From Methanomassiliicoccaceae archaeon DOK (lineage in GTDB: Archaea; Thermoplasmatota; Thermoplasmata; Methanomassiliicoccales; Methanomethylophilaceae): a stretch of 64,000 nt of DNA. Positions within the stretch are counted from its first letter, which is position 1. The number at the start of each line of letters is the position of its first letter. Made by a program: the position numbers and the translations under genes. The notes beneath the pieces were generated by a model, which made no database searches, was not told the origin of the DNA, and saw only the letters and a list, made by a program, of their open reading frames with translations. Of this stretch, positions 1 to 64,000 are shown in pieces. The stretch spans positions 1,178,001-1,242,000 of the forward strand of contig CP047880.1 of the NCBI GenBank assembly GCA_009911715.1. Direction: 5' to 3'.

Positions 1-3000
1 GTCACAGGAGGATCCAAACTCACGATGAGCCAGAACGGATACGCCGGAGGTGTGGCCTACTACGATGCGTACAGGACTTTCAGCCCCACTCTGACAGTCA
101 CCGGATCGAAGGTCATCCTCGACCACGCAGGTGGAATCAACGCCAAACTTGATGTCACCAAGAACAGCACGATCTCGATCCAGAACCCCAAGGCTGGTGC
201 AGGGTACATCACGCTCAACGCGGGGAGTGCCGTGACCGACTCCACGATCGATGTGACCAACTCCTCCGACTCCCAGATGGGTGTTCAGGTCCAGCCCAAA
301 ATCGCTTCGGACGCGGTCAGCATAACCAAATCCAACGTAACGGTCACCGGAGAGGGAATATTCCAGCTGGCCAACGGAGCCGAGCTCAATGCCAGCGAAT
401 CCACCATCACAGCCCCCACCATCAACATCAGGGGTACTGACGCAACCCTCAGTGCGACCATCAGCGGAGGAACCCTCAACGGAAACATCACCGGAGACGG
501 AAAAACCGCCAACAACCTCAAACTCACCGGTGTCACACTCGACGAGGCCACACTCTCCGATGATGTCACCATGGATGAGAGCAGCACCGTCACCACGACC
601 GGAAACTCCGTCGTCACATCGTTCAAGCAGCTTCAGACCATGCTCAAGAATGAGAATGCAACCGTCATCGCCAGTGGAAACATCAAGGTCAATGAGACAT
701 TCACGATCAAAGCCGACCAGGAGGTCACGTTCCAGAACGCCACGGTCACCTACACCGGGGACAACGTCGAGATCATCGTTAAAGGTGCCCTCAACACAGA
801 CAACTCCTACCTCTACATCCCCGTCGATGTCGATGAGGATGCCGTCGTCACAACATCCAACACCCACACACTCGTTTCCGAGGGAGACCTCCAGGCCAAC
901 ACCCAGGTGGGATTCGGAGACACCCTCACACTGACGGGAATCGTCTCCGACGACCTCACGGTCGATGTCTACGGAACACTCATCACCAGTGACCTCACCG
1001 TCAACGGTGTCGTCAACGCCTATGCTGGATCCGACATCACCATCAACGGCACAGTCATCGTGGCCAAACAGTTCAACATGTACGATTCTGACCTCGAGCT
1101 CGCCGGAACCATCACCGTCAGGAACGACACCGACGGAGGAGCCCAGTTCGTCCTCAACGGAACCTCCACCGTGACCGTCCTCGAGAACGGAACCTTCAAC
1201 GTCAACAAGGGAACCTCCAACACGGCCCAGAAGAACCCGAACTTCCTGGAAGTCGGCGGTAGCGCCACATTCACCGTCGAGGGAACCCTCAACATCACCG
1301 GAACCCTGAACGGAGCCGTTCAGGACAAGGGAACCGTCACGTTCAACGGAACCGCCGGATCCGAGGCGAAGATCGTCATCTACGACGGGGTCACACTCAA
1401 CATCACGTCTGTCACGAACAGCCTCATCGTCTCCGACACCAAGGACATCGTCCTTGACTACGCCGGAGTCAAAACAATCGACGACAAGCTCATCTCCGTC
1501 GGAAACAGCGTCACACTCAAGGACGTCAGGGGAGTAACCATAACCGAGTCCGTCGTCGACGCCACCTATGAGAACCCCGCCAACACCGAAAGGGTCAGGG
1601 TCTACACCGCCCATATGACCGTCACCGGAACCGTGTCCAAGGTCACCACCGCCAGCACCGGATCCATCACCATCAACGGAGCATGCTCCGCTATCGCAGA
1701 CACCGTCATTGACTCCGACGAGACCGTCACCGGAACAATGACCGTCGGCGACATGTCCTTCGGCAGGAACCTCGAGATCACCTTCAACGGTGTCGTCGAC
1801 ATCACCGGAACACTCAACGCCAACGTCACTGCTGGAAGCAACGATGAGGGAATCACCCTTACCAACAACGCCACCAGCCTCACCGTCTCCGGAACCATGG
1901 TCCTCGGAGAGGGTGTCAACACCATCAACACCGCAGGCCTCAATGCCGCGTACTACATGGTCACCGCTTCCGGGGAGAGTACCGGCACCACCGAGACCAG
2001 GTACTACACCAACTTCGCCAACGCCATCGCCGCCATCGGCGACGCCGACGACGACATGGTCCTCATCTACGGAAACGTCAAGGTCTCCGCCGATGCGGAG
2101 ATCGCCGACGGAATGACCGTCCAGATCCAGTCCGCAGGAAAGCTGACCATCGACGTGGAGGCACAGCTCACCGTCGCCGACGGAGGCGTCCTGGACGTTT
2201 CCGCTGGTAACGCGACGAACAAGACCGTTGCCGTCGAGGGAGTCCTCGTCATCACCAACAACGGAACCGGACTCACCGGAAACGCCAACGCCATCGACTA
2301 CGACGTCCTGAAGACCCTTGGAAGCACCGACACCTACTCCTCCCTGACGTACGCCCTTGCCAACGCCCAGGCCGGAGAGACGATCACCCTGTCCAAGGAA
2401 GTCACTCTCAAGACCAACACCACTATTCCCGAGGGAGTCACCCTCCAGACCGGAAGGAACTCCGTCACGATCAACGAGAAGGTCACCCTGACCGTCAACG
2501 GAACCTTCGCCGTTCAGAACGGCGGAAGCGTCACCCTCAAGGGTACCGGTGACAAGAAGGCCGACATCATCGTCAACGGAGTCATGTCCGTAGCCGGAGC
2601 CACATCCGTCGACAGCATGGCCAACACGTACGGTGTCTCCGGAGCGTACTACATCCAGAGGAACGTCGGTTACATCACCAACGTAACCTACGCGGCCGAG
2701 AATGTTGACGACGGAACCATCACCCTGATGGGCAACGTTTCCATCGGAGACGTGACCTTCACCGAGAGGCAGAACGGAAATCTCGAGATCATCGTGAAGA
2801 ACCTTGACAACACGTCCGAGGGTGTCACAACAGTCAACGCGGGAACCATCACACTGGTCGGAGCGACATTCCAGATCCAGAGCGGAACTGCCACAGCCAC
2901 CGTTGCCGCGGCAGCGAACGGTTCCACCGCATCCATCGACCTCGACAAGGCAGGAACTCTCACCGGCAAGTCAATCGTCATCGCATCCGATGTCGACAGC

Positions 3001-4263
3001 ACCGTCGACGGAGACGTCGATGTGCTCTACCTCAACGGATACATCCAGACCGGATCCGTCACCATCGCCAGCGGAACCGTCACTGTTCCCGAGTACTCCG
3101 CCTATACCTACGACCTCGTCCTCAACTCCAACGACAACCAGGCCGATGGAGAGGGATCCATCGCAGTCGCATCCGGTGCCACCCTCGACTTCGAGGAGTC
3201 CACCGAGACCTGGATCCAGGTCATCGATGAAAAGACCGACGCCACAGTCATGACAGTCAACGGAACCGTCGATCTCGCTGGAACCCTCTACTTCACCAGC
3301 CCCGTCGTTGTCGCCGGTACACTCAATGTCAACGACAACGGTGCCCTCCGCGTTCAGGGATCCGGATCCCTGACCGTCACCGGAACCGTCGCCGTCACCG
3401 AGGCCGAGGACGAGACCGCCAGTTTCACCGTCGAGACTGTCCTCATCGTCGGCGAGAAGCCCACCACCCTCGGAGCCGCCGGCGCCATCACCGGAGCCGT
3501 CGAGATCGACGGTACCGGATACCTCAAGGCCTATCCCGGAGCGGACCTTTCCGCAGCCAAGATCAACTGGAACGACGGAACCGAGGAGTCCGACGCTGTC
3601 GACACAGTGTTCAACATCAACGGAACCGTCTACATGACCATCTACGCGGCTGCCGACAACGCAGTCACCATCCAGACCGTCCTCGATGCCGAGGAGTTCG
3701 AGCTCGTCGGATACGACGTCGGACTGAAGGGTGATTCGCTGTCTGCTGCACAGAAGATCCTCTACCTCGACACCAACTGGTTCACGGCCGACACCATGCT
3801 CGCCAACCAGAAGGTCGCCAGCGGATCCCACATCGGAACCGAGGCCAACGCCAGCATCTACGCCGCAGTCGAGGCCTCCTACGTGAAGGGAACCATCTCC
3901 GAGGGAACCGGACTGGACCTGTACATCGACAACGTCAGGTACAGCTACGAGAACTTCGTCAACGGACTCCAGGTCGGAACCCACACCGTGTCCTTCGAGG
4001 TCACCGCCGGATACGACGGATCCAACGCGAAGATCACCTTCAACGGACAGACCGTCGAGAACGGCGGAACCATCACCATCGAGGCCGGAGCCACCTCCTT
4101 CACCCTCGTCGCCAACGGCGCTGTGCCCGCCACATCAGTCTCCGGAGGTTCCACCTCCGGCGGTGACGACGGAATGGGCCTCACCGACTACCTGCTCATC
4201 ATCCTCGTCGTGCTCATCGTGATCATGGCCATCATGGTCGCAATGAGGCTCATGAGGAGCTGA
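1..4263 (+). CDS. Adhesin-like giant surface protein, type A (5'-truncated by window edge)
   Basis: The reading frame is open from base 1, so the start and any signal peptide lie outside the window; the first ATG at 25 is probably internal. About 1,420 residues are visible. They consist of short degenerate beta-strand repeats rich in Gly, Thr, Asn and Val (recurring VNGT, INGT and VDGT turns), as expected of a right-handed beta-helix fibre. The C-terminus has a glycine-rich spacer (GGSTSGGDDGMG), one hydrophobic helix of about 22 residues and a short basic tail (MRLMRS), indicating a membrane anchor with the repeat stalk outside. The anchor is nearly identical to that of the next gene, as is the 3' hairpin element, so the two are recent paralogues. 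A role in host or biofilm attachment is inferred from the adhesin-like proteins of gut methanogens; no catalytic motif is visible. Confidence 0.85.
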   Translation, partial: VTGGSKLTMSQNGYAGGVAYYDAYRTFSPTLTVTGSKVILDHAGGINAKLDVTKNSTISIQNPKAGAGYITLNAGSAVTDSTIDVTNSSDSQMGVQVQPKIASDAVSITKSNVTVTGEGIFQLANGAELNASESTITAPTINIRGTDATLSATISGGTLNGNITGDGKTANNLKLTGVTLDEATLSDDVTMDESSTVTTTGNSVVTSFKQLQTMLKNENATVIASGNIKVNETFTIKADQEVTFQNATVTYTGDNVEIIVKGALNTDNSYLYIPVDVDEDAVVTTSNTHTLVSEGDLQANTQVGFGDTLTLTGIVSDDLTVDVYGTLITSDLTVNGVVNAYAGSDITINGTVIVAKQFNMYDSDLELAGTITVRNDTDGGAQFVLNGTSTVTVLENGTFNVNKGTSNTAQKNPNFLEVGGSATFTVEGTLNITGTLNGAVQDKGTVTFNGTAGSEAKIVIYDGVTLNITSVTNSLIVSDTKDIVLDYAGVKTIDDKLISVGNSVTLKDVRGVTITESVVDATYENPANTERVRVYTAHMTVTGTVSKVTTASTGSITINGACSAIADTVIDSDETVTGTMTVGDMSFGRNLEITFNGVVDITGTLNANVTAGSNDEGITLTNNATSLTVSGTMVLGEGVNTINTAGLNAAYYMVTASGESTGTTETRYYTNFANAIAAIGDADDDMVLIYGNVKVSADAEIADGMTVQIQSAGKLTIDVEAQLTVADGGVLDVSAGNATNKTVAVEGVLVITNNGTGLTGNANAIDYDVLKTLGSTDTYSSLTYALANAQAGETITLSKEVTLKTNTTIPEGVTLQTGRNSVTINEKVTLTVNGTFAVQNGGSVTLKGTGDKKADIIVNGVMSVAGATSVDSMANTYGVSGAYYIQRNVGYITNVTYAAENVDDGTITLMGNVSIGDVTFTERQNGNLEIIVKNLDNTSEGVTTVNAGTITLVGATFQIQSGTATATVAAAANGSTASIDLDKAGTLTGKSIVIASDVDSTVDGDVDVLYLNGYIQTGSVTIASGTVTVPEYSAYTYDLVLNSNDNQADGEGSIAVASGATLDFEESTETWIQVIDEKTDATVMTVNGTVDLAGTLYFTSPVVVAGTLNVNDNGALRVQGSGSLTVTGTVAVTEAEDETASFTVETVLIVGEKPTTLGAAGAITGAVEIDGTGYLKAYPGADLSAAKINWNDGTEESDAVDTVFNINGTVYMTIYAAADNAVTIQTVLDAEEFELVGYDVGLKGDSLSAAQKILYLDTNWFTADTMLANQKVASGSHIGTEANASIYAAVEASYVKGTISEGTGLDLYIDNVRYSYENFVNGLQVGTHTVSFEVTAGYDGSNAKITFNGQTVENGGTITIEAGATSFTLVANGAVPATSVSGGSTSGGDDGMGLTDYLLIILVVLIVIMAIMVAMRLMRS

Positions 4264-4412
4264 AGGCACTGAAAACCGAAAGAAGAAAGGGTTGAACGAC
4301 ACGGACGTGAAAAACCGAGTACATCTGCTCCCACGTTGAGAGAGCGTGAACCCACGGAAACCTGAAGAACAAACGAGAGGGACGGAGTTAAGGGGCCGTC
4401 CCTCCCCCTTTC
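4264..4412 (+). terminator. Type A 3' element: conserved hairpins with covarying stems
   Basis: Directly after the stop codon. A small hairpin CACG/CGTG encloses TTGAGAGAG (about 4333-4349). It is followed by a strong stem, GGGACGG (4379-4385) with CCGTCCC (4396-4402), around the loop AGTTAAGGGG, then a C/T-rich run. The same layout follows the next gene (8653-8798) with changed stem bases but an identical loop. It acts as terminator or 3' stability element (inference). Confidence 0.6.
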
Positions 4413-4575
4413 ATCATCCGTTTTCCACTTTACGAATCATCGGGCAACGGTTCCTCTGAACCCGAATAACTCATGATATCAGCATGATTTTGAGGCTGTT
4501 TCTTCAGAATCTTGCCGAATCTTCACTGATTCTAAGAGATTCACGCCGTTTAGGAAACTTTCGTCTTATGTTCCT
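4413..4575 (+). promoter_or_regulatory. Promoter region of second adhesin with phased GAATC/GATTC boxes
   Basis: No gene lies here. Two GAATC boxes (starting 4507 and 4517) are followed by two GATTC boxes (starting 4528 and 4538). Spacings of 10, 11 and 10 bp put all four on one face of the helix in dyad order. A weak TATA-like GTTTAGGA lies at 4548-4555, about 25 bp before the ATG at 4576, so the mRNA is probably leaderless. Unlike the type B genes there is no poly-G tract. Confidence 0.4.
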
Positions 4576-7500
4576 ATGAATGCAAACGTAACGAAAACGA
4601 ACAGAGGAAAACTCCTCGCCGCCGTCCTGGCCATCATGATGGTGTTCACCGGAGTCGCAGTCATTGCTGGCGACAACGGCGTCGACGCCGCCACATGGAA
4701 CATGGACGGAGACATCAACGCCGACCAGCCCATCAGAGCTGGAACCGACGCTGTTGCCACAGGACCTTTCAACATCACCAACAACTCCGAGCTCACTATC
4801 GAGTCCGGAGCGTCCTTCGTGATCAACGAAGGCGTCAAGGTCACCGTGAAGAGCGGATCCACGCTCACGATCATGAGCGGTGCCGCCGTGGAGATCAACG
4901 GAACCCTCGTCATCGAGGACGATGCCACTCTCCAGAACGGAGCTAACTACGACGGCGTCAACACCGTCTCCAAGCACTACACCGGAGTCGTCGTCAACGG
5001 TACGATCGAAGCCGAAAGGGGGGCAGTGATTACTGGAGCACCTGTGGAGTCTGTGACTAACACTGGTTCTGGAATTAGTGGACTCAGCGTAATTGTGGAT
5101 GGCAGATTTGTTTCTAACTTTTCTGGAAATGTTACTGGAACCTCCACTGATAACAACTATGTTGTTGATGTAAAAGGCACCGGTACAATCCCCACCCATC
5201 TCAACGGCAACGGTGACTCTGGAGCTTGGATGGCACTCCGTGTTGGATCGCCCATCCTCTCAAATGTCACTGCAGGAGATTCTGTAGACATCACCATCAA
5301 TGGAAGAGCATCCGATAGTGACGATAAAGTCCTGACTGGAGGCTATGTCGACATCTGGCTTAACGCCGGATCTGTCTACAACGTAGTTCTGAAAGTCAAC
5401 GATACCACATACACTTTCAAGATCGACACAACCCAGGTCACTACAGACAGAAACTACACTGGAGGCGTGTCCGGAACCATTGTCCTCGGAGCCGACGGGG
5501 TTCTTAAGACCAGTTCCAGCAACAATACCAAATCCACTTTCGAGCACCAGACCGTTCTCATGAACGTCGGTGCCACAGCCAACATCAACTCCCTTACCAA
5601 CGACGTGGATGTCAGGGCAATCCCCGCTACTGACAGGTACCCCTACACCTATGGAGAGGTCAGCATAAACGCCGATAAGACTGGAGCGACAGAGGTCGTC
5701 AACCTGACATTCGGTGTCACATCTGAGAAGATCTCCTCCGCATTCACCGATGAGGGAGATGAGAACAAGACAAGCAGGGCCACCAACTACATCCTCACTA
5801 TCAGTGGAGACGTAGATGGCGCCAACGCCCTCAGGGTCGTTCCGACCACACCTGTCAACGGACAGACCGGAACACTCTACTACCCTGACGAGAACGACGA
5901 GAAATCCGATATCGAGATGGCTGGAATCGTCGCAATCGACGGAACCCTGGACATCAGCGGAAAGGGAGCCACATTCTCCATCGCCAACGGTGCAATCGTC
6001 AACGTCAACGGCACCCTCAACGTGAAGGGAGGAAACAACAACACAGAGCTCGCAACTATCTACCTGTCCGGAATCGTCAACGTCTCTGGTACCATCGACA
6101 TCGAGAACGCCGCACCCATCGGATCTGGTGCAAGTGCTGATACTGACAAGAGGGTCAACTTTTACACATACGGCGTAGGATACCTCAACATCATCGACGC
6201 CGGAAAGGTGACGATCGATGGATTCTCCGTCGAGGCTCTCGCCAGCGGAACGAACGGCTCTTCGATCTCCGACAAGATGGCTGGAATCAACGGAGCGGCA
6301 TACGAAACAGACGACGGTGTGTTCATCATGGGCCTCCAGGCTGCCATGGATGCCGCCATCGCTGCCAAGGAGGATACCGTCCACGTATTCGGATACGATG
6401 CGGGCACCAGGGTCTTCGCCACGCCTTACGTCATCTCCGCCGACACGACGATCCCCGATGACATGACCATCTGCATCGACGGAATCGTCTCCGTCGCCGA
6501 GGGAGTCACACTCACCATCTCGGTCGACGCCGAGATCGACACGGACGGAAAGGGACTCATCGATGTCGCCGGAACCGTCATGGACTACAGCATGTACGAG
6601 TTCGGGGACAGCGCAGCAGAGGACTACGCCTCCGTCGCCGACGGAAACATCAAAATCAAGGCCGAGGTCAGGTCCACTGATGCAGACGACACCTACTTTA
6701 TGTACACCACCCTCAAGAACGCCCTCGCCGGAACCGCTGGAACAGTCGAGCTCTACGGAAACGTCGAGGTCGAGGGAACCCTCACCATCCCCACCGGATT
6801 CACCGTCGAGCTTTCTGGACACGACATGCTGATCAAGAACGACGCCACCCTGGTCATCGACGGAGTGGTCGACTCCACAGACGCTGGAAGCTCCATCACC
6901 GTCACAAACAAGGATGGCAACAAGGAGGCCGGAAAGGTCACCCTCAACAACATGATCGTGAACCCGAACGTCGTCGACACCACCACTCCTGTCGCAAACG
7001 ACTACGTGATCGGCGGGTTCACAGCCAATGGAACCATCGGAGACTACGAGAACGTCGACTTCGTCCTCGCTCCCGCTGTCGCCGCCGCCAACGCCTCCAC
7101 ACTCAACGACATCACCGCCGTCGGCAAGTTCTCCTACAGCGGAGAACTCGTCTTCACAGCCGGTGAGGACAACGAGGGAGACGTCATCACCATCGACGCC
7201 GGAAAGACCGACAACAAGGCCAACGAGATCACCATCGGAACCATCACTCTCAACGGATTCGGAATCACACTCAAGTCCGGAGCCTTCACCGGAACCGTCC
7301 AGGTCCCCGTGACCGCCGGAACATCCGCCGTCGAGTTCACCAAGGCTGTCGGATATACCATCTCCACCGCCGAGGACGACTCCGGAGAGGAGATCGTCAC
7401 AGAGGCCGTCATCGGTCAGCTCACCGCTACGGGAACACAGGAAGTGGGAGGAGCCGTCACCATCGCCGCAGGCACCGTCCAGCTCGGAACCACCGCCACA

Positions 7501-8652
7501 TTCGGCGGAACCACCAAGGACAACACCCTGACCATCGCCGAGGGTGCCACGCTCGTCGTCCCCGACGAGAAGGGAATCACCATCGAGAGCATGAGTTACA
7601 ACGCCGCTGAGAAGGATGAGTATGCAGTCGTCACCGTCGACGGAACTCTCACCATCGAGGAGGGTGGAATCTTCACATACACCGCTGGATCCGCCACAAT
7701 CGGAGATAAGGATAACCAGCCGTACTACAACGCCATCGTCAGGATCAACGGAACCATGAACGTCGCCAGCCCCGTCACCGTCCAGAGCAACGTCTACGTC
7801 GATGGTACTCTGAACGTCCTCACTGAGGGCGACGACAACGGAAAGGTCACCGTTCCCGCCGGAGCGAGGGTCTTCGTCAACGGTGCCATCAACGGTGCCG
7901 TCGAGATATCCACAAAGACTGGATTCATCTACGCCTACCCCGAGGCGACCGTGGACACCGCCAACCTGAACCTCCAGGACGACGGAACCACCACCGCTAG
8001 CGCAACCGCAGTCTACATCAACGGTGGCCTGTACATGACCGTCTACGGACTCGACGAGGTCGTCATCGTGAATGCCCTCCCCACTGACGAGTTCGACGTG
8101 CCCGGATACGAGGATGTCGTCTGGCCTGACAACGATGACAAGACTGAGGACACAGTCTGGTATTCCGACGCCGAGTACCAGAACGAGATCGACATCACCA
8201 AGGACTACCTTGAGGACGCCACAGCGATCTACGCCAAGCTGGATCCGCTCAACGCCACCGTACAGGTGTCCGTCGGACAGGGAATCTCCCTGTATGTCGA
8301 CGGAGTCAGGGTCGACGGTCTTCAGTACCTGCCCTACAACCAGTCCACAGTCGGTGACCACACCGTGGAGTACACCATCGACCCCGGATACAAGGGAGAG
8401 GCGACCATCACCTTCGCCGGACAGACCGTCACCAACGGCGGAACTATCACCATCACTCCCGAGATGACCAGCAGCACCGCTGACGCACTGGTCCTCTCCG
8501 TCTCCGGAAACATCACCCAGGACTCCACCGTCGTCGTCGACGGCGGAGACAACGGATCCGGAATGGGTCTCACTGACTACCTGCTCATCGTCCTCGTCGT
8601 GCTCATCGTGATCATGGCCATCATGGTTGCAATGAGGCTCATGAGGTCCTGA
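4576..8652 (+). CDS. Adhesin-like giant surface protein, type A
   Basis: 1,358 residues. A signal peptide covers roughly residues 1-39: basic N-terminus (TKTNRGK), hydrophobic core (LLAAVLAIMMVFTGVAVIA) and a small-residue cleavage region near GVDAA. The body is beta-helix-like repeats with many VNGT, IDGT and VDGT turns. A C-terminal transmembrane helix and MRLMRS tail match the preceding gene. The start is set by the signal peptide and by a TATA-like box 25 bp upstream. The segment around 5017-5200 is AT-richer than the flanking sequence and uses different codons (many GGA/ACT/GTT), suggesting a swapped-in block. Expected to be exported by Sec and tethered with its stalk outside. The ligand is unknown; adhesion is inferred from the architecture. 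Confidence 0.88.
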   Translation: MNANVTKTNRGKLLAAVLAIMMVFTGVAVIAGDNGVDAATWNMDGDINADQPIRAGTDAVATGPFNITNNSELTIESGASFVINEGVKVTVKSGSTLTIMSGAAVEINGTLVIEDDATLQNGANYDGVNTVSKHYTGVVVNGTIEAERGAVITGAPVESVTNTGSGISGLSVIVDGRFVSNFSGNVTGTSTDNNYVVDVKGTGTIPTHLNGNGDSGAWMALRVGSPILSNVTAGDSVDITINGRASDSDDKVLTGGYVDIWLNAGSVYNVVLKVNDTTYTFKIDTTQVTTDRNYTGGVSGTIVLGADGVLKTSSSNNTKSTFEHQTVLMNVGATANINSLTNDVDVRAIPATDRYPYTYGEVSINADKTGATEVVNLTFGVTSEKISSAFTDEGDENKTSRATNYILTISGDVDGANALRVVPTTPVNGQTGTLYYPDENDEKSDIEMAGIVAIDGTLDISGKGATFSIANGAIVNVNGTLNVKGGNNNTELATIYLSGIVNVSGTIDIENAAPIGSGASADTDKRVNFYTYGVGYLNIIDAGKVTIDGFSVEALASGTNGSSISDKMAGINGAAYETDDGVFIMGLQAAMDAAIAAKEDTVHVFGYDAGTRVFATPYVISADTTIPDDMTICIDGIVSVAEGVTLTISVDAEIDTDGKGLIDVAGTVMDYSMYEFGDSAAEDYASVADGNIKIKAEVRSTDADDTYFMYTTLKNALAGTAGTVELYGNVEVEGTLTIPTGFTVELSGHDMLIKNDATLVIDGVVDSTDAGSSITVTNKDGNKEAGKVTLNNMIVNPNVVDTTTPVANDYVIGGFTANGTIGDYENVDFVLAPAVAAANASTLNDITAVGKFSYSGELVFTAGEDNEGDVITIDAGKTDNKANEITIGTITLNGFGITLKSGAFTGTVQVPVTAGTSAVEFTKAVGYTISTAEDDSGEEIVTEAVIGQLTATGTQEVGGAVTIAAGTVQLGTTATFGGTTKDNTLTIAEGATLVVPDEKGITIESMSYNAAEKDEYAVVTVDGTLTIEEGGIFTYTAGSATIGDKDNQPYYNAIVRINGTMNVASPVTVQSNVYVDGTLNVLTEGDDNGKVTVPAGARVFVNGAINGAVEISTKTGFIYAYPEATVDTANLNLQDDGTTTASATAVYINGGLYMTVYGLDEVVIVNALPTDEFDVPGYEDVVWPDNDDKTEDTVWYSDAEYQNEIDITKDYLEDATAIYAKLDPLNATVQVSVGQGISLYVDGVRVDGLQYLPYNQSTVGDHTVEYTIDPGYKGEATITFAGQTVTNGGTITITPEMTSSTADALVLSVSGNITQDSTVVVDGGDNGSGMGLTDYLLIVLVVLIVIMAIMVAMRLMRS

Positions 8653-8798
8653 GCTGACTGAAAACCGAATAGGAAAGGGTTGAACGCACAACAGAACGCG
8701 AAACAAAGAGTACATCTGCTCCCGCGTTGAGAGAGCGCAACTCACCAGAAACCTGAACAGCAAACGGGTCCCCCGGAGTTAAGGGGCCGGGGACCCAC
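8653..8798 (+). terminator. Type A 3' element, second copy
   Basis: Same order of elements as after the preceding gene. The main stem is GGGTCCCCCGG (8766-8776) with CCGGGGACCC (8787-8796), one bulged C, and again the loop AGTTAAGGGG. The smaller hairpin keeps TTGAGAGAG while one stem pair changes from A-T to G-C. Compensatory change plus loop conservation points to selection on RNA structure. Confidence 0.6.
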
Positions 8799-8910
8799 AT
8801 TAATTTCCATTTCTCCGATGCTCGATTTTCAACCCATTTCGGAATCCTGTCGTCCCCACAGTGGCTGCGATGCTTATACTACACTCTTTATAGTATAGGA
8901 CGTGCATTCG

Positions 8911-8987
8911 TAATTATAAACAGATTATCGGCGGGGGGGGGCGACTCAGGTTGTTTCTCCCTCCGTCCCTCCGCCCGAGGAGGAAAA
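8911..8987 (+). promoter_or_regulatory. TATA box, G9 tract and RBS-sequestering leader of type B gene 1
   Basis: TATA box ATTATAAA lies at 8913-8920. A run of nine G occupies 8933-8941. A small hairpin CGAC/GTTG (8942-8953) follows, then C/T-rich sequence, then CCTCC (8968-8972), which can pair with the Shine-Dalgarno GGAGG (8979-8983) across a 6-nt loop. The ATG follows four bases later. The G run can alternatively pair with the C/T-rich stretch, freeing the RBS. Three further genes have the same leader. Confidence 0.6.
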
Positions 8988-11900
8988 ATGAACCACCCGG
9001 CTAAAATCACAGCAATCTTAGTTTTAGCTATTCTGATTGCCGTAACCGCTGCATCCGTTTCACCATCCAACGATGCAGCCGTCCAGACACATGATCTGGA
9101 ACCCGAAGATGGTAACGCTCTGATACAAGCGATAACAGACAACTCGTATGGCACAGGGGACACCGTCAACATCACCCTCGGAGCTGGCATCGAGTACGTT
9201 CTGACGTTCACCGAATCCCAGGGAGAGATGACGTTCAACGGGAAGAACCTGAACATAACCTCCGATGGGAGCAATCCTGCAACGATCAAGATCGAAAGCT
9301 CAGGCACTGTGAACTCAGTGATCATCCAAGTCAAGGAGGCCAACCACTCGAGCTCGAACCTCACTGTGTCCAATGTGACCTTTGCAAGCAACACTGACAC
9401 CGAAAGCGCCGAGGTTCTGCACAGGTACTTCTGGAACGTGACATTCTACGACTGCACTTTCAACAACTCCGCACTCACCCGCACCCTGGGTGGAAACGAC
9501 ACCACTACCGGCGGGGTGACCACAATCACGAATTGCAAGTTCAACGGACCCGGAAATGAAGGACACAACACGCTGAGCGAAGGGAAATTCGCCGTCACCA
9601 CGAACTCCGGTTGCCTCGAGTTCCAACGCAACGTGATAACAGGATACGACCGCGGCCTGAACGCCATCATCAACCAGAACGATGACGGTCGCTATCTCGT
9701 AGTCTCCAACAATAAATTCACTGATCTCGGGGTGACCGATTATCAGAAACCCATGGCCTTCCAGTTCGGAGGGGACCTCCAGGACATGGAGATCATCTTC
9801 AGCATAAACGAACTGGACTCCGTGAAATACGGGGTGTCGGTCCACAACAGCGTCAAATCCAGCGACAGCACGCAGCTGCTGGTTGCGATGAACACCTTCT
9901 CAAATGTCATAAATCATGTGCTGTACTCCGGCTCCGGTGAAGCCGAACCCATCGTCCCGGTTCCTGTATTGGGACTCATGAATCTAGATGCAGATAATGA
10001 TTATATCGAACTCAGCTACGGATTCGAGGATGCGTCCCAATCTTCTACGGGAATTTCCATCACCAACTACGGCCCTGAATCCCTTGATTGGTTCATGAGC
10101 GTCATTGTTCATAATCTTAAGGCATTCACTCTGAACTCGGCCACCGACCTCCTTACACTCTCGCTGATGGTGAACGCCGGCCAGACCTTCGCAGACTGCA
10201 CCCTCACCCTCGGCAGCGACATCGATCTCTCGAGAATCGATTGGATTCCCATCGGAAACCCTGTGCACCCGTTCACTGGATCGTTCTCGGGTAACGACGG
10301 CACTACAATCCACACCATAACAGGACTCACCATCGACAAGATGGAATCGCAGGGCGATGTTTACGCCGGACTGTTCGGGTACATCGTCGGAGCTCCCAAC
10401 AATAAGTTCACATCGACATCCGACGTGTATAATGATGGAAACTATTCCGAGACCGCCGTGGACCCGACCAACTACACGGCCACGGTCCAGGACCTCGTTA
10501 TCTCGAACGCCAGCATAGACACCACCGGATCCCGTGTAGGTGCACTTGCAGGATATGCTGACAACACATACATCTCCGGGGTTACCGTTACCAACGGACA
10601 TGTTTTCGGAGGCAGCACCACCGGGGGTGTGATCGGAATAGGCTACTCCGTCGTGCTGAAGGAATGTTCTACCAAGGGAACATTCTATGTGAGCTACCAA
10701 AGAGATACGGACGCGTACAACGTTGGTGGCATAGCGGGATGCATCCGTGGAAACACGGGACATCCGAGCCTGGTGACCGGATGCGTCAACGAAGCCACTG
10801 TGACCGCCAGGGCCAACATCGGAGGTCTTGGAGGGATCATCGGACACATCAACGGCTCCGTACCCGTGGTCGTGTACGGTTGCGAAAACCGCGGGTACGT
10901 GGCCTCCAATCCGATGGGAGAAATCGACAATCCCTACGACGGGTCCGTCGGTGGCATAGTCGGATTCTTCCAGGGCTCATATGGAACAACTGCAGGAGAG
11001 AACGTCATCGCAAACTCCAAGAACTACGGCAAGGTGATGACCACATCTGGATCCAAGTTGACGGGAAACCTGTCCGGTATCGTCGGTGAGTACTACTCCG
11101 GATCCATCGTGAACTGCCACAACCATGGAACCATCGAGGGAAGCGCGATCTTCGTCGGGGGCATCATGGGTCACGGTGCCATAAACGACAGGGTCGTGAT
11201 CGACGGATGCACCAACTCCGGAGAACTGACGAACTCCTCGCAGGAATACAGTGAGAACGTCTCCGGTATCGCCGTCTCCGCCACAGTGATTGACGTCGCC
11301 GAACCGGACCGCAGGGACATCCTGTACAGGAACATGACGTTCGACACCACCGAAGACCTCCTGAATGCCATGCCCAAGACCGGCATGGAGTCGGGAGTGG
11401 GCCTGAACTACAGCGGCGTGGCGTTCTCGATGGAGGATGTCGTGGTGTTGACCCCCGGGCCCTTGGACCTGCCGGACCGTGTGTTCGGGTTCACCGCCGA
11501 CACGCAGGTGGCCACCTCCATAACAATGGGATCGGAAACCACCAACACCTCTGTCGCGAAAATATTCGTTCCTGGCGTAACCGTCACGATAGACGGCGAG
11601 TATAACTCCGTCTGGCTGAACGGTGACGGGTTCGACCTGACCAACAACGGAGACATCGGCACCATCAGAGTATACGGTGGAGACGGGATCATCATCAGGA
11701 ACGAGAGTACGGTAGGGGAGGTCACAGACGCATTCTTCAATGGGTACAACAGCACCATACAATCCGGTTACTCTGGATGTGCATCGATCACGATCTACAA
11801 CGGATCGACAGATCCCAGCAGTGCGATAATGAACAACGTCACGTCCCTGTATCTGAACACCGAGCTCTACAACTACGGAACCATCGAATCCGGAGAAAAT

Positions 11901-13241
11901 CTGCTGAGGGTCGGAGTCGAATGCGATGAAACCCCTGTGGAACAGAACAACACATTCGTCGTCCACAACCACGGCGAGATGATTGGAGAGCGCACAGGAG
12001 AGCCGGATGAACAGTACAACTACATGTTCTTCATCCCCGCGGCGAAGAAGTTCACACTGATCAACTACGAAGGATCAAATCTCGTGAACAATGGAGCCTG
12101 TACAAGCAGCAGCGGTTCCGACTACTGGTTCATATACTACGGAACCGACGGACATGATTCCTCAGACGATCCATCGTCTGACGTTAAGGGAACTATGGAG
12201 TTCTACCTGGCAGACGATACCGTTCTGAAGAACAATGCCGCCTACCCAGACACAGGAAAGTTCGACACCGATTGTCTGAAGAGCCTCACTGTGGGCAAGA
12301 ACAACCCCGATGTCGACATCAAGGTGCAGGCGCTGTCCGCTGATGACGGCTCGGTCACCTTCTCGGATGGGTTCGACGACTCGGAAACCGTACCTCTGGT
12401 CAACGGAAGCCCCATCAATCCCCCAGAGTTCACCAAGGGCGGACTCAACATGGTCCCCTGGGACATCGATGCGTACGAGGATGGGGAAACATACACTGCC
12501 CAGTGGACGGTCGCCCCCTTCACACCCACGATCAAGGTGGATGTTGAGAACCCGGTTGTAGGGCAGACGGTGAACCTCACTGCCAGCTTCTTCGCGTACC
12601 CGTACCTCGCCTATGCATGCGTATGGACCGTCGGAGGAGAGATCCTTACAGGAAGCACCGTCGCTTACACTGTGAAGGACATCTCGACCGAAGTCGTCCT
12701 GAAGATCAGTGTGACAGCTGCGGACGGTTATGATTGCATCACAGAGACATACACGACCAGCGATGTGCCGTTGACACTAACAGCGACAGAGCCTTCAGTG
12801 TACGAGGTCACATTCGACGTCAACGTCGATGGTTACGACGTGGATGTCACTGATCCCGATGGTACACCCTACACCAGCGAAAACGGGACCTACATGTTGC
12901 CTGACGGCGATTACACGGCCATCTTTACCAAGTCTGGCTATGTTGACAAGACCATCGACTTCACAGTGAATGGGAAGGATGAAGTGATTCCAGTCAAGAT
13001 GGAACCAGAGGCCATAGATCCAGAACCGGGTCCCGATGAGCCCACTGATCCCGATACTCCAAGCATTGACCCTGGCTATCCGACTATAGACCCGGATGAC
13101 GACTACGTCCCTCTCCCACCGGTTGTTGTCGATGAGTCTGGATCCTCTGATGACGACACAGTGAAGATCGTTGCCTGCGCCGCCGCGGCTGTGGTAGCAG
13201 CGCTGATGGCCGCGTTCCTCATCATCAGCAGAAGGGACTGA
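8988..13241 (+). CDS. Adhesin-like giant surface protein, type B, with GLUG-type repeats
   Basis: 1,417 residues. Signal peptide at about 1-30 (hydrophobic AILVLAILIAVTAASV). The N-terminal half is parallel beta-helix-like. Residues around 480-780 carry repeated glycine motifs such as VGGIVGFFQGS and VGGIMGHGAI interleaved with cysteine-containing NC.N.G strands, resembling GLUG repeats. Near the C-terminus come an Ig/PKD-like segment and a PEGA-like segment (DGDYTAIFTKSGY). An Asp/Pro-rich linker with DDDYVPLPP follows, then a hydrophobic helix (KIVACAAAAVVAALMAAFLI) and tail SRRD. GGAGG at 8979-8983, four bases from the ATG, fixes the start. Probably an exported, anchored adhesin. The same YVPLPP-helix ending occurs in the next three genes. 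Confidence 0.87.
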   Translation: MNHPAKITAILVLAILIAVTAASVSPSNDAAVQTHDLEPEDGNALIQAITDNSYGTGDTVNITLGAGIEYVLTFTESQGEMTFNGKNLNITSDGSNPATIKIESSGTVNSVIIQVKEANHSSSNLTVSNVTFASNTDTESAEVLHRYFWNVTFYDCTFNNSALTRTLGGNDTTTGGVTTITNCKFNGPGNEGHNTLSEGKFAVTTNSGCLEFQRNVITGYDRGLNAIINQNDDGRYLVVSNNKFTDLGVTDYQKPMAFQFGGDLQDMEIIFSINELDSVKYGVSVHNSVKSSDSTQLLVAMNTFSNVINHVLYSGSGEAEPIVPVPVLGLMNLDADNDYIELSYGFEDASQSSTGISITNYGPESLDWFMSVIVHNLKAFTLNSATDLLTLSLMVNAGQTFADCTLTLGSDIDLSRIDWIPIGNPVHPFTGSFSGNDGTTIHTITGLTIDKMESQGDVYAGLFGYIVGAPNNKFTSTSDVYNDGNYSETAVDPTNYTATVQDLVISNASIDTTGSRVGALAGYADNTYISGVTVTNGHVFGGSTTGGVIGIGYSVVLKECSTKGTFYVSYQRDTDAYNVGGIAGCIRGNTGHPSLVTGCVNEATVTARANIGGLGGIIGHINGSVPVVVYGCENRGYVASNPMGEIDNPYDGSVGGIVGFFQGSYGTTAGENVIANSKNYGKVMTTSGSKLTGNLSGIVGEYYSGSIVNCHNHGTIEGSAIFVGGIMGHGAINDRVVIDGCTNSGELTNSSQEYSENVSGIAVSATVIDVAEPDRRDILYRNMTFDTTEDLLNAMPKTGMESGVGLNYSGVAFSMEDVVVLTPGPLDLPDRVFGFTADTQVATSITMGSETTNTSVAKIFVPGVTVTIDGEYNSVWLNGDGFDLTNNGDIGTIRVYGGDGIIIRNESTVGEVTDAFFNGYNSTIQSGYSGCASITIYNGSTDPSSAIMNNVTSLYLNTELYNYGTIESGENLLRVGVECDETPVEQNNTFVVHNHGEMIGERTGEPDEQYNYMFFIPAAKKFTLINYEGSNLVNNGACTSSSGSDYWFIYYGTDGHDSSDDPSSDVKGTMEFYLADDTVLKNNAAYPDTGKFDTDCLKSLTVGKNNPDVDIKVQALSADDGSVTFSDGFDDSETVPLVNGSPINPPEFTKGGLNMVPWDIDAYEDGETYTAQWTVAPFTPTIKVDVENPVVGQTVNLTASFFAYPYLAYACVWTVGGEILTGSTVAYTVKDISTEVVLKISVTAADGYDCITETYTTSDVPLTLTATEPSVYEVTFDVNVDGYDVDVTDPDGTPYTSENGTYMLPDGDYTAIFTKSGYVDKTIDFTVNGKDEVIPVKMEPEAIDPEPGPDEPTDPDTPSIDPGYPTIDPDDDYVPLPPVVVDESGSSDDDTVKIVACAAAAVVAALMAAFLIISRRD

Positions 13242-13296
13242 ACAGTAACCTAAGAAACCAATTACCCATGGCACGGGGGATGGTACCGTGCCTCAG
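13242..13296 (+). terminator. Type B 3' element, copy 1
   Basis: A conserved AACCT...AAACC stretch after the stop leads to the stem GGCACGG (13270-13276) with CCGTGCC (13286-13292), loop starting GGG. Four type B genes carry this element. Confidence 0.6.
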
Positions 13297-13340
13297 ATGA
13301 TTCTGATTTTGCTCAAGCCATGAAAAAACGGGCATAGTTT

Positions 13341-13431
13341 TAACTTATAAAATCACAATCTTCTACAAGCGATTAGTTACGGGGGGGGGGACGACACAGG
13401 TCTCTCCTCCTACCCTCCGTTTGGAGGAGAA
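13341..13431 (+). promoter_or_regulatory. TATA box, G10 tract and RBS-sequestering leader of type B gene 2
   Basis: TATA box TTATAAAA at 13345-13352; ten consecutive G at 13381-13390; small hairpin GAC/GTC (13393-13402); C/T-rich TCTCCTCC; then CCTCC (13414-13418) pairing with the RBS GGAGG (13423-13427) across a GTTT loop. ATG at 13432 after a 4-base spacer. Confidence 0.6.
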
Positions 13432-16400
13432 ATGAAAAATAAAATTCTAACAATGGCCGTTATTATAACGATGGCTGCTCTGACCATTGTAATGATTCCG
13501 TCTAATGAATCTGATGCAGACACTGGCGGAACATTCACTGTTGGTGAAAACACGTTCAATTCACTATCAGAGTCCATTGACAACCTAGGTTCTAACGATA
13601 AAATCGTGATGAATGGAAATGTGACTTTAGACTCAGTGGTTGTTGTTGACAATCAAAGTTTTACGCTGAACCTGAATGGATTCACTCTGACTGGACCCAC
13701 TGCCGAGAATAATGAAGGAACCATTCTGGACATCAAAGGTGATTCTTCAATCTACATAACTGGTAATGGGGCTCTTGTAAACCAATCCTTTGGTTCAGCA
13801 GGGACTTCTAAAAATCTCAATGACGCTAGTTGCATAATAGATGTTCGTGCCAATTCAACACTAGTCCTTGAAAACGTAAAAGTGGATGCCATGGGATACG
13901 GCGTCGGAGTATGGACTGATGGGGAACTTCAAATCAAAAACGCGAATATTATCGCTGGAACCTCAGCAGTAGCTGGAAATGGTACAAATTCTAATGCAAC
14001 CATATCCATATTCAACGGATATTTTGAATCTGAGAATTCAGCAGCAGTTTTCTTTCCAAGCTCTGGCGAACTAACAGTGACAGGCGGAGAATTTGTGGGA
14101 AAAACAGGTTTTGACTTACGTGGAGGAACATGTTCTATAGATAATTGTTCAATCAAAACCAGTGGATCGATTGACACTAATAAAGAAGAAAATGACGGCC
14201 CGGTTGCCTGGGGATTCGGAATAGTGGCGTTCAACATGCCGGGCTACGGAAACAACGATGAAAACATCTCCTTGACAATAGGTGATAATGTCACCATCAA
14301 CACTTCTGATATCTCATCTGATTTATACGTAGGTGGGTATCCCGAATTTGAGGGTGACGACAGATCATTCTCAGCTCCAGTGACATATGATCCGTCTCAT
14401 GATATGATAATCAACACACCTCAGGTGAAATTCACAGTTGATAAAGACAGCGCCTATCTTTCAGGAAACCTTAATGCCGACTTTAAAAACGGTACTCTTC
14501 AACTTAAAAGCGAGATGAGAGTTCTCGGATCCAATACTCTCGAGGTTAAAGAAGGACAGACCTTCGATCTTTCCAACTGCAGATTAGCATTTGCGTTAGG
14601 AGAGATTTATAGCAACGGCAATGTAATTGCATCACCAACTGATGCAACCACATTTATTAATTCTAACACCGGACTCTCTATTTTTTCACAATCAGGCAAT
14701 TTTGGCAATAACCATTCAGCGAAACTCACATTGGATGGAGATATTGTTCTAGAAAAAACAGTAACCCTCTCGTTTGTAGGTACAATGGACCTCAACGGGC
14801 ATATCATTTCATGTTCTGCAAACACGCCAATAGCTACCAACACTCAGACCCTGATTGATACAGGGGAGGAAAAGGGTAAGATAGAATATACGGGCAGTGC
14901 GAACAATGTTGCCGCATTGAATATTCTTGGAACTGCCATCTTGGATGGCATTTGTGTGGAATCCACTGCATATGGAATTGCAACAACATTCGATAACGCC
15001 AACGTGTCTATTTCCAACGTTGATGTGAAGGCCGTTGGACCAGCACTTGCGTCGAACGGAACATTGTCAGGAACATCAATGAAAATTGACAGCGGAAATT
15101 ACATTAGCACAGGATCGGTTGCAGTTTACATACCTAACGGGGACTTCGACCTGTCTGGTGGAACATTCACAGGTTTATCTGGACTGCAGGTTTGTGGAGG
15201 AAGCTTATCTGTTTCTGGCGATGTAGAGGTCAATGCAACAGGGGTTGAAGAAGAAAAGAAAGAGAACGACGGGCCTGTAGTGGATGGCGCTGCACTGTCT
15301 GTCATTAACCGCAATGGTGCATACCACATAGAACATATAACAGTAAACGGTGGAAAGTTCAATTCTTCGTCTGGAGTTGCAGCAAAAGCATATTCCTTGG
15401 ACGGAACCACGATTTCTGACTGGAACACTCCTGCCGAATCAACGATCACCATCATGAACGGAAACTTCCAAGGAGATGTTTCCAAAGATCTGTTGGGTGA
15501 AGGGCTGGAGATTGGTGACAATGGGGACGTCGTAGGTAAGGAGGGTGTCGTATTCGATGTGACATCGGACCAATTCCTCGACAATGCCGAATATAATGAC
15601 CGCACAGTGACATTCGAGCTCACCAGAGATTACCGCATCACGGGCAACCACATCGTCTATTTTGAGAACCTGGACGTTAAAGACTACGATTCCATCATCA
15701 TAAACGGGAACGGGCACACAATCTACGGGGAGCTTTGGTTCGACAGCACATTCCAGAGTGAGGAAAGCGCGAACTACTCAGTATCCATCCAAGGGCTGAC
15801 CCTCGACGGATCGGTGTTCGGAACCGGGAACGTATACGACGGAGAAGATGCCAACAACGGCTACGGTATAGTCATCATGAACCAGAGACCGGCAGTGGAC
15901 GACCCTCGCATCGTGGACTTCTCCATCACCGACTCCGAGATCAGGAACTACGGCTCCAAGGGGATCTACATCCATACGGTGTCCGATGTCCTCATCTCTG
16001 ACGTTCTGATCGAGAACTGCGCCTTCACACCCCATTGGCAGACATGGGGTGAGGATCCAGAATCTGACAGCCTGAAGTACTATGACAGAGGGGACTACGC
16101 AGTGGACATCGATGTCACCGGGGTCGAATGCAACAGCATCACTATAAGGGATGTCACTTTCAAGGGAACCTCCGGCTCCCTTGCCGCCCTGAAGATCGCT
16201 CAGCGCGGCGGTGCCGGTGACGACCCAAACGTCTGGGGCGACGCAACTATCTTAGGTGTGACGATGGATGGACTCGATTTCTCGGATTCCTCTGCTCCCA
16301 GGGATATCGTTCTCGGAAGCGAACCCAACATCACTGGAGACAACCAGGAAGAGCTCAGGGACTACAACTCGGCGTTCCCGATCGACCTGACTGCATATGG

Positions 16401-16845
16401 AGAGACATCTCTGTCTATCTGGGGAAGTGACAGGCACGGAGACGAGAACCTCAGTCTGGCCCTCTCCGATGGGTCCAGAGTCCGTTCAACAGGGAATACA
16501 GACGAAAACAGAGAGTCCGGAAGAATCTCGATAGAACTGATATCCGGAACCGCCCGTGTATCCGGCGTATTGGGGCCCAACATGTCCTTTACGGCCGATG
16601 AAAGCGCAGTAACCTTCGCATCGGATTTCGTGGATAGAAGCGGGGGAGGGCTCAACATCCACGAATCCGAAGCTCCTCCGTACAATCCGGGCTGGAACGA
16701 TGACGACGACTATGTTCCGCTACCCCCGGTAATCTATGAGGAACCTGAACGCGACAACACGACAGAAATCGTCGCCTGCGCCGCGGCTGCTGTGGTCGCG
16801 GCACTGATGGCAGCATTCCTGATTCTCGAGCGCAGAAGGAACTGA
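13432..16845 (+). CDS. Adhesin-like surface protein, type B, compositionally chimeric
   Basis: 1,137 residues. Signal peptide at about 1-29 (MKNKILTMAVIITMAALTIV then SNESDA). The N-terminal two thirds contains an internal duplication: residues about 120-270 and 500-640 share the order variable strand, SAVFF/VAVYIP, LTVTGGEF/FDLSGGTF, then KEENDGPV. Both halves look like beta-helix rungs. The C-terminus has DDDDYVPLPP, the hydrophobic helix AAAAVVAALMAAFLI and the tail ERRRN. The DNA is visibly AT-rich from the start to about 15,600, then switches to the GC-rich codon use of its neighbours, so the gene looks like a graft of a foreign passenger on a resident anchor. Adhesion is inferred from architecture only. 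Confidence 0.87.
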   Translation: MKNKILTMAVIITMAALTIVMIPSNESDADTGGTFTVGENTFNSLSESIDNLGSNDKIVMNGNVTLDSVVVVDNQSFTLNLNGFTLTGPTAENNEGTILDIKGDSSIYITGNGALVNQSFGSAGTSKNLNDASCIIDVRANSTLVLENVKVDAMGYGVGVWTDGELQIKNANIIAGTSAVAGNGTNSNATISIFNGYFESENSAAVFFPSSGELTVTGGEFVGKTGFDLRGGTCSIDNCSIKTSGSIDTNKEENDGPVAWGFGIVAFNMPGYGNNDENISLTIGDNVTINTSDISSDLYVGGYPEFEGDDRSFSAPVTYDPSHDMIINTPQVKFTVDKDSAYLSGNLNADFKNGTLQLKSEMRVLGSNTLEVKEGQTFDLSNCRLAFALGEIYSNGNVIASPTDATTFINSNTGLSIFSQSGNFGNNHSAKLTLDGDIVLEKTVTLSFVGTMDLNGHIISCSANTPIATNTQTLIDTGEEKGKIEYTGSANNVAALNILGTAILDGICVESTAYGIATTFDNANVSISNVDVKAVGPALASNGTLSGTSMKIDSGNYISTGSVAVYIPNGDFDLSGGTFTGLSGLQVCGGSLSVSGDVEVNATGVEEEKKENDGPVVDGAALSVINRNGAYHIEHITVNGGKFNSSSGVAAKAYSLDGTTISDWNTPAESTITIMNGNFQGDVSKDLLGEGLEIGDNGDVVGKEGVVFDVTSDQFLDNAEYNDRTVTFELTRDYRITGNHIVYFENLDVKDYDSIIINGNGHTIYGELWFDSTFQSEESANYSVSIQGLTLDGSVFGTGNVYDGEDANNGYGIVIMNQRPAVDDPRIVDFSITDSEIRNYGSKGIYIHTVSDVLISDVLIENCAFTPHWQTWGEDPESDSLKYYDRGDYAVDIDVTGVECNSITIRDVTFKGTSGSLAALKIAQRGGAGDDPNVWGDATILGVTMDGLDFSDSSAPRDIVLGSEPNITGDNQEELRDYNSAFPIDLTAYGETSLSIWGSDRHGDENLSLALSDGSRVRSTGNTDENRESGRISIELISGTARVSGVLGPNMSFTADESAVTFASDFVDRSGGGLNIHESEAPPYNPGWNDDDDYVPLPPVIYEEPERDNTTEIVACAAAAVVAALMAAFLILERRRN

Positions 16846-16900
16846 ACAGCAACCTGAGAAACCGCTTTCCCATGGCACGGGGGTTGGTACCGTGCCCATC
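16846..16900 (+). terminator. Type B 3' element, copy 2
   Basis: Stem GGCACGG (16874-16880) with CCGTGCC (16890-16896), loop GGGTTGGTA; same upstream AACCTGAGAAACC block as the other type B genes. Confidence 0.6.
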
Positions 16901-17040
16901 ATGATTCTACATCTTCGGTAAAAACCACATTTCCTCGACACATAAACCCGATGCCATCGTTAGCGATCCTATGGATACGAGAAGCACACTATGTGAATTA
17001 TATATGTTCTATATATTGAACATCACTGAACACTACATTA

Positions 17041-17143
17041 CAATTTAAGAGGATAAGAGCATATTACGTGTCGCAGATTTTCACGGATGGGGGGGGGGGC
17101 GACCCAGGTCGATCCCCCCTACGTCCCTCCGTGCGGAGGAAGC
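17041..17143 (+). promoter_or_regulatory. Promoter, G11 tract and RBS-sequestering leader of type B gene 3
   Basis: TATA-like ATTTAAGA at 17043-17050; eleven G at 17089-17099; perfect small hairpin CGAC/GTCG (17100-17111); six C (17114-17119) able to pair with the G run; CCTCC (17126-17130) pairing with the RBS GGAGG (17135-17139) across GTGC. An upstream ATG (17087) abuts the G run and is in frame with the gene only at this tract length. Confidence 0.6.
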
Positions 17144-20100
17144 ATGAACAGTATAACGAAAGCAATAGCACTGCTTGTCGTGCTTCTGACAGCAACAGCG
17201 GGAGTTGCCATGATGGCGGACTCCTCTGATGCTGCCCCAGCAGACATACAGGAACCGGTGCCCGCTTCGAATCCCGAAGCCGGGACCGCTATCGCAAAAG
17301 TGGACGGAACACCCTATACGGACTTCGAAGTCGCCGTCGACGCAGCGATATCTTCCAATAAAACGTTGACCCTACTGAACGACTACCAGATTACTAATCT
17401 GAACCTGGACGCCGAAAGCGTTACCATAGACCTCAACACAAAGATCCTATCTTTCGAGAGGATCAAGCTGATCAACGCATCGTCACTGACCTTCGAGAAC
17501 GGAACACTCAACGGACTGTACATCGGAGCGGCCAATGAGGCATCCATTGCCGTAAACACGGGATGCTCTGTGACGCTCAACGATGTGAACTACTACACCA
17601 AAGCCACGGGACTGTTCCCGAGTGGGGACGCTGCCTCCGTCACAGTCAAGAACGGATCTGTTGTCCATGCAGTCGGATTCTGCATCGGGACCAACGCCGG
17701 TTCGAGCTCCAACTACTATGTTGACATAAAAATCAGTGATTCGGGAATCTACGCGGATTCCGACTCCAGTGCCGCTGGAACAGCCGTATTCTACAACGTC
17801 CCGGGATCCCTGACGATAACCGACAGCACCGTCCAGGGATACTTCCACGGGGTCATCGTGAGAGGCGGAACGGCCGTGATATCCGGATCCACGATCACGA
17901 ACACGATGAACCTCTCCGGCTGGGAGACATACTATGATTCCGAGCCCTGGGGGACCGGGAACTCCATCAAACTCGGCGCACTGGTCCTCGGGAACAGGGA
18001 CAACGCATCCTACAACTATCCCACGGACGTCACCCTCATCGACACCGACGTCATCTCTGACGGAACATACGGCGCGAACTACTCCGCGGTGTACATGTGG
18101 GCCAATCCCGATCCCGAGAACGGTGTCAACCTCGTGTACGATTCGGCCTGCACGTTCAGCAACCTCAACTCCACGACCAACGACCTGTTCTTCTACGGAA
18201 ACAACGGAGCCAACATCACCGCCGGACTCGCGGTGGCCCAGGCCGGGGACAGGATCTACAACAGCCTCCAGGCGGCCATCGACGACGACAACGAGGAGAT
18301 CACCCTGGTCGGCGACACCAAGGAGAACGTGGTCGTAGACGGACAGACTGTGACTCTGGACCTCAACGGCAAGACGGTCACCAACGTCGACGACCACACC
18401 ATCACGGTGAAGTCCGGGGAGCTCACGGTAAAAGGCAAGGGTACAGTCCAGAACCTCACCCACCAAAAAGCCGCCCTCGCAGCATACCCCGGCACCAAGG
18501 TGACCCTCAACGGCGGAACCTTCGACAGGACCAACGAGACCGGCACCGGCCCCGACACATCCGGGAACAACTCATGGTACACCATCAAGAACCACGGTGA
18601 CATGACGATCGACGGAGCCACCGTGAGGAACGGTGGCGGGTTCTCCAGCTGCATCAACAACGGCTGGTACAGCGGCTCCGCCCAGGGCACCCCAGGCAAC
18701 AACGACCTCGCGGTCTACGCAGGCACCAACGCGAAGCTGACCATCGTCAGCGGGAAGATCGACGGCGGACTGAACGCCGTCAAGAACGACGACTACGGAG
18801 AACTCCTTGTACAGGGAGGAGAGCTCACCAACTCGGTCCAGGCGACCATCCTCAACTGGAACATCGCCACCATCGAGAAGGGTACGTTCAGCGCCACGAG
18901 CGATGCCAAAGCGGTCATCCTCAACGGGAAGATCGACGGCACCATGGACAAGGGCCAACTGACGATCTCCGATGGAACGTTCTCCGGCCCTGTCGGAATC
19001 CAGATGATGTCCGGAGGCGTCGGCATCGGAGACGTGACCATCACCGGCGGCACGTTCAACATCTCATCGGACAACATCATCGACCCCCTGACAGGCACGG
19101 AGACGAACGTCCAGGTGTCCGGGGGCTCGTTCTCGGACGACAGCGTCCTGGCATACCTCGTCGAGGGGAAGGGACTCGTCGAGAATGGAACGATGTTCGA
19201 TGTCGTGGACGTCCACACCGTCACATACACGTTCAACGACACCACTTACATAGAGAAGGTCATCAGCGGACAGACGGCCACACAGAACACGATTCCGGCT
19301 CTGCCTACGCTTCCTGAAGGATGCGAGTATGATTTCGGAGAGTGGGATAAAACGGCCCCCGTCACAGAAGACGTCAGCGTCTCGGTGAAGGCCGAGATCA
19401 CATCCCTGACGGTCGCCATCGGCACATCCACCGTTGATGGGGTTACAACACTTACTGCGACTGTGGACTCCACCGCGAGCGGCACTCCGGCGTACACATG
19501 GTCCTCCGGAGAGGCCACGGAGAGCATCACACCGTCTGTCGGCGGAACCTACGACGTCACCGTGACCCTCACCGTCACAAGCGGCGATGTCACCGTCACC
19601 GGAAAAGCGAACGCATCGGTCACCTACACACCTTCCGAAAGCGGAAGCACCACCACGACCACCACGAACCCCGACGGTTCCACCACCACTGTGGAGACCG
19701 ACTCCGACGGTTCGGTCACCGAGACGACCACCAAGACTGAGACCACGGAAACTGGCAACGAGATCACCACGGTCACCACGACCGGGAGTGATCCTTCCGG
19801 AAGCCAGACGACCAGCTCAACAGAGGTCACCATAGAGGCCGCTTCCGGAACTTCTGGAAGCGTCTCACTGCCCGAGGAGGATGTTAACTCCGTCATTGAA
19901 AGCATAGCCTCTGCCGGCACCACCACCAACACGATCTCCGTCAACATCGGAGAGAACGACACCGTCACGATGGGTTCCGCCGCGATCTCCGCCATTGCAG
20001 AGTCCAACGCGGTGCTCGAGATCTCCAATGAAAACGCGACCGTCGTCGCCGACGGCGATGTTATCGAGACCCTCTCCACAGGAGACGTCTCCATCACGGT

Positions 20101-20620
20101 GGGCTCGGCAACCCATGACAACCTGAACGAATCGCAGCAGCAGTCCGTGCCAGAGAACTCAACAATCGTCGAGCTCTCAGCCACTGTGGGAACAAGTCCC
20201 GTCCACGATCTGAACGGAACCGTGGAGGTCACCATGACCTACACACTCCCGTCCGGGATCGATGCGGACGATGTGATCGTGTTCTACGTCGACGACGACG
20301 GTGCGCTCCATCAGATGAGAACAGTGTACGCCGAAGGAATCCTGACGTTCTACACCACCCACTTCTCCTACTACTTCGTGGGAGACAGGTCCATGATTCC
20401 CTCTGTGGATCCGGAGCCCTCTCCCGGAGAGGACGACCAGCCCGTGGTCGTCCCGCCGGTGGATGACGATGACGACTACGTCCCGCTTCCGCCGATCGTC
20501 GACACCGACGGATCCGGATCATCCGGCGGAGACGACACCGTAAAGATCGTCGCCTGCGCCGCCGCGGCTGTGGTGGCAGCGCTGATGGCAGCGTTCCTCA
20601 TCATCAGCAGAAGGGATTGA
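17144..20620 (+). CDS. Adhesin-like surface protein, type B, Thr-rich stalk
   Basis: 1,158 residues from the ATG at 17144, chosen because GGAGG lies four bases upstream and a clear signal peptide follows (AIALLVVLLTATAGVAMMA, cleavage near SSDAAPA). An in-frame ATG at 17087 would add 19 residues and spoil the signal. Residues about 30-680 are beta-helix-like. A Listeria-Bacteroides-like strand motif (EGCEYDFGEWDKTAPV) comes next, then a Ser/Thr stalk (TTTTTTNPDGSTTTVETDSD), a globular region with YYFVGDRSMIP, and the DDDDYVPLPP plus transmembrane anchor. The C-terminal ~450 residues are closely related to the next gene. Expected to be anchored in the membrane with a likely glycosylated Thr stalk (inference). 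Confidence 0.87.
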   Translation: MNSITKAIALLVVLLTATAGVAMMADSSDAAPADIQEPVPASNPEAGTAIAKVDGTPYTDFEVAVDAAISSNKTLTLLNDYQITNLNLDAESVTIDLNTKILSFERIKLINASSLTFENGTLNGLYIGAANEASIAVNTGCSVTLNDVNYYTKATGLFPSGDAASVTVKNGSVVHAVGFCIGTNAGSSSNYYVDIKISDSGIYADSDSSAAGTAVFYNVPGSLTITDSTVQGYFHGVIVRGGTAVISGSTITNTMNLSGWETYYDSEPWGTGNSIKLGALVLGNRDNASYNYPTDVTLIDTDVISDGTYGANYSAVYMWANPDPENGVNLVYDSACTFSNLNSTTNDLFFYGNNGANITAGLAVAQAGDRIYNSLQAAIDDDNEEITLVGDTKENVVVDGQTVTLDLNGKTVTNVDDHTITVKSGELTVKGKGTVQNLTHQKAALAAYPGTKVTLNGGTFDRTNETGTGPDTSGNNSWYTIKNHGDMTIDGATVRNGGGFSSCINNGWYSGSAQGTPGNNDLAVYAGTNAKLTIVSGKIDGGLNAVKNDDYGELLVQGGELTNSVQATILNWNIATIEKGTFSATSDAKAVILNGKIDGTMDKGQLTISDGTFSGPVGIQMMSGGVGIGDVTITGGTFNISSDNIIDPLTGTETNVQVSGGSFSDDSVLAYLVEGKGLVENGTMFDVVDVHTVTYTFNDTTYIEKVISGQTATQNTIPALPTLPEGCEYDFGEWDKTAPVTEDVSVSVKAEITSLTVAIGTSTVDGVTTLTATVDSTASGTPAYTWSSGEATESITPSVGGTYDVTVTLTVTSGDVTVTGKANASVTYTPSESGSTTTTTTNPDGSTTTVETDSDGSVTETTTKTETTETGNEITTVTTTGSDPSGSQTTSSTEVTIEAASGTSGSVSLPEEDVNSVIESIASAGTTTNTISVNIGENDTVTMGSAAISAIAESNAVLEISNENATVVADGDVIETLSTGDVSITVGSATHDNLNESQQQSVPENSTIVELSATVGTSPVHDLNGTVEVTMTYTLPSGIDADDVIVFYVDDDGALHQMRTVYAEGILTFYTTHFSYYFVGDRSMIPSVDPEPSPGEDDQPVVVPPVDDDDDYVPLPPIVDTDGSGSSGGDDTVKIVACAAAAVVAALMAAFLIISRRD

Positions 20621-20675
20621 ACGGAAACCTGAATAACCTCTTACCCCCGGCACAGGGGTTCGTACTGTGCCATTC
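20621..20675 (+). terminator. Type B 3' element, copy 3 (compensatory pair)
   Basis: Stem GGCACAG (20649-20655) with CTGTGCC (20665-20671), loop GGGTTCGTA. Relative to the other copies one G-C pair is replaced by A-T on both sides, direct evidence for a conserved helix. Confidence 0.65.
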
Positions 20676-20689
20676 CCCTCTTCTTCAAG

Positions 20690-20792
20690 ATATACTATAA
20701 ATCATTTAGAGCATATTCCACGTCCAAAGATTTTCGCGGGGGGGGGGGACCAGACCCTGGCTCAACCCTTCGCCCTCCGACAAGGAGAAGAA
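20690..20792 (+). promoter_or_regulatory. Promoter, G11 tract and RBS-sequestering leader of type B gene 4
   Basis: TATA-like ACTATAAATC near 20692-20701; eleven G at 20738-20748; hairpin CCAG/CTGG (20750-20760), differing in sequence but in the same place as the other leaders; CTCC (20775-20778) pairing with GGAG (20784-20787). ATG at 20793. Upstream it shares CATATT, CACGT and AGATTTTC blocks with the preceding gene's leader. Confidence 0.55.
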
Positions 20793-23700
20793 ATGAAAGA
20801 GAAAATACTGACCATCGCTGCGATTTTGGCTGCGGTGGCAATGATCGTTCTGTCCGTTCCGGCATCCGAAGTCGAGGCGGACGAAGCTAATCCGTTCACA
20901 GTCGTGGACGGAACGGACTATCCTACACTCGGTGACGCGTTGACCAACGTGTCCAATGCGGGCACTATACAGTTGAACACCAACGCAACCTTCATCGCCG
21001 ATGATAAGCTGAACATAAACAAGTCAGTGACCTTGGATCTCAACGGATTCACATTGACGACATCCACGACCCTTACCGTCGCCAAAGATATGACTTTAAC
21101 AATTGAAGACAGCAGTGCCGAAGGCACGGGTCTGTTCTCCACGTCGAAGCAGTACGCTATCGACGTCTACGGAACCTTGAAATTGGAGTCCGGCAACATG
21201 GAAAGCTCCGCTGATACCATCATCAGGGTATATGGAAGCGGTGCATTCGAGATGACCGGAGGAACCATAGAAGGTTCCAAGGGACAGGGAGTTTTCGTGA
21301 TGGGCTCAGCCACCATAACTGCCGGAACCATAGGTGCAACTGAAACGGCAAACTCCTCTTACGCCGCCCTCAAGCTTTCCACCAATGGCAGTGCAACTAT
21401 CGGTACGGCCGACACATCCCCATATCTGTACTCTCTGAATCCCAACGGACTTGATGTCATGATGGTCTCGGGTATCGTTGGAAAGGTCAACGGAGACTTC
21501 GGCGCTGACAGCCAGTTCAACGGCGGCAAATTCGAGAGCTCTCCTGAGAATTATCTCCCCAGTAAATACGCCGCCCAGTCGGACAGTTCCGGTTATTGGA
21601 TCGTAGTTCCATTCACCGATGACCACGCCAAAGCCTCAATCACGAAATCCGACGGAACCGTCAATCTGTACCCCACCCTCATTAGCGCCGGAAAGGCCAT
21701 GGAGAGCGGCGACACTCTGACACTGCTTGAGGATTACAAAGGAGACAGAGTGGTCACCGTCAACATCTACTACGGTACCATCGACCTCAACGGGTGTGAT
21801 GTTACCTGCACGAAGACTGGGACATCCGGTTACGGAATCAACATAGCAAAGGGAACCGGCACCTATGATTCCTCGAACACGAACACCATAGTCATCACAT
21901 CCGATACAGAATCCACCATCGAGGCAAGCTACCCCGTATCGATCAGCAGCGGGAACAGCAAAAACTCTGTCTACATAAAGGTCGAAGGCAGTGTCACACT
22001 GGAATCCACAGAAGGAAGAGACCTAATCAAGCTGGGTTCTGGCTCCTCTGCCCTGTTCACAGAGAACATCAGAGACTGCTTCGTCAACGGGGGATTCGTC
22101 GCAACCGTAAATGATGTGGAGTACGTCTACGGCACAGCCTCAGCCGCGCTCAGAAACAGCGACGACGGCTATGCTAAGATGCTGAACAACTACACGGGCA
22201 ACATCGTACTCGATTCTCCCAGAACCTACACTCTCGATCTTGACGGCTACACCGTCACATACAACACCACCATCGACCCTGACAATCTACAGGCCGCCGT
22301 CACAATCTACGGCGAGACGACACTCACAATAAAGAACGGGAAGATTGAGACCAACGTTTCTGGAATCGCTCCAGGGCTGGTACACAGCGGTGGCACCATC
22401 GAGAACAACGTGTCGCTGACTCTGGACAACGTCCAGCTGACCGCGGACAACATGTATGCAATATACAGCAACGGAACCTGCGAGAACATCCAGGTCAAGG
22501 TCATCAACGGCTCAAGTGTGGTCTGCACATCGTCCACAGGCGTTGGAATCTACTTCCCTGCAGAAGGCTCCCTGACCATCACAGATTCCACAGTCAAGGG
22601 AGGAACCGGAATCGAAGTCCGCAAGGGCTCCCTGGAGATATCCGGAGATAAGACCGTCATCGAGGCCACCGCCTCGAAATATTCCGTACACGAAACCCCT
22701 GACGGGGGAGGAAGCACAGTCCTCGGTGCTGCGGTAGCGATCTCCCCGTACAGCGGAATCGATTCGATGAGCGTCGACATCTCCGGTGGAACCTTCACCG
22801 GCGCGGTGGCGTTCGCACAGGCACATGCCGATGAGGAAACCGTCATGCCCACTTTCGACTTCTCCATCAGCGGAGGAAGTTTCACATCCACCGGGAAGGA
22901 CGTGAACAGCGATACATACCCCGCCATAGTAACCGAGAAGGGTGAGGTCACTGGAGAATTCATCTCCGGGGGCTCGTTCTCGGACGAAAGCGTCCTGGCA
23001 TACCTCGTCGAGGGGAAGGGACTCATCGAGAAAGGAACGATGTTCGATGTCACGAACATGTATACGATCACATACACGTTCAACGAAAAGGAGTACACGG
23101 AGACTGTCCCTGAAGGCTTTGCCCCCAGCACTGATGTGCTCCCCGAGCTCCCGGCAGGTTGCGTGTACGACTTCGGGACATGGGACAAAACCGCCGCCGT
23201 CACAGAAGACACCAGCGTCACCGTGACGGCCGAGATTACCGAACTGTCCGTGACGATATCCGTTTCGGTTGAGGACGGCACCACTTCACTCAGGGCGATT
23301 GTCGAGTCCTCTGCGAGCGGCGAGACGACCTATGCCTGGAGCAACGACGAAGACAAGGAAACCATCACCGTTACGGAGAGCGGAGAGTATACCGTCACAG
23401 TCACTCTCACAACCACTTCTGGAGAAATCTCGGTCTCCGGCATTGCGACTGCGAAAACGACATACACCGCTACCGAGAACGGAGGTTCCAGCACGACCAC
23501 TGAGAACTCCGACGGGTCCAAGACGGAGACCGTCGTCGAAGAGGACGGATCCATGTCAGAGACCACCGAGAAGAGCGAGACCACAACATCCGGCAATACC
23601 GTTACGACGGTCATCACCACCGGGAAGGACTCCTCCGGAAAAGAGATCGAAAGCACCGCATCCGCCACAATCGATGCGACTCGGTCTCAGACTGGAGATA

Positions 23701-24452
23701 TCGTTGATATCCCTGTAGGAGACGTCACCGTAGCGGTCGAAAGCATCAAATCTGCTAACGACAAGACCGTCTCGATAAGCATCGGTAACAACGACAAGGT
23801 AACTATCGCCCCCGAAGCGATGGAAGCCATCTCCTCATCCGAAGCGAAACTGGAGATCTCCAACGATACGGCGAAGATTGTGGCGGACAAGACCGTCGCA
23901 AACACGCTCGCCTCTGACCAGAGTGTCTCCATATCCGTGAGTTCCGCTGAACACGCCGACCTGAATGACACTCAGCAGCAGTCCGTTCCCGAGAATTCCA
24001 CGATCATCGAGCTTTCAGCCACTGTAGGATCTGACCCGATCCACGAACTGGGAGGAACGGTGGAGGTCCACATGAAATACAGCCTCCCCGAAGGGATCGA
24101 TGCGGACGATGTGATCGTGTTCTACGTCGATGATGAGGGTGTGCTGCATGATATGGTGACCAAGTTCGCTGACAACATCATCACGTTCTTCACGAACCAC
24201 TTCTCCTACTACTTCGTGGGAGACAGGTCGATGATCGTGCCAGAGGATCCAGAGCCGTCTCCGGGTGAGGATGACACCCCTGTAGTCGTTCCACCCGTTG
24301 ATGATGAAGATGACTACGTCCCACTCCCCCCGGCCATCGTCGAAGAACCGGGATCGTCGGATGATGACACCGTGAAGATCGTCGCCTGCGCCGCCGCGGC
24401 TGTGGTAGCAGCGCTGATGGCCGCGTTCCTTATCATAAGCAGAAGGGACTGA
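20793..24452 (+). CDS. Adhesin-like surface protein, type B, paralogue of preceding gene
   Basis: 1,219 residues from the ATG at 20793. The start is supported by AAGGAG just upstream and a signal peptide (KILTIAAILAAVAMIVLSV, then ASEVEA). The N-terminal ~700 residues are unrelated in detail to the preceding gene but also beta-helix-like. From the GGSFSDESVLAYLVEGKGL motif to the end the two proteins align throughout: Thr/Ser stalk, YYFVGDRSMI, DDYVPLPP and anchor. At the junction (about 22,966-23,050) the DNA is nearly identical to 19,116-19,200, much closer than the downstream parts, suggesting gene conversion at that point. Function as a surface adhesin is inferred. Confidence 0.87.
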   Translation: MKEKILTIAAILAAVAMIVLSVPASEVEADEANPFTVVDGTDYPTLGDALTNVSNAGTIQLNTNATFIADDKLNINKSVTLDLNGFTLTTSTTLTVAKDMTLTIEDSSAEGTGLFSTSKQYAIDVYGTLKLESGNMESSADTIIRVYGSGAFEMTGGTIEGSKGQGVFVMGSATITAGTIGATETANSSYAALKLSTNGSATIGTADTSPYLYSLNPNGLDVMMVSGIVGKVNGDFGADSQFNGGKFESSPENYLPSKYAAQSDSSGYWIVVPFTDDHAKASITKSDGTVNLYPTLISAGKAMESGDTLTLLEDYKGDRVVTVNIYYGTIDLNGCDVTCTKTGTSGYGINIAKGTGTYDSSNTNTIVITSDTESTIEASYPVSISSGNSKNSVYIKVEGSVTLESTEGRDLIKLGSGSSALFTENIRDCFVNGGFVATVNDVEYVYGTASAALRNSDDGYAKMLNNYTGNIVLDSPRTYTLDLDGYTVTYNTTIDPDNLQAAVTIYGETTLTIKNGKIETNVSGIAPGLVHSGGTIENNVSLTLDNVQLTADNMYAIYSNGTCENIQVKVINGSSVVCTSSTGVGIYFPAEGSLTITDSTVKGGTGIEVRKGSLEISGDKTVIEATASKYSVHETPDGGGSTVLGAAVAISPYSGIDSMSVDISGGTFTGAVAFAQAHADEETVMPTFDFSISGGSFTSTGKDVNSDTYPAIVTEKGEVTGEFISGGSFSDESVLAYLVEGKGLIEKGTMFDVTNMYTITYTFNEKEYTETVPEGFAPSTDVLPELPAGCVYDFGTWDKTAAVTEDTSVTVTAEITELSVTISVSVEDGTTSLRAIVESSASGETTYAWSNDEDKETITVTESGEYTVTVTLTTTSGEISVSGIATAKTTYTATENGGSSTTTENSDGSKTETVVEEDGSMSETTEKSETTTSGNTVTTVITTGKDSSGKEIESTASATIDATRSQTGDIVDIPVGDVTVAVESIKSANDKTVSISIGNNDKVTIAPEAMEAISSSEAKLEISNDTAKIVADKTVANTLASDQSVSISVSSAEHADLNDTQQQSVPENSTIIELSATVGSDPIHELGGTVEVHMKYSLPEGIDADDVIVFYVDDEGVLHDMVTKFADNIITFFTNHFSYYFVGDRSMIVPEDPEPSPGEDDTPVVVPPVDDEDDYVPLPPAIVEEPGSSDDDTVKIVACAAAAVVAALMAAFLIISRRD

Positions 24453-24510
24453 ACAGAAACCTGAGAAACCGCTTACCCCTGGCACGGGGGTCAAACCGTG
24501 CCTTTCTCAG
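24453..24510 (+). terminator. Type B 3' element, copy 4
   Basis: Stem GGCACGG (24481-24487) with CCGTGCC (24496-24502), loop GGGTCAAA, followed by TTTCTC. Ends the adhesin island. Confidence 0.6.
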
Positions 24511-24555
24511 CTCTCATGGAATCTGTTGTATATCCCTTGGATTAATCGCATTCCC

Positions 24556-24798
24556 ATGTCCAGGCACAGACGTCGCAGGCCGAGGTTCTCGGAATCCCGC
24601 GCAACGAGAGAATGGCTACGGATGGTGGAATACGAGGACAGGAAGATCGAGGAGAACATCCTGGCTATCCTCGACTCCACGGACGATGATTCCGTGCCGT
24701 CTTTCGAATTCGTGATCTCTGTCATCCCCAATCTTGAACTCGCATCAGAGACCATGGATATCATCGAGGAGATGGACTACTGCGGGGAATGGCCATAG
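24556..24798 (+). CDS. Small hypothetical protein, basic N-terminus
   Basis: 80 residues from the ATG at 24556. TGTATATC at about 24527-24534 sits about 25 bp upstream, consistent with a leaderless mRNA. A longer TTG start (24526) would overlap that box. The N-terminus is Arg-rich (RHRRRRPRF); the rest is acidic and helical, ending DIIEEMDYCGEWP. It converges on the RHH gene downstream. I do not recognise the family. The basic-then-acidic layout could suit a nucleic-acid-binding or antitoxin-like protein, but nothing proves this, and it may be a spurious frame. Confidence 0.45.
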   Translation: MSRHRRRRPRFSESRATREWLRMVEYEDRKIEENILAILDSTDDDSVPSFEFVISVIPNLELASETMDIIEEMDYCGEWP

Positions 24799-24820
24799 GA
24801 GGGAGACCGTCACAGCAGGA

Positions 24821-25201
24821 TCACTCAAGCTCGTCCTCACAGTACTGAGTCAGGAAACTGATCTGTCTCGTCAGCGCGATACAGACGAACTCGGAGAAAC
24901 CGTAGCCCCTGTCGGGATAGATGTCAGTGATAGCGTCGAACAGCTCCTCCGGGACCTCGACCTCTATGCGACCCTGTTCGGGACTGAAATTCTCGTAATC
25001 CTTGTACGACTCCATCCACGTCTCCAGCTCACCGTCGTACCCTTTGTACGTGTCGAGGAAGAGCGAGCGCACCGCGTGCAACACCAGGTCCTTCTCGTTC
25101 AGGAACAGACCCGTTTCCCCGGTGTAGAAGGCTACGTCCGCGGCGAGCAGACGCGGCACTGGCATCGCGATGATCTTGGTCTCCGACATCTCGCCACTCA
25201 T
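24821..25201 (-). CDS. Tandem ribbon-helix-helix (RHH) regulator
   Basis: 126 residues from the ATG at 25201; a GTTAATGCC context precedes it, and TTAAAAA around 25231-25237 is a plausible TATA box. Two RHH-like units are visible: residues about 9-50 (strand KIIAMPVPRLL, then helices to HAVRSLF) and about 78-120 (strand RIEVEVPEELF, then helices with SEFVCIALTRQI). A single chain with two RHH units could make the equivalent of one CopG-type dimer and bind one operator half-site alone. It lies tail to head with a second tandem-RHH gene. Likely a DNA-binding regulator of the adjacent recombinase or adhesin locus (inference). Confidence 0.65.
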   Translation of the reverse strand: MSGEMSETKIIAMPVPRLLAADVAFYTGETGLFLNEKDLVLHAVRSLFLDTYKGYDGELETWMESYKDYENFSPEQGRIEVEVPEELFDAITDIYPDRGYGFSEFVCIALTRQISFLTQYCEDELE

Positions 25202-25272
25202 GGCATTAACAGAATTTAACTGCAACGTGCATTTTTAAGATGATGGATGAATCCGGTAGTACGAAGTACTGC

Positions 25273-25581
25273 TCATCCGTCGTTCTCCAACCACCTGCGG
25301 TAGAAATCCAGGGCGTAGTCCACGATCTCGGCACGGTCGAAGAATCCCGTCGCCATCAGACCTTCCATCACGTACTGGTTCACGCGGACCGACTTCTTGA
25401 TCGCCTCTCCACGGGGGATCTTCGTCACACCCTTGACCCTGTCCCTCATAATGGAGTCGAAGTAGAATCCCATGGCGTAGTCCACCACGTCCGAGAACGA
25501 CCGGAACCTCCCCTCGGAGACCTTCGTCTCGCACCATTCGTAGAGGTCCGGACGGACGTAGACGGTGAACGGACTCGCCAT
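25273..25581 (-). CDS. Tandem ribbon-helix-helix (RHH) regulator
   Basis: 102 residues. The first RHH unit covers about 3-42 (FTVYVRPDLYEWC, then FSDVVDYAMGFY). The second covers about 62-100 (KKSVRVNQYVMEGL, then RAEIVDYALDFYRRW). The repeated (S/A)(D/E)(V/I)VDYA(M/L)xFY shows an internal duplication of one RHH fold. The ATG at 25581 follows an AT-rich promoter (ATTAAATA on the minus strand near 25605). The gene is divergent from the recombinase, with a nested palindrome between them (25612-25659), so autoregulation and control of the recombinase are plausible. Confidence 0.75.
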   Translation of the reverse strand: MASPFTVYVRPDLYEWCETKVSEGRFRSFSDVVDYAMGFYFDSIMRDRVKGVTKIPRGEAIKKSVRVNQYVMEGLMATGFFDRAEIVDYALDFYRRWLENDG

Positions 25582-25611
25582 GTTTTACAATCCGTGTATG
25601 GCTATTTAATT

Positions 25612-25659
25612 GTAGGTTTGGAACGTACATGTTTAGTTTAAAACATGGTCTGTACCTAC
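25612..25659. promoter_or_regulatory. Nested palindrome between RHH gene and recombinase
   Basis: Outer arms GTAGGT (25612-25617) and ACCTAC (25654-25659) enclose inner arms CATGTTT (25628-25634) and AAACATG (25641-25647). The location between divergent RHH and integrase genes makes it a candidate RHH operator or recombination site. The AT-rich surroundings also hold promoters for both genes. Confidence 0.45.
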
Positions 25660-25780
25660 GATTGTAATAATAATACATACAAAAGTAGGCTTTAAATAAT
25701 TTGGACTTCAATCTCTAGTTCGCAGACTGATGTGAACTGCATCGGAGGATGTGGAAGCATGAGATGTTTAGGAGAATGAA

Positions 25781-27325
25781 ATGTCAGACCACGAAGCAAC
25801 GGGAACATACATGAACAGCTGGGAGCACCAGACGGACATCGAGACCCTCAGGATCTTCCTCGAGAACCAGGGCTCCTCACCGGCAACCATCGACCGCTAC
25901 GTCCAGTACTCCAACCACTGCCTGAAGGTGCTCGGCGGAAGGATATCACCGAGGGATGACTGCACGATCGTGCAGGAGGAGCTTGAATCCAGGATGTCCG
26001 AGCTGAAGCCTCTGACCAGGCAGCGCTATATGAGCGCCTGGCACATGTTCGTTAGAGCAGTGGATTCCGGCCGTCCGGAACCCGGCCCGACACCGTATCA
26101 CCTGACCTCGGACTTCGACTCCGACCTCGAGCGCTACCGCGCGTGGATGGTCGGATTCGGCTACCGCGAGGAGGCGACCGTCAAGAGCGCCAGGTGCGTC
26201 CGCCACTGCTGGAAGCTCATGTTCCCGATATTCGGTGACCGTCATCCCGAGGATGTGGATGAGGACGTCATCGAGAGACTGGACTTCGAGATGGCCGGCA
26301 AGAACTACGCTCACCGCAAGTTCAACCTGTGCTCCCTCGGCAGGTTCGTGCACTTCATCACCGGCGGACCCGATCCGTACCGTCAGCTGACGGTACCCGA
26401 ACGCCAGACGGATTACTCCAAGTACATCCTGACCATCATCCGTGGGAACCCCTTCGAGGGGGAGCTGGAGAACTACGCGAGATCCCTCTACCAACGCGGG
26501 ATGCGTGACACCACCGTGTCCAACAAAGTCGACTACTGCATGGCATGCATCTCCCGCCTCTTGGGGAGCGGATGGAACGGGAGGCTGGAGAACATCATCC
26601 CCGACGACATGTACTACCTCCGGGACCTCTTCGAAGACGTGAACCAGTCCACAGCGAGGACATACATGTCCACATTCGGGAACTTCATCCACTTCCTTAC
26701 TGGCAGCAACCCTTACGAGGCAGCGAAGATCGTGTGGAACAAGGGTCAGAAGGTCAACCGTGTCTTCATCCAAACAGAGGAGTGGAGGAGACTCAAGTCC
26801 GTCGCTGAACCGGACGAGATGCTGGTTCTTGCCCTCGGCGCCGCAATGGGCCTCCGCCGTGCAGAAATCGCCAATTTGAAACTGAACGATATCTCCGAGG
26901 ACTCCATCCTGGTGCGCGGCAAGGGTCACGGCCCTAACGGCAAGGTGGACACGATGCCTATGCCGAGGATCGTCAGGGAGGCGATGGAAGCGTACATGCC
27001 GATGAGACAGAGAATAATCGACGAGTACGGCGACAACTCCCACGGCCACCTTCTGATCAGACGTTTTACCTACGCAAGCGAGCCAATCCCGCCAGACACT
27101 ATCGGGGACATGGTCTACCGCCTCGGTAAGAGGGCGGACGTGGAGGTGACCACACACAGCCTCAGGAGGCTGTTCGCGACGACAATGAACGATAACGGTG
27201 TAAAACTAGACACCATACGTCGCATGATGCGTCATCAGTCCCTGGACACCACTCTGAAGTGCTACATAAACGCCGATCCAAGACTGGTAAAAAGCGCCAC
27301 GGACTGCATCGACGAGGCCCTCTGA
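25781..27325 (+). CDS. Tyrosine recombinase/integrase with three core-binding-like repeats
   Basis: 514 residues, far longer than XerC/D-type enzymes (~300). The catalytic domain (about 325-514) has the full set: R359 (GLRRAE), K381 (RGKG), H459 and R462 (HSLRR), H485 (RHQSLDTT) and nucleophile Y495. Upstream are three similar helical units, each ending in a related motif: FVRAVDSGRPEPGP (about 88), FVHFITGGPDPY (about 190) and FIHFLTGSNPYEA (about 305). They look like triplicated SAM-like N-terminal core-binding domains. AGGAG at 25770-25774 precedes the ATG. Expected to do site-specific DNA cutting and rejoining. It may move the adjacent repeat-flanked module or rearrange the adhesin island; neither substrate is proven. 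Confidence 0.88.
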   Translation: MSDHEATGTYMNSWEHQTDIETLRIFLENQGSSPATIDRYVQYSNHCLKVLGGRISPRDDCTIVQEELESRMSELKPLTRQRYMSAWHMFVRAVDSGRPEPGPTPYHLTSDFDSDLERYRAWMVGFGYREEATVKSARCVRHCWKLMFPIFGDRHPEDVDEDVIERLDFEMAGKNYAHRKFNLCSLGRFVHFITGGPDPYRQLTVPERQTDYSKYILTIIRGNPFEGELENYARSLYQRGMRDTTVSNKVDYCMACISRLLGSGWNGRLENIIPDDMYYLRDLFEDVNQSTARTYMSTFGNFIHFLTGSNPYEAAKIVWNKGQKVNRVFIQTEEWRRLKSVAEPDEMLVLALGAAMGLRRAEIANLKLNDISEDSILVRGKGHGPNGKVDTMPMPRIVREAMEAYMPMRQRIIDEYGDNSHGHLLIRRFTYASEPIPPDTIGDMVYRLGKRADVEVTTHSLRRLFATTMNDNGVKLDTIRRMMRHQSLDTTLKCYINADPRLVKSATDCIDEAL

Positions 27326-27338
27326 GCCAATTTAAACC

Positions 27339-27370
27339 AAAACCCCGGCGCATGTCGGGGTATTTTATAT
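27339..27370 (+). terminator. Terminator after recombinase
   Basis: CCCCG ... CGGGG stem (about 27342-27359, loop GCGCATGT) followed by TATTTTAT, 16 bases after the stop codon. Confidence 0.6.
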
Positions 27371-27380
27371 TCCGTCCGTC

Positions 27381-27553
27381 AATTCACTATCAGCGAGACG
27401 ATTGGATCTCGTCGATGTTCTAGAGGCATGGGATGCGCCTCGAAGACGCGGATGCACTTCGCATCCGTGTTCTCCGTCCATTCCGTTGTTTCCATGGCCA
27501 TCGGCATGCTGAAATGGCTCGTCGATACCGACAAGTCCATTTCGGTCGTCGAA
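27381..27553. repeat. Long direct repeat, left copy (173 bp)
   Basis: Matches 29939-30111 at a constant offset of 2,558 bp. Only two differences occur after the first ~10 bases (GATGCACTTC against GATGCGCCTC). It contains short inverted repeats such as GACGA...TCGTC and CGGATGC...GCATCCG. It lies between the recombinase terminator and the AT-rich module, so the pair brackets the ATPase-nuclease genes like attachment or target-duplication-scale repeats. A 63-codon minus-strand frame is open in both copies, but I do not call it a gene. Confidence 0.85.
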
Positions 27554-28021
27554 CATAATAACAATGGATGTATCTGGAGATATATCGGATTAACTGAGTA
27601 AACTCTAGATGCACAATCGTGAACACTTGGACTGAACACAATTACGTGTTAGGTTCGGGTGTTCACAATTTTTGAATGAACGGATTTTACACGACGAAGA
27701 TCGTCAAAACATATGTCAATACAGAAAATACGGCTTTCTGGATGAACACCAGGCAAACAACCATAGGATTGAGATTAGCTAGGTCCTATATTGTCTAACT
27801 GACAGTTTCACATCGACTGTTAAACACTATGAAATGCTCAAAGAACACGAAGTCATCTCTTCAAACAATTCCTATTCGTTCGTGATTGTTCTGGCGACAT
27901 CTAGACAATGATACTCATAATCTTCGTAGGCTCTTCATTCAGCTCCACTGATATGAGCCGAGACCTCTGGGCTGGCACCGTCATCCGTACTTGGAACGTC
28001 CGTCATTTCCGAGGACAAGCT
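27554..28021 (+). pseudogene. AT-rich gene-poor stretch with possible relic of a winged-helix regulator
   Basis: No intact gene is seen. Between about 27783 and 27911 the + strand encodes DSFTSTVKHYEMLKEHEVI, then a stop. This has the look of the recognition helix and wing of an ArsR/MarR-like winged-helix protein. The preceding sequence continues only in another frame, so if real it is broken and truncated. Short inverted GTGAACAC/GTGTTCAC-like arms occur at about 27618-27670. The low GC content suggests imported DNA. Confidence 0.3.
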
Positions 28022-28552
28022 CTATATGTTCTTGAAGATGCGTTCTACGGTGGATCCTTTGAGCTTGTCACCCGCCTTTTTCGTGAACTCCTTCACACCG
28101 AGAACTCTAACCTCATCGTAATAGAGCGTGTTGTTGGCAGCGTCCTTCTTACCATTGTAACGTTTCAGACAACTGGAAATAGGCACGCTCATGGCATTTG
28201 CGCTCAGTGCCGCGGTGATATCATCGCGGACATCCTGCGACACTACCCAGAGAACTTTTTTCTCTGTAGGATTCCTCTTCACGAAACCGTTGAAGAAATA
28301 TAGTGATTCCATCGCCTTACACGGCAGTTGCTCTATGATTTCCTTCAGTTTATGTTCTGTCCCCAGAGACTTGAACTCTATGAAATACGTGGTTTTTCCA
28401 CTGATACAGATGCAATCCACACTGCATGGCCTGAATCCGCGACCCTTACAGGCCCTCGCGACTACATGATCATAGTCTATGCCTACAATCCCTTCATCCA
28501 ATTCTGAGAAATCATCATGGAGATCGTCAGAGAGGAGCTTAACAGGTTTCAC
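28022..28552 (-). CDS. PD-(D/E)XK nuclease-like protein paired with ATPase
   Basis: 176 residues from a GTG (28552), 35 bp after the ATPase stop; CTGGAAG upstream may serve as RBS. The short stretch VDCICI followed by FIEFKS (D46, E59, K61) matches the D...ExK core of the PD-(D/E)XK nuclease superfamily, a strand pair ending in ExK. The rest has a Lys-rich C-terminus (KEFTKKAGDKLKG). With the upstream ATPase it forms a two-gene, AT-rich, repeat-flanked cassette, reminiscent in design of ATPase-plus-nuclease anti-phage systems. The family is not one I can name. Alternatively it could be a restriction-endonuclease-fold protein without nuclease activity. Confidence 0.6.
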   Translation of the reverse strand: MKPVKLLSDDLHDDFSELDEGIVGIDYDHVVARACKGRGFRPCSVDCICISGKTTYFIEFKSLGTEHKLKEIIEQLPCKAMESLYFFNGFVKRNPTEKKVLWVVSQDVRDDITAALSANAMSVPISSCLKRYNGKKDAANNTLYYDEVRVLGVKEFTKKAGDKLKGSTVERIFKNI

Positions 28553-28587
28553 GTCACCGGCTTCCAGATACCACTAAGCAGTACTCA

Positions 28588-29754
28588 TCACCAGAACCTC
28601 GAAGCAGTCTCCTGTATAGGGTCGGACATCTCCTGGTAGACGCTGTTCAGATTTCCACTGACATCCCTCATAACTACCTCTCCGTCATCTCCATAGGAAA
28701 GATGATAGTACCGGGCAAGATCATCGTCCCCTCTACTATTTGCTTCCACGGACATAAGCAACTGTGGACTGTGCGTGGTCATAATTATCCTGATGTTGAG
28801 GTCACGAGCCAAGATAACCAGAATGTTGCCTAGGACGTTGATCCATTGCGGGTGGAGATGGACCTCTGGTTCGTCCAGTAACAGGATCGAGCCTTCGTAG
28901 AGCTGTCCGTTGTCCACGAGCTTGCGGATAGTTCCAAATACCTTGATGCCAGACGCAACATTCCTTGGACTTAGAATATGCCCCCCGGGCGATTTGTATC
29001 TCAGACCGTTCTTGGTGTTGATGAACATTCCTGGAATGGATTCGTCCATGACCTTGTCCAACTTCTCTAAGTTAGAACGGTACGTCCCTTTCATTATGAT
29101 GTTGCCTGAGTCCATGTTGAGCAAACGCCACACGTCCGTACGGTGATTGGTACGCCTGATAGACCATATCAGGCTATCATCGACGTTGAAAGGGGAGTCA
29201 AAATATACGACGCGAGGTATGCGCCTCCTGTTTCCCTTGCAAGAGATCTCACCTCTCTTGCGAACGTTGCAGGACATCGAAGGCCCCCCTGTGATGCTTA
29301 CCGAGGCAATATTCTCTGAATCGACATTCCTGAATTGAGAAACGCTCTCAAACTCTGAATTGATTCTTCTACGGACGATTTTTCCATAAAAGTCGTCGTC
29401 CACTTTACCTTCTTTCAAATCGATAGCATATTCCAGGCTCTGCTTGTCCTGCTTATCTTCATCATCAATATGCTTGCGTAAATAATCTATGATTTCAAGA
29501 TACTCGGATTCATCGACATCTCCGAGTAGACGGCTCCGATCCTCATCCGAGTGCCTGAACATTAGCAAATCCAAGGTCTCATCGATCTGATTGTTCTTGA
29601 TGAGTTCGAAATCGCTCGGACACACCAATACCGAGTACAGAGCCTTAAGTATGGTGCTCTTGCCAGTGCTGTTCTGCCCGGAAATGACTGTGATGTTCCC
29701 GGCTATGAACTCAACTTTGCTCAGGCAACCGACATTCTTTATCGAGACCTTCAT
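28588..29754 (-). CDS. AAA/ABC-type ATPase (AAA_15/AAA_21-like), candidate defence ATPase
   Basis: 388 residues. Walker A GQNSTGKST (26-34); Walker B LLLDEPEVHLHPQW (about 300) with the typical histidines of OLD/RecF-like ATPases; H-loop TTHSPQLL (about 340). Codon use is AT-rich. The promoter is AT-rich sequence upstream (29755-29935). It is followed by the PD-(D/E)XK-like gene on the same strand, and the pair is bracketed by 173-bp direct repeats next to a recombinase. ATPases of this type act as sensors in systems such as PARIS, Septu and retron/abortive-infection cassettes; which, if any, applies here is unknown. A housekeeping role is unlikely given the genomic context (inference). Confidence 0.8.
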   Translation of the reverse strand: MKVSIKNVGCLSKVEFIAGNITVISGQNSTGKSTILKALYSVLVCPSDFELIKNNQIDETLDLLMFRHSDEDRSRLLGDVDESEYLEIIDYLRKHIDDEDKQDKQSLEYAIDLKEGKVDDDFYGKIVRRRINSEFESVSQFRNVDSENIASVSITGGPSMSCNVRKRGEISCKGNRRRIPRVVYFDSPFNVDDSLIWSIRRTNHRTDVWRLLNMDSGNIIMKGTYRSNLEKLDKVMDESIPGMFINTKNGLRYKSPGGHILSPRNVASGIKVFGTIRKLVDNGQLYEGSILLLDEPEVHLHPQWINVLGNILVILARDLNIRIIMTTHSPQLLMSVEANSRGDDDLARYYHLSYGDDGEVVMRDVSGNLNSVYQEMSDPIQETASRFW

Positions 29755-29938
29755 CGATATCTGAGCATAGCATCGTAGTCGCGGATATTATGGTATCGTA
29801 CAAACATTCGATATTATAGGAAACGTTGAGAGAACGAATAAGAATTAAAAATGTGAAATTCAAGAACTTCAATAAACATACCTTGATTCCGATGGTTTTC
29901 CAATCTCCAAAATATCGGTTTTTTATACTTCTCCCGTC
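29755..29938. other. AT-rich intergenic promoter region of the ATPase module
   Basis: No gene seen. Strongly AT-rich. Minus-strand TATA-like sequences lie within 29780-29870. The right direct repeat begins at 29939. Confidence 0.4.
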
Positions 29939-30111
29939 AATCTACCATCAGCGAGACGATTGGATCTCGTCGATGTTCTAGAGGCATGGGATGCGCCTCG
30001 AAGACGCGGATGCGCCTCGCATCCGTGTTCTCCGTCCATTCCGTTGTTTCCATGGCCATCGGCATGCTGAAATGGCTCGTCGATACCGACAAGTCCATTT
30101 CGGTCGTCGAA
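29939..30111. repeat. Long direct repeat, right copy (173 bp)
   Basis: Second copy of 27381-27553, closing the cassette just upstream of the ATPase promoter. The GC content rises immediately beyond it. Confidence 0.85.
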
Positions 30112-30162
30112 TGCCATACTACTCCAGAGAGCCTGGGTGTCTATAAAACACTCGCCAGACCG

Positions 30163-30750
30163 TCAGGAACCGCTTCGTACCTTGACGAGCACGGCGTTCA
30201 GCCAGACGGTGCCGCGGGAATCGGAGTTCAACCAGACGTCCTCGGCCGGGAGCCCAGCATCCCCCGCCATCCTGACGAGTCCATCCACGGTCATGTCCGT
30301 GTACCAGCGTCCGTCACGGATCCCCTCGAAGGTACCCTCCTTGAACGACACGTAGGCCGCCCCGCCCTTCCTGAGGGCCCTGCAGATCAATCCCAGGACG
30401 ACGGGTATCTGATCAGCCTTCAGATGGAGCAGCGAGGCGCAGGCCCAGACGCCGTCGAACTCGTCCTCGTAGTCAAGCTCCAGGAAGTCCAGGCGCCTGA
30501 CCTCCGAACCGAGATTGGACGATGCCACACGGCACATCCCCTCCGAACCGTCCACCGGCACCACCTCGCACCCTGTCTCCCTGAATGCGAGCGTGTCCCT
30601 GCCGGAGCCGCAGCCCAGGTCAAGTATCCTGGCGCCGGGATCGAGACGGGAGAGGAAGCGCCGCCTGATGTCGGAGACGTCGTTTCCGAAGGTGGATTCG
30701 GAGTATCCCTCCGGGTCCCCGTCGTAGAACGCCCTTGTGACATGTTCCAT
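30163..30750 (-). CDS. Class I SAM-dependent methyltransferase
   Basis: 195 residues. Motif I ILDLGCGSGRDT (about 41-52), the acidic ribose-binding residue in VVPVDGS, motif II/III DFLELDYEDEFDGVWACASL, then LKADQIPVV and RALRKGGAAYVSFKEG, typical of small Methyltransf_25/11 enzymes. Nothing identifies the substrate. It lies just outside the right direct repeat and has the GC-rich codon use of the chromosome, so it is probably not cassette cargo. Convergent with the cassette repeat; divergent from the DUF1847 gene. Confidence 0.85.
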   Translation of the reverse strand: MEHVTRAFYDGDPEGYSESTFGNDVSDIRRRFLSRLDPGARILDLGCGSGRDTLAFRETGCEVVPVDGSEGMCRVASSNLGSEVRRLDFLELDYEDEFDGVWACASLLHLKADQIPVVLGLICRALRKGGAAYVSFKEGTFEGIRDGRWYTDMTVDGLVRMAGDAGLPAEDVWLNSDSRGTVWLNAVLVKVRSGS

Positions 30751-30809
30751 GCACCCGTATCTACGGCATTACACAAATCATCATATGCGGAGACCCCCTC
30801 GGAGACCCC

Positions 30810-31442
30810 ATGACCGATGAGAGGCGCTCGTGCGTGGACTGCGGAACGAAGGGTTGCGACGGCAAGGGCGCGAAGCGCCCGGATTTCTGCCTGACCGACA
30901 ACATGCCCGAGGGGCTCCTCGAGGAATCGCTGTCCCATTACGCCGAGGGCGAGGAGGCGGACATCCTCAGGACGGCCGCGACGGTGGAGCACGACGGATA
31001 TCTCAGATGGTGCCGGGTGCAGGAGACGATCGAGTTCGCCAGGCGCATGGGCTATAGGAGGATCGGCATCGCCACTTGCGTCGGCCTCCTGAACGAGTCC
31101 AGGACCCTGGCCAGGATCCTCCGCTCCCACGGGTTCGAGGTGTTCGGCGCCGGATGCAAGGCGGGCATGGTACTCAAGACGGACGTCGGCATCGACCCCG
31201 AATGCTGCGAGGTCGGGCCCAACACATGCAACCCGATCCTCCAGGCGGAGGTCCTGAACCACGAGGAAACCGACCTGAACATCATGATGGGGCTCTGCGT
31301 TGGACACGACTGCCTGTTCTACCGCCATTCCGAGGCCCCCGTCACCACGCTTGTCGCCAAGGACAGGGTGCTGGCCAACAACCCCGCCGGGGCCCTGTAC
31401 ACCGCGAACTCCTACTACAGGAGACTCGAGGGCGACCGGTGA
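30810..31442 (+). CDS. DUF1847 family Cys-rich metal-binding protein
   Basis: 210 residues. The N-terminus has a zinc/metal-site signature SCVDCGTKGC (8-17). Further conserved cysteines follow in GIATCVGLLNE, GAGCKAGM, ECCEVGPNTCNP and GLCVGHDC. This pattern matches DUF1847, found in anaerobes and methanogens; function unknown, sometimes described as metal-binding. It ends with LEGDR. The promoter region shared with the methyltransferase is only 60 bp. A redox or metal-storage role is only a guess. Confidence 0.85.
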   Translation: MTDERRSCVDCGTKGCDGKGAKRPDFCLTDNMPEGLLEESLSHYAEGEEADILRTAATVEHDGYLRWCRVQETIEFARRMGYRRIGIATCVGLLNESRTLARILRSHGFEVFGAGCKAGMVLKTDVGIDPECCEVGPNTCNPILQAEVLNHEETDLNIMMGLCVGHDCLFYRHSEAPVTTLVAKDRVLANNPAGALYTANSYYRRLEGDR

Positions 31443-31497
31443 GACGCGTTGCGGAAACAACGAGCCCCTTATCTGCATCGGACCGCGTGATTACCGC

Positions 31498-31800
31498 ATG
31501 GCCGGTAGACAATCAGTGACCGCACGCGAGAAGAATACCGTGGAGACCATGGTCGGCATGTACTGCCGCGGTGTCCACGGCATGAGGGACGGCCTGTGTC
31601 CGGAATGCTCCGAACTCCTCGGGTACGCCTTCGGCAGAATAGACTCGTGCCCGCTCCGCGACAGAAAGGTGAGATGCTCGAAATGCGAGATCCACTGCTA
31701 CAGCCCCGAGATGCGCGAACGCATAAGGGCAGTCATGAGATACAGCGGGCCGAGGATGCTGACGCATCCGGTGATGGCCCTCAGGCACCTCCTCTCCTGA
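31498..31800 (+). CDS. YgbA-like (nitrous oxide-stimulated promoter) family protein
   Basis: 100 residues from the ATG at 31498. The pattern MVGMYCRGVHG, LCPECSELLGYA, CPLRD, CSKCEIHCYSPEMRE and VMRYSGPRML matches the short Cys-rich YgbA family, associated in bacteria with nitrosative stress. Seven cysteines in C, CxxC, C and CxxCxxxxC spacing suggest a Zn or Fe-S site. It is short and complete, with a strong bidirectional terminator immediately after. A role in nitrosative or metal stress in this organism is inferred. Confidence 0.8.
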   Translation: MAGRQSVTAREKNTVETMVGMYCRGVHGMRDGLCPECSELLGYAFGRIDSCPLRDRKVRCSKCEIHCYSPEMRERIRAVMRYSGPRMLTHPVMALRHLLS

Positions 31801-31807
31801 GGGAAGA

Positions 31808-31835
31808 ACGGCCGCCGCCCGAAGGCGGCGTAATT
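31808..31835. terminator. Bidirectional terminator between convergent genes
   Basis: GCCGCC (31811-31816) pairs with GGCGGC (31824-31829) around GCCCGAA; it sits between the YgbA-like gene and the convergent LRR gene. Confidence 0.55.
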
Positions 31836-31841
31836 TGTTTC

Positions 31842-33533
31842 TCAGGCCTTGATCTTCCTGACGGAGATCGCCAGGAAGATGATGCCGAGCACGATGGCGA
31901 CGACGACCCAAATCAGGGCGTCGCCCAGGAGCTCGTTCGTGCTCCTGATGCCGTAGTTCTTGTACTCGTCGTAGGTGACCGTGACACCGTCCCCGAAGGC
32001 GCTCTCTGCGAAGGGCTCCAGGTCGGTGAAGATCTCGACGGACACGGGCTCGCCGCCGTCGCTCAGGTCGAACGCTCCGTCGGCGACGGTCAGCTCGGTC
32101 GAGGCGATAAGGATCTCCCTGATGCCGGAGCAGCCTGCGAACACGCCCTCGCCGATCGCAGTGACGGATGCGGGTATGTCGACCATGGTGAGGTTGAGCG
32201 AATGGTCGAAGGCCGCCGCGGAGATGCTTGTCACGCCCTCCGGGACCTCGTACGACGTCGCGGTGGAAGCTGCGGGATACTTCAGAAGAGCATTCCCTCC
32301 GTTTCCGAATAGAACACCGTCGACGGATGAGAACGCTGTGCTCCCTTCGGCGACATTGATCGTGGTCAAGGACGGACATGACTCCATGACACGGTCTCCA
32401 AGGGTCCTGAGGGACGCCGGGAGGGTCACGGATGCGAGCGACGGACAGTCCGCCAATGCAGAATCCCCGATTGAAGTCACGCCCTCGGGGAATGATATGG
32501 CGGTCAGACCTGTGGACTGGAACGCTCCCGTCCCGACAGTCTCGAGACCGTCCTCGGCGAAGTTGACCTTGGACAGCGAGGTGCATCCGGAGAACGCTCC
32601 GGCAGGGATGTCATCGATGCCAGTCGACAGAGTGACCTCTGTCAGTGATCTGCAGTCGGAGAAGGCGGAATCTCCGAGTGACGTAACACTGTCTGGAAGT
32701 TCGACGGTTCTGACACCGGAGGCGGAAAACGCGTTTGCGCCTATGGTGCGAACGGTGTCGGGTATGGCGATGTCCCTAAGGACCGTGCATCCGGAGAAGG
32801 CGGAATCGCCGATGGATGTCGTCCTGTCGGGGATGACGAACGACTCGAGAACGGAGCATCCGCTGAACACACTGTCCCCTATTGTGTGGTTGTTCGTCCC
32901 CGTGGGAGCCCACGTCACGGTCTTGAGCGAGGTGCATCCGGAGAATACAGATTCCCCAAGATTTCTCACCCCGGGCGAGATGGTCACTTCCTCGAGAGAT
33001 GTGCATCCGGAGAAGGCGGAATCTCCGAGACTGGTCACATGAGAGCCCATGCTCACAGATGTGATGGCAGTTCCCTCGAACGCATTGGCACCGATGGTCA
33101 CGAGAGCATCTGGCAGATTGATTGTCGACAGCTTGGAACCAGCGAACGCGCCAGCACCAATCGTCTCCAGAGAGCTGGGGAACGTAACAGTCGTCACTCC
33201 GGAACCAGAGAAAGCGTTGGCTCCTATCGATTCGATGTGAGTGGCCCTGGACATGTCCACTGTTGTGAGATTGGCCTTGTCCTTGAACGCCTCTGCCGAT
33301 ATGGATATGATTGTGTATGTCCTGTTATTGTAATTTACCGTGTCGGATATCGTGATCTCAGATGAATCACCCTCCCATCCGACCACGGTAACATTGGTTG
33401 TGCTGCTCCCGACTGTCTCGTACTGGAATCCTCCGGAGGTGAACTCCACCGCCGACGAGTCCTCCGACACGAGAGTCACCGCTACCAGAGCGATGACCGC
33501 CGCGAGCGCGATTGCCTTGATCGTCGTGTTCAT
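31842..33533 (-). CDS. BspA-like leucine-rich-repeat (LRR_5) surface protein
   Basis: 563 residues. Signal peptide at 1-28 (IKAIALAAVIALVAVTLV then SSA). At least fifteen ~23-residue repeats of the LRR_5/BspA type follow, with the recurring pattern IG(D/A)xAFSGCxxLxxVTxPxx (for example LGDSAFSGCTSLEEVTISPG). Near the end a spacer leads to one transmembrane helix (ALIWVVVAIVLGIIFLAI) and the tail SVRKIKA. Such proteins mediate adhesion and co-aggregation in oral and gut microbes; here membrane-tethered display is inferred. The internal DNA repeats (CATCCGGAGAA-type on the + strand, about every 69 bp) give scope for slippage or recombination. Confidence 0.9.
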   Translation of the reverse strand: MNTTIKAIALAAVIALVAVTLVSEDSSAVEFTSGGFQYETVGSSTTNVTVVGWEGDSSEITISDTVNYNNRTYTIISISAEAFKDKANLTTVDMSRATHIESIGANAFSGSGVTTVTFPSSLETIGAGAFAGSKLSTINLPDALVTIGANAFEGTAITSVSMGSHVTSLGDSAFSGCTSLEEVTISPGVRNLGESVFSGCTSLKTVTWAPTGTNNHTIGDSVFSGCSVLESFVIPDRTTSIGDSAFSGCTVLRDIAIPDTVRTIGANAFSASGVRTVELPDSVTSLGDSAFSDCRSLTEVTLSTGIDDIPAGAFSGCTSLSKVNFAEDGLETVGTGAFQSTGLTAISFPEGVTSIGDSALADCPSLASVTLPASLRTLGDRVMESCPSLTTINVAEGSTAFSSVDGVLFGNGGNALLKYPAASTATSYEVPEGVTSISAAAFDHSLNLTMVDIPASVTAIGEGVFAGCSGIREILIASTELTVADGAFDLSDGGEPVSVEIFTDLEPFAESAFGDGVTVTYDEYKNYGIRSTNELLGDALIWVVVAIVLGIIFLAISVRKIKA

Positions 33534-33551
33534 GAGAATCTGGACGTGTAA

Positions 33552-33926
33552 TCACGTGCGCGATATAGAACTGATGCGCCCTCGGTCGGCCTCGCGGCAC
33601 CTGTCGAGGACGATCTCGTCCGCGTGGACGGAGTCGCCCATCCTCTTCGACATCATGCCAAGCTCCATCGACGCTGCATAGACGACCCCCATGGGCACCA
33701 GGCATGTCGCCGTCAGCGGGTCGCGGACTCCCTCCCTGTTGACTACGCTGTGCGCGAAGTCGATGACGTCCATCTCCGTCATCCTCGTCAGACGCTCCGC
33801 GTACCTCCTGACGTTCTCGCAGTCCGACTCGATGGAGACATCCAGGTCGCCGTCGTCCCTCCTTGTCACAGAGACCCTGGCGGTCCTGCTGCAGGTGTTC
33901 ATGTTGACGTATATGACGGAGGTCAT
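33552..33926 (-). CDS. Small Cys-containing protein, DUF6951-like
   Basis: 124 residues from the ATG at 33926. TTTAA at about 33952-33957 lies about 25-30 bp upstream, favouring a leaderless start over the upstream GTG. The layout (VNMNTC..., then VSIESDCENVRRYAERL..., a helical middle and CLVPMGVVYAASMELGM) resembles a small archaeal family annotated DUF6951 in methanogens; the assignment is from memory of the motif order. Function unknown. It is separated by only 18 bp from the LRR gene and may be cotranscribed with it. Confidence 0.65.
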   Translation of the reverse strand: MTSVIYVNMNTCSRTARVSVTRRDDGDLDVSIESDCENVRRYAERLTRMTEMDVIDFAHSVVNREGVRDPLTATCLVPMGVVYAASMELGMMSKRMGDSVHADEIVLDRCREADRGRISSISRT

Positions 33927-33962
33927 AGAAACATGACCTGCGGGGGACACGTTAAAGGTTCC

Positions 33963-35306
33963 TCAGCTCCCCGACATGATCCTGTCCACCGCCCTGCCGA
34001 TCCAGTCCCTCTCGGAGAGGGCGTGCTGGTGCATGTATGAGCCGATGGAGTTCCCCCTCACGAGGCCGTCCATTTTATCGGCGATGCCCTGGCCCCTCCT
34101 CACGGAGAAGCCGAACTCGGCGCCTCCCAGGGGGAATACGTCGGAGTAGTGGTACTCGTGGCCGCGGACAGTGCCGGAGAACGCCGGGTTAGACGGCTCC
34201 GCGTCGGCGATAACGTACGTGGGTCCGTGGCGGACGCCGGTCATCCTGGCCTCGGCGTCGAACACCCCGGCCATGGGATGGACCGCACCGTCCTTGTCGG
34301 TGATGGACCTGCACATGCTCATGAGACCACCGCACTCCCCGATGACCATCCTGCCGTTCCCGGCCTCGGCCCTGAGGCCCTCCAGGAAGTCTGTGTTGGC
34401 GGAGAGCATCTCCGCGTGGAGCTCGGGGTATCCCCCGCCCAGGTAGTAGAGGTCCGCGTCGGGAAGGGGATCGCCGTCAGTTGGGCGGAACGTGGTCACA
34501 TCGAACCCGGAGGCCTCCAGGCACTCGATGTTCTCCCTGTAGTAGAAGCAGTACGAGTCGTCCATGGGGACCGCCGCCCTCAGGCCGCAGTCCCTCTGCG
34601 TGTACGGGGACGCGGTGGGCAGCTCCGACGGGCACGACTCGGCTATGTCGAGGACCCTGTCCAGGTCGATCGGCTCGGTGAGCTCCTGCAGGGGCGTGAT
34701 CTCCCTCTCCGCGAAGCTCCTCAGAGTCTTGAGGCCCAGGTATCTCTGCTCCAGCGCCTTGTCCGGGTTCTTCGGGATCATCCCCACCAGCTGCACGTCT
34801 GGGCAATAGCGCTCCATTGCCGTGCGCAGCTTGTCGCTGTGCTGCCTCCCGGACACGTTGTTCAGAATGACGCCGGCGATGCGGACGTCGGGGTCGAAGG
34901 CCCTGAAGCCGTTGACGATCGCCGCGGCGCTCCTGGTGAGCGAGCGGGCGTCGATGATGAGGATCACCGGGAAACCCAGGAGCTTGGCGAGGTACGCGGT
35001 GGAGCCTATGTCCTCATCCCCCCTCAGGCCCTCGTAGAGGCCCCTGACGCCCTCCACGACGCATATGTCGGCGTCCCTGGACGCGTACCCCACCAGGTTG
35101 CGGATGGTGCCGTCGTCCATCAGGAAGGAGTCGAGGTTCCTCGACCTCCTGCCGGTGGCGGCGGTGTGGTACATGGGGTCGATGAAGTCGGGGCCGGCCT
35201 TGAACGCCTGGACCGTCATTGACTTGGACAGCCTGGACATGAGCCCCGTGGTGATGGACGTCTTGCCGACGCCGCTGCCCGTGCCGGCCAGGACCACGCC
35301 CTTCAT
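33963..35306 (-). CDS. cfbB: Ni-sirohydrochlorin a,c-diamide synthase
   Basis: 447 residues from the ATG at 35306, whose ATGA overlaps the cfbD stop. The N-terminal P-loop domain has GTGSGVGKTS (8-17), KAGPDFIDPMYH and VVEGVRGLYEG. The C-terminal class I glutaminase-like half has YLGGGYPELHAEM and the catalytic cysteine in IGECGGLMSM. This is the CobB/CbiA fold; its position as last gene of the F430 operon, together with a separate CbiA in the cobalamin operon, assigns the F430 reaction. It uses ATP and glutamine to amidate the a and c acetates of Ni-sirohydrochlorin. Cytoplasmic. Confidence 0.93.
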   Translation of the reverse strand: MKGVVLAGTGSGVGKTSITTGLMSRLSKSMTVQAFKAGPDFIDPMYHTAATGRRSRNLDSFLMDDGTIRNLVGYASRDADICVVEGVRGLYEGLRGDEDIGSTAYLAKLLGFPVILIIDARSLTRSAAAIVNGFRAFDPDVRIAGVILNNVSGRQHSDKLRTAMERYCPDVQLVGMIPKNPDKALEQRYLGLKTLRSFAEREITPLQELTEPIDLDRVLDIAESCPSELPTASPYTQRDCGLRAAVPMDDSYCFYYRENIECLEASGFDVTTFRPTDGDPLPDADLYYLGGGYPELHAEMLSANTDFLEGLRAEAGNGRMVIGECGGLMSMCRSITDKDGAVHPMAGVFDAEARMTGVRHGPTYVIADAEPSNPAFSGTVRGHEYHYSDVFPLGGAEFGFSVRRGQGIADKMDGLVRGNSIGSYMHQHALSERDWIGRAVDRIMSGS

Positions 35307-36376
35307 TCCAGCATCTCCCTCAGCGTGTCCGCCGTCTCCAGCGGGACGATGGAGTGGGCGCCCATGACCATGGTGTGGGAGGAGATCTCCCCTACCGCCC
35401 AGCGGCACCCCTGGTTGAGATAGTTTGCCAGCTGCCTGGGCTGGTCCGTGATGAGGATGTCGTCCTCCCCCATGCCGGGGTATGCGTGGCATATCCCCAG
35501 GATGATCGTGAGGTCTGGTCCGAACCCGTCCACGGCCTCCTTCATCCTGTCGCCGACGATGGCGTACTCGTCGAGCCCGCCGATCAGCCTGTCGATGGTG
35601 ACACCCTTGGATGCCAGGTCGGCGGTGATCTCGGCGCAGTAGTTCCTGATCCTCGGGAGTCCCTTGTCGGGCTCCATGTTGGCGACGAACAGCGTCTCCC
35701 CTCCGAGCCTCCTCCTGGCACGGTCCACCGCCTCGAACATGTCCGCGAAGCGGTAGGCCAGCTCCTTCTTGGCGTCCATGACCACCGCGACCCTGCCGCC
35801 TCCGGAGAGGACGTCGACTATCCTCCTGCACACGTGCATCTTCGTGGGGCTCACGGCGGGCTGGATGTAGTCCTTCGAGGCCATGCCGACGTTCTTCTCC
35901 AGCCTGGTGGCCGCCTTCATCAGAGATATCTGGCGGTCGCACTCCTCCTTGTCGATGACGTCGGCGTCCCTGGCGGCCTCGAGGGCCCTGATGGCCCCGC
36001 GGGTGTTGTCGCCCATGCACCCGTGGCAGTCCACAGGAAACACGTTGGCGTCGATGCCGGCGCGCTTTATCGATTTGGCCATGTCCTCGCCGATGATCAT
36101 GCTGGCACATGTCCCGACGACGGCCACGGTCCTCGGGTGGAACTTCTCCTCCACCTGCCTGAGCGTGTTGATGAGGGGCTCCTCCCCTCCGAACACCAGG
36201 TCGTTGTCCCTCATGCCGGAGGTGACGACCCTCACGTTGGCGTCCTCCAGAGGCCTGGATGCCATGAAGCAGCAGCCTGACGGCCCGTGCTCCACGATGA
36301 CGTCCACGTCCATGTCGCGCAGCGTGTACATCGCGGCGACTATGGGGTTCGGACGGGGATGGATGACGTTCCTCAC
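35303..36376 (-). CDS. cfbD: Ni-sirohydrochlorin a,c-diamide reductive cyclase, NifD-like subunit
   Basis: 357 residues of the nitrogenase component 1 type. Cysteines in GPSGCC (C35, C36), VGTCAS (C90) and DCHGC (C117, C120) are placed for the Fe-S cluster of CfbD. It is shorter than NifD, as expected for CfbD, a homodimer that works with CfbC. It performs the six-electron reduction and gamma-lactam ring closure giving 15,17(3)-seco-F430-17(3)-acid. It overlaps cfbE upstream and cfbB downstream by 4 bases each (ATGA), showing translational coupling within the operon. Confidence 0.94.
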   Translation of the reverse strand: MRNVIHPRPNPIVAAMYTLRDMDVDVIVEHGPSGCCFMASRPLEDANVRVVTSGMRDNDLVFGGEEPLINTLRQVEEKFHPRTVAVVGTCASMIIGEDMAKSIKRAGIDANVFPVDCHGCMGDNTRGAIRALEAARDADVIDKEECDRQISLMKAATRLEKNVGMASKDYIQPAVSPTKMHVCRRIVDVLSGGGRVAVVMDAKKELAYRFADMFEAVDRARRRLGGETLFVANMEPDKGLPRIRNYCAEITADLASKGVTIDRLIGGLDEYAIVGDRMKEAVDGFGPDLTIILGICHAYPGMGEDDILITDQPRQLANYLNQGCRWAVGEISSHTMVMGAHSIVPLETADTLREMLE

Positions 36377-37587
36377 TGGTAGCCCTCCTTGACGAACTCG
36401 ATCAGGAGCCTCACGTCAGACGGAATCCCGGGCCTCTCGCCGTCGCCCCTGGTTATGACCAGCGGGACGCCGTGCTCCGCCACCACCCTCTCGATCTGGT
36501 CCCTGTCCAGCTTGTCGCAGACCTTCCTGCTCACCGGGTCCAGGAGGACCATGGCACCGTCAAGGGCGCCCATCTCGCCGAGGCACTCCAGCGTCCTGCC
36601 GATGGAGATGTGGGATATCCCGGGGTTCCTCTCACGGACCACGGTCCTCCCGTCCTCGTACAGGATCTCGCCCCTCCCGGGGACGCCCCTGAACGTCTCC
36701 AGGGACCTCAGCACGGACTCCCTCGGGACGCCCATCCTGTGGCAGACCTCCAGCGCGAGATCCATGGCCCCGATGTACTCGGTGGCGATGTACGAGCCGT
36801 CCAGCGTGACCTCCGACTCGCCGTCGTAGTCGACGCTCACCCTGAGCCCCTCGCCCAGGGCGGGCCTGGACAGGACCCTGACCCTTCCGCCGTAGCCGAC
36901 GAGGCCGTCGTGGTACTGTGACCAGAACTCCCTCTCCGACTCCAGGACTATGTTCGTCCCGCGGTCGGTGAAGACGTCCCTCTTAGCCTCGGACGCTTTG
37001 AAAGTGTTCTTCGCGATTCCGTAGTCCTCGACAAGGTTGGTGATGCAGGCGATGTCCGCCTTCCCGGACCCTCCGAGGGACACCTCGCACACGACCGCGT
37101 CGTAGTCGCCGGCGGCCAGGGTCATCAGATAGGGCGGCGCGATGCTGACCTTCCTGTCGATGCGGTGGCCGTCATCGGCCCATGGGCCCTCGCCCCTGGA
37201 CGAGTGCAGCAGCACGGTCCTCCCCGAGTCGTGGAGCATCTTGGATATGAGGTAGCAGGCGCTGGTCTTGCCCTTCACACCGGTGACCTCGATCCTGAAC
37301 CTGGTGTCGTCGATGAACCTCTTGACGTCCTGGCTGAACGTGACGATCTCCCCGGGCTCAGCGTCTCCGATGAACCTCCTCGGGCAGTGCTTCGGCATCA
37401 CCGTCATGTCGTACCTCCCGGCTGGAGTGGTGTCCGCGACCCTGATGTCGTAGGCCGCCAGCTCGTCCTTCTTGGACTGGGGGCAGATGCCGTAGACGTC
37501 CACACATGTGACGTCGTCCCCCTCCGCCTGGTGCCTCCTGGCCAGGAGGTCTCCCCCGTGCACCATGTCGAGAACGAGTACGCGCAT
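36373..37587 (-). CDS. cfbE: Coenzyme F430 synthase (Mur ligase-like)
   Basis: 404 residues. The P-loop TGVKGKTS (102-109) is the Mur-ligase ATP site, followed by HSSRGEGPWADDG and a central ACITNLVEDYG(I)A segment. The C-terminal domain includes RGVPGRGEI, then RNPGISHISIGRTLE and ITRGDG. CfbE catalyses the ATP-dependent final carbocyclic F-ring closure to F430. The start lies 4 bp after the cfbA stop and the stop overlaps cfbD. No odd residues noticed. Confidence 0.93.
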   Translation of the reverse strand: MRVLVLDMVHGGDLLARRHQAEGDDVTCVDVYGICPQSKKDELAAYDIRVADTTPAGRYDMTVMPKHCPRRFIGDAEPGEIVTFSQDVKRFIDDTRFRIEVTGVKGKTSACYLISKMLHDSGRTVLLHSSRGEGPWADDGHRIDRKVSIAPPYLMTLAAGDYDAVVCEVSLGGSGKADIACITNLVEDYGIAKNTFKASEAKRDVFTDRGTNIVLESEREFWSQYHDGLVGYGGRVRVLSRPALGEGLRVSVDYDGESEVTLDGSYIATEYIGAMDLALEVCHRMGVPRESVLRSLETFRGVPGRGEILYEDGRTVVRERNPGISHISIGRTLECLGEMGALDGAMVLLDPVSRKVCDKLDRDQIERVVAEHGVPLVITRGDGERPGIPSDVRLLIEFVKEGYQ

Positions 37588-37591
37588 GGTA

Positions 37592-38386
37592 TCACTGGTA
37601 CTTCCTGAGCTTCTCGACCAGGACGTCGCACAGCCTGGGGTCGGCCCCCACGGGGACCGCGTACTTGAGCTCGACCTCGCGGCCGTTCCTCCTCACGATG
37701 CCGCCGTCGGAGAAGTCCTCGATGCCGAGCTTCCCGGGAACGTCCATCATGAGGTGCTTCCCCAGCGAGATGAACAGGGGGAGGGCGATGATCTCCTCGG
37801 CCCCGTCGTCGATCATCACGGGGATCACGTCCTCGATCTTGGGCTCGTTGAACTCGTTGTAGCCGACGTAGACCTTTCCGTAGCCCCTCTCCTCGAGACG
37901 CCTGGCGTTGAGCTCCACGACGCTTGAGTTGAAGTCCAGCCTGGACCCGTGCCCCATCACGATGACCCTGGTGTCCTTGCCGGGGGTCCTGAGTTCCTCG
38001 ATCCTCTCCGCCAGGATGTCCGTCAGGTTGGGGTCCTCCCCGAAGGGCTGGTCGATGATGACGTGGACCTGCTTCCCCTCGATCTCGACGGTGCCGTCCG
38101 TGCAGTTCCTGGGGAGCCCGAAGTGCTTCATGGGGATGTCCCTGGTGACGTGGAGGCCAGAGGCCACGAAGAACGGGAGGACTATGATCTCGTCGAAACC
38201 GTCCTCCACCATCTCCTCCGCGGTCTCCCTGATGGAGGGGATGGAGAACTCGTTGAACCCGACGTAGACGTCCTCGAATCCCTTGGTCCTGAGCAGGTCG
38301 GCCTGCATCTCCAGGACCCCTTTGTTGTATGCCATCGTCGAGCCGTGGCCGGCTATCATGATTCCAGTCTTGGTCATCTCATTCAC
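37592..38386 (-). CDS. cfbA: Sirohydrochlorin nickelochelatase/cobaltochelatase, duplicated CbiX form
   Basis: 264 residues with two complete CbiX units: 1-~130 (IAGHGST with H14; LPFFVASGLHVTRDIP with H79) and ~138-264 (VMGHGSRLD with H146; LPLFISLGKHLMMDVP with H211). Archaeal CfbA/CbiX-S proteins are usually ~120-140-residue homodimers; here the dimer is fused in one chain, with both halves keeping the metal-binding histidines. It inserts Ni2+ into sirohydrochlorin for F430. As no other chelatase is visible in the cobalamin operons, it probably also inserts Co2+. Its start overlaps the cfbC end by 8 bases. Confidence 0.92.
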   Translation of the reverse strand: MNEMTKTGIMIAGHGSTMAYNKGVLEMQADLLRTKGFEDVYVGFNEFSIPSIRETAEEMVEDGFDEIIVLPFFVASGLHVTRDIPMKHFGLPRNCTDGTVEIEGKQVHVIIDQPFGEDPNLTDILAERIEELRTPGKDTRVIVMGHGSRLDFNSSVVELNARRLEERGYGKVYVGYNEFNEPKIEDVIPVMIDDGAEEIIALPLFISLGKHLMMDVPGKLGIEDFSDGGIVRRNGREVELKYAVPVGADPRLCDVLVEKLRKYQ

Positions 38387-39158
38387 CCTCGAATCTCATT
38401 CCGCCCGAGCTGTCCTCGGACGCGGCCAGCAGCTTGTCCGCCAGCTCCCTGTAGGATGCGGCCATGTCGGAGTCGGGCTCCCCCTGGACCACGGTCATGC
38501 CCCTGTCCTCGCACCTCTGCACGGCGGGGTCCCTGGGCAGCCTGTGGATCACGGAGGTCCCCATCTCCCCGGCAGCCCTGTCGACGAGCTCGTCCTCGTC
38601 CTTCACCCCGCGGGAGTTCTGTATCAGGCCTCCGAGCCTTGCGTAGCCGTCGTGCGTGAGGTCGTTGACCGCGTAGGCGATGTTGCTGGCGGCGTAGAGG
38701 GCCATCATCTCACCCGAGGTGACGACGAACACGTCCCTGGCGTAGCCGTTCCTGATCGGCATGGCGAAGCCTCCGCACACGACGTCGCCGAGGACGTCGT
38801 AGAGGATCACGTCCGGCTTGTAGACGCCGATCATGTCTAGTTCCTCCAGCTGCTCGAACGCCGCGATGATACCGCGGCCGGCGCATCCAACCCCGGGCCT
38901 GGGCCCTCCGCACTCGACGCAGAGCACCCCTCCCCTCCCCTCGAAGACTATGTCCTCGAGCTCGGGGTCCGGGTTGTCCCTCATCGTCTCCAGGACGGTG
39001 GGGATCCTGCGCCCGGCGACCATCCTGGTGGAGTCGGCCTTGGGGTCGCATCCTATCTGTATAACCTTCAGTCCGCGGCCGGCCAGGGCGGCGGAGACGT
39101 TCCCGACGGTGGTCGACTTGCCTATGCCGCCCTTGCCGTAAACCGCGATTCTGCGCAT
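38379..39158 (-). CDS. cfbC: Ni-sirohydrochlorin a,c-diamide reductase component, NifH-like
   Basis: 259 residues. P-loop GKGGIGKST (8-16), a NifH-type CDPKADST switch segment, and cluster cysteines C92 (GVGCAGRG) and C128 (VVCGGFAMPI) that bridge the homodimer [4Fe-4S]. It passes electrons to CfbD at the cost of ATP. First gene of the F430 operon. A minus-strand TATA-like AGTATTAATG at about 39180-39190 lies ~25 bp before the ATG, so the operon transcript is probably leaderless. The acidic C-terminal tail SSGGMRFEGE overlaps cfbA. Confidence 0.94.
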   Translation of the reverse strand: MRRIAVYGKGGIGKSTTVGNVSAALAGRGLKVIQIGCDPKADSTRMVAGRRIPTVLETMRDNPDPELEDIVFEGRGGVLCVECGGPRPGVGCAGRGIIAAFEQLEELDMIGVYKPDVILYDVLGDVVCGGFAMPIRNGYARDVFVVTSGEMMALYAASNIAYAVNDLTHDGYARLGGLIQNSRGVKDEDELVDRAAGEMGTSVIHRLPRDPAVQRCEDRGMTVVQGEPDSDMAASYRELADKLLAASEDSSGGMRFEGE

Positions 39159-39276
39159 GGACGATGATTGTGGGTTTCACATTAATACTTTTACTCACAA
39201 AAATAACACGCCATTTTCTATTCACCTGTATACAAGGATGGACACGGATTTAGATAGGCTACATCGTTCCGGAGGC

Positions 39277-39969
39277 ATGGACGCACCGAGGACCAACCCC
39301 GACCTGTACGCCTGGGAGACGAACGCCGAGTACTGGGACGACTACATGGGGGACGAATCCAACGTCTACCACCGCGAACTGGTGAGGCTGGCCGTCACCG
39401 AGCTGCTCGACCCCTCGCCCAGCGAGAGGATCCTGGACATCGCCTGCGGCAACGGGAACTACTCGGCGTTCCTGGCGGACATGGGGGCGGCCGTCACGGC
39501 CGTGGACTTCAGCCCGAGGATGGTCTCGTTGGCCGGATCACGCAGGAACGTGAACGGGAGGAGGATAGACTTCCGCGTCGCGGACGCCTGCGACGAGGAT
39601 GACCTCATGTCCCTGTCCGTTCCGGGCGGGTACGACGGCGCCGTCTGCAACATGGCCGTCATGGACATGAACGATTTGGACGTGTTGATGCGCTGCGTCC
39701 ACCGCCTCCTGGCCGACGGCGGAGCGTTCGTGTTCTCCACCCAGCACCCGTGCTTCGTCACCCTCACCGAGAGGTACCTCACCGGCCACTCCTACGAGGG
39801 CGACGCCCTCCCGGGACAGCCTGTGAGACAGAACTACCACCACCGCTCACTCCAGGACCTTCTCATACCATGCTTCCGCGCCGGGTTCTCCGTGGACGGG
39901 CTCCGCGAGACCGGTCTGCCGGGCAGAGAGACGCCGGAGATTCTGATAGTCCGCCTCAGGAAGGCGTAA
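39277..39969 (+). CDS. Class I SAM-dependent methyltransferase
   Basis: About 230 residues from the ATG at 39277. A TTTAGATA box at 39249-39256 sits about 25 bp upstream, supporting a leaderless start over the in-frame ATG at 39238. Motif I ILDIACGNGNYSAFL, VTAVDFSPRMV (ribose-binding Asp), VADACDEDDL and GGYDGAVCNMAVMDM are typical of Methyltransf_11/25 enzymes. The C-terminal part (STQHPCF, YHHRSLQDLL, GLPGRETPEIL) resembles ubiquinone/menaquinone-type or small-molecule methyltransferases; the substrate is unknown. Divergent from the F430 operon. Confidence 0.85.
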   Translation: MDAPRTNPDLYAWETNAEYWDDYMGDESNVYHRELVRLAVTELLDPSPSERILDIACGNGNYSAFLADMGAAVTAVDFSPRMVSLAGSRRNVNGRRIDFRVADACDEDDLMSLSVPGGYDGAVCNMAVMDMNDLDVLMRCVHRLLADGGAFVFSTQHPCFVTLTERYLTGHSYEGDALPGQPVRQNYHHRSLQDLLIPCFRAGFSVDGLRETGLPGRETPEILIVRLRKA

Positions 39970-40006
39970 CAATATCTGCCCCGACGACCATCGGCGGTCC
40001 GATAAC

Positions 40007-40924
40007 ATGGTTCCCGAGAACTTCAAGATGGCCTCCTCCCGCGGGGACGAGGAGCTCAACTGCTACAGGTGGATGCCCGCCGGCGAGCCCGTGGCTGCGC
40101 TGCAGATCGTCCATGGCATGACGGAGCACATACTCAGGTACTCCGACTTCGCGGGGTTCCTGACGGAAAGGGGTTTCGCGGTCTACGGCCACGACCACCT
40201 CGGTCACGGAGGCACATCGGAGGAGAAGGGGTTCATCGCCGAGGAGCATGGGGACGACATGCTGGTGTCGGACATGGCCAGGGTCAACGCCAGGATGATG
40301 GACGACCTGCCCGGGATCCCGCACTTCGTCATGGGGCACAGCATGGGCTCATTCGTGACTCGCAGGTTCCTCACCGTACATGGGGATGATGTGGACGCCG
40401 CCGTCATAATGGGAACCGGGCAGCAGGCGGGGTACCAGGTCTCGCTGGCCCTCACGATGGCCAAGCTGCTCTGCATGGTGAAGGGCAACCACCACAAGAG
40501 CCAGATGCTCAACGACCTCGTGTTCGGGAACTACAGCAAGAGGTTCGACGCCCCGGACCTCCCCAACAGGTGGCTGGCCGCCAACCCCGAGGCCCTGAAG
40601 GCGTACGATGCCGACCCAGACTGCGGCTTCCAGTTCACCGACGCCGCCTACCGCGACCTGTTCACGATGATCCGCAGGATCGAGAAGAAGGAGGGGTTCG
40701 ACCGCATACCCAGGAACCTCCCGGTTCTCTTCGTCTCCGGAGCTGACGACCCGGTCGGCGACTTCGGAAAGGGTGTCGAGAAGGCGGCCGACGGCCTCAG
40801 AGGAATCGGGCTGTCCCCGGAAGTGAAGTTGTACCCCGGCATGAGACACGAGATCCTGAACGAGGCCGACCACGCCCAGGTCTACGATGACATCGCGGCA
40901 TGGCTGGAGCGGAGAATCGGATGA
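40007..40924 (+). CDS. Alpha/beta hydrolase, monoacylglycerol-lipase/lysophospholipase type
   Basis: 305 residues. Hydrolase_4-type markers: oxyanion region IVHGMTEH, YGHDHLGHGGT, nucleophile elbow GHSMGS (serine about 113), acid in SGADDPVG and base in GMRHEIL. No signal peptide, so cytoplasmic. A possible substrate is a monoacyl- or ester-linked lipid, perhaps from the host gut, but archaeal lipids are ether-linked, so the natural substrate is unclear. It follows the methyltransferase by 37 bp and may be cotranscribed. Confidence 0.87.
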   Translation: MVPENFKMASSRGDEELNCYRWMPAGEPVAALQIVHGMTEHILRYSDFAGFLTERGFAVYGHDHLGHGGTSEEKGFIAEEHGDDMLVSDMARVNARMMDDLPGIPHFVMGHSMGSFVTRRFLTVHGDDVDAAVIMGTGQQAGYQVSLALTMAKLLCMVKGNHHKSQMLNDLVFGNYSKRFDAPDLPNRWLAANPEALKAYDADPDCGFQFTDAAYRDLFTMIRRIEKKEGFDRIPRNLPVLFVSGADDPVGDFGKGVEKAADGLRGIGLSPEVKLYPGMRHEILNEADHAQVYDDIAAWLERRIG

Positions 40925-41079
40925 GCCAGACTATCGGTTTCGACCGGTGCCCTCTGTCAGATTCATTCGGTCTGTTCTGACGTCGTGACGGACACTGGGG
41001 GCAATGGACGCCCATGCGCACATGCTACCTGACAGCGTGTCCTTCGTTCCGGTTGCGTCTCCGGTATACGACCGCGGGA

Positions 41080-41646
41080 TCAGATGCGCCTGTACCAGAA
41101 GACGCCCCAGCATCTGCACGGTGCACCGCAGATGGGGCAGTCGTGCCCCTCCGGGGAGTCGACCATCTGGTTCCAGTATCCCTGAATCGCCACCGTCTCC
41201 TTGAGGCCCAGCCTCTCGAGGACCTTGGCGATGTTGGTCACGCCGAGGATGTTCTTCCATGCCATGGCGCACACGATACCGCATCCGCGGGCCTTCATCT
41301 CGTCTACGCACCTGCGGCCCAGCTCCGTCCCGATGCCCTTGCCCTTGAAGTCGGCGGACACCGCGACGGAGTCCAGCAGGCCCGTCAGCGGCGTGGACAT
41401 GACCATGTCCCTCTCCGGGCAGTCCGGAAGCATGAGCTTCTCCCCCTCCAGCTCCGGCCCGAACACCTGGCAGATGGAGAATCCGGCGACCCTGCCGTCC
41501 TCCTCTGCGACGACGCAGAACTGTCCAGGGTCGGACATCGCATCCTCGAAATCTCCATCGTCGAGATAGTCGACACCAAGCTGAAGCTTGGAGATCACCA
41601 CAGCCTCCGGTATGTCGGAGGCCCTCAGCATCCTGTATTCCGTCAA
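41080..41646 (-). CDS. GNAT-family N-acetyltransferase
   Basis: 188 residues if translation starts at TTG (41646), whose TTGA overlaps the stop of the pseudouridine synthase gene; an internal ATG at 41631 would remove five residues. The acetyl-CoA motif VSADFKGKGIGTELGRRC (motif A with the Q/R-x-x-G-x-G/A-like loop) is clear, preceded by AGFSICQVFG. The C-terminus carries a CxxC...C cluster (DCPICGAPCRCWG) that may bind zinc, unusual for a GNAT. Substrate unknown. Translationally coupled to the upstream gene. Confidence 0.8.
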   Translation of the reverse strand: MTEYRMLRASDIPEAVVISKLQLGVDYLDDGDFEDAMSDPGQFCVVAEEDGRVAGFSICQVFGPELEGEKLMLPDCPERDMVMSTPLTGLLDSVAVSADFKGKGIGTELGRRCVDEMKARGCGIVCAMAWKNILGVTNIAKVLERLGLKETVAIQGYWNQMVDSPEGHDCPICGAPCRCWGVFWYRRI

Positions 41647-42353
41647 AGACCCAGCTCCCTGAATAGTTCGTCCCTCTCGCCTTCGGTCAGGTCCCTGTAC
41701 TTCCCTGTCGGCAGGTCGCCGAGCTCGATGTTCATGACCCTCACCCTCTTCAGCTCCAGGACGGTGTATCCGAAATGCCCGCACATCCTCCTTATCTGGC
41801 GGTTGAGACCCTGCTTCAGGACGATCCTGAACTCCCTGTCACCGGTCCTCTCGACGAGGCATTTCTTGGTGACCCTGTCCAGGATGGGCACTCCGTTGGA
41901 CATCCCGCTAACGAACTCGTCGGTGACCCTGCGGTCCACCTTGACGACGTACTCCTTCTCGTGTTCGGCCCTCGACCTCATGATACTGTTGGCGAGCTCG
42001 CCGTTGTTGGTCATGATCAGCAGACCCTCGGAGTCCTTGTCCAGACGTCCGACGGAGTAGATGCGTTCGGGATACCCTATGAAATCGATTATGTTGTCGG
42101 GATCGTCCGGGTTCGAGGTGCAGGTGAGCCCCCTTGGCTTGTTGAAGGCCAGGATGACGTCCCCCTTCCTGGTTCCGACCGGCTTCCCGTCCACGGCCAC
42201 GACATCCCCCTCCGAGACCCTGTCCCCGAGGACCGCGACCCTGCCGTTGATGGTCACCCTCCCCTCCTCCACCAGCCTGTCGGCCGCACGGCGGGAAGCC
42301 ACGCCGGCCTCGCTGATGTACTTGTTGAGACGGGTACCCTCTGGCATGGCCAT
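41643..42353 (-). CDS. RsuA/RluB/RluF-family rRNA pseudouridine synthase
   Basis: About 236 residues from the ATG at 42353; minus-strand TTTTAAG at about 42374-42380 fits a leaderless start. N-terminal S4 RNA-binding domain (RLNKYISEAGVASRRAADRLV, split over 5-26). The catalytic core has SVGRLDKDSEGLLIMTN with the nucleophilic Asp in GRLD, LKQGLNRQIRRMC, and the ending TGKYRDLTEGE. This enzyme type is common in bacteria but rare in archaea, suggesting lateral acquisition. It probably modifies large-subunit rRNA (RluF-like), by family resemblance only. Confidence 0.87.
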   Translation of the reverse strand: MAMPEGTRLNKYISEAGVASRRAADRLVEEGRVTINGRVAVLGDRVSEGDVVAVDGKPVGTRKGDVILAFNKPRGLTCTSNPDDPDNIIDFIGYPERIYSVGRLDKDSEGLLIMTNNGELANSIMRSRAEHEKEYVVKVDRRVTDEFVSGMSNGVPILDRVTKKCLVERTGDREFRIVLKQGLNRQIRRMCGHFGYTVLELKRVRVMNIELGDLPTGKYRDLTEGERDELFRELGL

Positions 42354-42477
42354 CGGCAACGGGCGCAACTCCCTTAAAACTGCCGATGACTCCTGTAGTT
42401 ACCAGAACACCATGATTTCCCTGAGCCGTTCCTATTCTCACCGATTTTCAGGCATTTGTTCAAATATCACCTCAGAA

Positions 42478-42596
42478 GACAGGCCCATGGGCTGGCAGGG
42501 GACGGAACGCTGCCGGGTCGAGAGAGAACCGCTGACCTCCGAATCCGTCATCACATCCTCAGGTCAACGGTCCCGGGAACACACCTGTCGGCCCAC
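42478..42596 (-). ncRNA. Candidate structured RNA in an operator-controlled minus-strand leader
   Basis: No coding potential seen. Outer arms GACAGG (42478-42483)/CCTGTC (42584-42589) enclose hairpin GGCAG (42494-42498)/CTGCC (42510-42514) and a long arm: CCGGG (42513-42517)/CCCGG (42572-42576) continuing to ACCGCTGACCT (42528-42538)/AGGTCAACGGT (42561-42571), with one mismatch. It lies downstream of a minus-strand TATA box (about 42657-42664) and a TTGG-N9-CCAA operator. It could be a ncRNA or a 5' leader of the pseudouridine synthase gene. It lacks an obvious B12-box consensus. Confidence 0.35.
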
Positions 42597-42637
42597 CTTT
42601 CTTCGATAATATGTTGTTCTGATTGTGACGTCAGAAG

Positions 42638-42664
42638 TTGGATGTATATGCCAACTATTAAATA
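42638..42664 (-). promoter_or_regulatory. TTGG-N9-CCAA operator with minus-strand TATA box
   Basis: AGTTGG...CCAACT palindrome (core 42638-42654, 9-bp spacer). On the minus strand it follows the TATA sequence ATTTAATAG at 42657-42664, the same order as at cbiL, where TAATAGTTGG is identical. A repressor here would cover the start site at about 42635. Confidence 0.55.
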
Positions 42665-42784
42665 TCCACAGATGCTCGTAGATTCGGGCCGCCGGAAATC
42701 ATTGCATGGCACGCACGATTAGGACACCACCGACCACATGTACTTCACCCGTACAGCTTCCGTTGTCAGGCGGCCCTTCTACCA

Positions 42785-42800
42785 TACCGATATATCGGTA
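42785..42800 (+). promoter_or_regulatory. 16-bp palindrome over the pirin TATA box
   Basis: TACCGATATATCGGTA is a perfect palindrome containing TATA, ~25 bp before the pirin ATG at 42818 (leaderless). Probable operator overlapping the promoter. Confidence 0.5.
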
Positions 42801-42817
42801 GCCGTGATTTCCCAACC

Positions 42818-43840
42818 ATGGCCCTATTCTCCAGGAAACCCACAGGACCGGTCAAGGTCACCAGGATCGGAATGCACTGGGACACCGAGGACCCGTTCAT
42901 CTTCGCCTCGCACCACGAGGACGACTACCCCGCAGGCAACAGGCAGCAGGCCCCTCCCCTGCAGGAGATCGGCGGCAGGGACCTGGGCAGGGACTACGAG
43001 AAGAGACTCGGGTACAGGATGTACCACGGTAAGGTCGTGCCCGGGTTCCCCATGCACGCGCACTGGGGGTACGAGACCATCACCCTGGCGGAGGTGGGAT
43101 ACGTCGACCACTTCGACAACATGGGGATCGAGGGCAGGTTCGGATTCGGGGACGTGCAGTGGGTCTGCGCCTCGTCCAGATACAGCCACTGCGAGATGTA
43201 CCCCCTGGCGGACCAGGAGAACAGGAACCCCAACGACATCACGCAGATAATGCTGAACCTTCCCAACGAAATGAAGAACGGGGAGAACTCCGTGAGGACC
43301 GTGTGGGCCTCTGATGTGAAGAAGGCATCCGGCGACGGATGGACCGCCAAGGTCATCTGCGGCAGCTTCGGAGGGGTCTCCGCCACATCGCCGGGCTCAC
43401 TGTCCTGGTCCCACGGAGATAACGGCGTGAGGATAATCAGGTTCTCGATGGATCCAGGCTCCGAACTCGTAATCGACCCGTCCCTCGACAGCACCGCCAG
43501 GAACCTGTACTTCGTGTCCGGAAAGGACGCCGTCATCATGGGCGTTCCCGTGGAGGCGGGGAACAGGGTGAAGATCCTGGAGAACACAGATGTCACCGTA
43601 ATGAACGGGGACGAGCCGTCTGTCCTCTGGCTTCTGGAGGGACGTCCTATCGGACAGAAGATGGCCTCGTTCGGACCCGTATATCTGCCTACGCTGAAGG
43701 ATGTCCGTGCGGGACTTGATGAGATCAGGTTGAACGAGTACCACGAGTGGCCCTGGGGAGTCATCGACCGTGCTCAGCCCGTCGGCACCGGCAGGTTCAT
43801 AAGATATCCTGAGGGGACAGAGTCCAGGCCTCCGGAGTGA
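42818..43840 (+). CDS. Pirin-family bicupin protein
   Basis: 340 residues. The N-terminal cupin has the pirin metal motif region FPMHAHWGYETITL, with histidines and the Glu typical of the iron site, followed by HFDNMG and GDVQWVCAS, where many pirins have GDVQWMTAG. The C-terminal cupin includes FVSGKDAVIMGVPVEAG and the ending pattern PIGQKMASFGPV. Pirins are iron-binding, sometimes quercetinase-like; the role in archaea is unknown. The promoter carries a 16-bp palindrome, implying its own regulator, possibly redox-linked. Confidence 0.88.
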   Translation: MALFSRKPTGPVKVTRIGMHWDTEDPFIFASHHEDDYPAGNRQQAPPLQEIGGRDLGRDYEKRLGYRMYHGKVVPGFPMHAHWGYETITLAEVGYVDHFDNMGIEGRFGFGDVQWVCASSRYSHCEMYPLADQENRNPNDITQIMLNLPNEMKNGENSVRTVWASDVKKASGDGWTAKVICGSFGGVSATSPGSLSWSHGDNGVRIIRFSMDPGSELVIDPSLDSTARNLYFVSGKDAVIMGVPVEAGNRVKILENTDVTVMNGDEPSVLWLLEGRPIGQKMASFGPVYLPTLKDVRAGLDEIRLNEYHEWPWGVIDRAQPVGTGRFIRYPEGTESRPPE

Positions 43841-43994
43841 CTCGGAATCAATGCATGACGTATGTCTCCAAATAACCTGCATCGAAATCATGCCCATCGG
43901 ATACATGGGTAGTGGATTTTGGCCACCTGAACTTAAAAGAGACACTGTGCGCACATATTGATCCGTAAATCTGACGGTTCGAGGCGATAGAACG
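43841..43994. other. Convergent intergenic region
   Basis: Between pirin and cbiO. A CCCAT...ATGGG hairpin near 43892-43908 followed by TAGTGGATTTT may terminate pirin. No gene seen. Confidence 0.35.
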
Positions 43995-45149
43995 TCAACC
44001 GCGCATCTGGACAAGTTTCTGAACCTTGGTCCCGAACTCCTCCAGCCTCGAGATCTTCGCCTCTATCAGGTCCACACAGTCCTCATCGCAAAGCAGGATG
44101 ACATCCCTGCCCATCAGGCACTCGGACATGCAGGACTCGAACCCGTCGAAGACGTAGTCCACAGGGACGCCGCTCTCTGGCAGGAGCGAGCGGACCATGC
44201 ACCCGTATAGCCCCAGGCGGATCTCCGTGCCGCCTAGCATCTCCACCGCATGGTCGACCATCGGGGGCTCCAGACGGTCGGACACCGGCACGATGACGAA
44301 CCTCCCCTTGGGACCGGAGGCCATCTTGGAGACCAGCTGCGTCTCGGTCCTCGGATAAGGCGCCTCCTCCACACCGCGCATGTCGCACAGGCTCTTGTTG
44401 ATCAGGAACATCGACGGCTGCACCACTCCGGTCATGTACACCTGGACGGGATCCGAGTAGAACTCCTCCGACGGTCCGGAGTATATGAGATGACCCATCC
44501 TGAGTACGTGGATCTCGTCGGCCCAGGCGTAGGCCAGGTCCACGTCGTGCGTGGAGATGACCACCGTCGTCCCGGCGTGATGCAGCTGCTCGGCGAGCTC
44601 CATGAGCTCGAGGGCCATCTGCGGGTCGAGTCCGGCTGTGGGCTCGTCCATCACCAGGACCTCCGGGTCCATGGCCAGTGCTCCGGCGAGGGCCAGCCTC
44701 TTCCTCTGGCCGTAGGACAGCTTCATCGTGTTCCTGTCCCTGAGATCGTCCAGTCCCACGAGGCGGAGCGCCCTGTCGACCCTGCGTGACACCTCCTCCG
44801 GCGGAAGACCGAGGTTGGATGGACCGTACGTGACATCCTCCTCGACCGTCTGTCCGAAGATCTGGTCATCCGGGTTCTGGAGAACCACGCTGACCCTGGA
44901 CCTCAGCTTCCTGAGCGCCTTCCTCCGGTAGGAGAACGGCTCCCCCTCGAACATGACCTTCCCTCCCGCGGGCTCGAAGACCCCGTTGAAGTGATAGAAT
45001 AGCGTAGACTTCCCGGCACCGTTGGCACCGAGGATCACCGTCTTCACGCCCTTCCTGATCCTGACGCTGACCTCGCTCAGGGAGTCGCGGTCGTTTCCGG
45101 CGTAGCGGTAGCAGAGGCCTACCGTCTCTATGATGTTCTCGGATGTCAT
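43995..45149 (-). CDS. cbiO: Cobalt ECF transporter ATPase with long C-terminal extension
   Basis: 384 residues from the ATG at 45149, ATGA-coupled to the preceding cbiO. The ABC core (1-~265) has Walker A GANGAGKST, Q-loop QNPDDQIF, signature LSYGQRKRLALAGALAM, Walker B VLVMDEPTAGLDP and the H-loop STHDVD. Typical CbiO proteins end near 270-280. Here ~110 more residues follow: APYPRTETQLVSKM, then a globular unit (IRLGLYGCMVRS, SCMSECLMGRDVILLCDED). The extension is shared with the neighbouring paralogue, so the two probably form a heterodimeric ATPase on CbiQ. The extension may be a regulatory domain. Confidence 0.9.
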   Translation of the reverse strand: MTSENIIETVGLCYRYAGNDRDSLSEVSVRIRKGVKTVILGANGAGKSTLFYHFNGVFEPAGGKVMFEGEPFSYRRKALRKLRSRVSVVLQNPDDQIFGQTVEEDVTYGPSNLGLPPEEVSRRVDRALRLVGLDDLRDRNTMKLSYGQRKRLALAGALAMDPEVLVMDEPTAGLDPQMALELMELAEQLHHAGTTVVISTHDVDLAYAWADEIHVLRMGHLIYSGPSEEFYSDPVQVYMTGVVQPSMFLINKSLCDMRGVEEAPYPRTETQLVSKMASGPKGRFVIVPVSDRLEPPMVDHAVEMLGGTEIRLGLYGCMVRSLLPESGVPVDYVFDGFESCMSECLMGRDVILLCDEDCVDLIEAKISRLEEFGTKVQKLVQMRG

Positions 45150-46276
45150 CGGACCACCTCCGGCGCGCGTCCGAACCTGGAGAGCTCGGACACCCTGCGC
45201 CTGACGACGTCCACCAGTTCCGGATCGCAGTAGAGCACGGTGTCGTTGCCCTGCATGGCGCTGAGGCAGCACCCCTCCACGGCGTTGAAGTATATGTCGG
45301 CCCTGAGGCCCCTCTCCTTGAACGCCTTCCTGGTCCTGAAACCGTAGACTCCCACGCGCAGACCCTCGTCCTCCCTGTCCAGGTCCCCCGACTCCGGAGA
45401 GGACTTGACGCGGAGGCTGCCGAACACCGCCTCCGGCGGGGAGAGCTTCGCCAGGAGCTGGCTGTTGGTCCTGGGGTACGGCGCCTCCGGCTGCCCGCGG
45501 ATGGCCTCCAGCGAGCGGTTCACCGAGAACGTGTGCGGAAGGGTGAGGCCGGCGAGGGCCACGGAGTCCCTGTCGTTGAAGAACTGCTCGGGCTCCCCGG
45601 AGTAGACCAGGGTCCCGTGGCGCAGGACGTGGATCTCCTCCGCCCATGCGTAGGCGAGGTCCACGTCGTGCGTCGAGATTATGACCGTTGTCCCGGCGAG
45701 GCACATCTGGTCCACGAGCTCCATGACCTCCTGGGACATCTGAGGGTCGAGCCCGGCTGTGGGCTCGTCGAGGATCAGCACCTTGGGCTCCATGGCCAGC
45801 GCGCCGGCGATGGCGACCCTCTTCTTCTGACCGAAGGACAGCTGCGTGGTCGGACGGTACCTGTAGTCCTCCATGCCGACCTTGAACAGGCTGTCCCTGA
45901 TCCTCGCCTCGACGATGTCCGGATGGAGGTTCAGGTTCATGGGCCCGAAGGCCACATCCTCCTCCACGGTGGATGAGAAGATCTGCTCGTCGGGGTTCTG
46001 GACCACGACGGCGACGTCCTCCCTGAGCTCGAAGAGGTGCTCCTTCTGGTAGCTCATGGGTATGCCCCTGTAGAACAGCTCCCCCTCCGTCGGCTTGAAG
46101 ACGCCGTTGAAGTGGTAGAAAAGGGTGGACTTGCCTGCGCCGTTGGCGCCGAGGATGACGGTCCTGACCCCTTCACGGATCCCGAGGGAGACGTTTTTCA
46201 GGGAGGCGTTGCCCCCGTTCCTCGAACCGTAGACGTAGGTGACGTCCCTCGCCTCTAGAATGTACTTGAAATCCAT
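45146..46276 (-). CDS. cbiO: Cobalt ECF transporter ATPase (paralogue) with long C-terminal extension
   Basis: 376 residues from the ATG at 46276; a GTG two codons upstream overlaps the cbiQ stop and is an alternative start. Walker A GANGAGKST, QNPDEQIF, LSFGQKKRVAIAGALAM, VLILDEPTAGLDP and STHDVD are intact, so both paralogues look catalytically competent. The C-terminal ~110 residues (APYPRTNSQLLAKL, then VGVYGFRTRKAFKE, EGCCLSAMQGNDTVLYCDPE) match the partner's extension in order. They share a Gly/Cys-containing core and may sense ligand (inference). Powers Co2+ uptake with CbiMN and CbiQ. Confidence 0.9.
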   Translation of the reverse strand: MDFKYILEARDVTYVYGSRNGGNASLKNVSLGIREGVRTVILGANGAGKSTLFYHFNGVFKPTEGELFYRGIPMSYQKEHLFELREDVAVVVQNPDEQIFSSTVEEDVAFGPMNLNLHPDIVEARIRDSLFKVGMEDYRYRPTTQLSFGQKKRVAIAGALAMEPKVLILDEPTAGLDPQMSQEVMELVDQMCLAGTTVIISTHDVDLAYAWAEEIHVLRHGTLVYSGEPEQFFNDRDSVALAGLTLPHTFSVNRSLEAIRGQPEAPYPRTNSQLLAKLSPPEAVFGSLRVKSSPESGDLDREDEGLRVGVYGFRTRKAFKERGLRADIYFNAVEGCCLSAMQGNDTVLYCDPELVDVVRRRVSELSRFGRAPEVVR

Positions 46277-46278
46277 GC

Positions 46279-47124
46279 TCACACCCCGAACGCCAGTCCC
46301 GCGAAGTCGATTACCCCCTCGGTGTACGTCCCGAGGACGTACAGCAGGGCGAACACCGCGACTGCAGCCGCGACCCATCCGACACCCGCCCTCTGCGGGC
46401 GGTTCCAGATGGGGAAGTACCCGCGGTAGCCCCTGCACTCCAGGGACACCTGGGCCTTGTCGGCCATGTTCATCGATGACGTGAATATTCCGACAGCGAT
46501 CGAAGCGATCGTCTTCATGGAGCGCTTGAACCCGCTGAATCCGAGCCTGCTGTTGGCCGCGCTCCACATTGTGTCCATCCTCTCGAGGAGGAGGAACGCG
46601 TAGCGGTAGATCAGAACCACGATCTCGCATATCTCGTCGGGGATCCTGATCTGCCTGAGGGCCTGCGCCAGATGCGGGATGGGCGTCGACGTGGCGAAGG
46701 CCATCATCACAGTGATTCCGGCTACCGCCCTTATCATGACCAGCCACGCCTGGTTGAAGCTGTCGGCCGTCATGTACAGGTCGAGCCAGAGGAAGTCGGC
46801 CCTCCAGATGCAGGGCTGCGACGTGTCGCCGTTGATGGATATGATTCCGCAGGCGACTATCAGAATGAGTATGGCCTCGCCGATGGCGACTCCGAGCATG
46901 AAGGGTATCCTCATGTTCGTGGAGTACGCCATCAGGGCGAGGCCGATGGCCAGCACCGCCAGGGCAGTGACGACCGAGTCCGTCATCACGTTGGCGATGA
47001 GGACCACGATGACCAGAAGGAGCTTCCCCAGCGGTGCCCAGTTAAGCATCCTAGAGCTGTACGCCAGCGCGTCCATCTGAATGTGCTCGGACGCGCCCGA
47101 TCCGCTTGAAAGCCCCATGGCCAT
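46279..47124 (-). CDS. cbiQ: Cobalt ECF transporter transmembrane protein
   Basis: 281 residues from the ATG at 47124, with AGGTGA five to six bases upstream; starts 5 bp after cbiMN. It has about five to six hydrophobic helices (LLLVIVVLIANVMT, VLAIGLALMAY, AILILIVACGIISI). The conserved cytoplasmic coupling region of CbiQ/EcfT appears as RFSGFKRSMKT-like and SLECRGYRGYFP motifs, the latter being the Ala-Arg-Gly-type motif that docks on the ATPases. The last hydrophobic segment is VAVFALLYVLG. Couples the two CbiO subunits to CbiM. Confidence 0.9.
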   Translation of the reverse strand: MAMGLSSGSGASEHIQMDALAYSSRMLNWAPLGKLLLVIVVLIANVMTDSVVTALAVLAIGLALMAYSTNMRIPFMLGVAIGEAILILIVACGIISINGDTSQPCIWRADFLWLDLYMTADSFNQAWLVMIRAVAGITVMMAFATSTPIPHLAQALRQIRIPDEICEIVVLIYRYAFLLLERMDTMWSAANSRLGFSGFKRSMKTIASIAVGIFTSSMNMADKAQVSLECRGYRGYFPIWNRPQRAGVGWVAAAVAVFALLYVLGTYTEGVIDFAGLAFGV

Positions 47125-47129
47125 AGGTT

Positions 47130-48194
47130 TCACCTGTAGTAGTACTTCTCCGTCTGAGCGGGGGCGGGCTCGGAGACGGGCTCGGCGCTGGTCTGGACCT
47201 TCTTGGATCCGCCGTTGCCGCCGACCTCCCTCTGCTCCCTCTCGCTCTTGTTCTTGGTGTACCTTCCGATGAAGAAGCCGATGATGATCGCGCCGATCGC
47301 GGCCTGGAGGGCGAACAGCATGCTCTCGGTCTCTCCGGGAAGCTCGTAGCTGCCCCAGATTCCGGACCACCAGGGCACGTAGTCGTCACCGACGATGCCT
47401 CCGGCGGCGTCGTCCGCGCCACCGAACCCGAATCCGTTGGCGTTGCCGTATGCAAGGATGGCGATGACGGCGATGGCGATCACGATGAAGCCGGCGACGT
47501 AGATTGTCTTGGACTTCTTGGAGCCGGACTCGTTGACGGCGACGGCCTCCTTCCTGGGGAATATGATTCCGCCAGCGGTCTCGAAGACCTCGGGCTTGTT
47601 GTTCAGCAGGTACGTGGCGAACATGTAGAACAGGATTCCCTCGATGATGGAGAGGGGGATCTGTGTGATGGCGAATGTCGTCATGAACTCGGAGAATCCT
47701 CCCCAGTTCAGGGACATCTGGACTGCTGTGCACACGTATGTGAGCAGGTCCGCGATGATCGCGGCGCCCAGCATGCTGACGGGGATGCTGGCGCCAGCCT
47801 TCCTCATGACGTTCCAGATGATGACTCCGCAGAACGGTCCGAATATACCCATGGAGAACACGTTGGCCCCCAGGGTGGTCAGGCCGCCATGGGCGAGCAG
47901 GATGGCCTGGAAGATCAGAACGATCAGGGCCAGGAACGAAGTCGCGCTGACTCCGTACAGGACGGCGGAGAGGCCGGTTCCCGTGGGATGTGAGCTCGAG
48001 CCTGTGGCGGACGGCAGTTTGAGTGACGAGAGCAGGAAGATGAACGCACCGGCGAGTGCGACGGTCATCTTCTGCTCGGGGTGCTCGCGCATCAGCTTCA
48101 CTATCGCCCTCGCACCGAACACGATGAAGGGGATTGCGAGAATGAACCAGACGGCGCACCAAATAGGATCTAGGTATCCTTCCATTATGTGCAT
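47130..48194 (-). CDS. cbiM: CbiM-CbiN fusion, cobalt substrate-binding subunit
   Basis: 354 residues. It begins MHIMEG, the N-terminal Met-His signature in which the amino terminus and His2 bind Co2+. The CbiM region (1-~205) has several membrane helices and SSLKLPSATGSSSHPTGTG. After a charged linker (about 215-228) two more helices follow, with an external loop containing SGIWGSYELPGETESMLF, the CbiN signature; so CbiN is fused to CbiM. The tail is hydrophilic and Ala/Pro/Glu-rich. Promoter with two operator palindromes upstream. First gene of cbiMN-Q-O-O. Confidence 0.92.
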   Translation of the reverse strand: MHIMEGYLDPIWCAVWFILAIPFIVFGARAIVKLMREHPEQKMTVALAGAFIFLLSSLKLPSATGSSSHPTGTGLSAVLYGVSATSFLALIVLIFQAILLAHGGLTTLGANVFSMGIFGPFCGVIIWNVMRKAGASIPVSMLGAAIIADLLTYVCTAVQMSLNWGGFSEFMTTFAITQIPLSIIEGILFYMFATYLLNNKPEVFETAGGIIFPRKEAVAVNESGSKKSKTIYVAGFIVIAIAVIAILAYGNANGFGFGGADDAAGGIVGDDYVPWWSGIWGSYELPGETESMLFALQAAIGAIIIGFFIGRYTKNKSEREQREVGGNGGSKKVQTSAEPVSEPAPAQTEKYYYR

Positions 48195-48267
48195 AGATTC
48201 ACCTTCTAATGCCCGGAGGTCTCCCGACTTCCGGACGAGCCGCGGTCATTTCCGCTACCAATAGGAA

Positions 48268-48319
48268 TTGGATGATGATACCAACTCGGGGTATTTATTG
48301 ATTGGGATGATGCATCCAA
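48268..48319 (-). promoter_or_regulatory. cbiM promoter with two TTGG-N9/10-CCAA operators flanking the TATA box
   Basis: Operator A (48268-48284: TTGG, 9 bases, CCAA) and operator B (48302-48319: TTGG, 10 bases, CCAA) lie on either side of the minus-strand TATA sequence AATAAATA (48292-48299). The predicted start at about 48267-48270 coincides with operator A. Strong layout for repression. Confidence 0.6.
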
Positions 48320-48568
48320 CTCATTTTTACGATAAAGGGTCGTTTCCGACGTATTCCAGAACTTTTCAATAAAAATCGATTTAATTAGACCAGACATCAG
48401 GGACGCAACTGGTTCGGAACATGTGCGGAAACATGATTTCGAAGTGAAAATTGATATTTAAAGTACCTTACCCCGGTATAGCTATATGGACACAAACTGA
48501 ATTTGTATCCATGCGGAGCGCGAATAATTGGTGGATAGAATTTCCCGCCTTTCGGCGGGTAATGGGTT
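48320..48568. other. Intergenic region between cbiM promoter and cbiC end
   Basis: No gene. An 11-bp inverted repeat ATGGACACAAA...TTTGTATCCAT (about 48485-48511, one mismatch) follows a TATA-like ATATTTAAAG on the + strand (about 48458-48467). A CCCGCC TTTC GGCGGG hairpin (about 48543-48558; GAAA loop read on the minus strand) lies just past the cbiC stop and may terminate the cbi operon. Confidence 0.4.
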
Positions 48569-49198
48569 TCAGCCCTTGTAGTAAATCATGGAGTTGCAGA
48601 TGGTGGCCGCGATGTTGGAGCCCCCCTTCCTGCCCTTGGGCACGATGAAGGGTACGTCACGTTCCATCACCATCTCCTTCGACTCCACCACGTTGACGAA
48701 TCCGACGGGCGCGCCTATGATGAGGGCGGGCCTCACCTCGCCAGCATCGATGAGCTCGCAAAGCCTGACCAGAGCCGTGGGGGCGTTCCCGATGGCGAAG
48801 ATGACGGGCTTCTCCCTGGCGATCTCGGCCCCGCGCTCCATGCACACGGTGGCACGGGTGCATCCGCGCTCCTTGGCCTCTGCCACGACGTCGTCGTCGC
48901 TGATGAAGCAGTGCACCTTCCCGCCGAACGCCGCGAGCTTCTTCTTGTTGATCCCCGCTGCGGCCATCTTGGTGTCGGTGACGATGTCCGCCCCGTTCCT
49001 GATGGCCTGGACGCCGATGTTGGCCGCGTCCTCGGAGAACGTCAGGTTGTCGGCGTAGTCGAAGTCCGCCGAGGTGTGGATGCACCTCTTGACGATGGAG
49101 AACTGCGGCTCGGGCCAGGTCCTGCCGTTGAGCTCCGAGGTTATGATCTGCATGCTGCGCTTCTCGATGTCCTCGGGTTTGACGAATTCCAATGTCAT
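48569..49198 (-). CDS. cbiC: Cobalt-precorrin-8 methylmutase
   Basis: 209 residues from the ATG at 49198 (GGAAGTGA upstream); a GTG at 49207 is the alternative. Family landmarks: EDIEKRSMQII, CIHTSADFDYA (His implicated in methyl migration), VTDTKMAAAGI, NAPTALVRL, IIGAPVGFVNVVESKE and GRKGGSNIAATICN. It moves the C11 methyl to C12, giving cobyrinic acid. Last gene of cbiL-F-H-C; overlaps the end of cbiH. Confidence 0.94.
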   Translation of the reverse strand: MTLEFVKPEDIEKRSMQIITSELNGRTWPEPQFSIVKRCIHTSADFDYADNLTFSEDAANIGVQAIRNGADIVTDTKMAAAGINKKKLAAFGGKVHCFISDDDVVAEAKERGCTRATVCMERGAEIAREKPVIFAIGNAPTALVRLCELIDAGEVRPALIIGAPVGFVNVVESKEMVMERDVPFIVPKGRKGGSNIAATICNSMIYYKG

Positions 49199-49199
49199 C

Positions 49200-49952
49200 T
49201 CAATCACTTCCGATTCTGTATCCTCTGGGTGTGATCATCCTGCCGTTCGACACGTACGTCTGGGAGTTCCCTATGATTACAATGGAGAACATGTCCACAT
49301 CCGCCTTGTCCAGGTCACCTAATGTGGTCACCTGCTTGCTCTCGTCCTCCCTGCCGGCGTTCCTCACGATTCCGACCGGGGTCTCCGCAGAGCGGTGTTT
49401 TAGAAGTATGTTTCTTGCATCGTTGAGGTACTCTGTCCTCGTCTTGCTCTTGGGGTTGTAAAGACACACGACAAAGTCGCCCTCTCCGGCGCACTCGACC
49501 CTCTTCATGATCAGGTCGATGGGCGTCATGAGGTCGGAGAGGCTGATGATGGCTATGTCGTGCATCAGGGGGGCTCCCAGGACCGAGGCGGCCGTGGATG
49601 CGGCCGTCATCCCGGGCACGGTGTCTATGGTTATGTCGGCGCCCATCTCGTCCGCCAGCTGGTACACAATGCCTGCCATCCCGTAGATGCCAGAATCGCC
49701 GCTGGACACGATGGCCACATCCTTTCCGGACGTGGCGTCCTCGATGGCCATCCTGCACCTCTCGACCTCCTTCATCATGCCGGTCGCCTTGTACTCCTTG
49801 TCCGGGAAAATGGGCTTCAGCATGTTGACGTAGGTAGTGTAGCCGGTGACGACGTCGGCGTCCTGTATGACCTGTGCGGCCTTAAACGTCATGTGCTCGT
49901 GTCCGCCGGGCCCGAAGCCGACCACATGGAGACTTCCCTTCGGCAAGGTCAC
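49200..49952 (-). CDS. cbiH: Cobalt-precorrin-3 C17-methyltransferase (ring-contracting)
   Basis: 250 residues from a GTG at 49952 overlapping the cbiF stop (GTGA). Motifs of the tetrapyrrole methylase fold: VVGFGPGGHEHMT, DVVTGYTTYV, AIVSSGDSGIYGMAGIV, PGMTAASTAASVLGAPLMHD, VCLYNPKSKTR and NAGREDESKQ. These match CobJ/CbiH rather than the other SAM methylases nearby. It methylates C17 and contracts the ring to cobalt-factor IV/precorrin-4. No CbiH60-type extension. Confidence 0.93.
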   Translation of the reverse strand: MTLPKGSLHVVGFGPGGHEHMTFKAAQVIQDADVVTGYTTYVNMLKPIFPDKEYKATGMMKEVERCRMAIEDATSGKDVAIVSSGDSGIYGMAGIVYQLADEMGADITIDTVPGMTAASTAASVLGAPLMHDIAIISLSDLMTPIDLIMKRVECAGEGDFVVCLYNPKSKTRTEYLNDARNILLKHRSAETPVGIVRNAGREDESKQVTTLGDLDKADVDMFSIVIIGNSQTYVSNGRMITPRGYRIGSD

Positions 49953-50704
49953 TCCACCCCCTTGCGGAACTCGGTTGTGAAGTGCTTGTCGTAGAGCTTG
50001 GAGAGCTCGTACTCGTCGCCGAGGAAGTCCCCGATCACGGTGAGGGCAGTCTTCTTGATGCCCGCGTCCTTCACCTTCTGGGCGATGTCCTGGAGCGTGC
50101 CTGTGACGATCTTCTGGTCGGGCCATGTCGCCTTGTACACGACGGCAACGGGGGTTGTGGGCTCGTAGCCCCCCTCCTCGAGCTGCCTGACCATCTCGTC
50201 CATGAAACCGATGGAGAGGAAGATGACCATCGAGGCGTGGTGCCTCGCCAGATCGGGGAGCTTCTCTCCGGGCGGCATAGGGGTCCTGCCCTCCATCCTG
50301 GTCAGGATGACGGTCTGGCTCTTGCCGGGCATGGTGTACTCCCTGTTGAGCACTGCGGCCGTGCCCAGGAAGGAGGACACGCCGGGGATGACCTCGTACT
50401 CGATGCCGAGCTCGTCCAGCCTGTCCATCTGCTCCCTGTGGGCGCCGTATATCGCCGGATCGCCGGTGTGCACGCGGACGCATTTCTTGCCCTCCTTCTC
50501 GGCTTTCTCCATGACCTCGATGACCTCGTCCAGGTCCATGAGGGCGCTGTTGTAGATCTTCGCCCCGTCCTTGTGACCGGACAGCACCTCCGGGTTCACC
50601 AGGGAACCTGCGTAGATGATCACGTCGGCCCCGTCGATGAGCCTCTTGCCCTTCAGTGTCAGCAGCTCGGGGTCACCGGGACCCGCACCAATGAATGAAA
50701 TCAT
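49949..50704 (-). CDS. cbiF: Cobalt-precorrin-4 C11-methyltransferase
   Basis: 251 residues. FIGAGPGDPELLTLKG, IYAGSLVNPEVL, VHTGDPAIYGAHREQM, PGVSSFLGTAAVLNREYT, and TRMEGRTPMP as typical for CbiF/CobM. It adds the C11 methyl using SAM. It starts 6 bp after the cbiL stop; its own stop overlaps the cbiH start. All expected motifs present. Confidence 0.94.
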   Translation of the reverse strand: MISFIGAGPGDPELLTLKGKRLIDGADVIIYAGSLVNPEVLSGHKDGAKIYNSALMDLDEVIEVMEKAEKEGKKCVRVHTGDPAIYGAHREQMDRLDELGIEYEVIPGVSSFLGTAAVLNREYTMPGKSQTVILTRMEGRTPMPPGEKLPDLARHHASMVIFLSIGFMDEMVRQLEEGGYEPTTPVAVVYKATWPDQKIVTGTLQDIAQKVKDAGIKKTALTVIGDFLGDEYELSKLYDKHFTTEFRKGVE

Positions 50705-50710
50705 GACTTG

Positions 50711-51412
50711 TCACCCCTTCTTCTTGATAATGACCGTGGTGAAGTAGCCGTAGTCCCTGTCGCGGACCATCGGGCCGACATACTCGCCCTCCATGCCGAC
50801 GTTGCTGACGACCGTGGCCCTGTCCGCCGGGATCCCCTTGGACTCCATCATGTCCAGGATCATGCCGATCGACTTGAACGCCTTCATGACGACGATGTTG
50901 TCAAAATTGTCCAGGGCGTCTTCCAGGAGCCTGGAGTTCTCCTTGGCCACGGGGACGATCGCAAGCCCCTCGTTGCCAATCATGAGCGGGATGCCGGCCA
51001 ATGCGGCGCCGTGGCAGAACGACGGGATGCCGGGGATGACCTCCGTCTCGTATCCTCTGGCCCTTATGTCCCTGTCTATGTACATGTAGGTGCTGTAGAC
51101 ACCCACGTCGCCCAGGGTCACCATGGCGATATCCTCCCCGTTGTCCAAGAGCATGCACATCTTGTCCAGCGCCTCCGCGCGGCACCTCTCCCTGACGGAG
51201 TCGTCAGGGTCCATGCTGAAGAGGAACTCCTCGATACTCTTCTCGGAGATGTCAACCACCGGTTTGATTATGTCGAGGGCGACACTGCCCTCTCCGGGCC
51301 TCTTCACCGGGTATGCGATCACGCCGCATCCCTCAAGGACCTCTTTCGCCCTGAGCGTCATGAGCCCGGTGTCACCGGGTCCGACGCCAATGCCGTACAG
51401 CTTGCCAGCCAT
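50711..51412 (-). CDS. cbiL: Cobalt-factor II C20-methyltransferase
   Basis: 233 residues. GIGVGPGDTGLMTLRA, VIAYPVKRPGE, VTLGDVGVYSTYMYI, PGIPSFCHGAALAGIPL and VVMKAFKSIG are CbiL/CobI landmarks. First gene of cbiL-F-H-C. Its promoter is a minus-strand TATA (51454-51463) bracketed by two TTGG-N9-CCAA sites, and a GGAG RBS lies upstream of the ATG. Divergent from cbiD, so one control region serves most of corrin-ring synthesis. Confidence 0.94.
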   Translation of the reverse strand: MAGKLYGIGVGPGDTGLMTLRAKEVLEGCGVIAYPVKRPGEGSVALDIIKPVVDISEKSIEEFLFSMDPDDSVRERCRAEALDKMCMLLDNGEDIAMVTLGDVGVYSTYMYIDRDIRARGYETEVIPGIPSFCHGAALAGIPLMIGNEGLAIVPVAKENSRLLEDALDNFDNIVVMKAFKSIGMILDMMESKGIPADRATVVSNVGMEGEYVGPMVRDRDYGYFTTVIIKKKG

Positions 51413-51436
51413 TGTCTACGCTCCTTTTTGGTCGAG

Positions 51437-51480
51437 TTGGCATAGTAACCCAACTATTATAAGTTGGCGGATGTATCCAA
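51437..51480. promoter_or_regulatory. Shared cbiL/cbiD control region with two TTGG-N9-CCAA operators
   Basis: Operator C (51437-51453) and operator D (51464-51480) flank the cbiL TATA box (51454-51463). On the plus side the cbiD TATA TATTAATATG (51501-51510) lies 25 bp before the cbiD ATG, so cbiD is leaderless. Same operator-TATA-operator layout as cbiM. Confidence 0.6.
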
Positions 51481-51533
51481 TCAACATCCTCCATATGCTG
51501 TATTAATATGGAGACACCGGTTGGTGGACACAG

Positions 51534-52688
51534 ATGACAGGATACCCGGAGCTCTACACCTACGTGAACAACAAGAAAATGAGGAGAGGCCACACCACCG
51601 GGACGTGCGCCGCCGCGGCATCCAAGGCGGCCGCGGAGGCGATCCTCACGCAGAGCCCCGTTTCATCCGTGATCATACACACCCCCAAGGGAATCACGCT
51701 AGACCTGCCCGTGGAGGACCTGACCTTCGATTCCGCGCACGCAAGATGTGCAGTGAGGAAGGACGGAGGAGATGACATAGACGCCACGCACGGCGCCCTG
51801 GTCTACTCGGATGTCACGCTCACGGACTCCGGGATCGACATCGACGGCGGTGTCGGCGTCGGACGTGTGACACGCAAGGGGCTCGACCAGCCCCCCGGCA
51901 ACGCGGCCATCAACAGGGTCCCCCGCAGCATGATAAGGGAGGCTCTAGAGGACGTGGCCTCCGCATGCTCCTATGGAGGGGGGTTCTCAGCGGTGATATC
52001 CGTCCCGGACGGCGAGGGCATCGCGGCAAAAACATTCAATCCGCGCCTGGGGATAACGGGAGGCATATCCATACTGGGCACCAGCGGGATCGTCGAGCCC
52101 ATGAGCGAGACCGCCCTCATCGACACCGTCAAGACTGAGATGAACATGCGCGCCGCTTCGGGCGACAGGGTGCTCCTGGTGGTCCCCGGAAACTACGGGA
52201 AGGACTTCAGCGACAACATCCCCGGGATCGATTCCGACTTCGCCGTGAAGTGCAGCAACTTCGTCGGCGAGATGCTGGACCATGCTTGCGAGCTCGGCAC
52301 GGACGTGGTCCTGGTCTCGAACCTCGGCAAGGCCGTGAAGCTCGCCGCCGGGATCATGAACACCCACTCCAGGAACGCGGATGCCAGGATGGAGATCCTG
52401 GCCTCCAACGCGGCGATCGCCGGTGCGGACATCCAGACCGTGCTCAGGATCCTTGAGTGCATATCCACGGATGACGCGCTGGAGGTCATCGACTCCGCGG
52501 GGCTCGTCCCGAAGGTCTCCGAACTGCTGATGGAGAAGATAGAGTTCCACATGAACCACCGCACTGGTGGCGCGATAAGGACATCCGCCGTGGTGTTCTC
52601 GTCAGTCTACGGGCTCCTGGGCAAGACGTCCCTGGCCGATTCCATGCTTGACGAGGTCAGGGAGGAGATCGGGAGGGACGGCGCATGA
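51534..52688 (+). CDS. cbiD: Cobalt-precorrin-5B C1-methyltransferase
   Basis: 384 residues. The N-terminal RGHTTGTCAAAASKAA (18-33) is the CbiD hallmark, followed by VGRVTRKGLDQPPGNAAIN and PRSMIREAL. The downstream FNPRLGITGGISILGTSGIVEPMSE is diagnostic (positions ~165-190). It carries out SAM-dependent C1 methylation in the anaerobic pathway. The ATG at 51534 is 25 bp from a TATA box. Its stop overlaps the cbiG start (ATGA). Confidence 0.94.
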   Translation: MTGYPELYTYVNNKKMRRGHTTGTCAAAASKAAAEAILTQSPVSSVIIHTPKGITLDLPVEDLTFDSAHARCAVRKDGGDDIDATHGALVYSDVTLTDSGIDIDGGVGVGRVTRKGLDQPPGNAAINRVPRSMIREALEDVASACSYGGGFSAVISVPDGEGIAAKTFNPRLGITGGISILGTSGIVEPMSETALIDTVKTEMNMRAASGDRVLLVVPGNYGKDFSDNIPGIDSDFAVKCSNFVGEMLDHACELGTDVVLVSNLGKAVKLAAGIMNTHSRNADARMEILASNAAIAGADIQTVLRILECISTDDALEVIDSAGLVPKVSELLMEKIEFHMNHRTGGAIRTSAVVFSSVYGLLGKTSLADSMLDEVREEIGRDGA

Positions 52689-53716
52689 GGATAGACATCG
52701 TCGCGTTCTCCACCAACGGATGCGCCACGGCCCTCAGAGTCGGTGAAGTGCTCCGGGGGGAGGACGTGAGACTGTTCAGCAAGACCTCGTCTGACAGCCT
52801 CGGGATCGAGAGGATAGAGGGAAGCGTCCGCGAATGGACGGGACGGGCGTTCGGAGAGTGCGACGCCATCGTCTTCGTCGGGGCCACCGGCATCGCCGTC
52901 AGGCACATCGCACCCTTCATCCGGAGCAAGGACAGCGACCCTGCGGTCGTCTGCATGGACGAGCACGGCAGATGGGCGATCGCCCTGCTCTCGGGCCACA
53001 TCGGAGGCTGCAACCTGCTGACCCAGAGGATAGCGGACGGCATCGGGGCCGAACCGATCGTCACGACGGCGACCGACCTGAACGGGAAGTTCTCCGTGGA
53101 CACGTTCGCCGTCAGGAACGGCCTGAGGATCTCGTCCCTCGGGACCGCCAAGGAGGTGTCCGCAAGGGTGCTGGACGGGAGGTTCGTCGGGTTCCACAGC
53201 GACATCCCAGTCGAAGGGGAGTTCCCGGACGGGATATCCCCCGCCGACTCTGGCGAGTTCGGGGTCTGCGTCTCCTTCGATCCGGAGAGGAGGCCGTTCG
53301 ACACGACGCTCAACCTGGTCCCCATGGACATCGTGCTCGGAGTCGGCTGCAGGCGCGGCACCGACCCGGATAAGCTCAGGGGGTTCGTCGTAAAACAGCT
53401 GGAGGCCCTGGGCGTGTGCCCCGAGAGGGTCGCCGCGGTCGCCAGCATCGACATCAAGGAGGACGAGGAGGCGGTACTGTGGCTGGCCCGCGACCTCCGC
53501 GTCCCATCCAGGTTCTACTCCTCGGAGGAGCTCAACTCGCTCCCGGGGGAGTTCACATCCTCGCAGTTCGTGCGGCACGTCACAGACGTGGACTGCGTCT
53601 GCGAGCGCTCCGCCGCGATGGCGTCGGGCGGAAACCGTTTCCTGCTCAGGAAGACGGCCGAGGACGGCATGACCGTCGCGGTCTGCTCCCGTGAGATCAC
53701 ACCGAGGTTCGTTTGA
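52685..53716 (+). CDS. cbiG: Cobalt-precorrin-5A hydrolase
   Basis: 343 residues. The N-terminal domain has FVGATGIAVRHIAPFI and VVCMDEHGRWAIALLSGHIGG with NLLTQRIADGIG. The central variable domain and the C-terminal domain (LGVGCRRGTDPDKL, then VASIDIKEDE) follow, all as in CbiG. It opens the delta-lactone and releases the C20 carbon as acetaldehyde. ATGA-coupled to cbiD; its stop is one base before the ATG of the next gene. Confidence 0.93.
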   Translation: MRIDIVAFSTNGCATALRVGEVLRGEDVRLFSKTSSDSLGIERIEGSVREWTGRAFGECDAIVFVGATGIAVRHIAPFIRSKDSDPAVVCMDEHGRWAIALLSGHIGGCNLLTQRIADGIGAEPIVTTATDLNGKFSVDTFAVRNGLRISSLGTAKEVSARVLDGRFVGFHSDIPVEGEFPDGISPADSGEFGVCVSFDPERRPFDTTLNLVPMDIVLGVGCRRGTDPDKLRGFVVKQLEALGVCPERVAAVASIDIKEDEEAVLWLARDLRVPSRFYSSEELNSLPGEFTSSQFVRHVTDVDCVCERSAAMASGGNRFLLRKTAEDGMTVAVCSREITPRFV

Positions 53717-53717
53717 A

Positions 53718-55715
53718 ATGAAGGACGTTTTCATCTTCTCAGGCACCACAGAGGGAAGGACGCTGGCCAGATGGCTGGCGTCCAAGGGCGTCATGGTCCA
53801 CGTCAGGGTGGCGACCGACTACGGCGCGGAGGTAATGGAGTCGGACGACAACATCGACGTGCAGGTCGGAAGCTGCGGCGGAGCCGAGGGCATCGCCAGG
53901 GTGATCTCCGAGAACATGTACGAGATCGTCGTCGACGCCACCCACCCGTACGCCACGACAGTGTCGAAGCACATACGCGAAGGCTGCCAGCAGGCCGGAG
54001 CCGAGTACATCAGACTGAGACGGGAGGACTCGAACGTGTCCGCGGATTCGGACATCGTGACGGTCGACTCGGTCGCGGACGCGGTCGAGTATCTGAAGGA
54101 CAGGGAAGGCGTCATCCTCGCGGCAACCGGCTCCAAGGAGCTGGACAGGTACACCGCCATCCCCGATTACAGGGACAGGGTCGTGGCCAGGGTCCTCTCC
54201 ACCATGGATTCCGTGAAGAGGGCCGCGGAGCTGGGCTTCGAGGGCAGGAACCTCATCTGCGCCCAGGGACCGTTCAGCGAGGACGTCAACTACGCCACCC
54301 TGAGACAGATCGGCGCCAGATACCTTGTCACCAAGGACTCCGGGACCGTCGGCGGCTACGAGGAGAAGGTCCGCGCCGCACGCAGGGCCGGGGTCACAGT
54401 CGTCCTGGTCAGGAAGCCGGACGACTCGGGATACCCCTACGGAGAAGTCGTCTCCATGCTCGAGCAGAGGCTCGGCATCCCACACGAGGGGCCCGGACTG
54501 GCCCCTGTGGAAAGGAGGAGCGTGCTGCTGGTCGGGATAGGCATGGGACCCGGCGACATGACCGTCCGCGCGTCGGAGAAGGTCAGGGAGGCGGACCTGC
54601 TGGTCGGCGCCAGACGCATGCTGGAGGCCGTCGACACCAGCGGGAAGGACGTCCTGTCGGAGTACAGGTCGGACGTCATCGTCGACTACCTCGACTCCCA
54701 TCCGGAGTACGGCAGGATCGCCGTGCTCCTGTCCGGCGACATCGGATTCTACAGCGGCGCGAAGGGCCTGCTGTCCAAGCTGGACAGATCCAAATACGAA
54801 GTGGAGACGGAGGCGGGGATATCGTCCGCCGTGTATCTGTGCTCCAAGATCGGAGAGACCTGGCAGGACGCCTACCTCACCAGCGCCCACGGCAGGGAGT
54901 CGAACATCGTCGGACTCGTGAACACCCGCCCCAAGGTGTTCACCCTCCTCTCGGGGGAGGACACCGTCCACGCCATGTGCAGGCAGCTCTTCGACTACGG
55001 GCTCAACGACGTGACCGTCACGGTCGGTCAGGACTTCGGATACCCAACCGAGAGGATCTTCTCCGGGACGCCGTCGGAATGCCTCGACAACAGCTTCGGG
55101 GACCTGTGCGTGGCCCTGATCGTCAACGGGAACCCGGACACCAGGAACCCCGTGGGCATTCCGGACGAGGAGTTCACACGCGGCGACGCGCCGATGACCA
55201 AGAGCGAGGTCAGGGTCCTGTCCGTGGCGAAGCTTAAGCTGTCCCCAGACTCCGTCGTGTACGACGTCGGCGCGGGTACCGGCTCCGTGTCGGTGGAGAT
55301 GGCCCTCACCGCGTACGAGGGGAAGGTGTACGCGATAGAGAGGGAAGACGTCGCCGCCGACCTCATCGAGATCAACAAGAGGAAGTTCAAAGCATCCAAC
55401 ATCGAGGTCGTCAGAGGCCTCGCACCGGATGCCATGGAGGGGCTGCCCGCACCGACGCACGCGTTCATCGGCGGTTCCGCAGGCAACCTGAAGGAGATCG
55501 TCCAGTGCCTCCTGGGGAAGAACCCGGACGTCAGGATCGCCATCAACTCCGTCACGGTCGAGACCATGTCCGAGACGCTTCAGGTCATCAAGGACCTCGG
55601 GCTCGTGGAGGAGGAGCTGGTGAACGTCACCGTCGCGAGGTCCAGACGCCTGGGGAGGTACCATCTCATGACCGGACAGAACCCCGTGTACATCGCGGTG
55701 GTGAGGGGCAGATGA
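53718..55715 (+). CDS. cbiJET: Trifunctional CbiJ-CbiE-CbiT fusion (precorrin-6A reductase / C5,15-methyltransferase / decarboxylase)
   Basis: 665 residues from the ATG at 53718, one base after the cbiG stop. Three domains are visible. CbiJ covers about 1-250 (SGTTEGRTLARWL; DATHPYATTVSKHI; TKDSGTVGGYEEKV). CbiE covers about 262-470 (GIGMGPGDMTVRA; LSGDIGFYSGAKGL; SAHGRE; VTVGQDFGYP). CbiT covers about 485-665 (DVGAGTGSVSVEMAL; IEREDVAADLI; FIGGSAGNLKEI). CbiE-CbiT fusions (CobL/CbiET) are common; adding CbiJ at the front is less so. One polypeptide could channel the reductase product through both later steps. Translationally coupled to cbiA downstream. Confidence 0.93.
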   Translation: MKDVFIFSGTTEGRTLARWLASKGVMVHVRVATDYGAEVMESDDNIDVQVGSCGGAEGIARVISENMYEIVVDATHPYATTVSKHIREGCQQAGAEYIRLRREDSNVSADSDIVTVDSVADAVEYLKDREGVILAATGSKELDRYTAIPDYRDRVVARVLSTMDSVKRAAELGFEGRNLICAQGPFSEDVNYATLRQIGARYLVTKDSGTVGGYEEKVRAARRAGVTVVLVRKPDDSGYPYGEVVSMLEQRLGIPHEGPGLAPVERRSVLLVGIGMGPGDMTVRASEKVREADLLVGARRMLEAVDTSGKDVLSEYRSDVIVDYLDSHPEYGRIAVLLSGDIGFYSGAKGLLSKLDRSKYEVETEAGISSAVYLCSKIGETWQDAYLTSAHGRESNIVGLVNTRPKVFTLLSGEDTVHAMCRQLFDYGLNDVTVTVGQDFGYPTERIFSGTPSECLDNSFGDLCVALIVNGNPDTRNPVGIPDEEFTRGDAPMTKSEVRVLSVAKLKLSPDSVVYDVGAGTGSVSVEMALTAYEGKVYAIEREDVAADLIEINKRKFKASNIEVVRGLAPDAMEGLPAPTHAFIGGSAGNLKEIVQCLLGKNPDVRIAINSVTVETMSETLQVIKDLGLVEEELVNVTVARSRRLGRYHLMTGQNPVYIAVVRGR

Positions 55716-57073
55716 GCCTCCCCCGCTTCATGATCGCCGCCCCCGCCAGCGGATCGGGGAAGACCCTCGTCACCTGCGGGATCCTGCAGGCGCTGGTCAA
55801 CAGGGACATGAAAGTCGCCTCGTTCAAGTGCGGCCCCGACTACATCGACCCCATGTTCCACTCAAGGGTCATCGGCGCCAGGTCGAAGAACCTGGACGCA
55901 TTCTTCTGCGACGACCCCACGCTGAGGTACCTCTTCGGCAGGACGGCGGAGACCTGCGACATCTCCGTGGTCGAAGGCGTGATGGGGTTCTACGACGGCA
56001 TAAGCATCCTCAGCTCCGAGGCCAGCTCATACGACGTCTCGCAGAGGCTGGACATCCCCGTCGTCCTGCTCCTCAACTGCAGGGGCGCCAGCATGTCCGT
56101 GCTCCCGATGCTGAAGGGGTTCCTGGAGTTCAGACCCAACAACATCAGAGGGGTGATCTTCAACAACATGTCCCAGAGGGTGTACGAGACCATCGCCCCG
56201 GCCGCCAGGGAGATGGGCGTGGAGCCCATAGGGTACGTCCCCAAGGTCTCGGACCTCGTGCTGGAGAGCAGGCACCTCGGCCTCGTGCTGCCCTCGGAGA
56301 TCGAAGAGCTGAAGGACAAGCTCAACAGGCTCGCGGATGTTCTGGAGGGGACCCTCGACATCGACCTGCTCGTTAGGATCGCCTCCCAGGCGCCAGACCT
56401 GCGGTACGAGGCCCCCGCGGTCAGGAGGATAGATGGTGATGTCAGGATCGGCCTCGCCGACGACGACACGTTCTGCTTCACGTACGAGGACAACGTGGAG
56501 CTCCTGGAGAGATGCGGTGCGGAGATCGTCAGGTTCTCGCCGATGCGCGATCCCGTCCTCCCGGACGTGGACGGGATCGTCCTCTCGGGCGGATACCCCG
56601 AACTCCACTGCGAGGAGCTGGAGTCCAACAGGACGATGATGGAAGACATCCGGTCCAAAGTCCTGGGCGGCATGCCCTGCATCGCCGAGTGCGGCGGGTT
56701 CATGTACCTCCACGAGAGGATGGAGGACAAGGACGGCGTGATGCACGGGATGTGCGGCGTCATCCCCGGAGAGGTGAGGAACACCGGGAGGCTGTCCAGG
56801 TTCGGATACGCAACGTTCAGCCCCCTGAGGGACGACGGCGTGACGAAGGGCGGCCTCTCGGTCAAGGGTCACGAGTTCCACTACTGGGACAGCGACAACT
56901 GCGGATCTGACTGGAAGGCTGTGAAGACCGGCGGAAGGGAGTACACATGCCTGCACGACACGGGCACAATGCTGGCGGGGTACCCCCATCTGTACTACTA
57001 CTCCAATCCGGAGTTCGCGACCAGGTTCATGGAGAGATGCCTGGAGTATAGGAACCGCAGGACCACGATATGA
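55712..57073 (+). CDS. cbiA: Cobyrinate a,c-diamide synthase
   Basis: 453 residues from the ATG at 55712 (ATGA overlap). P-loop APASGSGKTLVTCG (9-22), KCGPDYIDPMFHS, VVEGVMGFYDG, and a C-terminal glutaminase half with LSGGYPELHCEEL, the catalytic Cys in IAECGGFMYLHE, and VKGHEFHYWD. Paralogous to cfbB at 34-35.3 kb; operon context separates the two roles. It amidates cobyrinic acid at a and c with ATP and Gln. Last gene of cbiD-G-JET-A; a terminator follows ~95 bp on. Confidence 0.93.
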   Translation: MSLPRFMIAAPASGSGKTLVTCGILQALVNRDMKVASFKCGPDYIDPMFHSRVIGARSKNLDAFFCDDPTLRYLFGRTAETCDISVVEGVMGFYDGISILSSEASSYDVSQRLDIPVVLLLNCRGASMSVLPMLKGFLEFRPNNIRGVIFNNMSQRVYETIAPAAREMGVEPIGYVPKVSDLVLESRHLGLVLPSEIEELKDKLNRLADVLEGTLDIDLLVRIASQAPDLRYEAPAVRRIDGDVRIGLADDDTFCFTYEDNVELLERCGAEIVRFSPMRDPVLPDVDGIVLSGGYPELHCEELESNRTMMEDIRSKVLGGMPCIAECGGFMYLHERMEDKDGVMHGMCGVIPGEVRNTGRLSRFGYATFSPLRDDGVTKGGLSVKGHEFHYWDSDNCGSDWKAVKTGGREYTCLHDTGTMLAGYPHLYYYSNPEFATRFMERCLEYRNRRTTI

Positions 57074-57167
57074 CAGGTCCAGATTCAGCCATTGACGATC
57101 CGACAATTTCATGACAACAATTGGCATGACTTGTCGTTGATTTGACAATGGACCGTGGTTGAAAAAT

Positions 57168-57198
57168 GGGGGCATGGAGCCCCCTGCATTCTTTTTTC
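57168..57198. terminator. Bidirectional terminator between cbiA and GTPase gene
   Basis: GGGGGC (57168-57173) and GCCCCC (57179-57184) around ATGGA; a T6 run follows on the + strand and ATTTTTC on the minus strand. Confidence 0.7.
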
Positions 57199-58717
57199 AG
57201 AGATCGATCGGAACGGCCTCTGCCAGCTCCTTGTCGGTCTTGGAGACGATCCACCAGAACGGCCTGGCGGCTGAGGAGCAGTCGTCCCCGTACGAAGACA
57301 CCGCGAAGTACCTGACGTCGGAGAACAGCGATTCCAGGACCCTGACGAAGCCGTCCTGGCCGTTCTCCATCAGATACCTCCTCACATCCTTGTCCTTGAG
57401 CTGTGGGCTCACGATGTCACTCTTCGTGGCGACGACGGCCATGGGGACGTCCGACACCTTGTTCGGACTTGATCCCGTGATCTGCGAGAACATGAAGTGG
57501 AAGGACTCGAACACATCCATCGGTGTGGAGCCCTTCCTCTGCCTGGTGAGAGACATGGGGTCGAACGCGAAGACGATGCCGTCGGTGTAGGTGTAGTACT
57601 CCTCGAAGAGCGCCTTCCCCTCCCTGGGCTCGAACTCCTGTCCAGAGATGTCGTTGATCAGCAGCTCCTTGTCCTGCATGGTCCTGGACCTCAGGAAGAG
57701 GCACTCGCTGTCCAGCTCTCCGGGAGCCGTCTTCGGGGCGACGTCCTTGGCGATGATGGCCTGCCTGGAGATCCCGGGTGTCACTGCCTCGACGGAGACG
57801 TCCCTGGTCCTGGCCATCTTCGTGATGGTGTCGACCGCAGCCAGCATCATCGTGGTCTTTCCAGAGCCGACCGCACCGACCATCGCGACGGAGACTGGCA
57901 TGGCCTCCCTTGTCTCGATGTCCGCCCCGCAGTAGGGGCAAATTGTCCTGAGTCCGGACCTCTTCCCGGATGTGCATGGGATCTCGTGGCCGTTGTTGCA
58001 CACGTGGTTCTTGTAACCGTACTCGTTGGGAACCGGGTAGTCCAGGTCCAGACCGCACTTGCACTTGACCTTGGGCCTGACGAAGTTCCTCTTGCACTTC
58101 GGACAGACGGCGAACTGGGTCGACTTCTCGTACTCCTTCCCCTCGCGCTTCGCTGCGGATTTGATCCTGGCGCCGATCGCGAGCCTGACCACCACATAGG
58201 GGATTATCAGGAACAGCGTCATGAACAGCGACCACATTGCATAGAAGGGCAGCAGGACGATCGGAACGATCGCCAGAGGCTTGGACTTCTCCCAGCACGC
58301 CGTGATGAGCCCCCATGGGGCGGCGATGCACCTGGCTGCCGAGTTGGGTCTGTGGGTCCAGAGGTACTGGGCAGGATTGGAGGTCCCCTTGCAGTCGAGG
58401 GACGGCTTCGTGACCATCCCCAGTGCGGCCAGGACGAATCCGACAACGACCAGCACGAGCTCTATCATCTTCAGAGTGTCCGCGTCGTCGGTGATCAGAC
58501 CGCCGACCAGGGACACGAAGGAGTCGTAGAGGTTGGTGAACGCCCCTGCGAACTCCCCGAGGTCGATCCCCAGCTCCCCTCCGTGGGGCATGAAGAGGAA
58601 CATGGAGACGACACCCGTATCCATGAGGTTCTGCACCGTCAGCAGCAGCGACAGCGCAGAGTAAATGAGTGCAATACCGAAGACGACCCCCACGATCGCC
58701 TTGTTCATCCCGTTCAT
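57197..58717 (-). CDS. Membrane-anchored GTPase with zinc ribbons (double-GTPase/TRAFAC-like)
   Basis: 506 residues. N-terminal hydrophobic segments at about 5-30, 87-101 and 148-180 with a small extracytoplasmic part. A cysteine-rich zone at about 205-263 contains CPKC, CKC and CPYC pairs, suggesting two or more zinc ribbons. The P-loop GAVGSGKTT (281-289) follows, then a DISGQE switch/Walker B motif (~350) and TKSD (guanine specificity, ~430). The closest family I can recall is the Ras-like DO-GTPase2 type; that naming is tentative. The membrane plus Zn-ribbon plus GTPase layout suggests signalling or trafficking at the membrane; the partner is unknown. It stands alone, downstream of a hairpin-rich noncoding region. 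Confidence 0.75.
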   Translation of the reverse strand: MNGMNKAIVGVVFGIALIYSALSLLLTVQNLMDTGVVSMFLFMPHGGELGIDLGEFAGAFTNLYDSFVSLVGGLITDDADTLKMIELVLVVVGFVLAALGMVTKPSLDCKGTSNPAQYLWTHRPNSAARCIAAPWGLITACWEKSKPLAIVPIVLLPFYAMWSLFMTLFLIIPYVVVRLAIGARIKSAAKREGKEYEKSTQFAVCPKCKRNFVRPKVKCKCGLDLDYPVPNEYGYKNHVCNNGHEIPCTSGKRSGLRTICPYCGADIETREAMPVSVAMVGAVGSGKTTMMLAAVDTITKMARTRDVSVEAVTPGISRQAIIAKDVAPKTAPGELDSECLFLRSRTMQDKELLINDISGQEFEPREGKALFEEYYTYTDGIVFAFDPMSLTRQRKGSTPMDVFESFHFMFSQITGSSPNKVSDVPMAVVATKSDIVSPQLKDKDVRRYLMENGQDGFVRVLESLFSDVRYFAVSSYGDDCSSAARPFWWIVSKTDKELAEAVPIDL

Positions 58718-58960
58718 TGCCAGGGGATATGGATACTGATTTTATTTTGCTATCGGGGGGCCGTCCTGAAGACGCGAGATGACAGGTTACGGGCATACGA
58801 GTTTGGTAACGGTACCCTGGCCCACCAGCCTCCTGAATTTCCCTTGTCAGGACATCTCCCCTGCTTCGATTGCATCTGTATTGTGTGGAATGCATCCGGA
58901 GAAAGTTGTTACGTAAACCCACACCAAAAGAAATACATCCGGAGCATGCACACGCTGCAT
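58718..58960. other. Intergenic region upstream of the GTPase gene
   Basis: No convincing gene. It contains CATCCGGAG twice (about 58889 and 58936). Plus-strand frames are open but compositionally unlike proteins. Confidence 0.35.
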
Positions 58961-58964
58961 TGCC

Positions 58965-59315
58965 AGGGAGGAAGCCCACCGCAGGGGGCTTCCCTGTGGT
59001 GGGTCCCGATGACCTGAGAACTACGAGGAGGTGCGTATCTGAATCGGAAGGATCAGGACCAGGGAACCATACTACAAATCGCGTCCCTGGTCCTTCAGAC
59101 GGTTCGGCTCATCGTCGAACTTCTGAAATGACCCGCCTCGCGAGCGGGTAAACCACTTAGGCCGTCAGAAGACGGCCGCCTGCGGCCTGGATTGATATCT
59201 GCTACCAGATATAAAATCAGGATGCACGCTATGCAGGATCCTTTAAGCAAAGCCATCTGCCCGCGCATGTAGCGTTATGGCGATGTCCCCTGACCCCGTC
59301 CGGGTCATCGCCTGA
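58965..59315. ncRNA. Hairpin-dense noncoding locus (candidate structured RNA or transposon-end remnant)
   Basis: At least seven stems in 350 bp: CCCACCGCAGGG/CCCTGTGGTGGG (58975-59003), mutually exclusive with GGAAGCCC/GGGCTTCC (58970-58993); GGACCAGGGA/TCCCTGGTCC (59056-59093, perfect); TCAGA+GGTTCG/CGAAC+TCTGA (59095-59126); CCCGC/GCGGG (59132-59148); GGCCGTC/GACGGCC (59160-59177, perfect); ATATCTG/CAGATAT (59195-59212); and GGCGAT/ATCGCC (59279-59311) enclosing GACCC/GGGTC. The minus-strand box TTTATATC (59205-59212) could start a ~220-nt RNA. No RNase P, SRP or tRNA consensus found. GGAAGCCCACC-type ends also resemble archaeal IS200/IS605 right ends. Confidence 0.4.
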
Positions 59316-59354
59316 TCCGTGGCAGGGTTTCCGATGAAACCCACGTCACAGAGT

Positions 59355-59858
59355 TCAACGCATGTATGAGTACAGGCTCAGCAGCGACACCACGATCAGC
59401 ACGACGCCGATGATTATCATCATCGTCTCGGTCGTCGCCCCGGGATACGCCAGCAGGACCACGCCGACGATGATCATCACGATGCCCACGACCAGCGCGG
59501 TGTTCCTCCTGCGATTGCCCGCGTCCAGGTTGGTGACGATCGCCAACACGCCCAGGGCCATCAGGAACAGCGCCATGACGATGATGAGGATGCTCGTCAT
59601 CCTGCCCGTTGCGATCACCAGAAGAAGACCGACAACGGCCATCACGACTCCGAGGATCATGTCGGCGTTGGAGTTCGACCTTATCCCGCGGCTGATGGAC
59701 GACGACCCGTAGACCATCAGCATGACACCTGCGAATATCACAACCACGGACAGCGCACCGGCGCCCATCACGACCATTATCAGGCCGATGAAGAGCATCA
59801 GCACTGCCGTTGCCAGAGGGTCCCTCGTAGGGGATACCCTGTCTACATCCCTTCCCAT
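59355..59858 (-). CDS. DUF308/HdeD-like integral membrane protein
   Basis: 167 residues, about six hydrophobic helices in pairs (AVLMLFIGLIMVVMGAGAL, VVVIFAGVMLMVYG, MILGVVMAVVGLLLVIATG, ILIIVMALFLMALGVLAIV, ALVVGIVMIIVGVVLLAY, MMIIIGVVLIVVSLLSL). The repeated two-helix hairpins with Gly-rich packing are typical of DUF308. Function unknown; the E. coli HdeD member is acid-stress related. A second, more acidic member lies 400 bp away (60268-60795), and a third membrane protein with related hydrophobic pattern at 61228. Confidence 0.75.
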   Translation of the reverse strand: MGRDVDRVSPTRDPLATAVLMLFIGLIMVVMGAGALSVVVIFAGVMLMVYGSSSISRGIRSNSNADMILGVVMAVVGLLLVIATGRMTSILIIVMALFLMALGVLAIVTNLDAGNRRRNTALVVGIVMIIVGVVLLAYPGATTETMMIIIGVVLIVVSLLSLYSYMR

Positions 59859-59932
59859 GTCCGGTGTATGGCATTGGGTTGTATTTGAAGCCCCTCGGAA
59901 CGCTAATAAGAGGGGTCATGGATTCGTCGCGC

Positions 59933-60214
59933 ATGGTGAAATCCGTTTGCGCATCCCACATCCTCGTGGGTAACGAGAAGGACGCTCAGAAGATCATGGA
60001 CCGCATCGCCAAGGGCGAGGACTTCGCGGAGCTGGCGAAGAGGTTCTCCAAATGCCCCTCCAAGTCCAAGGGAGGGAACCTCGGATGGTTCGGCAAGGGC
60101 CAGATGGTCCCCGAGTTCGAGCAGGCCTGCTTCAACGGCAAGACAGGCGACGTCGTCGGACCCGTCAAGACCGAGTTCGGATACCACGTCATCAAGATCA
60201 CAGGGCAGAAGTGA
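59933..60214 (+). CDS. Parvulin-type (PpiC) peptidyl-prolyl cis-trans isomerase
   Basis: 93 residues from the ATG at 59933; the family normally starts right before the KxxASHILV strand (here VKSVCASHILV), and TAATAAG ~25 bp upstream suits a leaderless mRNA. An ATG at 59918 with GAGGGG before it is the alternative. Landmarks: ASHILVGNEKDA, GEDFAELAKRFSKCPSKSKGGNLGWFGKGQ (split over ~30-60), MVPEFEQACF and EFGYHVIKITG. Single-domain, cytoplasmic, similar in size to archaeal PinA proteins. Catalyses proline isomerisation in protein folding. Confidence 0.9.
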   Translation: MVKSVCASHILVGNEKDAQKIMDRIAKGEDFAELAKRFSKCPSKSKGGNLGWFGKGQMVPEFEQACFNGKTGDVVGPVKTEFGYHVIKITGQK

Positions 60215-60267
60215 GCCCGGTTGTTTGTTTAAGGGCCGGCATAGGCCGGCCCGTTGTTTCAATGGTC

Positions 60268-60795
60268 TCAGGAGACCTTCTTCAGTTGGTAGAACTCGAA
60301 CAGCTGCAGCAGTCCCGAGATGAACACGATGGCGCCTATGACGAGCATGACGACGTCTGCGGTCCCGTCGAGGTTCAGCAGCGCGTAGATACCAACGATG
60401 ATCATCAGCACGCCGACAACGACGGAGACGACCTTGCTCCCCCTTGCCACGGCGAAACCGCCGCCGAGGCCGAACAGGGTCACGATTCCAACGACGATCA
60501 GCCCGAGGGCCAGGATCGCCATGAGGAGATCCTCGAGCAGCTCGGTCAGTATGATGAGCGCGACTCCAAGAACCAGGAGGATGGCACCCATCACTAGGGT
60601 CGGTGTGAACTTGGATTTCAGTCCTCCGTAGAGGGTGAAGATCCCCATGATCAGACAGAGGATGCCGGCGATGATCAGGATGATGTCGAGGGACTCACCC
60701 TGGAGGACCATCATGATTATCCCGAGCAGCACCAGGAAGATCCCCGATATGAGGGAGTCCTTCCACGGATTGAACTTCTCGATGGTTACTTCCAC
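60268..60795 (-). CDS. DUF308-like integral membrane protein
   Basis: 175 residues from a GTG (60795), with a hydrophilic N-terminus (VTIEKFNPWKDS) and about six helices (SGIFLVLLGIIMMVL, IILIIAGILCLIMGIFTLY, VMGAILLVLGVALIIL, LLMAILALGLIVVGIVTLF, VVSVVVGVLMIIVGIYALL, VMLVIGAIVFISGLLQL). Paired-helix repeats match the neighbouring DUF308-like protein. Function unknown. Confidence 0.7.
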   Translation of the reverse strand: MEVTIEKFNPWKDSLISGIFLVLLGIIMMVLQGESLDIILIIAGILCLIMGIFTLYGGLKSKFTPTLVMGAILLVLGVALIILTELLEDLLMAILALGLIVVGIVTLFGLGGGFAVARGSKVVSVVVGVLMIIVGIYALLNLDGTADVVMLVIGAIVFISGLLQLFEFYQLKKVS

Positions 60796-60839
60796 TTTAC
60801 CACCGGGCCGTATATCCTCAACTTAAGTCATAATAGTTC

Positions 60840-61172
60840 TCACTGCCTGTGCCTGACCACTGCGGGCACCTGATGGCACAGGTCCTGCCCGAACAGGACG
60901 TCCGCATCGGGATTCGACTCGATCACGGAACTGTGCGAGTCCAGCTGGGACCAGTGGTCCAGGATGATGACGTCAGGGTTCTCGACGGGGTTCCTGTCCG
61001 TCCAAACCCTCAGGCCCATCGAGACCGCCGTGTCCACCACGTATCCCACCGTCTCTTCCCTCCCGTAGCGCCTGGGCCCCAGGACGGAGTCGGTGGACCT
61101 GTCCCTGAGGAATGCGGCGACACGCTCGGACATCGATGTTCCGTCCTCGGATGCTGCTGGGCATGGTTCCAT
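60840..61172 (-). CDS. Hypothetical protein
   Basis: 110 residues from the ATG at 61172; an internal ATG at 61130 is possible. Soluble and acidic-to-neutral, with helix SERVAAFLRDRS, then YGREETVGYVVDTAVSMGLRV and a likely Rossmann-like strand NPDVIILDHW. I do not recognise a family. It lies between two membrane-protein genes on the same strand and may be cotranscribed with the downstream DUF308-like gene. The opposite strand is also open, but its product is Pro/Arg/His-rich and less protein-like. Confidence 0.5.
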   Translation of the reverse strand: MEPCPAASEDGTSMSERVAAFLRDRSTDSVLGPRRYGREETVGYVVDTAVSMGLRVWTDRNPVENPDVIILDHWSQLDSHSSVIESNPDADVLFGQDLCHQVPAVVRHRQ

Positions 61173-61227
61173 GCCCCTAAAAGGGGTAAGGGGTTTGAAA
61201 GATGTTTGCTGACTGTCAGTCTTCCGA

Positions 61228-61812
61228 TCAGATGCCCATCTTCTTCCTGACATCCTCATCGAACATGAAGATGATCATGAAGAGGTAGACGATGGCGTAA
61301 CAGATGGCCTTGACGATGTCGACCACGTCTCCACCGATGCCGAGGAGGCTTCCGATGAAGAGGATGACGAAGATGATCAGGAGGATGATCCAGAGGATCT
61401 TGTCGAAGTTGGTAGTCTTTCCGTCGTTGACCTTTCCGCCGATCCATGCGATGATGATACCGAGGATGATCCAGACGACGAACGTCGCAAGAGCGGTCTC
61501 GCCCACGACTGCGTATCCGATCAGTGCGAACAGGTTGATGATGACGGTCGTGACTCCGACGATCCTGACGTAGTTACCCAGGACGTCGATCTTTGCGGAG
61601 ATTGTTCCATTGCGGACCTTGTTTCCGAACAGGAAGTACAGGATTGCCGCAATCAGGCTACCGATTCCAGCGACAACGTAACCAGCGTTGTCGGAGAGGG
61701 AGCCGGTGGCTCCTGCGCCATTCCAGATGTCCATGATGGCCGAAATTATCATCAGAATTCCGATGATGAAGAACGCCCATCCGGCGATTTTTGTGTTGTC
61801 GAAGAATGACAT
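61228..61812 (-). CDS. Multi-pass membrane protein of unknown function
   Basis: 194 residues from the ATG at 61812; a minus-strand TTTATATA at about 61838-61846 gives a leaderless start. About six hydrophobic segments (AGWAFFIIGILMIISAIM, YVVAGIGSLIAAILYFLFG, VGVTTVIINLFALIGYAVVG, ATFVVWIILGIIIAWIGG, ILWIILLIIFVILFIGSL, AICYAIVYLFMIIFMF). It ends in the charged tail DEDVRKKMGI. No family identified. Clusters with two DUF308-like proteins, so a shared envelope role is conceivable. Confidence 0.75.
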   Translation of the reverse strand: MSFFDNTKIAGWAFFIIGILMIISAIMDIWNGAGATGSLSDNAGYVVAGIGSLIAAILYFLFGNKVRNGTISAKIDVLGNYVRIVGVTTVIINLFALIGYAVVGETALATFVVWIILGIIIAWIGGKVNDGKTTNFDKILWIILLIIFVILFIGSLLGIGGDVVDIVKAICYAIVYLFMIIFMFDEDVRKKMGI

Positions 61813-61969
61813 GCTTTGTAGAATCGCTATCGCTTCTATATAAATTTGAACGCAGTACAAAATTAGTAGCTGGACGTTTAGGAAAGGTTAAATATTTGAA
61901 ACCGAGAAACCTCCGCATTCCGTCCATTTGTGGTGAACCTTAATTTAATGGGAGGCCGATTCGCGACTC

Positions 61970-62368
61970 ATGGTTTACTCATGTCCGGTTGAGAGCGACC
62001 CCAGAGACAAGCTGGAGGACTTCGTAAGGAACCCCGATTTCAAGGTCATCGCAGGCCTGAGGACGGAGGGCCTCGAAGGGCTCATCGGTCTCGTCACGGC
62101 CGAGATCAGGAGGCAGGAGCCGGAGTCGAAGACCATCCTCGTCGACAGGGAGGTCATGAGCGACAACGGCATCGACTTCCCCAAGGACCTGGAGAGGTAC
62201 TTCAAGCAGGAGATGTCGGCCGGCATCAGATGCAACTTCCTGCTCTGCGACGACCTCCCCGTGGTCAACTGGCAGTCCGCGCTCCTGGGCCTGAAGGGTG
62301 CAGACGCGCAGGTGTACTGCTTCTCGGTCGCCTGCAGGCAGATCCCGTCCTGCTCGAAGATGCTCTGA
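61970..62368 (+). CDS. Hypothetical soluble protein
   Basis: 132 residues. TTTAATG-type TATA sequence at 61941-61950 sits ~25 bp before the ATG, so leaderless. Alpha/beta-like pattern: DFKVIAGLRTEGLEGLIGLV, SKTILVDREV, CNFLLCDDLPVVNWQSAL, AQVYCFSVACRQIPSC. Five cysteines, three near the C-terminus. No family recognised. It converges on hemD. The strong promoter context and coherent composition make it a likely real gene. Confidence 0.65.
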   Translation: MVYSCPVESDPRDKLEDFVRNPDFKVIAGLRTEGLEGLIGLVTAEIRRQEPESKTILVDREVMSDNGIDFPKDLERYFKQEMSAGIRCNFLLCDDLPVVNWQSALLGLKGADAQVYCFSVACRQIPSCSKML

Positions 62369-62430
62369 TTATCTCAAAATGCAAAATGAAGTCCGGGTCC
62401 GTCACGTCACGACGGACCCGGCGATAGTTT

Positions 62431-63201
62431 TCAGGACTCCGGGAAGGCGGCCTTTATCGCCAGGAGCATGTCGTGGAACGTCGTGTCCTCTGGCACGATG
62501 TCGGGCTTGAACCCCAGGCTCTCCAGCCTCTCCGACGTCGGTCTGCCTATGGCGGCGATCTTTATCTGGCGGAGGTACTCGTCACCCTTCTCCTTGCCGT
62601 AGTGCTCCTCGAGATGCCTTATGAACGAGGATGCCGACATCGGCGACGTGAACGCCATGACGTCCATCTGGGCCCTCTTCACAGCGATCATCATGTGGAG
62701 GAGCGCCGGGCACATGCCGACCTCCTTGAGCTTGTAGGACGCGATGTCCACCAGGTCCGCCCCGGCTGCCCTGAGGCCGTCCGAGAGCACGTCCGAACCG
62801 CTGTCGGAGCGTATGACGACGATCCTCCTGCCGGACGCCTCCCCTTTGAGGAGGTCGACCAGGCCGTAGGACGAGAAGTCCTCCGGGACGGCGTCGACCT
62901 GGAACCCGGCGGCGGTCAGCCTCTTGGTGGTGGCCGGGCCGATGGATACGATCTTCGCCCCCTGGAAGACGCCCACGAGACGGTCGCCGAAGTACTTCTG
63001 GCACTGCTCCACCGCGGTGGACGACCCGAAGACCACGACGCACCCGTCGGTCACGGAGTCCTCCAGCCTCTTGAACTCCGACTCGTCCCCCGGCATGATT
63101 TCCAGGGACGGCGCGGCCATGACGTCGAACCCGAGGTCCCTGGCCTCCTGCACCGAGTCCTTGATCCTCACGGACGGACGGGTGAAGCCTACGGTGGTCA
63201 C
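62431..63201 (-). CDS. hemD: Uroporphyrinogen-III synthase
   Basis: 256 residues from a GTG at 63201 overlapping the cobA stop (GTGA). It has the two-lobed HemD pattern with low conservation: VGFTRPS at the N-terminus, VVVFGSSTAVEQCQKYF, KIVSIGPATTKRLTAAGF, GRRIVVIRSDSG, LVDIASYKL, VMAFTSPMSASSFIRHL and IAAIGRPTSERLESLGF. It converts hydroxymethylbilane to uroporphyrinogen III, the branch-point tetrapyrrole for B12 and F430. Coupled to cobA, so flux to precorrin-2 is set by one operon. Confidence 0.92.
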   Translation of the reverse strand: MTTVGFTRPSVRIKDSVQEARDLGFDVMAAPSLEIMPGDESEFKRLEDSVTDGCVVVFGSSTAVEQCQKYFGDRLVGVFQGAKIVSIGPATTKRLTAAGFQVDAVPEDFSSYGLVDLLKGEASGRRIVVIRSDSGSDVLSDGLRAAGADLVDIASYKLKEVGMCPALLHMMIAVKRAQMDVMAFTSPMSASSFIRHLEEHYGKEKGDEYLRQIKIAAIGRPTSERLESLGFKPDIVPEDTTFHDMLLAIKAAFPES

Positions 63202-63941
63202 GCGAGGTCCCCCAGGATGTCGCGGACCTTCGCGACGGAGCCGATGACCATGATTCCCGGGGGCTCCAGCTCGTTGTCCCTTATCGCGGCCTCCAGTCCG
63301 GACACCGTCGTGACAGCGACCTTCTGCTCCGGGGTCGAGCCCTTGGAGATGATCGCAGCGGGCATGTCGGGTGACATGCCCCCCTCTATGAGCTGCTGGG
63401 AGATGTGGCCCGCGTTCCCCAGACCCATCAGGATCACCAGGGTCCCGTGCCCTCCGACGAGGGCCTTCCAGTCGACCCTGTCCTCGGTGCGGTCGGCCTT
63501 CTCGTGGCCTGTGATGAAAGTCACCAGAGATGTGTGGTCCCTGTGGGTCACAGGGATCCCTGCCAGCTCCGGGACGGAGATCGAGGACGACACGCCGGGG
63601 ACGACATGGACCTCCGCGCCCGCCTTCCTGAGCTCCTCGGCCTCCTCGGCCCCGCGGCCGAAGAGGAACGGGTCGCCGCCTTTGAGACGGACCACGGTCT
63701 TCCCCTCCTGGGCGTATTTGACCAGCAGCTCGTTGGTCTGCCACTGGCTGAGATGATGGTCCCTGGCCCTCTTGCCCGCGTCGATGAGCTCGGCATCCGG
63801 CCTGCACTCCTTCAGCAGGTCGGGGTTGGCGAGGGCGTCGTACATCACGACGTCCGCCTCCCTCAGGAGCTGCAGCCCCTTGATCGTGAACAGCCCGGGG
63901 TCCCCGGGACCGGCTCCAACCAGATACACCTTGCCTGTCAA
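63198..63941 (-). CDS. cobA: Uroporphyrinogen-III C-methyltransferase (SUMT)
   Basis: 247 residues from a TTG at 63941 that overlaps the TGA of the upstream gene (TTGA). Motifs: LVGAGPGDPGLFTIKG, VMYDALANPDLL, VVRLKGGDPFLFGRGAEEA, PGVSSSISVPELAGIPVTHRD, ITGHE and LMGLGNAGHI. Single-domain SUMT, not fused to a CysG dehydrogenase. It adds SAM methyls at C2 and C7 to make precorrin-2. Conserved arrangement with hemD. Confidence 0.94.
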   Translation of the reverse strand: MTGKVYLVGAGPGDPGLFTIKGLQLLREADVVMYDALANPDLLKECRPDAELIDAGKRARDHHLSQWQTNELLVKYAQEGKTVVRLKGGDPFLFGRGAEEAEELRKAGAEVHVVPGVSSSISVPELAGIPVTHRDHTSLVTFITGHEKADRTEDRVDWKALVGGHGTLVILMGLGNAGHISQQLIEGGMSPDMPAAIISKGSTPEQKVAVTTVSGLEAAIRDNELEPPGIMVIGSVAKVRDILGDLA

Positions 63942-64000
63942 ATCGTGTCCCTCCTTCCTGTGAGATAGTCAGAGATGTCCAGGAGCTCGTCCATGACGTA
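63938..64000 (-). CDS. C-terminal tail of an upstream coupled gene (truncated by window edge)
   Basis: Twenty residues are visible, ending DISDYLTGRRDTI before TGA, with a helical, charged look. The stop overlaps the cobA TTG start, so it is in the same operon. Identity cannot be read from this tail. Candidates from operon logic are hemC, a precorrin-2 dehydrogenase or another early tetrapyrrole gene. Confidence 0.6.
   Translation of the reverse strand, partial: YVMDELLDISDYLTGRRDTI

Follow-up and report, generated by a model that had tools for sequence, protein, structure and literature searches.

How could an archaeon vary the display of its surface proteins from cell to cell, and could a homopolymer ahead of each gene serve as the switch? 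The question is raised by a locus of Methanomassiliicoccaceae archaeon DOK, a gut-type methane-making archaeon (assembly GCA_009911715.1, contig CP047880.1, positions 1,178,001 to 1,242,000, forward strand; this stretch of 64,000 nucleotides is called the window below), in which consecutive genes for adhesin-like proteins are each preceded by a long run of G. A first-pass annotation described four such runs of 9, 10, 11 and 11 G, 41-46 bases before the ATG, proposed slipped-strand phase variation, and suggested that the tract lies in the leader after the TATA box and would act on RNA structure or start-site spacing rather than by frameshift. We examined whether the runs are real and exceptional, how widely the leader is distributed, how it is predicted to fold, and whether its tracts are likely to be unstable.

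Results

The four runs were confirmed exactly and are the only G or C runs of 7 or more in the window (Table 1). In the window, runs of length 3, 4, 5, 6, 7 and 8 numbered 1270, 353, 83, 14, 0 and 0, respectively, and then four runs of 9 or longer appeared. The genome is one contig of 1,889,135 bases and contains seven runs of length 7, one of length 8 and thirteen of 9-13, so the distribution is bimodal and the long runs form a separate class. Extrapolating the observed decay gives well under one run of 9 or more, while a first-order Markov model would give about 33 but was discarded, since it would also predict hundreds of runs of 7 or more against 21 seen. The distances from tract end to ATG are 46, 41, 44 and 44 bases, respectively, as first described. 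Thus the original observation held, and it proved to be part of a larger set: six of the thirteen long runs head the six intact genes of one adhesin-like family, namely the four in the window and a divergent pair about 10 kb upstream of it (G13 on the minus strand at genome 1167502-1167514 and G10 on the plus strand at 1167790-1167799; stretch L032). In what follows, L numbers designate individual stretches of DNA and G followed by three digits designates related genomes.

Table 1. Positions in the window of the G tracts, associated leader elements and adhesin-like genes.
Position (strand)	Feature	Detail
8933..8941 (+)	G9 tract	leader of gene 3
8954..8964 (+)	pyrimidine block 1	TTTCTCCCTCC; predicted partner of the G tract
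8968..8983 (+)	anti-SD/SD hairpin	CCTCC (8968-8972) / GGAGG (8979-8983)
8988..13241 (+)	gene 3, adhesin-like surface protein	1417 aa; ATG 8988; C-terminal anchor
13381..13390 (+)	G10 tract	leader of gene 4
13401..13411 (+)	pyrimidine block 1	TCTCTCCTCCT
13414..13427 (+)	anti-SD/SD hairpin	CCTCC (13414-13418) / GGAGG (13423-13427)
13432..16845 (+)	gene 4, adhesin-like surface protein	1137 aa; ATG 13432
17067..17085 (+)	P1 hairpin just 5' of the tract	CGTG/CACG; weak or absent in the other three window leaders
17089..17099 (+)	G11 tract	leader of gene 5
17113..17120 (+)	pyrimidine block 1	TCCCCCCT
17126..17139 (+)	anti-SD/SD hairpin	CCTCC (17126-17130) / GGAGG (17135-17139)
17144..20620 (+)	gene 5, adhesin-like surface protein	1158 aa; ATG 17144; the listed ORF start 17087 lies upstream of the tract
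20738..20748 (+)	G11 tract	leader of gene 6
20766..20771 (+)	pyrimidine block 1	CCCTTC; weakest of the four
20774..20788 (+)	anti-SD/SD hairpin	CCTCC (20774-20778) / GGAGA (20784-20788); 4 of 5 pairs
20793..24452 (+)	gene 6, adhesin-like surface protein	1219 aa; ATG 20793

The six genes encode proteins of 582-1417 residues with an N-terminal signal sequence and a shared C-terminal module (DDDDYVPLPP...DDTVKIVACAAAAVVAALMAAFLI..RR). The four window proteins have a signal peptide, a large Thr/Ser/Gly/Asn-rich secreted body and a C-terminal anchor, so the products are read from sequence as surface-exposed, while the adhesin label is an inference. None of the four gave a Pfam or NCBIfam match above cut-off; among the six, only the L032 minus-strand protein had matches, to PEGA and GLUG. 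Structure prediction of residues 1-550 of gene 6 gave a mean pLDDT of 37, which was unusable. The two preceding genes in the window (25-4263 and 4576-8652) have a different C-terminus; the leader of 4576-8652 has no tract, and that of 25-4263 lies largely outside the window. A phage-integrase-family gene (25781-27325) follows the adhesin cluster, and a BspA-type leucine-rich-repeat protein (31842-33533) lies further on.

To collect the leader more widely, genes were gathered by their C-terminal anchor and by a leader pattern, and their starts were read, which gave 28 leaders with a G run in six genomes, including one leader in another Methanomethylophilaceae genus with a different anchor. The related genomes carrying the leader are Candidatus Methanomethylophilaceae MAGs. 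The leader pattern hit 8 of 102 family genomes with almost no hits to the reversed control pattern; the hits in G037 and G054 were not this leader. A sequence model built from the leaders found them in five species of the genus and one species of another genus, and nowhere else in 147 genomes of the order at E of 0.001. A search for the anchor in named genomes gave no confirmed hit, and Planctomycetota and Georgenia hits from a leader-pattern scan of named genomes were treated as chance. Tract lengths in the 28 leaders were 6 (one leader), 9 (two), 10 (five), 11 (sixteen), 12 (two), 13 (one) and 14 (one). Pattern-based collection favours pure tracts. Of 36 readable genes in the five species gathered by their C-terminal anchor rather than by the tract, 26 have a leader tract of G9 or more, one more has G6, two have G tracts in the signal-peptide codons and one has a poly-C leader. 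In stretch L078, a gene with the same anchor (minus strand) has a C13 tract (10635-10647) about 16 bases before its ATG in place of the G-tract leader.

Read from 5' to 3', the leader contains in most cases a small hairpin, P1, whose stem sequence varies but stays complementary (for example GTGC-gatt-GCAC, TGCG-aacag-CGCA and TAGTC-aaaaag-GACTA) and which is present only directly before the tract (Fisher p 1e-7; 2e-4 after removing similar leaders), then the G run, a linker, a pyrimidine block, an anti-Shine-Dalgarno CCUCC predicted to pair with the Shine-Dalgarno (SD) GGAGG, usually 4-7 bases, and AUG. The 16S rRNA 3' end reads GGATCACCTCC, giving the usual CCUCC anti-SD. The anti-SD/SD hairpin is present in essentially all leaders. 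CCCTC/GAGGG replaces CCTCC/GGAGG in two leaders (the L032 plus-strand leader and L070) and CTTCC variants keep pairing by G-U, although most pairs do not vary because the SD itself is constrained. AT content peaks 36-50 bases before the tract; since archaeal transcription starts about 25 bases after TATA, the start is placed before the tract, which is therefore probably in the mRNA. However, the TATA elements are weak and the leader of gene 3 also has a TATA-like box only about 16 bases before its tract, so the start site is uncertain. Frameshift action of the leader tracts was rejected, since the true ATG lies 41-46 bases downstream and the tracts are outside the coding frame. An Rfam search over 8700-21000 of the window gave no match up to E = 1.

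In the predicted ensembles the SD of these leaders is unpaired with a median probability of 0.03, against 0.33 for 33 other SD-bearing genes from the same set of loci (p = 9e-8), of which only 4 have a C[C]TCC-type element within 20 bases upstream. When the tract length n was varied in each leader, mean SD accessibility was 0.04-0.08 for n = 3-11, 0.16 at 12, 0.34 at 14 and 0.43 at 16; in these folds the SD opens from 12-15 G because the surplus G's capture the anti-SD. Compared with composition-matched shuffles of the linker and pyrimidine block, native leaders were more closed at n = 9-11 and more open at n = 14, and with similar leaders removed the rise from n = 10 to 14 was 0.25 against 0.04 (p = 0.001; 0.0076 at 39 °C). 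These are nearest-neighbour predictions that ignore co-transcriptional folding and protein factors. A G-quadruplex is possible at G11 or more in the energy model, and when this term was allowed the SD stayed closed at all lengths, so the direction and threshold are model-dependent and the quadruplex remains an objection. Most native leaders are predicted closed at their assembled length, which would mean mostly OFF or weak expression.

The evidence on tract instability is indirect, and the lengths come from assemblies, several of them draft MAGs, in which homopolymers are error-prone. Two paralogous leaders in G075 are 98% identical over 51 nt but have G11 and G12. The comparisons between close species concern other G tracts of the genus and not this leader: near the 3' end of a regulator-like gene (stretches L141 and L150), G053 and G054 have G9 and G11, respectively, with 400 of 400 identical flanking bases, while a predicted winged-helix regulator (L144 and L139) has an N-terminal coding tract of G11 in frame in G054 and G13 out of frame in G053, with 96.6% identical flanks. 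Three surface genes of the clade have coding G tracts at the signal peptide that leave the signal peptide out of frame as assembled and in frame at G10. One is in this genome (genome 119885; L039:6788-6893, genome 119788-119893), a gene of about 2404 codons with G9 just after the signal peptide, whose signal-peptide frame ends after 44 codons at G9 and opens to 2404 aa at G10, so that it looks phase-OFF in this assembly; the others are L081:4323 (G11) and L081:6605 (G9) in G077. In G053, a BspA/LRR-like surface gene (L142:1938-3600) has G12 in its N-terminal codons, out of frame as assembled and opening to 538 codons at G11. No MutS (PF00488) or NucS (PF01939) homologue was found in 31 genomes of the genus, with 11 and 7 of 14 control genomes positive, respectively, so mismatch repair may be missing in the whole genus and no known mismatch-repair route would restrain slippage.

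Further tracts occur in other positions. In this genome, a G11 tract (L034:6905-6915, genome 774905-774915) lies only 3 bases before the GTG start of a 2105-aa surface protein, that is, at the ribosome-binding site, and a C10 tract (L038:7476-7485, genome 1566476-1566485) directly abuts the TATA box (attatatac) of a short-leader gene of 239 codons that looks like an ABC transporter ATPase, a position that fits transcriptional phase variation. G12, G9 and G10 tracts (L035:7172-7183, L036:6453-6461 and L037:7422-7431, respectively) lie near the 3' ends of genes in this genome, close to GC-rich inverted repeats. The longest run seen was 23 G's in G051 (L152:2002-2024).

Discussion

We consider slipped-strand phase variation of an adhesin-like repertoire to be the likely reading of this locus, and its action through RNA folding at the SD to be plausible; the two together are about as likely as not. 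In this view, each adhesin-like gene carries its own element in the 5' leader. The pure G run would be unstable at replication, unchecked because the genus lacks both MutS- and NucS-type mismatch repair, so that daughter cells would differ in tract length at each of the six genes independently. In the mRNA, the G run would pair with the downstream pyrimidine block while the anti-SD folds onto the SD; up to about 11 G the run would be absorbed by the block and the SD hairpin would stay shut, whereas a longer run would also capture the anti-SD and free the SD. Length would thus set translation gene by gene, giving a population with mixed adhesin repertoires. What the sequences themselves establish is the tracts, the conserved leader anatomy, its linkage to one surface-protein family, the predicted SD occlusion relative to other genes, the length differences between close relatives for other G tracts of the genus and between near-identical paralogous leaders, and the absence of both repair genes. 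Slippage in this organism, length heterogeneity within a culture, a transcription start upstream of the tract, the length-dependent fold with its direction (longer being more open), and any effect of length on expression or adhesin display are inferred. The interpretation of the first-pass annotation is therefore partly supported: the placement of the tract downstream of TATA-like sequence, the exclusion of frameshift, the differing lengths, the association with surface genes and the likelihood of instability agree with our results, and its RNA-structure suggestion is strengthened by the conserved anti-SD/SD hairpin and the pyrimidine block. It saw four genes, while the element belongs to 28 leaders in six genomes, and three surface genes of the clade carry ordinary frameshift-type coding tracts as well.

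Of the alternatives, action at transcription survives best, although we regard it as unlikely. Tract length may alter promoter opening, start-site choice or early elongation (promoter escape, reiterative transcription), with the SD hairpin as a separate, constitutive translational damping. The tract lies close to the predicted start, and upstream G tracts change mRNA level in Treponema pallidum tprL, where the start site is 4 nt after the poly-G (PMC7864442), and in Moraxella catarrhalis uspA1, where G8-10 give low and G11-12 high mRNA (PMC7302503). However, TATA-to-tract spacing varies among leaders while tract-to-ATG anatomy is conserved, and a purely transcriptional role does not need the conserved pyrimidine and anti-SD blocks, which sharpen the predicted length response. 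More doubtful is control in trans, in which a C/U-rich small RNA or an RNA-binding protein reads the G run on all leaders, so that length tunes a common regulator, and the cis pyrimidine block is a competitor. One shared leader on six genes would suit a common regulator, and the length response of Helicobacter pylori RepG resembles the one computed here, but a strong cis partner is already present in each leader and Rfam showed no match in the region. About equally doubtful is a conserved SD-occluding regulatory leader in which the G run is only one strand of a stable helix and its length drifts without consequence. The conserved anatomy, the strong predicted helices and the clustering of lengths at 11 agree with it, but the run stays a pure homopolymer while 27 of 28 partner blocks contain internal U, so helix maintenance alone does not explain purity, and the many other G tracts of the genus, including frame-disrupting ones in surface genes, suit slippage being exploited. 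An assembly or sequencing artefact in tract length is very unlikely: homopolymer lengths are the least reliable part of long-read and MAG assemblies and could be off by one or two, but a tract at the same place in 28 leaders from six independently assembled genomes cannot be an artefact, and only exact lengths are in doubt.

The nearest analogues are bacterial. The closest in kind is the H. pylori tlpB-hp0102 leader, in which a 6-16 G repeat in the 5' UTR pairs with the C/U-rich sRNA RepG and transcript levels are lowest at 8-12 G and higher at 13-16 G, a graded control by length with a change of behaviour at 12-13 G (PMC8295292); there the partner acts in trans on one operon, while here the predicted partners are in cis and the element is repeated on a whole adhesin-like family. 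The uspA1 tract of about 8-12 G likewise lies upstream of an adhesin ORF and gives graded high/low switching, but it acts on transcript level in a single gene and no conserved anti-SD/SD hairpin is described for it in the text consulted (PMC7302503). The poly-G tracts of tprL and related tpr genes vary in length and are shared by paralogous surface-protein genes, but the tprL tract lies upstream of the transcription start and acts on promoter activity, while here it is predicted inside the leader RNA (PMC7864442). Frameshift-type contingency loci such as M. catarrhalis mid/hag also switch surface genes by homopolymer slippage, as the coding tracts in L039 and L081 may do, but the leader tract cannot act in this way.

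Phase variation is treated as a bacterial trait. A 2025 review mentions archaea only as a future extension (PMC11868660), and a survey that included 18 archaeal genomes found C/G tracts generally underrepresented in coding genes (PMC2831843). Searches of the open-access literature, subscription journals excluded, for phase variation together with Methanomassiliicoccales, Methanomethylophilaceae or archaeal homopolymers returned no relevant paper, and the ISO4-H5 and Methanomethylophilus alvi genome papers mention adhesins but not homopolymers. The present locus is apparently the first archaeal case with comparative support. More tentatively, the leader may be a family-wide, cis-acting RNA length ruler, in which every member of the repertoire is switched independently and the G run, at a threshold of about 12 G, shifts from a decoy pyrimidine block to an mRNA-borne anti-SD and so opens the ribosome-binding site; this would be slipped-strand phase variation in Archaea by a translational mechanism not described in bacteria. 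The reading offers a directly testable RNA mechanism, and warns that a single culture or consensus genome hides adhesin states. A gene-by-gene, heritable and reversible adhesin switch in gut methanogens would explain how they diversify attachment to hosts, protozoa or bacterial partners, or evade viruses.

Follow-up and report, generated by a model that had tools for sequence, protein, structure and literature searches.

A G-tract leader family upstream of archaeal surface-protein genes and its possible action as a length-reading RNA switch

Four genes for large, adhesin-like surface proteins in the window, the 64,000-nucleotide stretch of DNA analysed here (bases 1178001-1242000 of the closed 1.889 Mb genome G000), are each preceded by a leader in which a long run of G is followed by two pyrimidine-rich segments and a Shine-Dalgarno (SD) sequence, and the same leader, found 28 times in all, recurs before one class of protein in related genomes. 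The structure of this leader is very probably real and under selection. We propose, with a probability of roughly 50%, that it acts in cis as an RNA switch, gauging how long its own G tract is and thereby setting translation of the surface protein. The fuller version of this proposal, a self-contained RNA ruler by which a change of 1-3 bases in the tract would turn translation on or off across an archaeal surface-protein family, with a mirrored version built on a C tract, falls a little short of even odds. The run of 9-13 G could be sized so that one or two added bases uncover the ribosome site.

Leaders in the window and their relatives

The genome encodes an archaeal 16S rRNA, methyl-coenzyme M reductase alpha and pyrrolysyl-tRNA synthetase; the two enzymes, taken with the size of the genome, point to Methanomassiliicoccales and probably to Methanomethylophilaceae. 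Its 16S rRNA has the 3' end GGATCACCTCCT, which makes GGAGG a true SD and the CCTCC of the leaders an anti-SD core. From 5' to 3', the leader consists of a hairpin (H1), a closing base, the G tract, a loop, a first C/U segment (CU1, the putative ruler), a purine, a second C/U segment (CU2), a loop, the SD and ATG. CU1 has 6-12 pyrimidines, CU2 typically contains CCTCC and the loop between CU2 and the SD measures 3-9; the separator between CU1 and CU2 is a single purine in 26 of the 28 leaders, the other two having acg (w3) and gg (g41_2).

All four window leaders lie on the forward strand. In leader 1 (w1), the best TATA-like element, TTTATAGT (8887-8894; matrix scan, weak evidence), and a weak H1 dyad, GTAATT-ataaaca-GATTAT (8910-8928), precede a tract of nine G read directly in the sequence (8933-8941) with the closing bases GC just 5' of it, CU1 TTTCTCCCTCC (8954-8964), CU2 TCCCTCC (8966-8972, with the anti-SD arm at 8968-8972) and the SD GGAGG (8979-8983), and the gene that follows encodes surface protein 1 (8988-13241; 1417 aa), with a signal peptide and a C-terminal anchor. 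Leader 2 (w2) has the TATA-like element CTTATAAA (13344-13351, from the matrix scan), a weak H1, a G10 tract (13381-13390) whose preceding C stands opposite A, the sole unpaired closing pair among the 28, CU1 TCTCTCCTCCT (13401-13411), CU2 CCCTCC (13413-13418, arm 13414-13418) and the SD GGAGG (13423-13427), ahead of surface protein 2 (13432-16845; 1137 aa), anchored like protein 1. Leader 3 (w3) has an H1 dyad, CGTG-(11)-CACG (17067-17085), with a loop longer than in most relatives, a G11 tract (17089-17099) with a closing T opposite A, a compensated pair, CU1 TCCCCCCT (17113-17120), CU2 TCCCTCC (17124-17130, arm 17126-17130) and the SD GGAGG (17135-17139); surface protein 3 (17144-20620; 1158 aa) bears the same anchor. 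In leader 4 (w4), the matrix scan gave ACTATAAA (20694-20701), H1 is weak or absent, and the G11 tract (20738-20748, closing bases GC just 5') is followed by a short CU1, CCCTTC (20766-20771), CU2 CCCTCC (20773-20778, arm 20775-20778), the SD GGAG (20784-20787) and the gene for surface protein 4 (20793-24452; 1219 aa), again with this anchor. The hairpins on which the original prediction was built, CCTCC-GCCCGA-GGAGG (8968-8983), CCTCC-GTTT-GGAGG (13414-13427), CCTCC-GTGC-GGAGG (17126-17139) and CTCC-GACAA-GGAG (20775-20787), are all present in the sequence where it placed them, as is the run of six C at 17114-17119.

Long G runs are otherwise rare in this genome. No other run of at least 7 G occurs on either strand of the window, and the leaders account for 6 of the 14 runs of at least 8 G in the whole of G000, the two leaders outside the window forming a divergent pair at 1167515 (minus strand, G13) and 1167789 (plus strand, G10). 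Both strands of a 400 kb sample of the genome contained 707 runs of G5, 78 of G6, two of G7, one of G8, none of G9 or G10 and one each of G11 and G12, that is, 5 runs of at least 7 G and 3 of 7-10 G, a scarcity against which the leader tracts stand out. In this they resemble contingency loci, being long homopolymers of a kind otherwise rare in the genome and lying at surface-protein genes. Over the 28 leaders, the tract lengths, which derive from assemblies and are unreliable in homopolymers, are G6 in one, G9 in two, G10 in five, G11 in 17, G12 in two and G13 in one, so that 24 of the tracts measure 9-11 G. The paralogues g20_3 (G11) and g20_4 (G12) have near-identical leaders with tracts of different length, in a data set with one genome per species. 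Other tracts in the leader-bearing genomes are likewise about 9-13 long, and a length of 11 is by itself no hallmark of the leader.

Pattern searches combined with a covariance model gave the 28 accepted leaders in 6 of the 102 genomes of the family (nine copies in G014, six in G000, five in G020, four in G015, three in G041 and one in G121), G121 belonging to another genus than the remaining leader genomes; no leader was found in 26 of the genus's 31 genomes, several of which are incomplete assemblies. The model was built on 24 leaders, namely 23 of the first 24 and the G121 leader, with g20_4 excluded as a near-duplicate of g20_3. It returned 33 matches, five of which (G041:C5, G097, G044, G060 and G103) we discarded on visual inspection, and it recovered three leaders outside its training set (g14_9, g41_2 and g41_3, in G014 and G041); rerun on 280 kb of leader loci, it found exactly the 28. 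A pattern search across the order (147 genomes) yielded leaders in G000, G014, G015 and G020, one copy in G121 and none elsewhere. Inspection by eye rejected its matches in G079, G093, G102, G043 and at G015:C61, and the sequence surrounding the G tracts at G042:C1 and G015:C61 is unrelated. Among at least 80 matching loci from other lineages, the 13 inspected, mainly of archaeal or gut origin, were chance-like and without the leader, and the curated Rfam models had no match at the gathering score within the window.

Complementarity and pairing along the leader

The anti-SD arm and the SD are complementary well beyond expectation from shuffled sequence. Counting only Watson-Crick pairs, the complementarity is present in 25 of the 28 leaders, compared with 7.3 +/- 2.3 (maximum 14) when the bases of the leaders themselves were shuffled 500 times, and with G-U pairs allowed it extends to all 28, compared with 17.8 +/- 2.3 (maximum 24) in 500 shuffles. 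The pairing expected of an SD-sequestering switch, predicted earlier for the hairpin 3' of each G tract, is thus present as sequence complementarity. In a scan of 484 kb of G000, made up of the window, the locus L198 and 20 sampled stretches, all four of the leader starts captured had a Watson-Crick SD hairpin with a loop of 3-9; of the 299 other mechanically called starts with an SD, 16 had one. The SD stem is also preserved where the SD shifts register, as CCCTC/GAGGG in g0_5 and g41_2, and despite changes in loop length.

At the other end of the leader, the best dyad ending 0-4 nt 5' of the tract has a mean score of 9.76, compared with 5.19 +/- 0.75 (maximum 7.33) in 300 shuffles and with means of 3.4-7.8 at all remaining positions out to 94 nt. 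A looser first test had been significant at -26 to 0 (p 2e-4) but also at -78 to -52 (p 0.005), and the claim for H1 relies on the position-fixed dyad test. The arms of H1 vary strongly among leaders (GTGCAA/TTGCAC, TACACT/AGTGTA, ATAGTC/GACTAT, GACAC/GTGTC and ATGTC/GACAT), and this diversity with pairing kept fits RNA pairing better than the binding site of a single protein. In the window itself H1 is weak, w3 having a dyad of four pairs around a long loop and w1, w2 and w4 showing little.

The position of H1 bears on where transcription may begin. In a matrix scan, which is weak evidence, 27 of the 28 leaders have their best TATA-like element 37-56 nt upstream of the tract and one has it 32 nt upstream; H1 starts 28-34 nt past the start of this element in 19 of the 27 dyad-bearing leaders, and the median distance between the two starts is 29 nt in the 19 leaders with an H1 score of at least 9 (Spearman 0.57, P 0.012). 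From the position of the element, transcription is predicted to start 5' of the tract, with H1 at or near the 5' end of the transcript and the tract itself transcribed. These distances weigh against a reading in which the tract acts in DNA, by altering the spacing of the promoter or the binding of a protein, and a conserved leader has its RNA pairings only incidentally. Tracts next to promoters do control phase variation in many bacteria, a promoter tract is reportedly involved in the phase variation of SabA, and in this very genus a C10/C12 tract adjoins a TATA-like element before an ABC-transporter gene. Control in DNA would nevertheless leave the SD complementarity beyond shuffles unexplained, and with the predicted start upstream of the tract and H1 near the predicted 5' end we judge it improbable.

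The pair that would close the tract helix, between the base 5' of the tract and the purine 3' of CU1, forms in 27 of the 28 leaders (C-G in 23, T-A in three, T-G in one, with the mismatch of w2 as the exception), whereas 20,000 shuffles averaged 24.6 paired (P = 0.0046). The T-A exchanges in w3, g15_4 and g41_3 come from three genomes. The next pair outward carries no signal (22 of 28; shuffle P 0.74). The tract might instead be read in trans, by a C/U-rich small RNA or an RNA-binding protein, with the cis pyrimidines in a secondary role. In Helicobacter pylori, RepG targets a G repeat in the 5' UTR of tlpB in this way, repressing when the repeat has 7-12 G and activating when it has at least 14, which are strikingly similar lengths (PMC8295292). 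Yet every one of the 28 leaders carries its own complementary CU1 near the tract, and the closing pair is compensated, neither of which would be needed for control in trans; we consider such control unlikely.

Within the two main helices, column covariation does not rise above shuffles (89.0% of cells paired against 88.6%, with two cells changed on both sides), as is to be expected of a tract helix with G alone on one side and of an SD arm that falls out of alignment when loops vary; this is a genuine gap in the case for the switch. The covariation that the original prediction called for therefore appears in the closing pair, in the register shifts of the SD stem and in H1, and is lacking in the main helices. 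The small hairpin that it placed between the tract and the C/T run (CGAC/GTTG, CGAC/GTCG and CCAG/CTGG) occurs in three of the four window leaders, is absent from the leader with the tract at 13381 and is inconstant in relatives.

Computed response to tract length

We folded the leaders with ViennaRNA at 37 C at a series of tract lengths set in silico. On average, the cost of opening the SD falls in a step, from 7.4 kcal/mol at G8 through 7.0 (G9), 6.6 (G10) and 5.9 (G11) to 4.1 (G12), 3.0 (G13) and 2.5 (G14), reaching 2.0 at G18, and the curve is nearly flat below G10 and above G14. Its shape is unchanged at 39 C and gentler with the Andronescu parameters; the Andronescu and Langdon runs were numerically identical and are counted as one alternative parameter set. 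The step depends on the sequence upstream of CU2. Shuffling that sequence leaves a smooth slope from 4.4 (G10) to 3.4 kcal/mol (G14) with no step, and masking CU1 makes the cost low at every length (3.0 at G10, 2.3 at G14). The drop from G10 to G14 is 4.07 in the real leaders against 1.16 in the shuffled ones, the top of 60 shuffled sets reaching 2.11.

The predicted pairings follow the same course. In the predicted ground state the tract/CU1 and CU2/SD helices coexist, so that tracts of up to about 11 G pair with CU1 while the SD hairpin stays closed; at about 12-14 G the tract is predicted to reach CU2 and free the SD. Between G10 and G14 the probability of CU2 pairing with the tract rises through 0.01, 0.07, 0.23, 0.50 and 0.64, and that of CU2 pairing with the SD falls from 0.60 to 0.21. 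The predicted folds, shown at G8, G11 and G14 for six leaders, account for the step: every G up to the length of the ruler pairs with CU1, and a G beyond it pairs only in the register where the 5' part of the tract takes CU2. These results bear out in computation a competing pairing between the G tract and the pyrimidines, with tract length as the tuning variable, and they contradict the earlier claim that the ribosome-binding site is freed once the tract pairs with the C/T run next to it (CU1, including 17114-17119). Such pairing is predicted to leave the site closed, since CU1 and the anti-SD arm in CU2 are separate elements, normally split by one purine. The mechanism as first put forward is thus partly supported, its outline being sound and one key step mistaken.

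Individual leaders differ in how closely they follow the mean. A lasting step at 11-14 G is seen in 21 of the 28, g14_1 and g15_2 being clean examples, and in these the helix that captures the anti-SD arm is predicted for long tracts, with main-helix covariation not above shuffles; steps outside this range occur in w1 (at 17), g20_3 (at 16) and g41_2 (at 8), and four leaders (w2, w3, g20_5 and g14_9) have no lasting step. Among the window leaders only w4 gives a clean step at 11-14 G, and the outcome for w1 and w2 varies with the amount of coding sequence folded. Most leaders are predicted to be closed at their assembled tract length, the assembled lengths falling just short of the computed switching length; the most open are g14_4 (1.6 kcal/mol), w3 (2.0), g121_1 (2.2), g0_6 (2.9) and g20_4 (3.0).

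Taken together with the anatomy, the folding suggests how a cis-acting switch might work in the cell. Transcription would start just upstream of H1, judging from the TATA position, and the tract would pair with the CU1 ruler in a helix shut at its base by the one conserved pair. With about 11 G or fewer, CU2 would stay with the SD and translation would be off. For an extra G to be of use, the register would have to shift so that the 5' part of the tract takes CU2 and skips the separating purine, and at about 12-14 G this register would win, freeing the SD and turning translation on. Slipped-strand replication would alter tract length within a population, giving each gene heritable on and off states independent of the others, and the outcome would be phase variation of the surface repertoire.

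Known repeat-driven switches and the surface-protein family

Several elements of this proposal have counterparts in bacteria. In Bacillus subtilis pyrG, low CTP leads to reiterative transcription that adds a G run at the 5' end of the transcript, and this run pairs with a C/U stretch and blocks a competing hairpin. The likeness to the leaders lies in the pairing of a 5' G run with a C/U stretch against that hairpin; the differences are the origin of the run in reiterative transcription and the control of termination and not of an SD. In Neisseria and Campylobacter, surface genes undergo phase variation through long homopolymers within the genes, whereas the 28 leader tracts precede the start codon and so fall outside the expected reading frame. 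The closest system is RepG/tlpB-hp0102 of Helicobacter pylori, in which, as described, the length of a variable G repeat in the 5' UTR governs expression after transcription by way of a C/U-rich pairing partner, and that partner is a separate sRNA (PMC8295292). Here the partner is supplied in cis and coupled to another C/U arm, which would mask the SD; the domain of life, the genes and the scale also differ, the archaeal leaders forming a paralogous family. The nearest leader switch driven by a repeat is pil1 of Streptococcus gallolyticus, where a change in repeat length in the leader switches a surface structure via alternative RNA structure, but as described it works through a leader-peptide frame, the ribosome and a transcription terminator, and has GCAGA repeats in place of a tract that itself enters the helix (PMC3894217).

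For archaea, a 2025 review of phase variation, in the passage concerned, defers their distribution to future work (PMC11868660), and a homopolymer-tract survey of 99 genomes, including 18 archaea, is described as dealing with coding genes and mainly with poly-A and poly-T (PMC2831843). Our full-text search of the open-licence literature found no paper on phase variation in Methanomassiliicoccales, which is weak evidence of novelty, and for homopolymeric phase variation in archaea or methanogens only long-read sequencing methods matched. If the proposed switch is correct, a simple-sequence repeat would be read in cis and outside coding sequence, by an RNA structure instead of a reading frame or promoter spacing, and a methanogenic archaeon would vary its surface by repeat-based phase variation as bacterial pathogens do. 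The rule would be quantitative and testable, with a threshold that follows ruler length, and adhesin variation would become a question for reporters.

The proteins encoded downstream form a coherent class. All 28 have a signal-peptide-like hydrophobic stretch at the N terminus, and 26 have the C-terminal anchor DDTVKIVACAAAAVVAALMAAFLIISRRD or a related form, the other two being a gene frameshifted after 94 aa and one that extends past the sequence examined. In G000 the six strongest matches to an anchor profile (E below 1e-18) are exactly the six leader genes, in G020 all five matches are leader genes, and in G014 leader genes make up nine of the 15 strong anchor genes. Pfam found BspA leucine-rich repeats, beta-helix, PEGA and GLUG domains in three of seven relatives tested, and the window's six large proteins had no match. 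Leader and anchor being common while domain content differs, the tract might be a recombination or G-quadruplex element that shuffles adhesin genes, and the SD hairpin no more than a common stem that damps translation. We think this very unlikely, as it gives no role to the ruler, the purine separator or the closing pair, and pairing is kept while leader sequences diverge.

The best indirect sign that tract length matters in the anchor family is that tracts occur in its codons and its leaders alike. Two anchor genes in G014 outside the leader set, resembling the intragenic bacterial arrangement, carry G11 and G9 at signal-peptide codons and are out of frame as assembled, and other tract lengths would join the frames. 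These genes fit switching in DNA at least as well as slippage of RNA polymerase, by which each cell would hold mRNAs of mixed tract length and the leader fold would give graded expression with no change in the DNA. The tracts of 9-13 G do lie inside the predicted transcript and close to the predicted switching length, and reiterative transcription at pyrG offers a parallel; even so, we give slippage only a slim chance. A length-reading leader may also have been built in reverse. One further anchor gene of G014, on the minus strand of C1 (L200, about 10600-10720), shows a mirror layout, with a G-rich ruler, GGGGGAGGGG, a loop, a C13 tract and the SD GAGGGAG; in this single case a longer tract is predicted to make the SD harder to open, at a cost of about 2.3 with C10 and 5.7 with C18, which is the reverse of the logic in the G-tract leaders.

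Tracts at signal-peptide codons of anchor-family genes

Two genes on contig C8 of the leader-carrying genome G014, both belonging to the anchor family of signal-peptide surface proteins that share one C-terminal anchor, carry G tracts at their signal-peptide codons, one of 11 G (6824-6834 of the stretch L203) and the other of 9 G (9106-9114). In both genes, the remainder is out of frame in the assembly. These two genes are candidates for classical coding phase variation.

A mirrored leader and a frameshifted leader gene

On contig C1 of G014, a mirrored leader on the minus strand combines a G-rich ruler, a C13 tract and the Shine-Dalgarno sequence GAGGGAG (L200, about 10600-10720), with a 748 aa anchor-family protein encoded downstream. 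Leader gene g15_4 of genome G015 (contig C72; L206, 7440-3527, minus strand) is frameshifted after 94 aa, and its remaining anchor-bearing frame, of 1237 codons, is open.

Repeats and tracts outside the leaders

A short way 3' of the surface-gene stop codons in the window lie similar inverted repeats, GGCACGG...CCGTGCC (13270-13292, 16874-16896 and 24481-24502), which are terminator-like. Elsewhere, an ABC-transporter-like gene (MDALVLNEVRKSYGNREAVHG...) is preceded by a C tract immediately 5' of a TATA-like element, and the tract length is unequal in two species: C10 in the window's genome, G000 (L220; C1:1566478), versus C12 in G015 (L326; C52:2567). G000 also has G9 (L213; C1:119884) and G11 (L215; C1:774904) tracts, each near the apparent signal-peptide coding region of another protein, and a run of 23 G in leader-carrying genome G041 (L298, 11717-11739; C1:73715) apparently lies within a coding frame.

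Follow-up and report, generated by a model that had tools for sequence, protein, structure and literature searches.

The window, a stretch of 64,000 nucleotides, contains a short two-gene cassette lying between a pair of direct repeats, with a tyrosine recombinase gene on one side and a conserved chromosomal backbone on the other. The features of the locus are as follows:

25781..27325, + strand: tyrosine recombinase, 514 aa (Phage_integrase PF00589, 3e-18); possible agent of insertion
27359..27553, + strand: left direct repeat (173-bp core 27381-27553), defined by its sequence match to the right copy
27554..28021, no strand: AT-rich gap from the left repeat to the nuclease gene, 41% GC, without an assigned gene
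28022..28552, - strand: putative PD-(D/E)XK nuclease-like effector, 176 aa, second gene of the pair; putative catalytic D46, E59, K61 and helix K79
28588..29754, - strand: OLD/SMC-like ABC ATPase of 388 aa, predicted to be the sensor; first gene of the pair
29917..30111, + strand: right direct repeat (173-bp core 29939-30111), 95% identity to the left copy
30163..30750, - strand: methyltransferase (PF13649, 1.4e-15), first gene of the conserved backbone and not part of the system

The ATPase and nuclease-like genes are co-directional, both ORFs are intact, and the second begins with a GTG start 35 bp past the ATPase stop. The AT-rich character described in the original prediction was borne out by the GC content, which is 0.41 in the left gap, 0.465 in the nuclease gene, 0.476 in the ATPase gene and 0.34 in the right gap, compared with 0.58-0.65 in the flanking genes. 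A similar difference was observed in GC3 (0.55-0.60 in the cassette genes vs 0.80-0.82 in the flanking genes). Among the eight proteins of the region scanned against Pfam and the three scanned against PADLOC, no recognised defence gene adjoining the pair was found.

Both motifs previously read in the ATPase, GQNSTGKST and LLLDEPEVHLHP, are present in the 388-aa ORF. Pfam matches were obtained to AAA_15 (1.4e-18) and AAA_21 (1.8e-18); these stop with the ATPase domain, and there is no other large ORF between the repeats. Among PADLOC models, the best match was HEC-02A (4e-28), together with NsnB, AriA, Old and PD-T4-4_A. The AlphaFold model (pLDDT 75, pTM 0.79) was compared using VIA and gave Z scores of 16-19 against SMC heads, Rad50, PtuA and OLD. 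The Walker A, Walker B (DEPE) and H-loop TH residues are invariant across the ATPase alignments A4/A7.

The partner had been proposed to be nuclease-like from D46 and E59/K61, and D46 and E59-F60-K61 can be read in the 176-aa ORF. When 16 relatives drawn from archaea, bacteria, prophages and one plasmid were aligned, invariance was confined to D46, E59-F60-K61 and helix K79, and the same positions (D46, E59, K61, K79) are invariant among six archaeal nuclease-like proteins. This signature of D, EFK and helix K offers a compact means of finding further members. The window nuclease has no meaningful match to a Pfam, NCBIfam or PADLOC model, and the nuclease profile, queried against PDB sequences, returned a single chance-like match (PCNA, E 0.048). 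The AlphaFold model (pLDDT 75, pTM 0.79) has mostly PD-(D/E)XK enzymes as fold neighbours in Foldseek and VIA, including Can2, Cfr10I, BspD6I, Mus81, McrC and HamA. The scores are modest, with a best Foldseek E of 0.028 (none at or below 0.001) and a VIA Z of about 6, under the tool's advised 8; the VIA neighbours contain no row for WonB-like proteins. The invariant residues and the modelled fold thus support a partner that behaves like a PD-(D/E)XK nuclease, as originally proposed.

The nuclease gene was found in 7 of the 147 genomes of the order and the ATPase (E<=1e-30) in 8. The pairing recurs, as had been suggested for checking: all seven archaeal nuclease genes adjoin an ATPase gene, and at 12 of the 14 bacterial or viral loci with a near-full-length ATPase match the partner lies next door. 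Outside archaea, homologous pairs were located in gut Bacillota, on prophage contigs, on a faecal phage contig and on a Klebsiella plasmid, and the viral collection likewise has contigs with both genes; the gene order is the same as in archaea and the junctions are near or overlapping. A profile comparison of the six archaeal nucleases with five partners from gut Bacillota, the faecal phage contig and the Klebsiella plasmid gave a probability of 96.7 and an E of 4e-10 over 135 columns. Searches of the phage and plasmid collections for the nuclease found no match, and the nuclease profiles A1 and A8 gave pattern matches in viral contigs with no confirmed relatives. One family is common to archaea, gut Bacillota, viral-collection contigs and a Klebsiella plasmid, which suggests cross-domain exchange; the archaeal pair is probably a divergent branch that was horizontally acquired. 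Of the seven archaeal nuclease genes, three carry in-frame stops or a frameshift, which means that a broken effector is common, and in some relatives the ATPase is intact while the nuclease gene is damaged. Of the six archaeal copies other than that of the window, two showed the expected association with defence genes. In G017, ThsB (2.3e-64) and PDC-M50A (3.5e-34) lie upstream of the pair, and in G026, AbiLi (1.7e-66) and AbiLii (3.7e-10) lie about 2 kb downstream.

PARIS, Septu, Gabija and class 1/2 OLD share a related ATPase head and motifs with the window ATPase. Their effectors differ, being TOPRIM in PARIS, Gabija and OLD and HNH in Septu, neither of which is encoded in the cassette. PARIS requires the TOPRIM partner AriB, whereas the partner here has the PD-(D/E)XK pattern and no AriB match; Septu requires the HNH partner PtuB, for which the partner also gives no match. 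Gabija combines a TOPRIM-fused ATPase with the UvrD-like helicase GajB, whereas this ATPase is 388 aa long and is accompanied by no further large ORF between the repeats. With a partner that belongs to neither the TOPRIM nor the HNH type, these three systems and classical OLD were set aside, in agreement with the original prediction for PARIS, Septu and Gabija. Its further claim, that this pairing has no known counterpart and is a candidate new module, was not upheld, since dyads of an OLD-type ABC ATPase and a PD-(D/E)XK nuclease have already been published as anti-phage systems, namely WonAB and PD-T4-4 (PMC12137116). WonAB, from the WASA-1 prophage of Vibrio cholerae, likewise has an OLD-type ABC ATPase gene with, downstream of it, the gene of a small nuclease described as having a PD-(D/E)xK fold (WonB, 16.1 kDa), and is often found on mobile DNA. 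According to the same source, both genes, the ATPase residues and nuclease K71 are all needed, and translation is shut off (PMC12137116). RNA is the suspected target of WonB. Unlike the archaeal pair, WonAB is bacterial and laboratory-tested, and the two are likened here by gene plan and described fold rather than by sequence. An operon of "OLD-ABC ATPase + novel REase" from Krishnan et al. 2020, as cited in PMC12137116 and PMC12409358, shows the same pairing and described fold; the operon cited is that of the bacterium Anaerovibrio lipolyticus, and the likeness is by description. PD-T4-4 of E. coli (PMC9519451, PMC12137116) is another ATPase and nuclease pair. PD-T4-4_A models match all seven archaeal ATPases (best 7.5e-27), and PD-T4-4_B models gave no match for the partner, in this genome or in the controls run alongside. 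In BREX contexts, OLD-ABC ATPases with HNH, PD-(D/E)XK or PIN partners have been reported in 594 taxa (PMC12839542).

We consider it likely that the cassette is an archaeal member of this two-gene family of OLD-type ABC ATPase plus PD-(D/E)XK nuclease and that it acts in ATPase-controlled abortive infection. Defence activity, control of the nuclease by the ATPase and host arrest are inferred by analogy with the bacterial relatives. The ATPase would dimerise through its nucleotide sites and watch for a sign of viral replication; once triggered, it would release or activate the small nuclease, which may cut nucleic acid (RNA or DNA), and the cell would be arrested before virus particles are made. 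Such a role would introduce no new principle of immunity; it would widen the range of ATPase-plus-PD-(D/E)XK abortive systems, which were described recently, to include an archaeal lineage with little-studied defences.

An assignment to the PADLOC candidate HEC-02, instead of to the WonAB-like branch, is unlikely. HEC-02 has the same gene order and sizes as the archaeal pair (ATPase HEC-02A and a HEC-02B of ~170 aa) and is analogous to it; HEC-02A is the top PADLOC match of the window ATPase, the two-gene plan is shared by seven plasmid loci, and two related archaeal nucleases gave weak in-register HEC-02B matches (E 0.003-0.02). The acid..ExK pattern is readable by eye in most of the seven HEC-02 partners, with E and helix K invariant in their alignment, and the HEC-02 pair of L068 is embedded between brxC and pglX. 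The ATPases nevertheless form a separate clade: all eight HEC-02 ATPases fall on one side of a 100/100 branch, with the window ATPase and its relatives from archaea and gut bacteria on the other, and the HEC-02A models give 183-266 bits for a genuine HEC-02 ATPase (L062) vs 81-97 for that of the window. The nuclease similarity is marginal, with a profile comparison against the HEC-02B partners reaching only E 0.002 and probability 14, and the window nuclease lacks a PADLOC match. In 243 genomes of the phylum, the HEC-02B model PDLC04217 gave three marginal matches, one (L064) with no ATPase beside it and two short and broken by stops. No description of HEC-02 or NsnB was found in the literature. 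It is slightly less probable still that the pair is a selfish toxin-antitoxin or element-maintenance module, in which a nuclease toxin restrained by the ATPase serves the inserted element and not antiviral defence. A short AT-rich insert with flanking repeats and a recombinase beside it, homologues carried by viral-collection contigs and by a small plasmid, and relatives with a damaged nuclease and intact ATPase, as expected if the toxin is lost first, would all fit such a module. For WonAB, however, WonB is reported to be toxic only with WonA present and simple sequestration to be excluded (PMC12137116), and the ThsB and AbiL neighbours in two relatives point to defence.

The 173-bp direct repeats and the neighbouring tyrosine recombinase of the original prediction were both recovered. 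The repeat cores are identical at 168 of 173 bases, and ungapped extension yields 195 bp (185/195). This match is far beyond chance, the next-best match within the window being a 30-base piece. Only two copies occur in the 1.89-Mb genome, and the repeat was absent from the other 149 of the 150 relatives searched. Both strands of the left repeat fold better than shuffled sequences (z -3.5 and -3.1); no Rfam match at gathering thresholds was obtained in the window, so the repeat represents no known RNA family. The right repeat lies at the edge of a backbone that is conserved in relatives and ends within ~60 bp of it. From the noisy tblastx synteny plot, only the strong run ending at window position 30173 was used. 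At four of the nine relative loci examined, the methyltransferase adjoins DUF1847 and the cassette and repeat are absent. The repeats appear to mark a lineage-specific insertion and are most simply viewed as the two ends of the DNA that brought the pair here. The neighbouring recombinase may have carried out this step, and its involvement in cassette mobility is plausible.

It is a serious possibility, to which we give somewhat less than an even chance, that the repeats arose simply by segmental duplication or ectopic recombination and have nothing to do with the recombinase or with movement of the cassette. The recombinase gene sits outside the repeat pair, its end at 27325 leaving ~34 bp to the extended left repeat; no empty site was found in the own genome, 150 relatives or nine relative loci; and the repeats greatly exceed the usual length of attachment cores. 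Comparable non-coding repeat pairs are also missing beside eight other related-recombinase loci (six from relatives and two from the own genome), where repeats overlap ORFs or lie in unrelated positions, and a general, integron-like cassette platform is therefore unsupported. An insertion is favoured over duplication by the foreign composition of the genes between the repeats, the lack of a third copy in the genome and the end of the backbone near the right repeat. A more elaborate idea is that the recombinase and the structured repeat form a dedicated landing site through which antiviral cassettes are exchanged in these archaeal chromosomes, the abortive-infection pair being the present occupant, and that TAG-containing effectors of some relatives might need TAG to be read as an amino acid, which would tie their activity to an unusual translation step; we regard this as very improbable. 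In-frame TAG codons are present in the nuclease gene of some relatives, and recombinase homologues were detected in 30 of the 60 genomes searched.

The cassette probably belongs to an already published type of antiviral gene pair, of which it would form a divergent archaeal branch, and it consists of two minus-strand genes placed between direct repeats, as listed below.

Features of the cassette and its border (window positions)
28588-29754, minus strand: ATPase gene, 388 aa
28022-28552, minus strand: partner gene, 176 aa, beginning 35 bp beyond the ATPase gene
27381-27553 and 29939-30111: direct repeat cores, enclosing both genes
Tyrosine recombinase gene, 514 aa, ending about 34 bp short of the extended left repeat

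This arrangement, as the original prediction described it, was found to be real. The repeat cores are alike at 168 of 173 bases, with 185 identities over the extended 195 bp. The ATPase and partner genes are AT-rich (GC 0.465 and 0.476; GC3 0.55 and 0.60), while the recombinase and methyltransferase genes outside have GC contents of 0.58 and 0.64 (GC3 0.80 and 0.82). Judged by the surrounding genes, the host is probably a methanogen of the Methanomassiliicoccales type.

The ATPase matched AAA_15 (1.4e-18) and AAA_21 (1.8e-18) in Pfam and, in PADLOC, HEC-02A (4e-28), NsnB, AriA, Old, PD-T4-4_A and PtuA, each model representing a defence system that is either known or a candidate. Its AlphaFold model (pLDDT 75.1, pTM 0.79) was aligned with SMC heads, retron/Septu PtuA, Rad50 and OLD at Z scores of 16 to 19. 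Neither Pfam nor NCBIfam nor PADLOC yielded a meaningful match to the partner itself. When it was aligned with five archaeal relatives, the small set of invariant residues included D46, C47, E59, F60, K61 and K79 (numbering follows the full window protein, start codon counted), and only D46, E59, F60, K61 and K79 were invariant across 16 sequences, once gut-bacterial, phage, plasmid and viral-collection partners were added. The best Foldseek matches of its AlphaFold model (pLDDT 75.1, pTM 0.79) included Can2, the BspD6I small subunit, Hjc-type resolvases, McrC and Mus81, with E no better than 0.028, and VIA gave Z of about 6 to Cfr10I, Can2 and BspD6I, which is middling by the tool's own scale. 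All of these are PD-(D/E)XK enzymes. It is the sequence pattern together with the consistent match list, and no single score, that supports describing the partner as a putative PD-(D/E)XK nuclease-like protein.

A profile built from the four nucleases found first matched 7 of the 147 genomes of the order. Matches were also identified in 5 of 400 genomes in the class sample and in 3 of 389 in the phylum sample, in both cases confined to the same family; these two samples overlap the genome set of the order. A richer profile again detected 7 genomes among the 102 of the family. By tblastn, the ATPase lies directly upstream of the nuclease in all six related loci, in the same order as in the window. 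At E<=1e-30, the ATPase was found in 8 of the 147 genomes of the order; in the eighth, G021, the match is limited to positions 186-404 of 407, with no nuclease signal near it. This ATPase remnant without a nuclease (L129, G021 contig 119), whose downstream genes appear by eye to be the same as those of the pair in the relative G004, suggests decay at one site.

Three of the seven archaeal nuclease genes are interrupted by in-frame stops or a frameshift, and their ATPases are open.

Interrupted nuclease genes (locus positions)
L002 1519-2016: G004 nuclease, TAG just ahead of EFK
L013 1480-2103: G026 nuclease, TAG near the C-terminus
L012 1474-1872: G017 nuclease, frameshift, with TAG at G026's place in the shifted frame

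Coding similarity of these genes runs on past the TAGs. TAG is read as pyrrolysine in some archaea, and it is the stop codon of the window nuclease gene.

Defence genes were observed beside the pair in two relatives. A ThsB-like TIR gene (2.3e-64) and a PDC-M50A protein (3.5e-34) precede it in G017, and AbiLi (1.7e-66) with a short AbiLii match (3.7e-10) lies about 2 kb downstream in G026. The neighbours in G063 and G002 gave weak domain matches only; those in G004 and G086 were inspected by eye only, and in the window region no recognised defence gene appeared next to the pair among eight proteins compared with Pfam and three with PADLOC. The general nature of the cassette had been anticipated well in the original prediction.

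Outside the archaea, the ATPase matched a single record among 50,697 from phages and two among 72,556 plasmids. A phage contig from human faeces and a Klebsiella plasmid each carry a partner with S-x-D...EFK and an overlapping gene junction; the third record, from Sulfuricystis, has no such partner as a neighbour. The Klebsiella pneumoniae plasmid, pMB6975_2 (L060), is a mobilizable 5.9-kb element with the divergent pair right after its replication gene. The ATPase profile further detected at least 11 loci from genome contigs and at least 19 from viral contigs, including apparent duplicates (L093 = L094, L096 = L097). Among the matches listed, 14 of 30 loci had a near-full-length ATPase match, and in 12 of these 14 the next gene matched the nuclease profile at E<=1e-5 (9 of 11 with the three profile-building loci left out), E-values being computed for a small ORF set. 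The remaining two were L092 (an 82-aa ORF, 1.4e-4) and L095 (0.12), and the L093/L094 partner is without the lysine of ExK. Of the 16 partial ATPase matches listed, one (L105) had a neighbour below 1e-5, and in four no ATPase ORF was located by the script. Co-occurrence of both families elsewhere was observed, in archaea and beyond. Profile-profile comparison linked the archaeal nucleases to five bacterial, phage and plasmid partners (probability 96.7, E 4e-10, 135 columns).

The proposal of a new module fails, since ATPase and PD-(D/E)XK pairs are described in PMC12137116 and PMC12839542. According to the former, WonAB combines an OLD-type ABC ATPase with a PD-(D/E)xK nuclease, both required; its function depends on ATPase residues and WonB K71, and infection ends abortively, with translation shut off while chromosomal DNA stays intact. 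The same paper relates WonAB both to PD-T4-4 and to an operon termed 'OLD-ABC ATPase + novel REase' (Krishnan et al. 2020). PMC12839542 reports pairings of OLD-ABC ATPases with HNH, PD-(D/E)XK or PIN nucleases in 594 taxa, within BREX and related systems. HEC-02, a PADLOC candidate system, shares the layout: in seven plasmid loci, the gene after the ATPase encodes a protein of 165-182 aa that matches HEC-02 models. However, its ATPases lie opposite the window ATPase across a 100/100 branch, and its nuclease is linked only marginally to the archaeal ones in profile comparison (E 0.002, probability 14). The ATPase tree is mostly unresolved on the window's side of that branch, and it is the nuclease profile comparison that shows archaeal and gut-bacterial forms to be close. 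In the Methylomonas koyamae plasmid pLM6 (L068), the brxC and pglX genes of a BREX locus flank a HEC-02 pair. The HEC-02 labels in PADLOC (PDLC04145/PDLC04146) look swapped, as the 170-position model 'HEC-02A' matches the small partner and the 344-position 'HEC-02B' the ATPase.

The repeat has no further copy in its own 1.89-Mb genome and is absent from the other 149 of the 150 relatives searched; both of its strands fold better than their shuffled counterparts (z -3.5 and -3.1). In 4 of 9 relative loci examined, the methyltransferase gene lies next to the DUF1847 gene, and none of the nine (about 1.5 kb of flank each) contains the repeat, the recombinase or the cassette-side neighbour genes. 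In G023, the strong similarity run stops at window position 30173, which leaves about 60 bp to the right repeat. Together, these results put the cassette at one margin of a stretch specific to its lineage. No equivalent repeat arrangement was found at eight other recombinase loci examined. Mobility of the cassette by the adjacent recombinase is a plausible possibility. L057, a contig carrying two recombinase genes side by side, has partly masked and nearly perfect hairpin repeats, each about 60 bp long, at 830-890 and 1419-1476. Elsewhere in the window, positions 19118-24491 hold two large surface-protein-like genes that are rich in repeats and have long diverged direct repeats in common, about 3.8 kb apart (300 nt at 76% and 129 nt at 90%).
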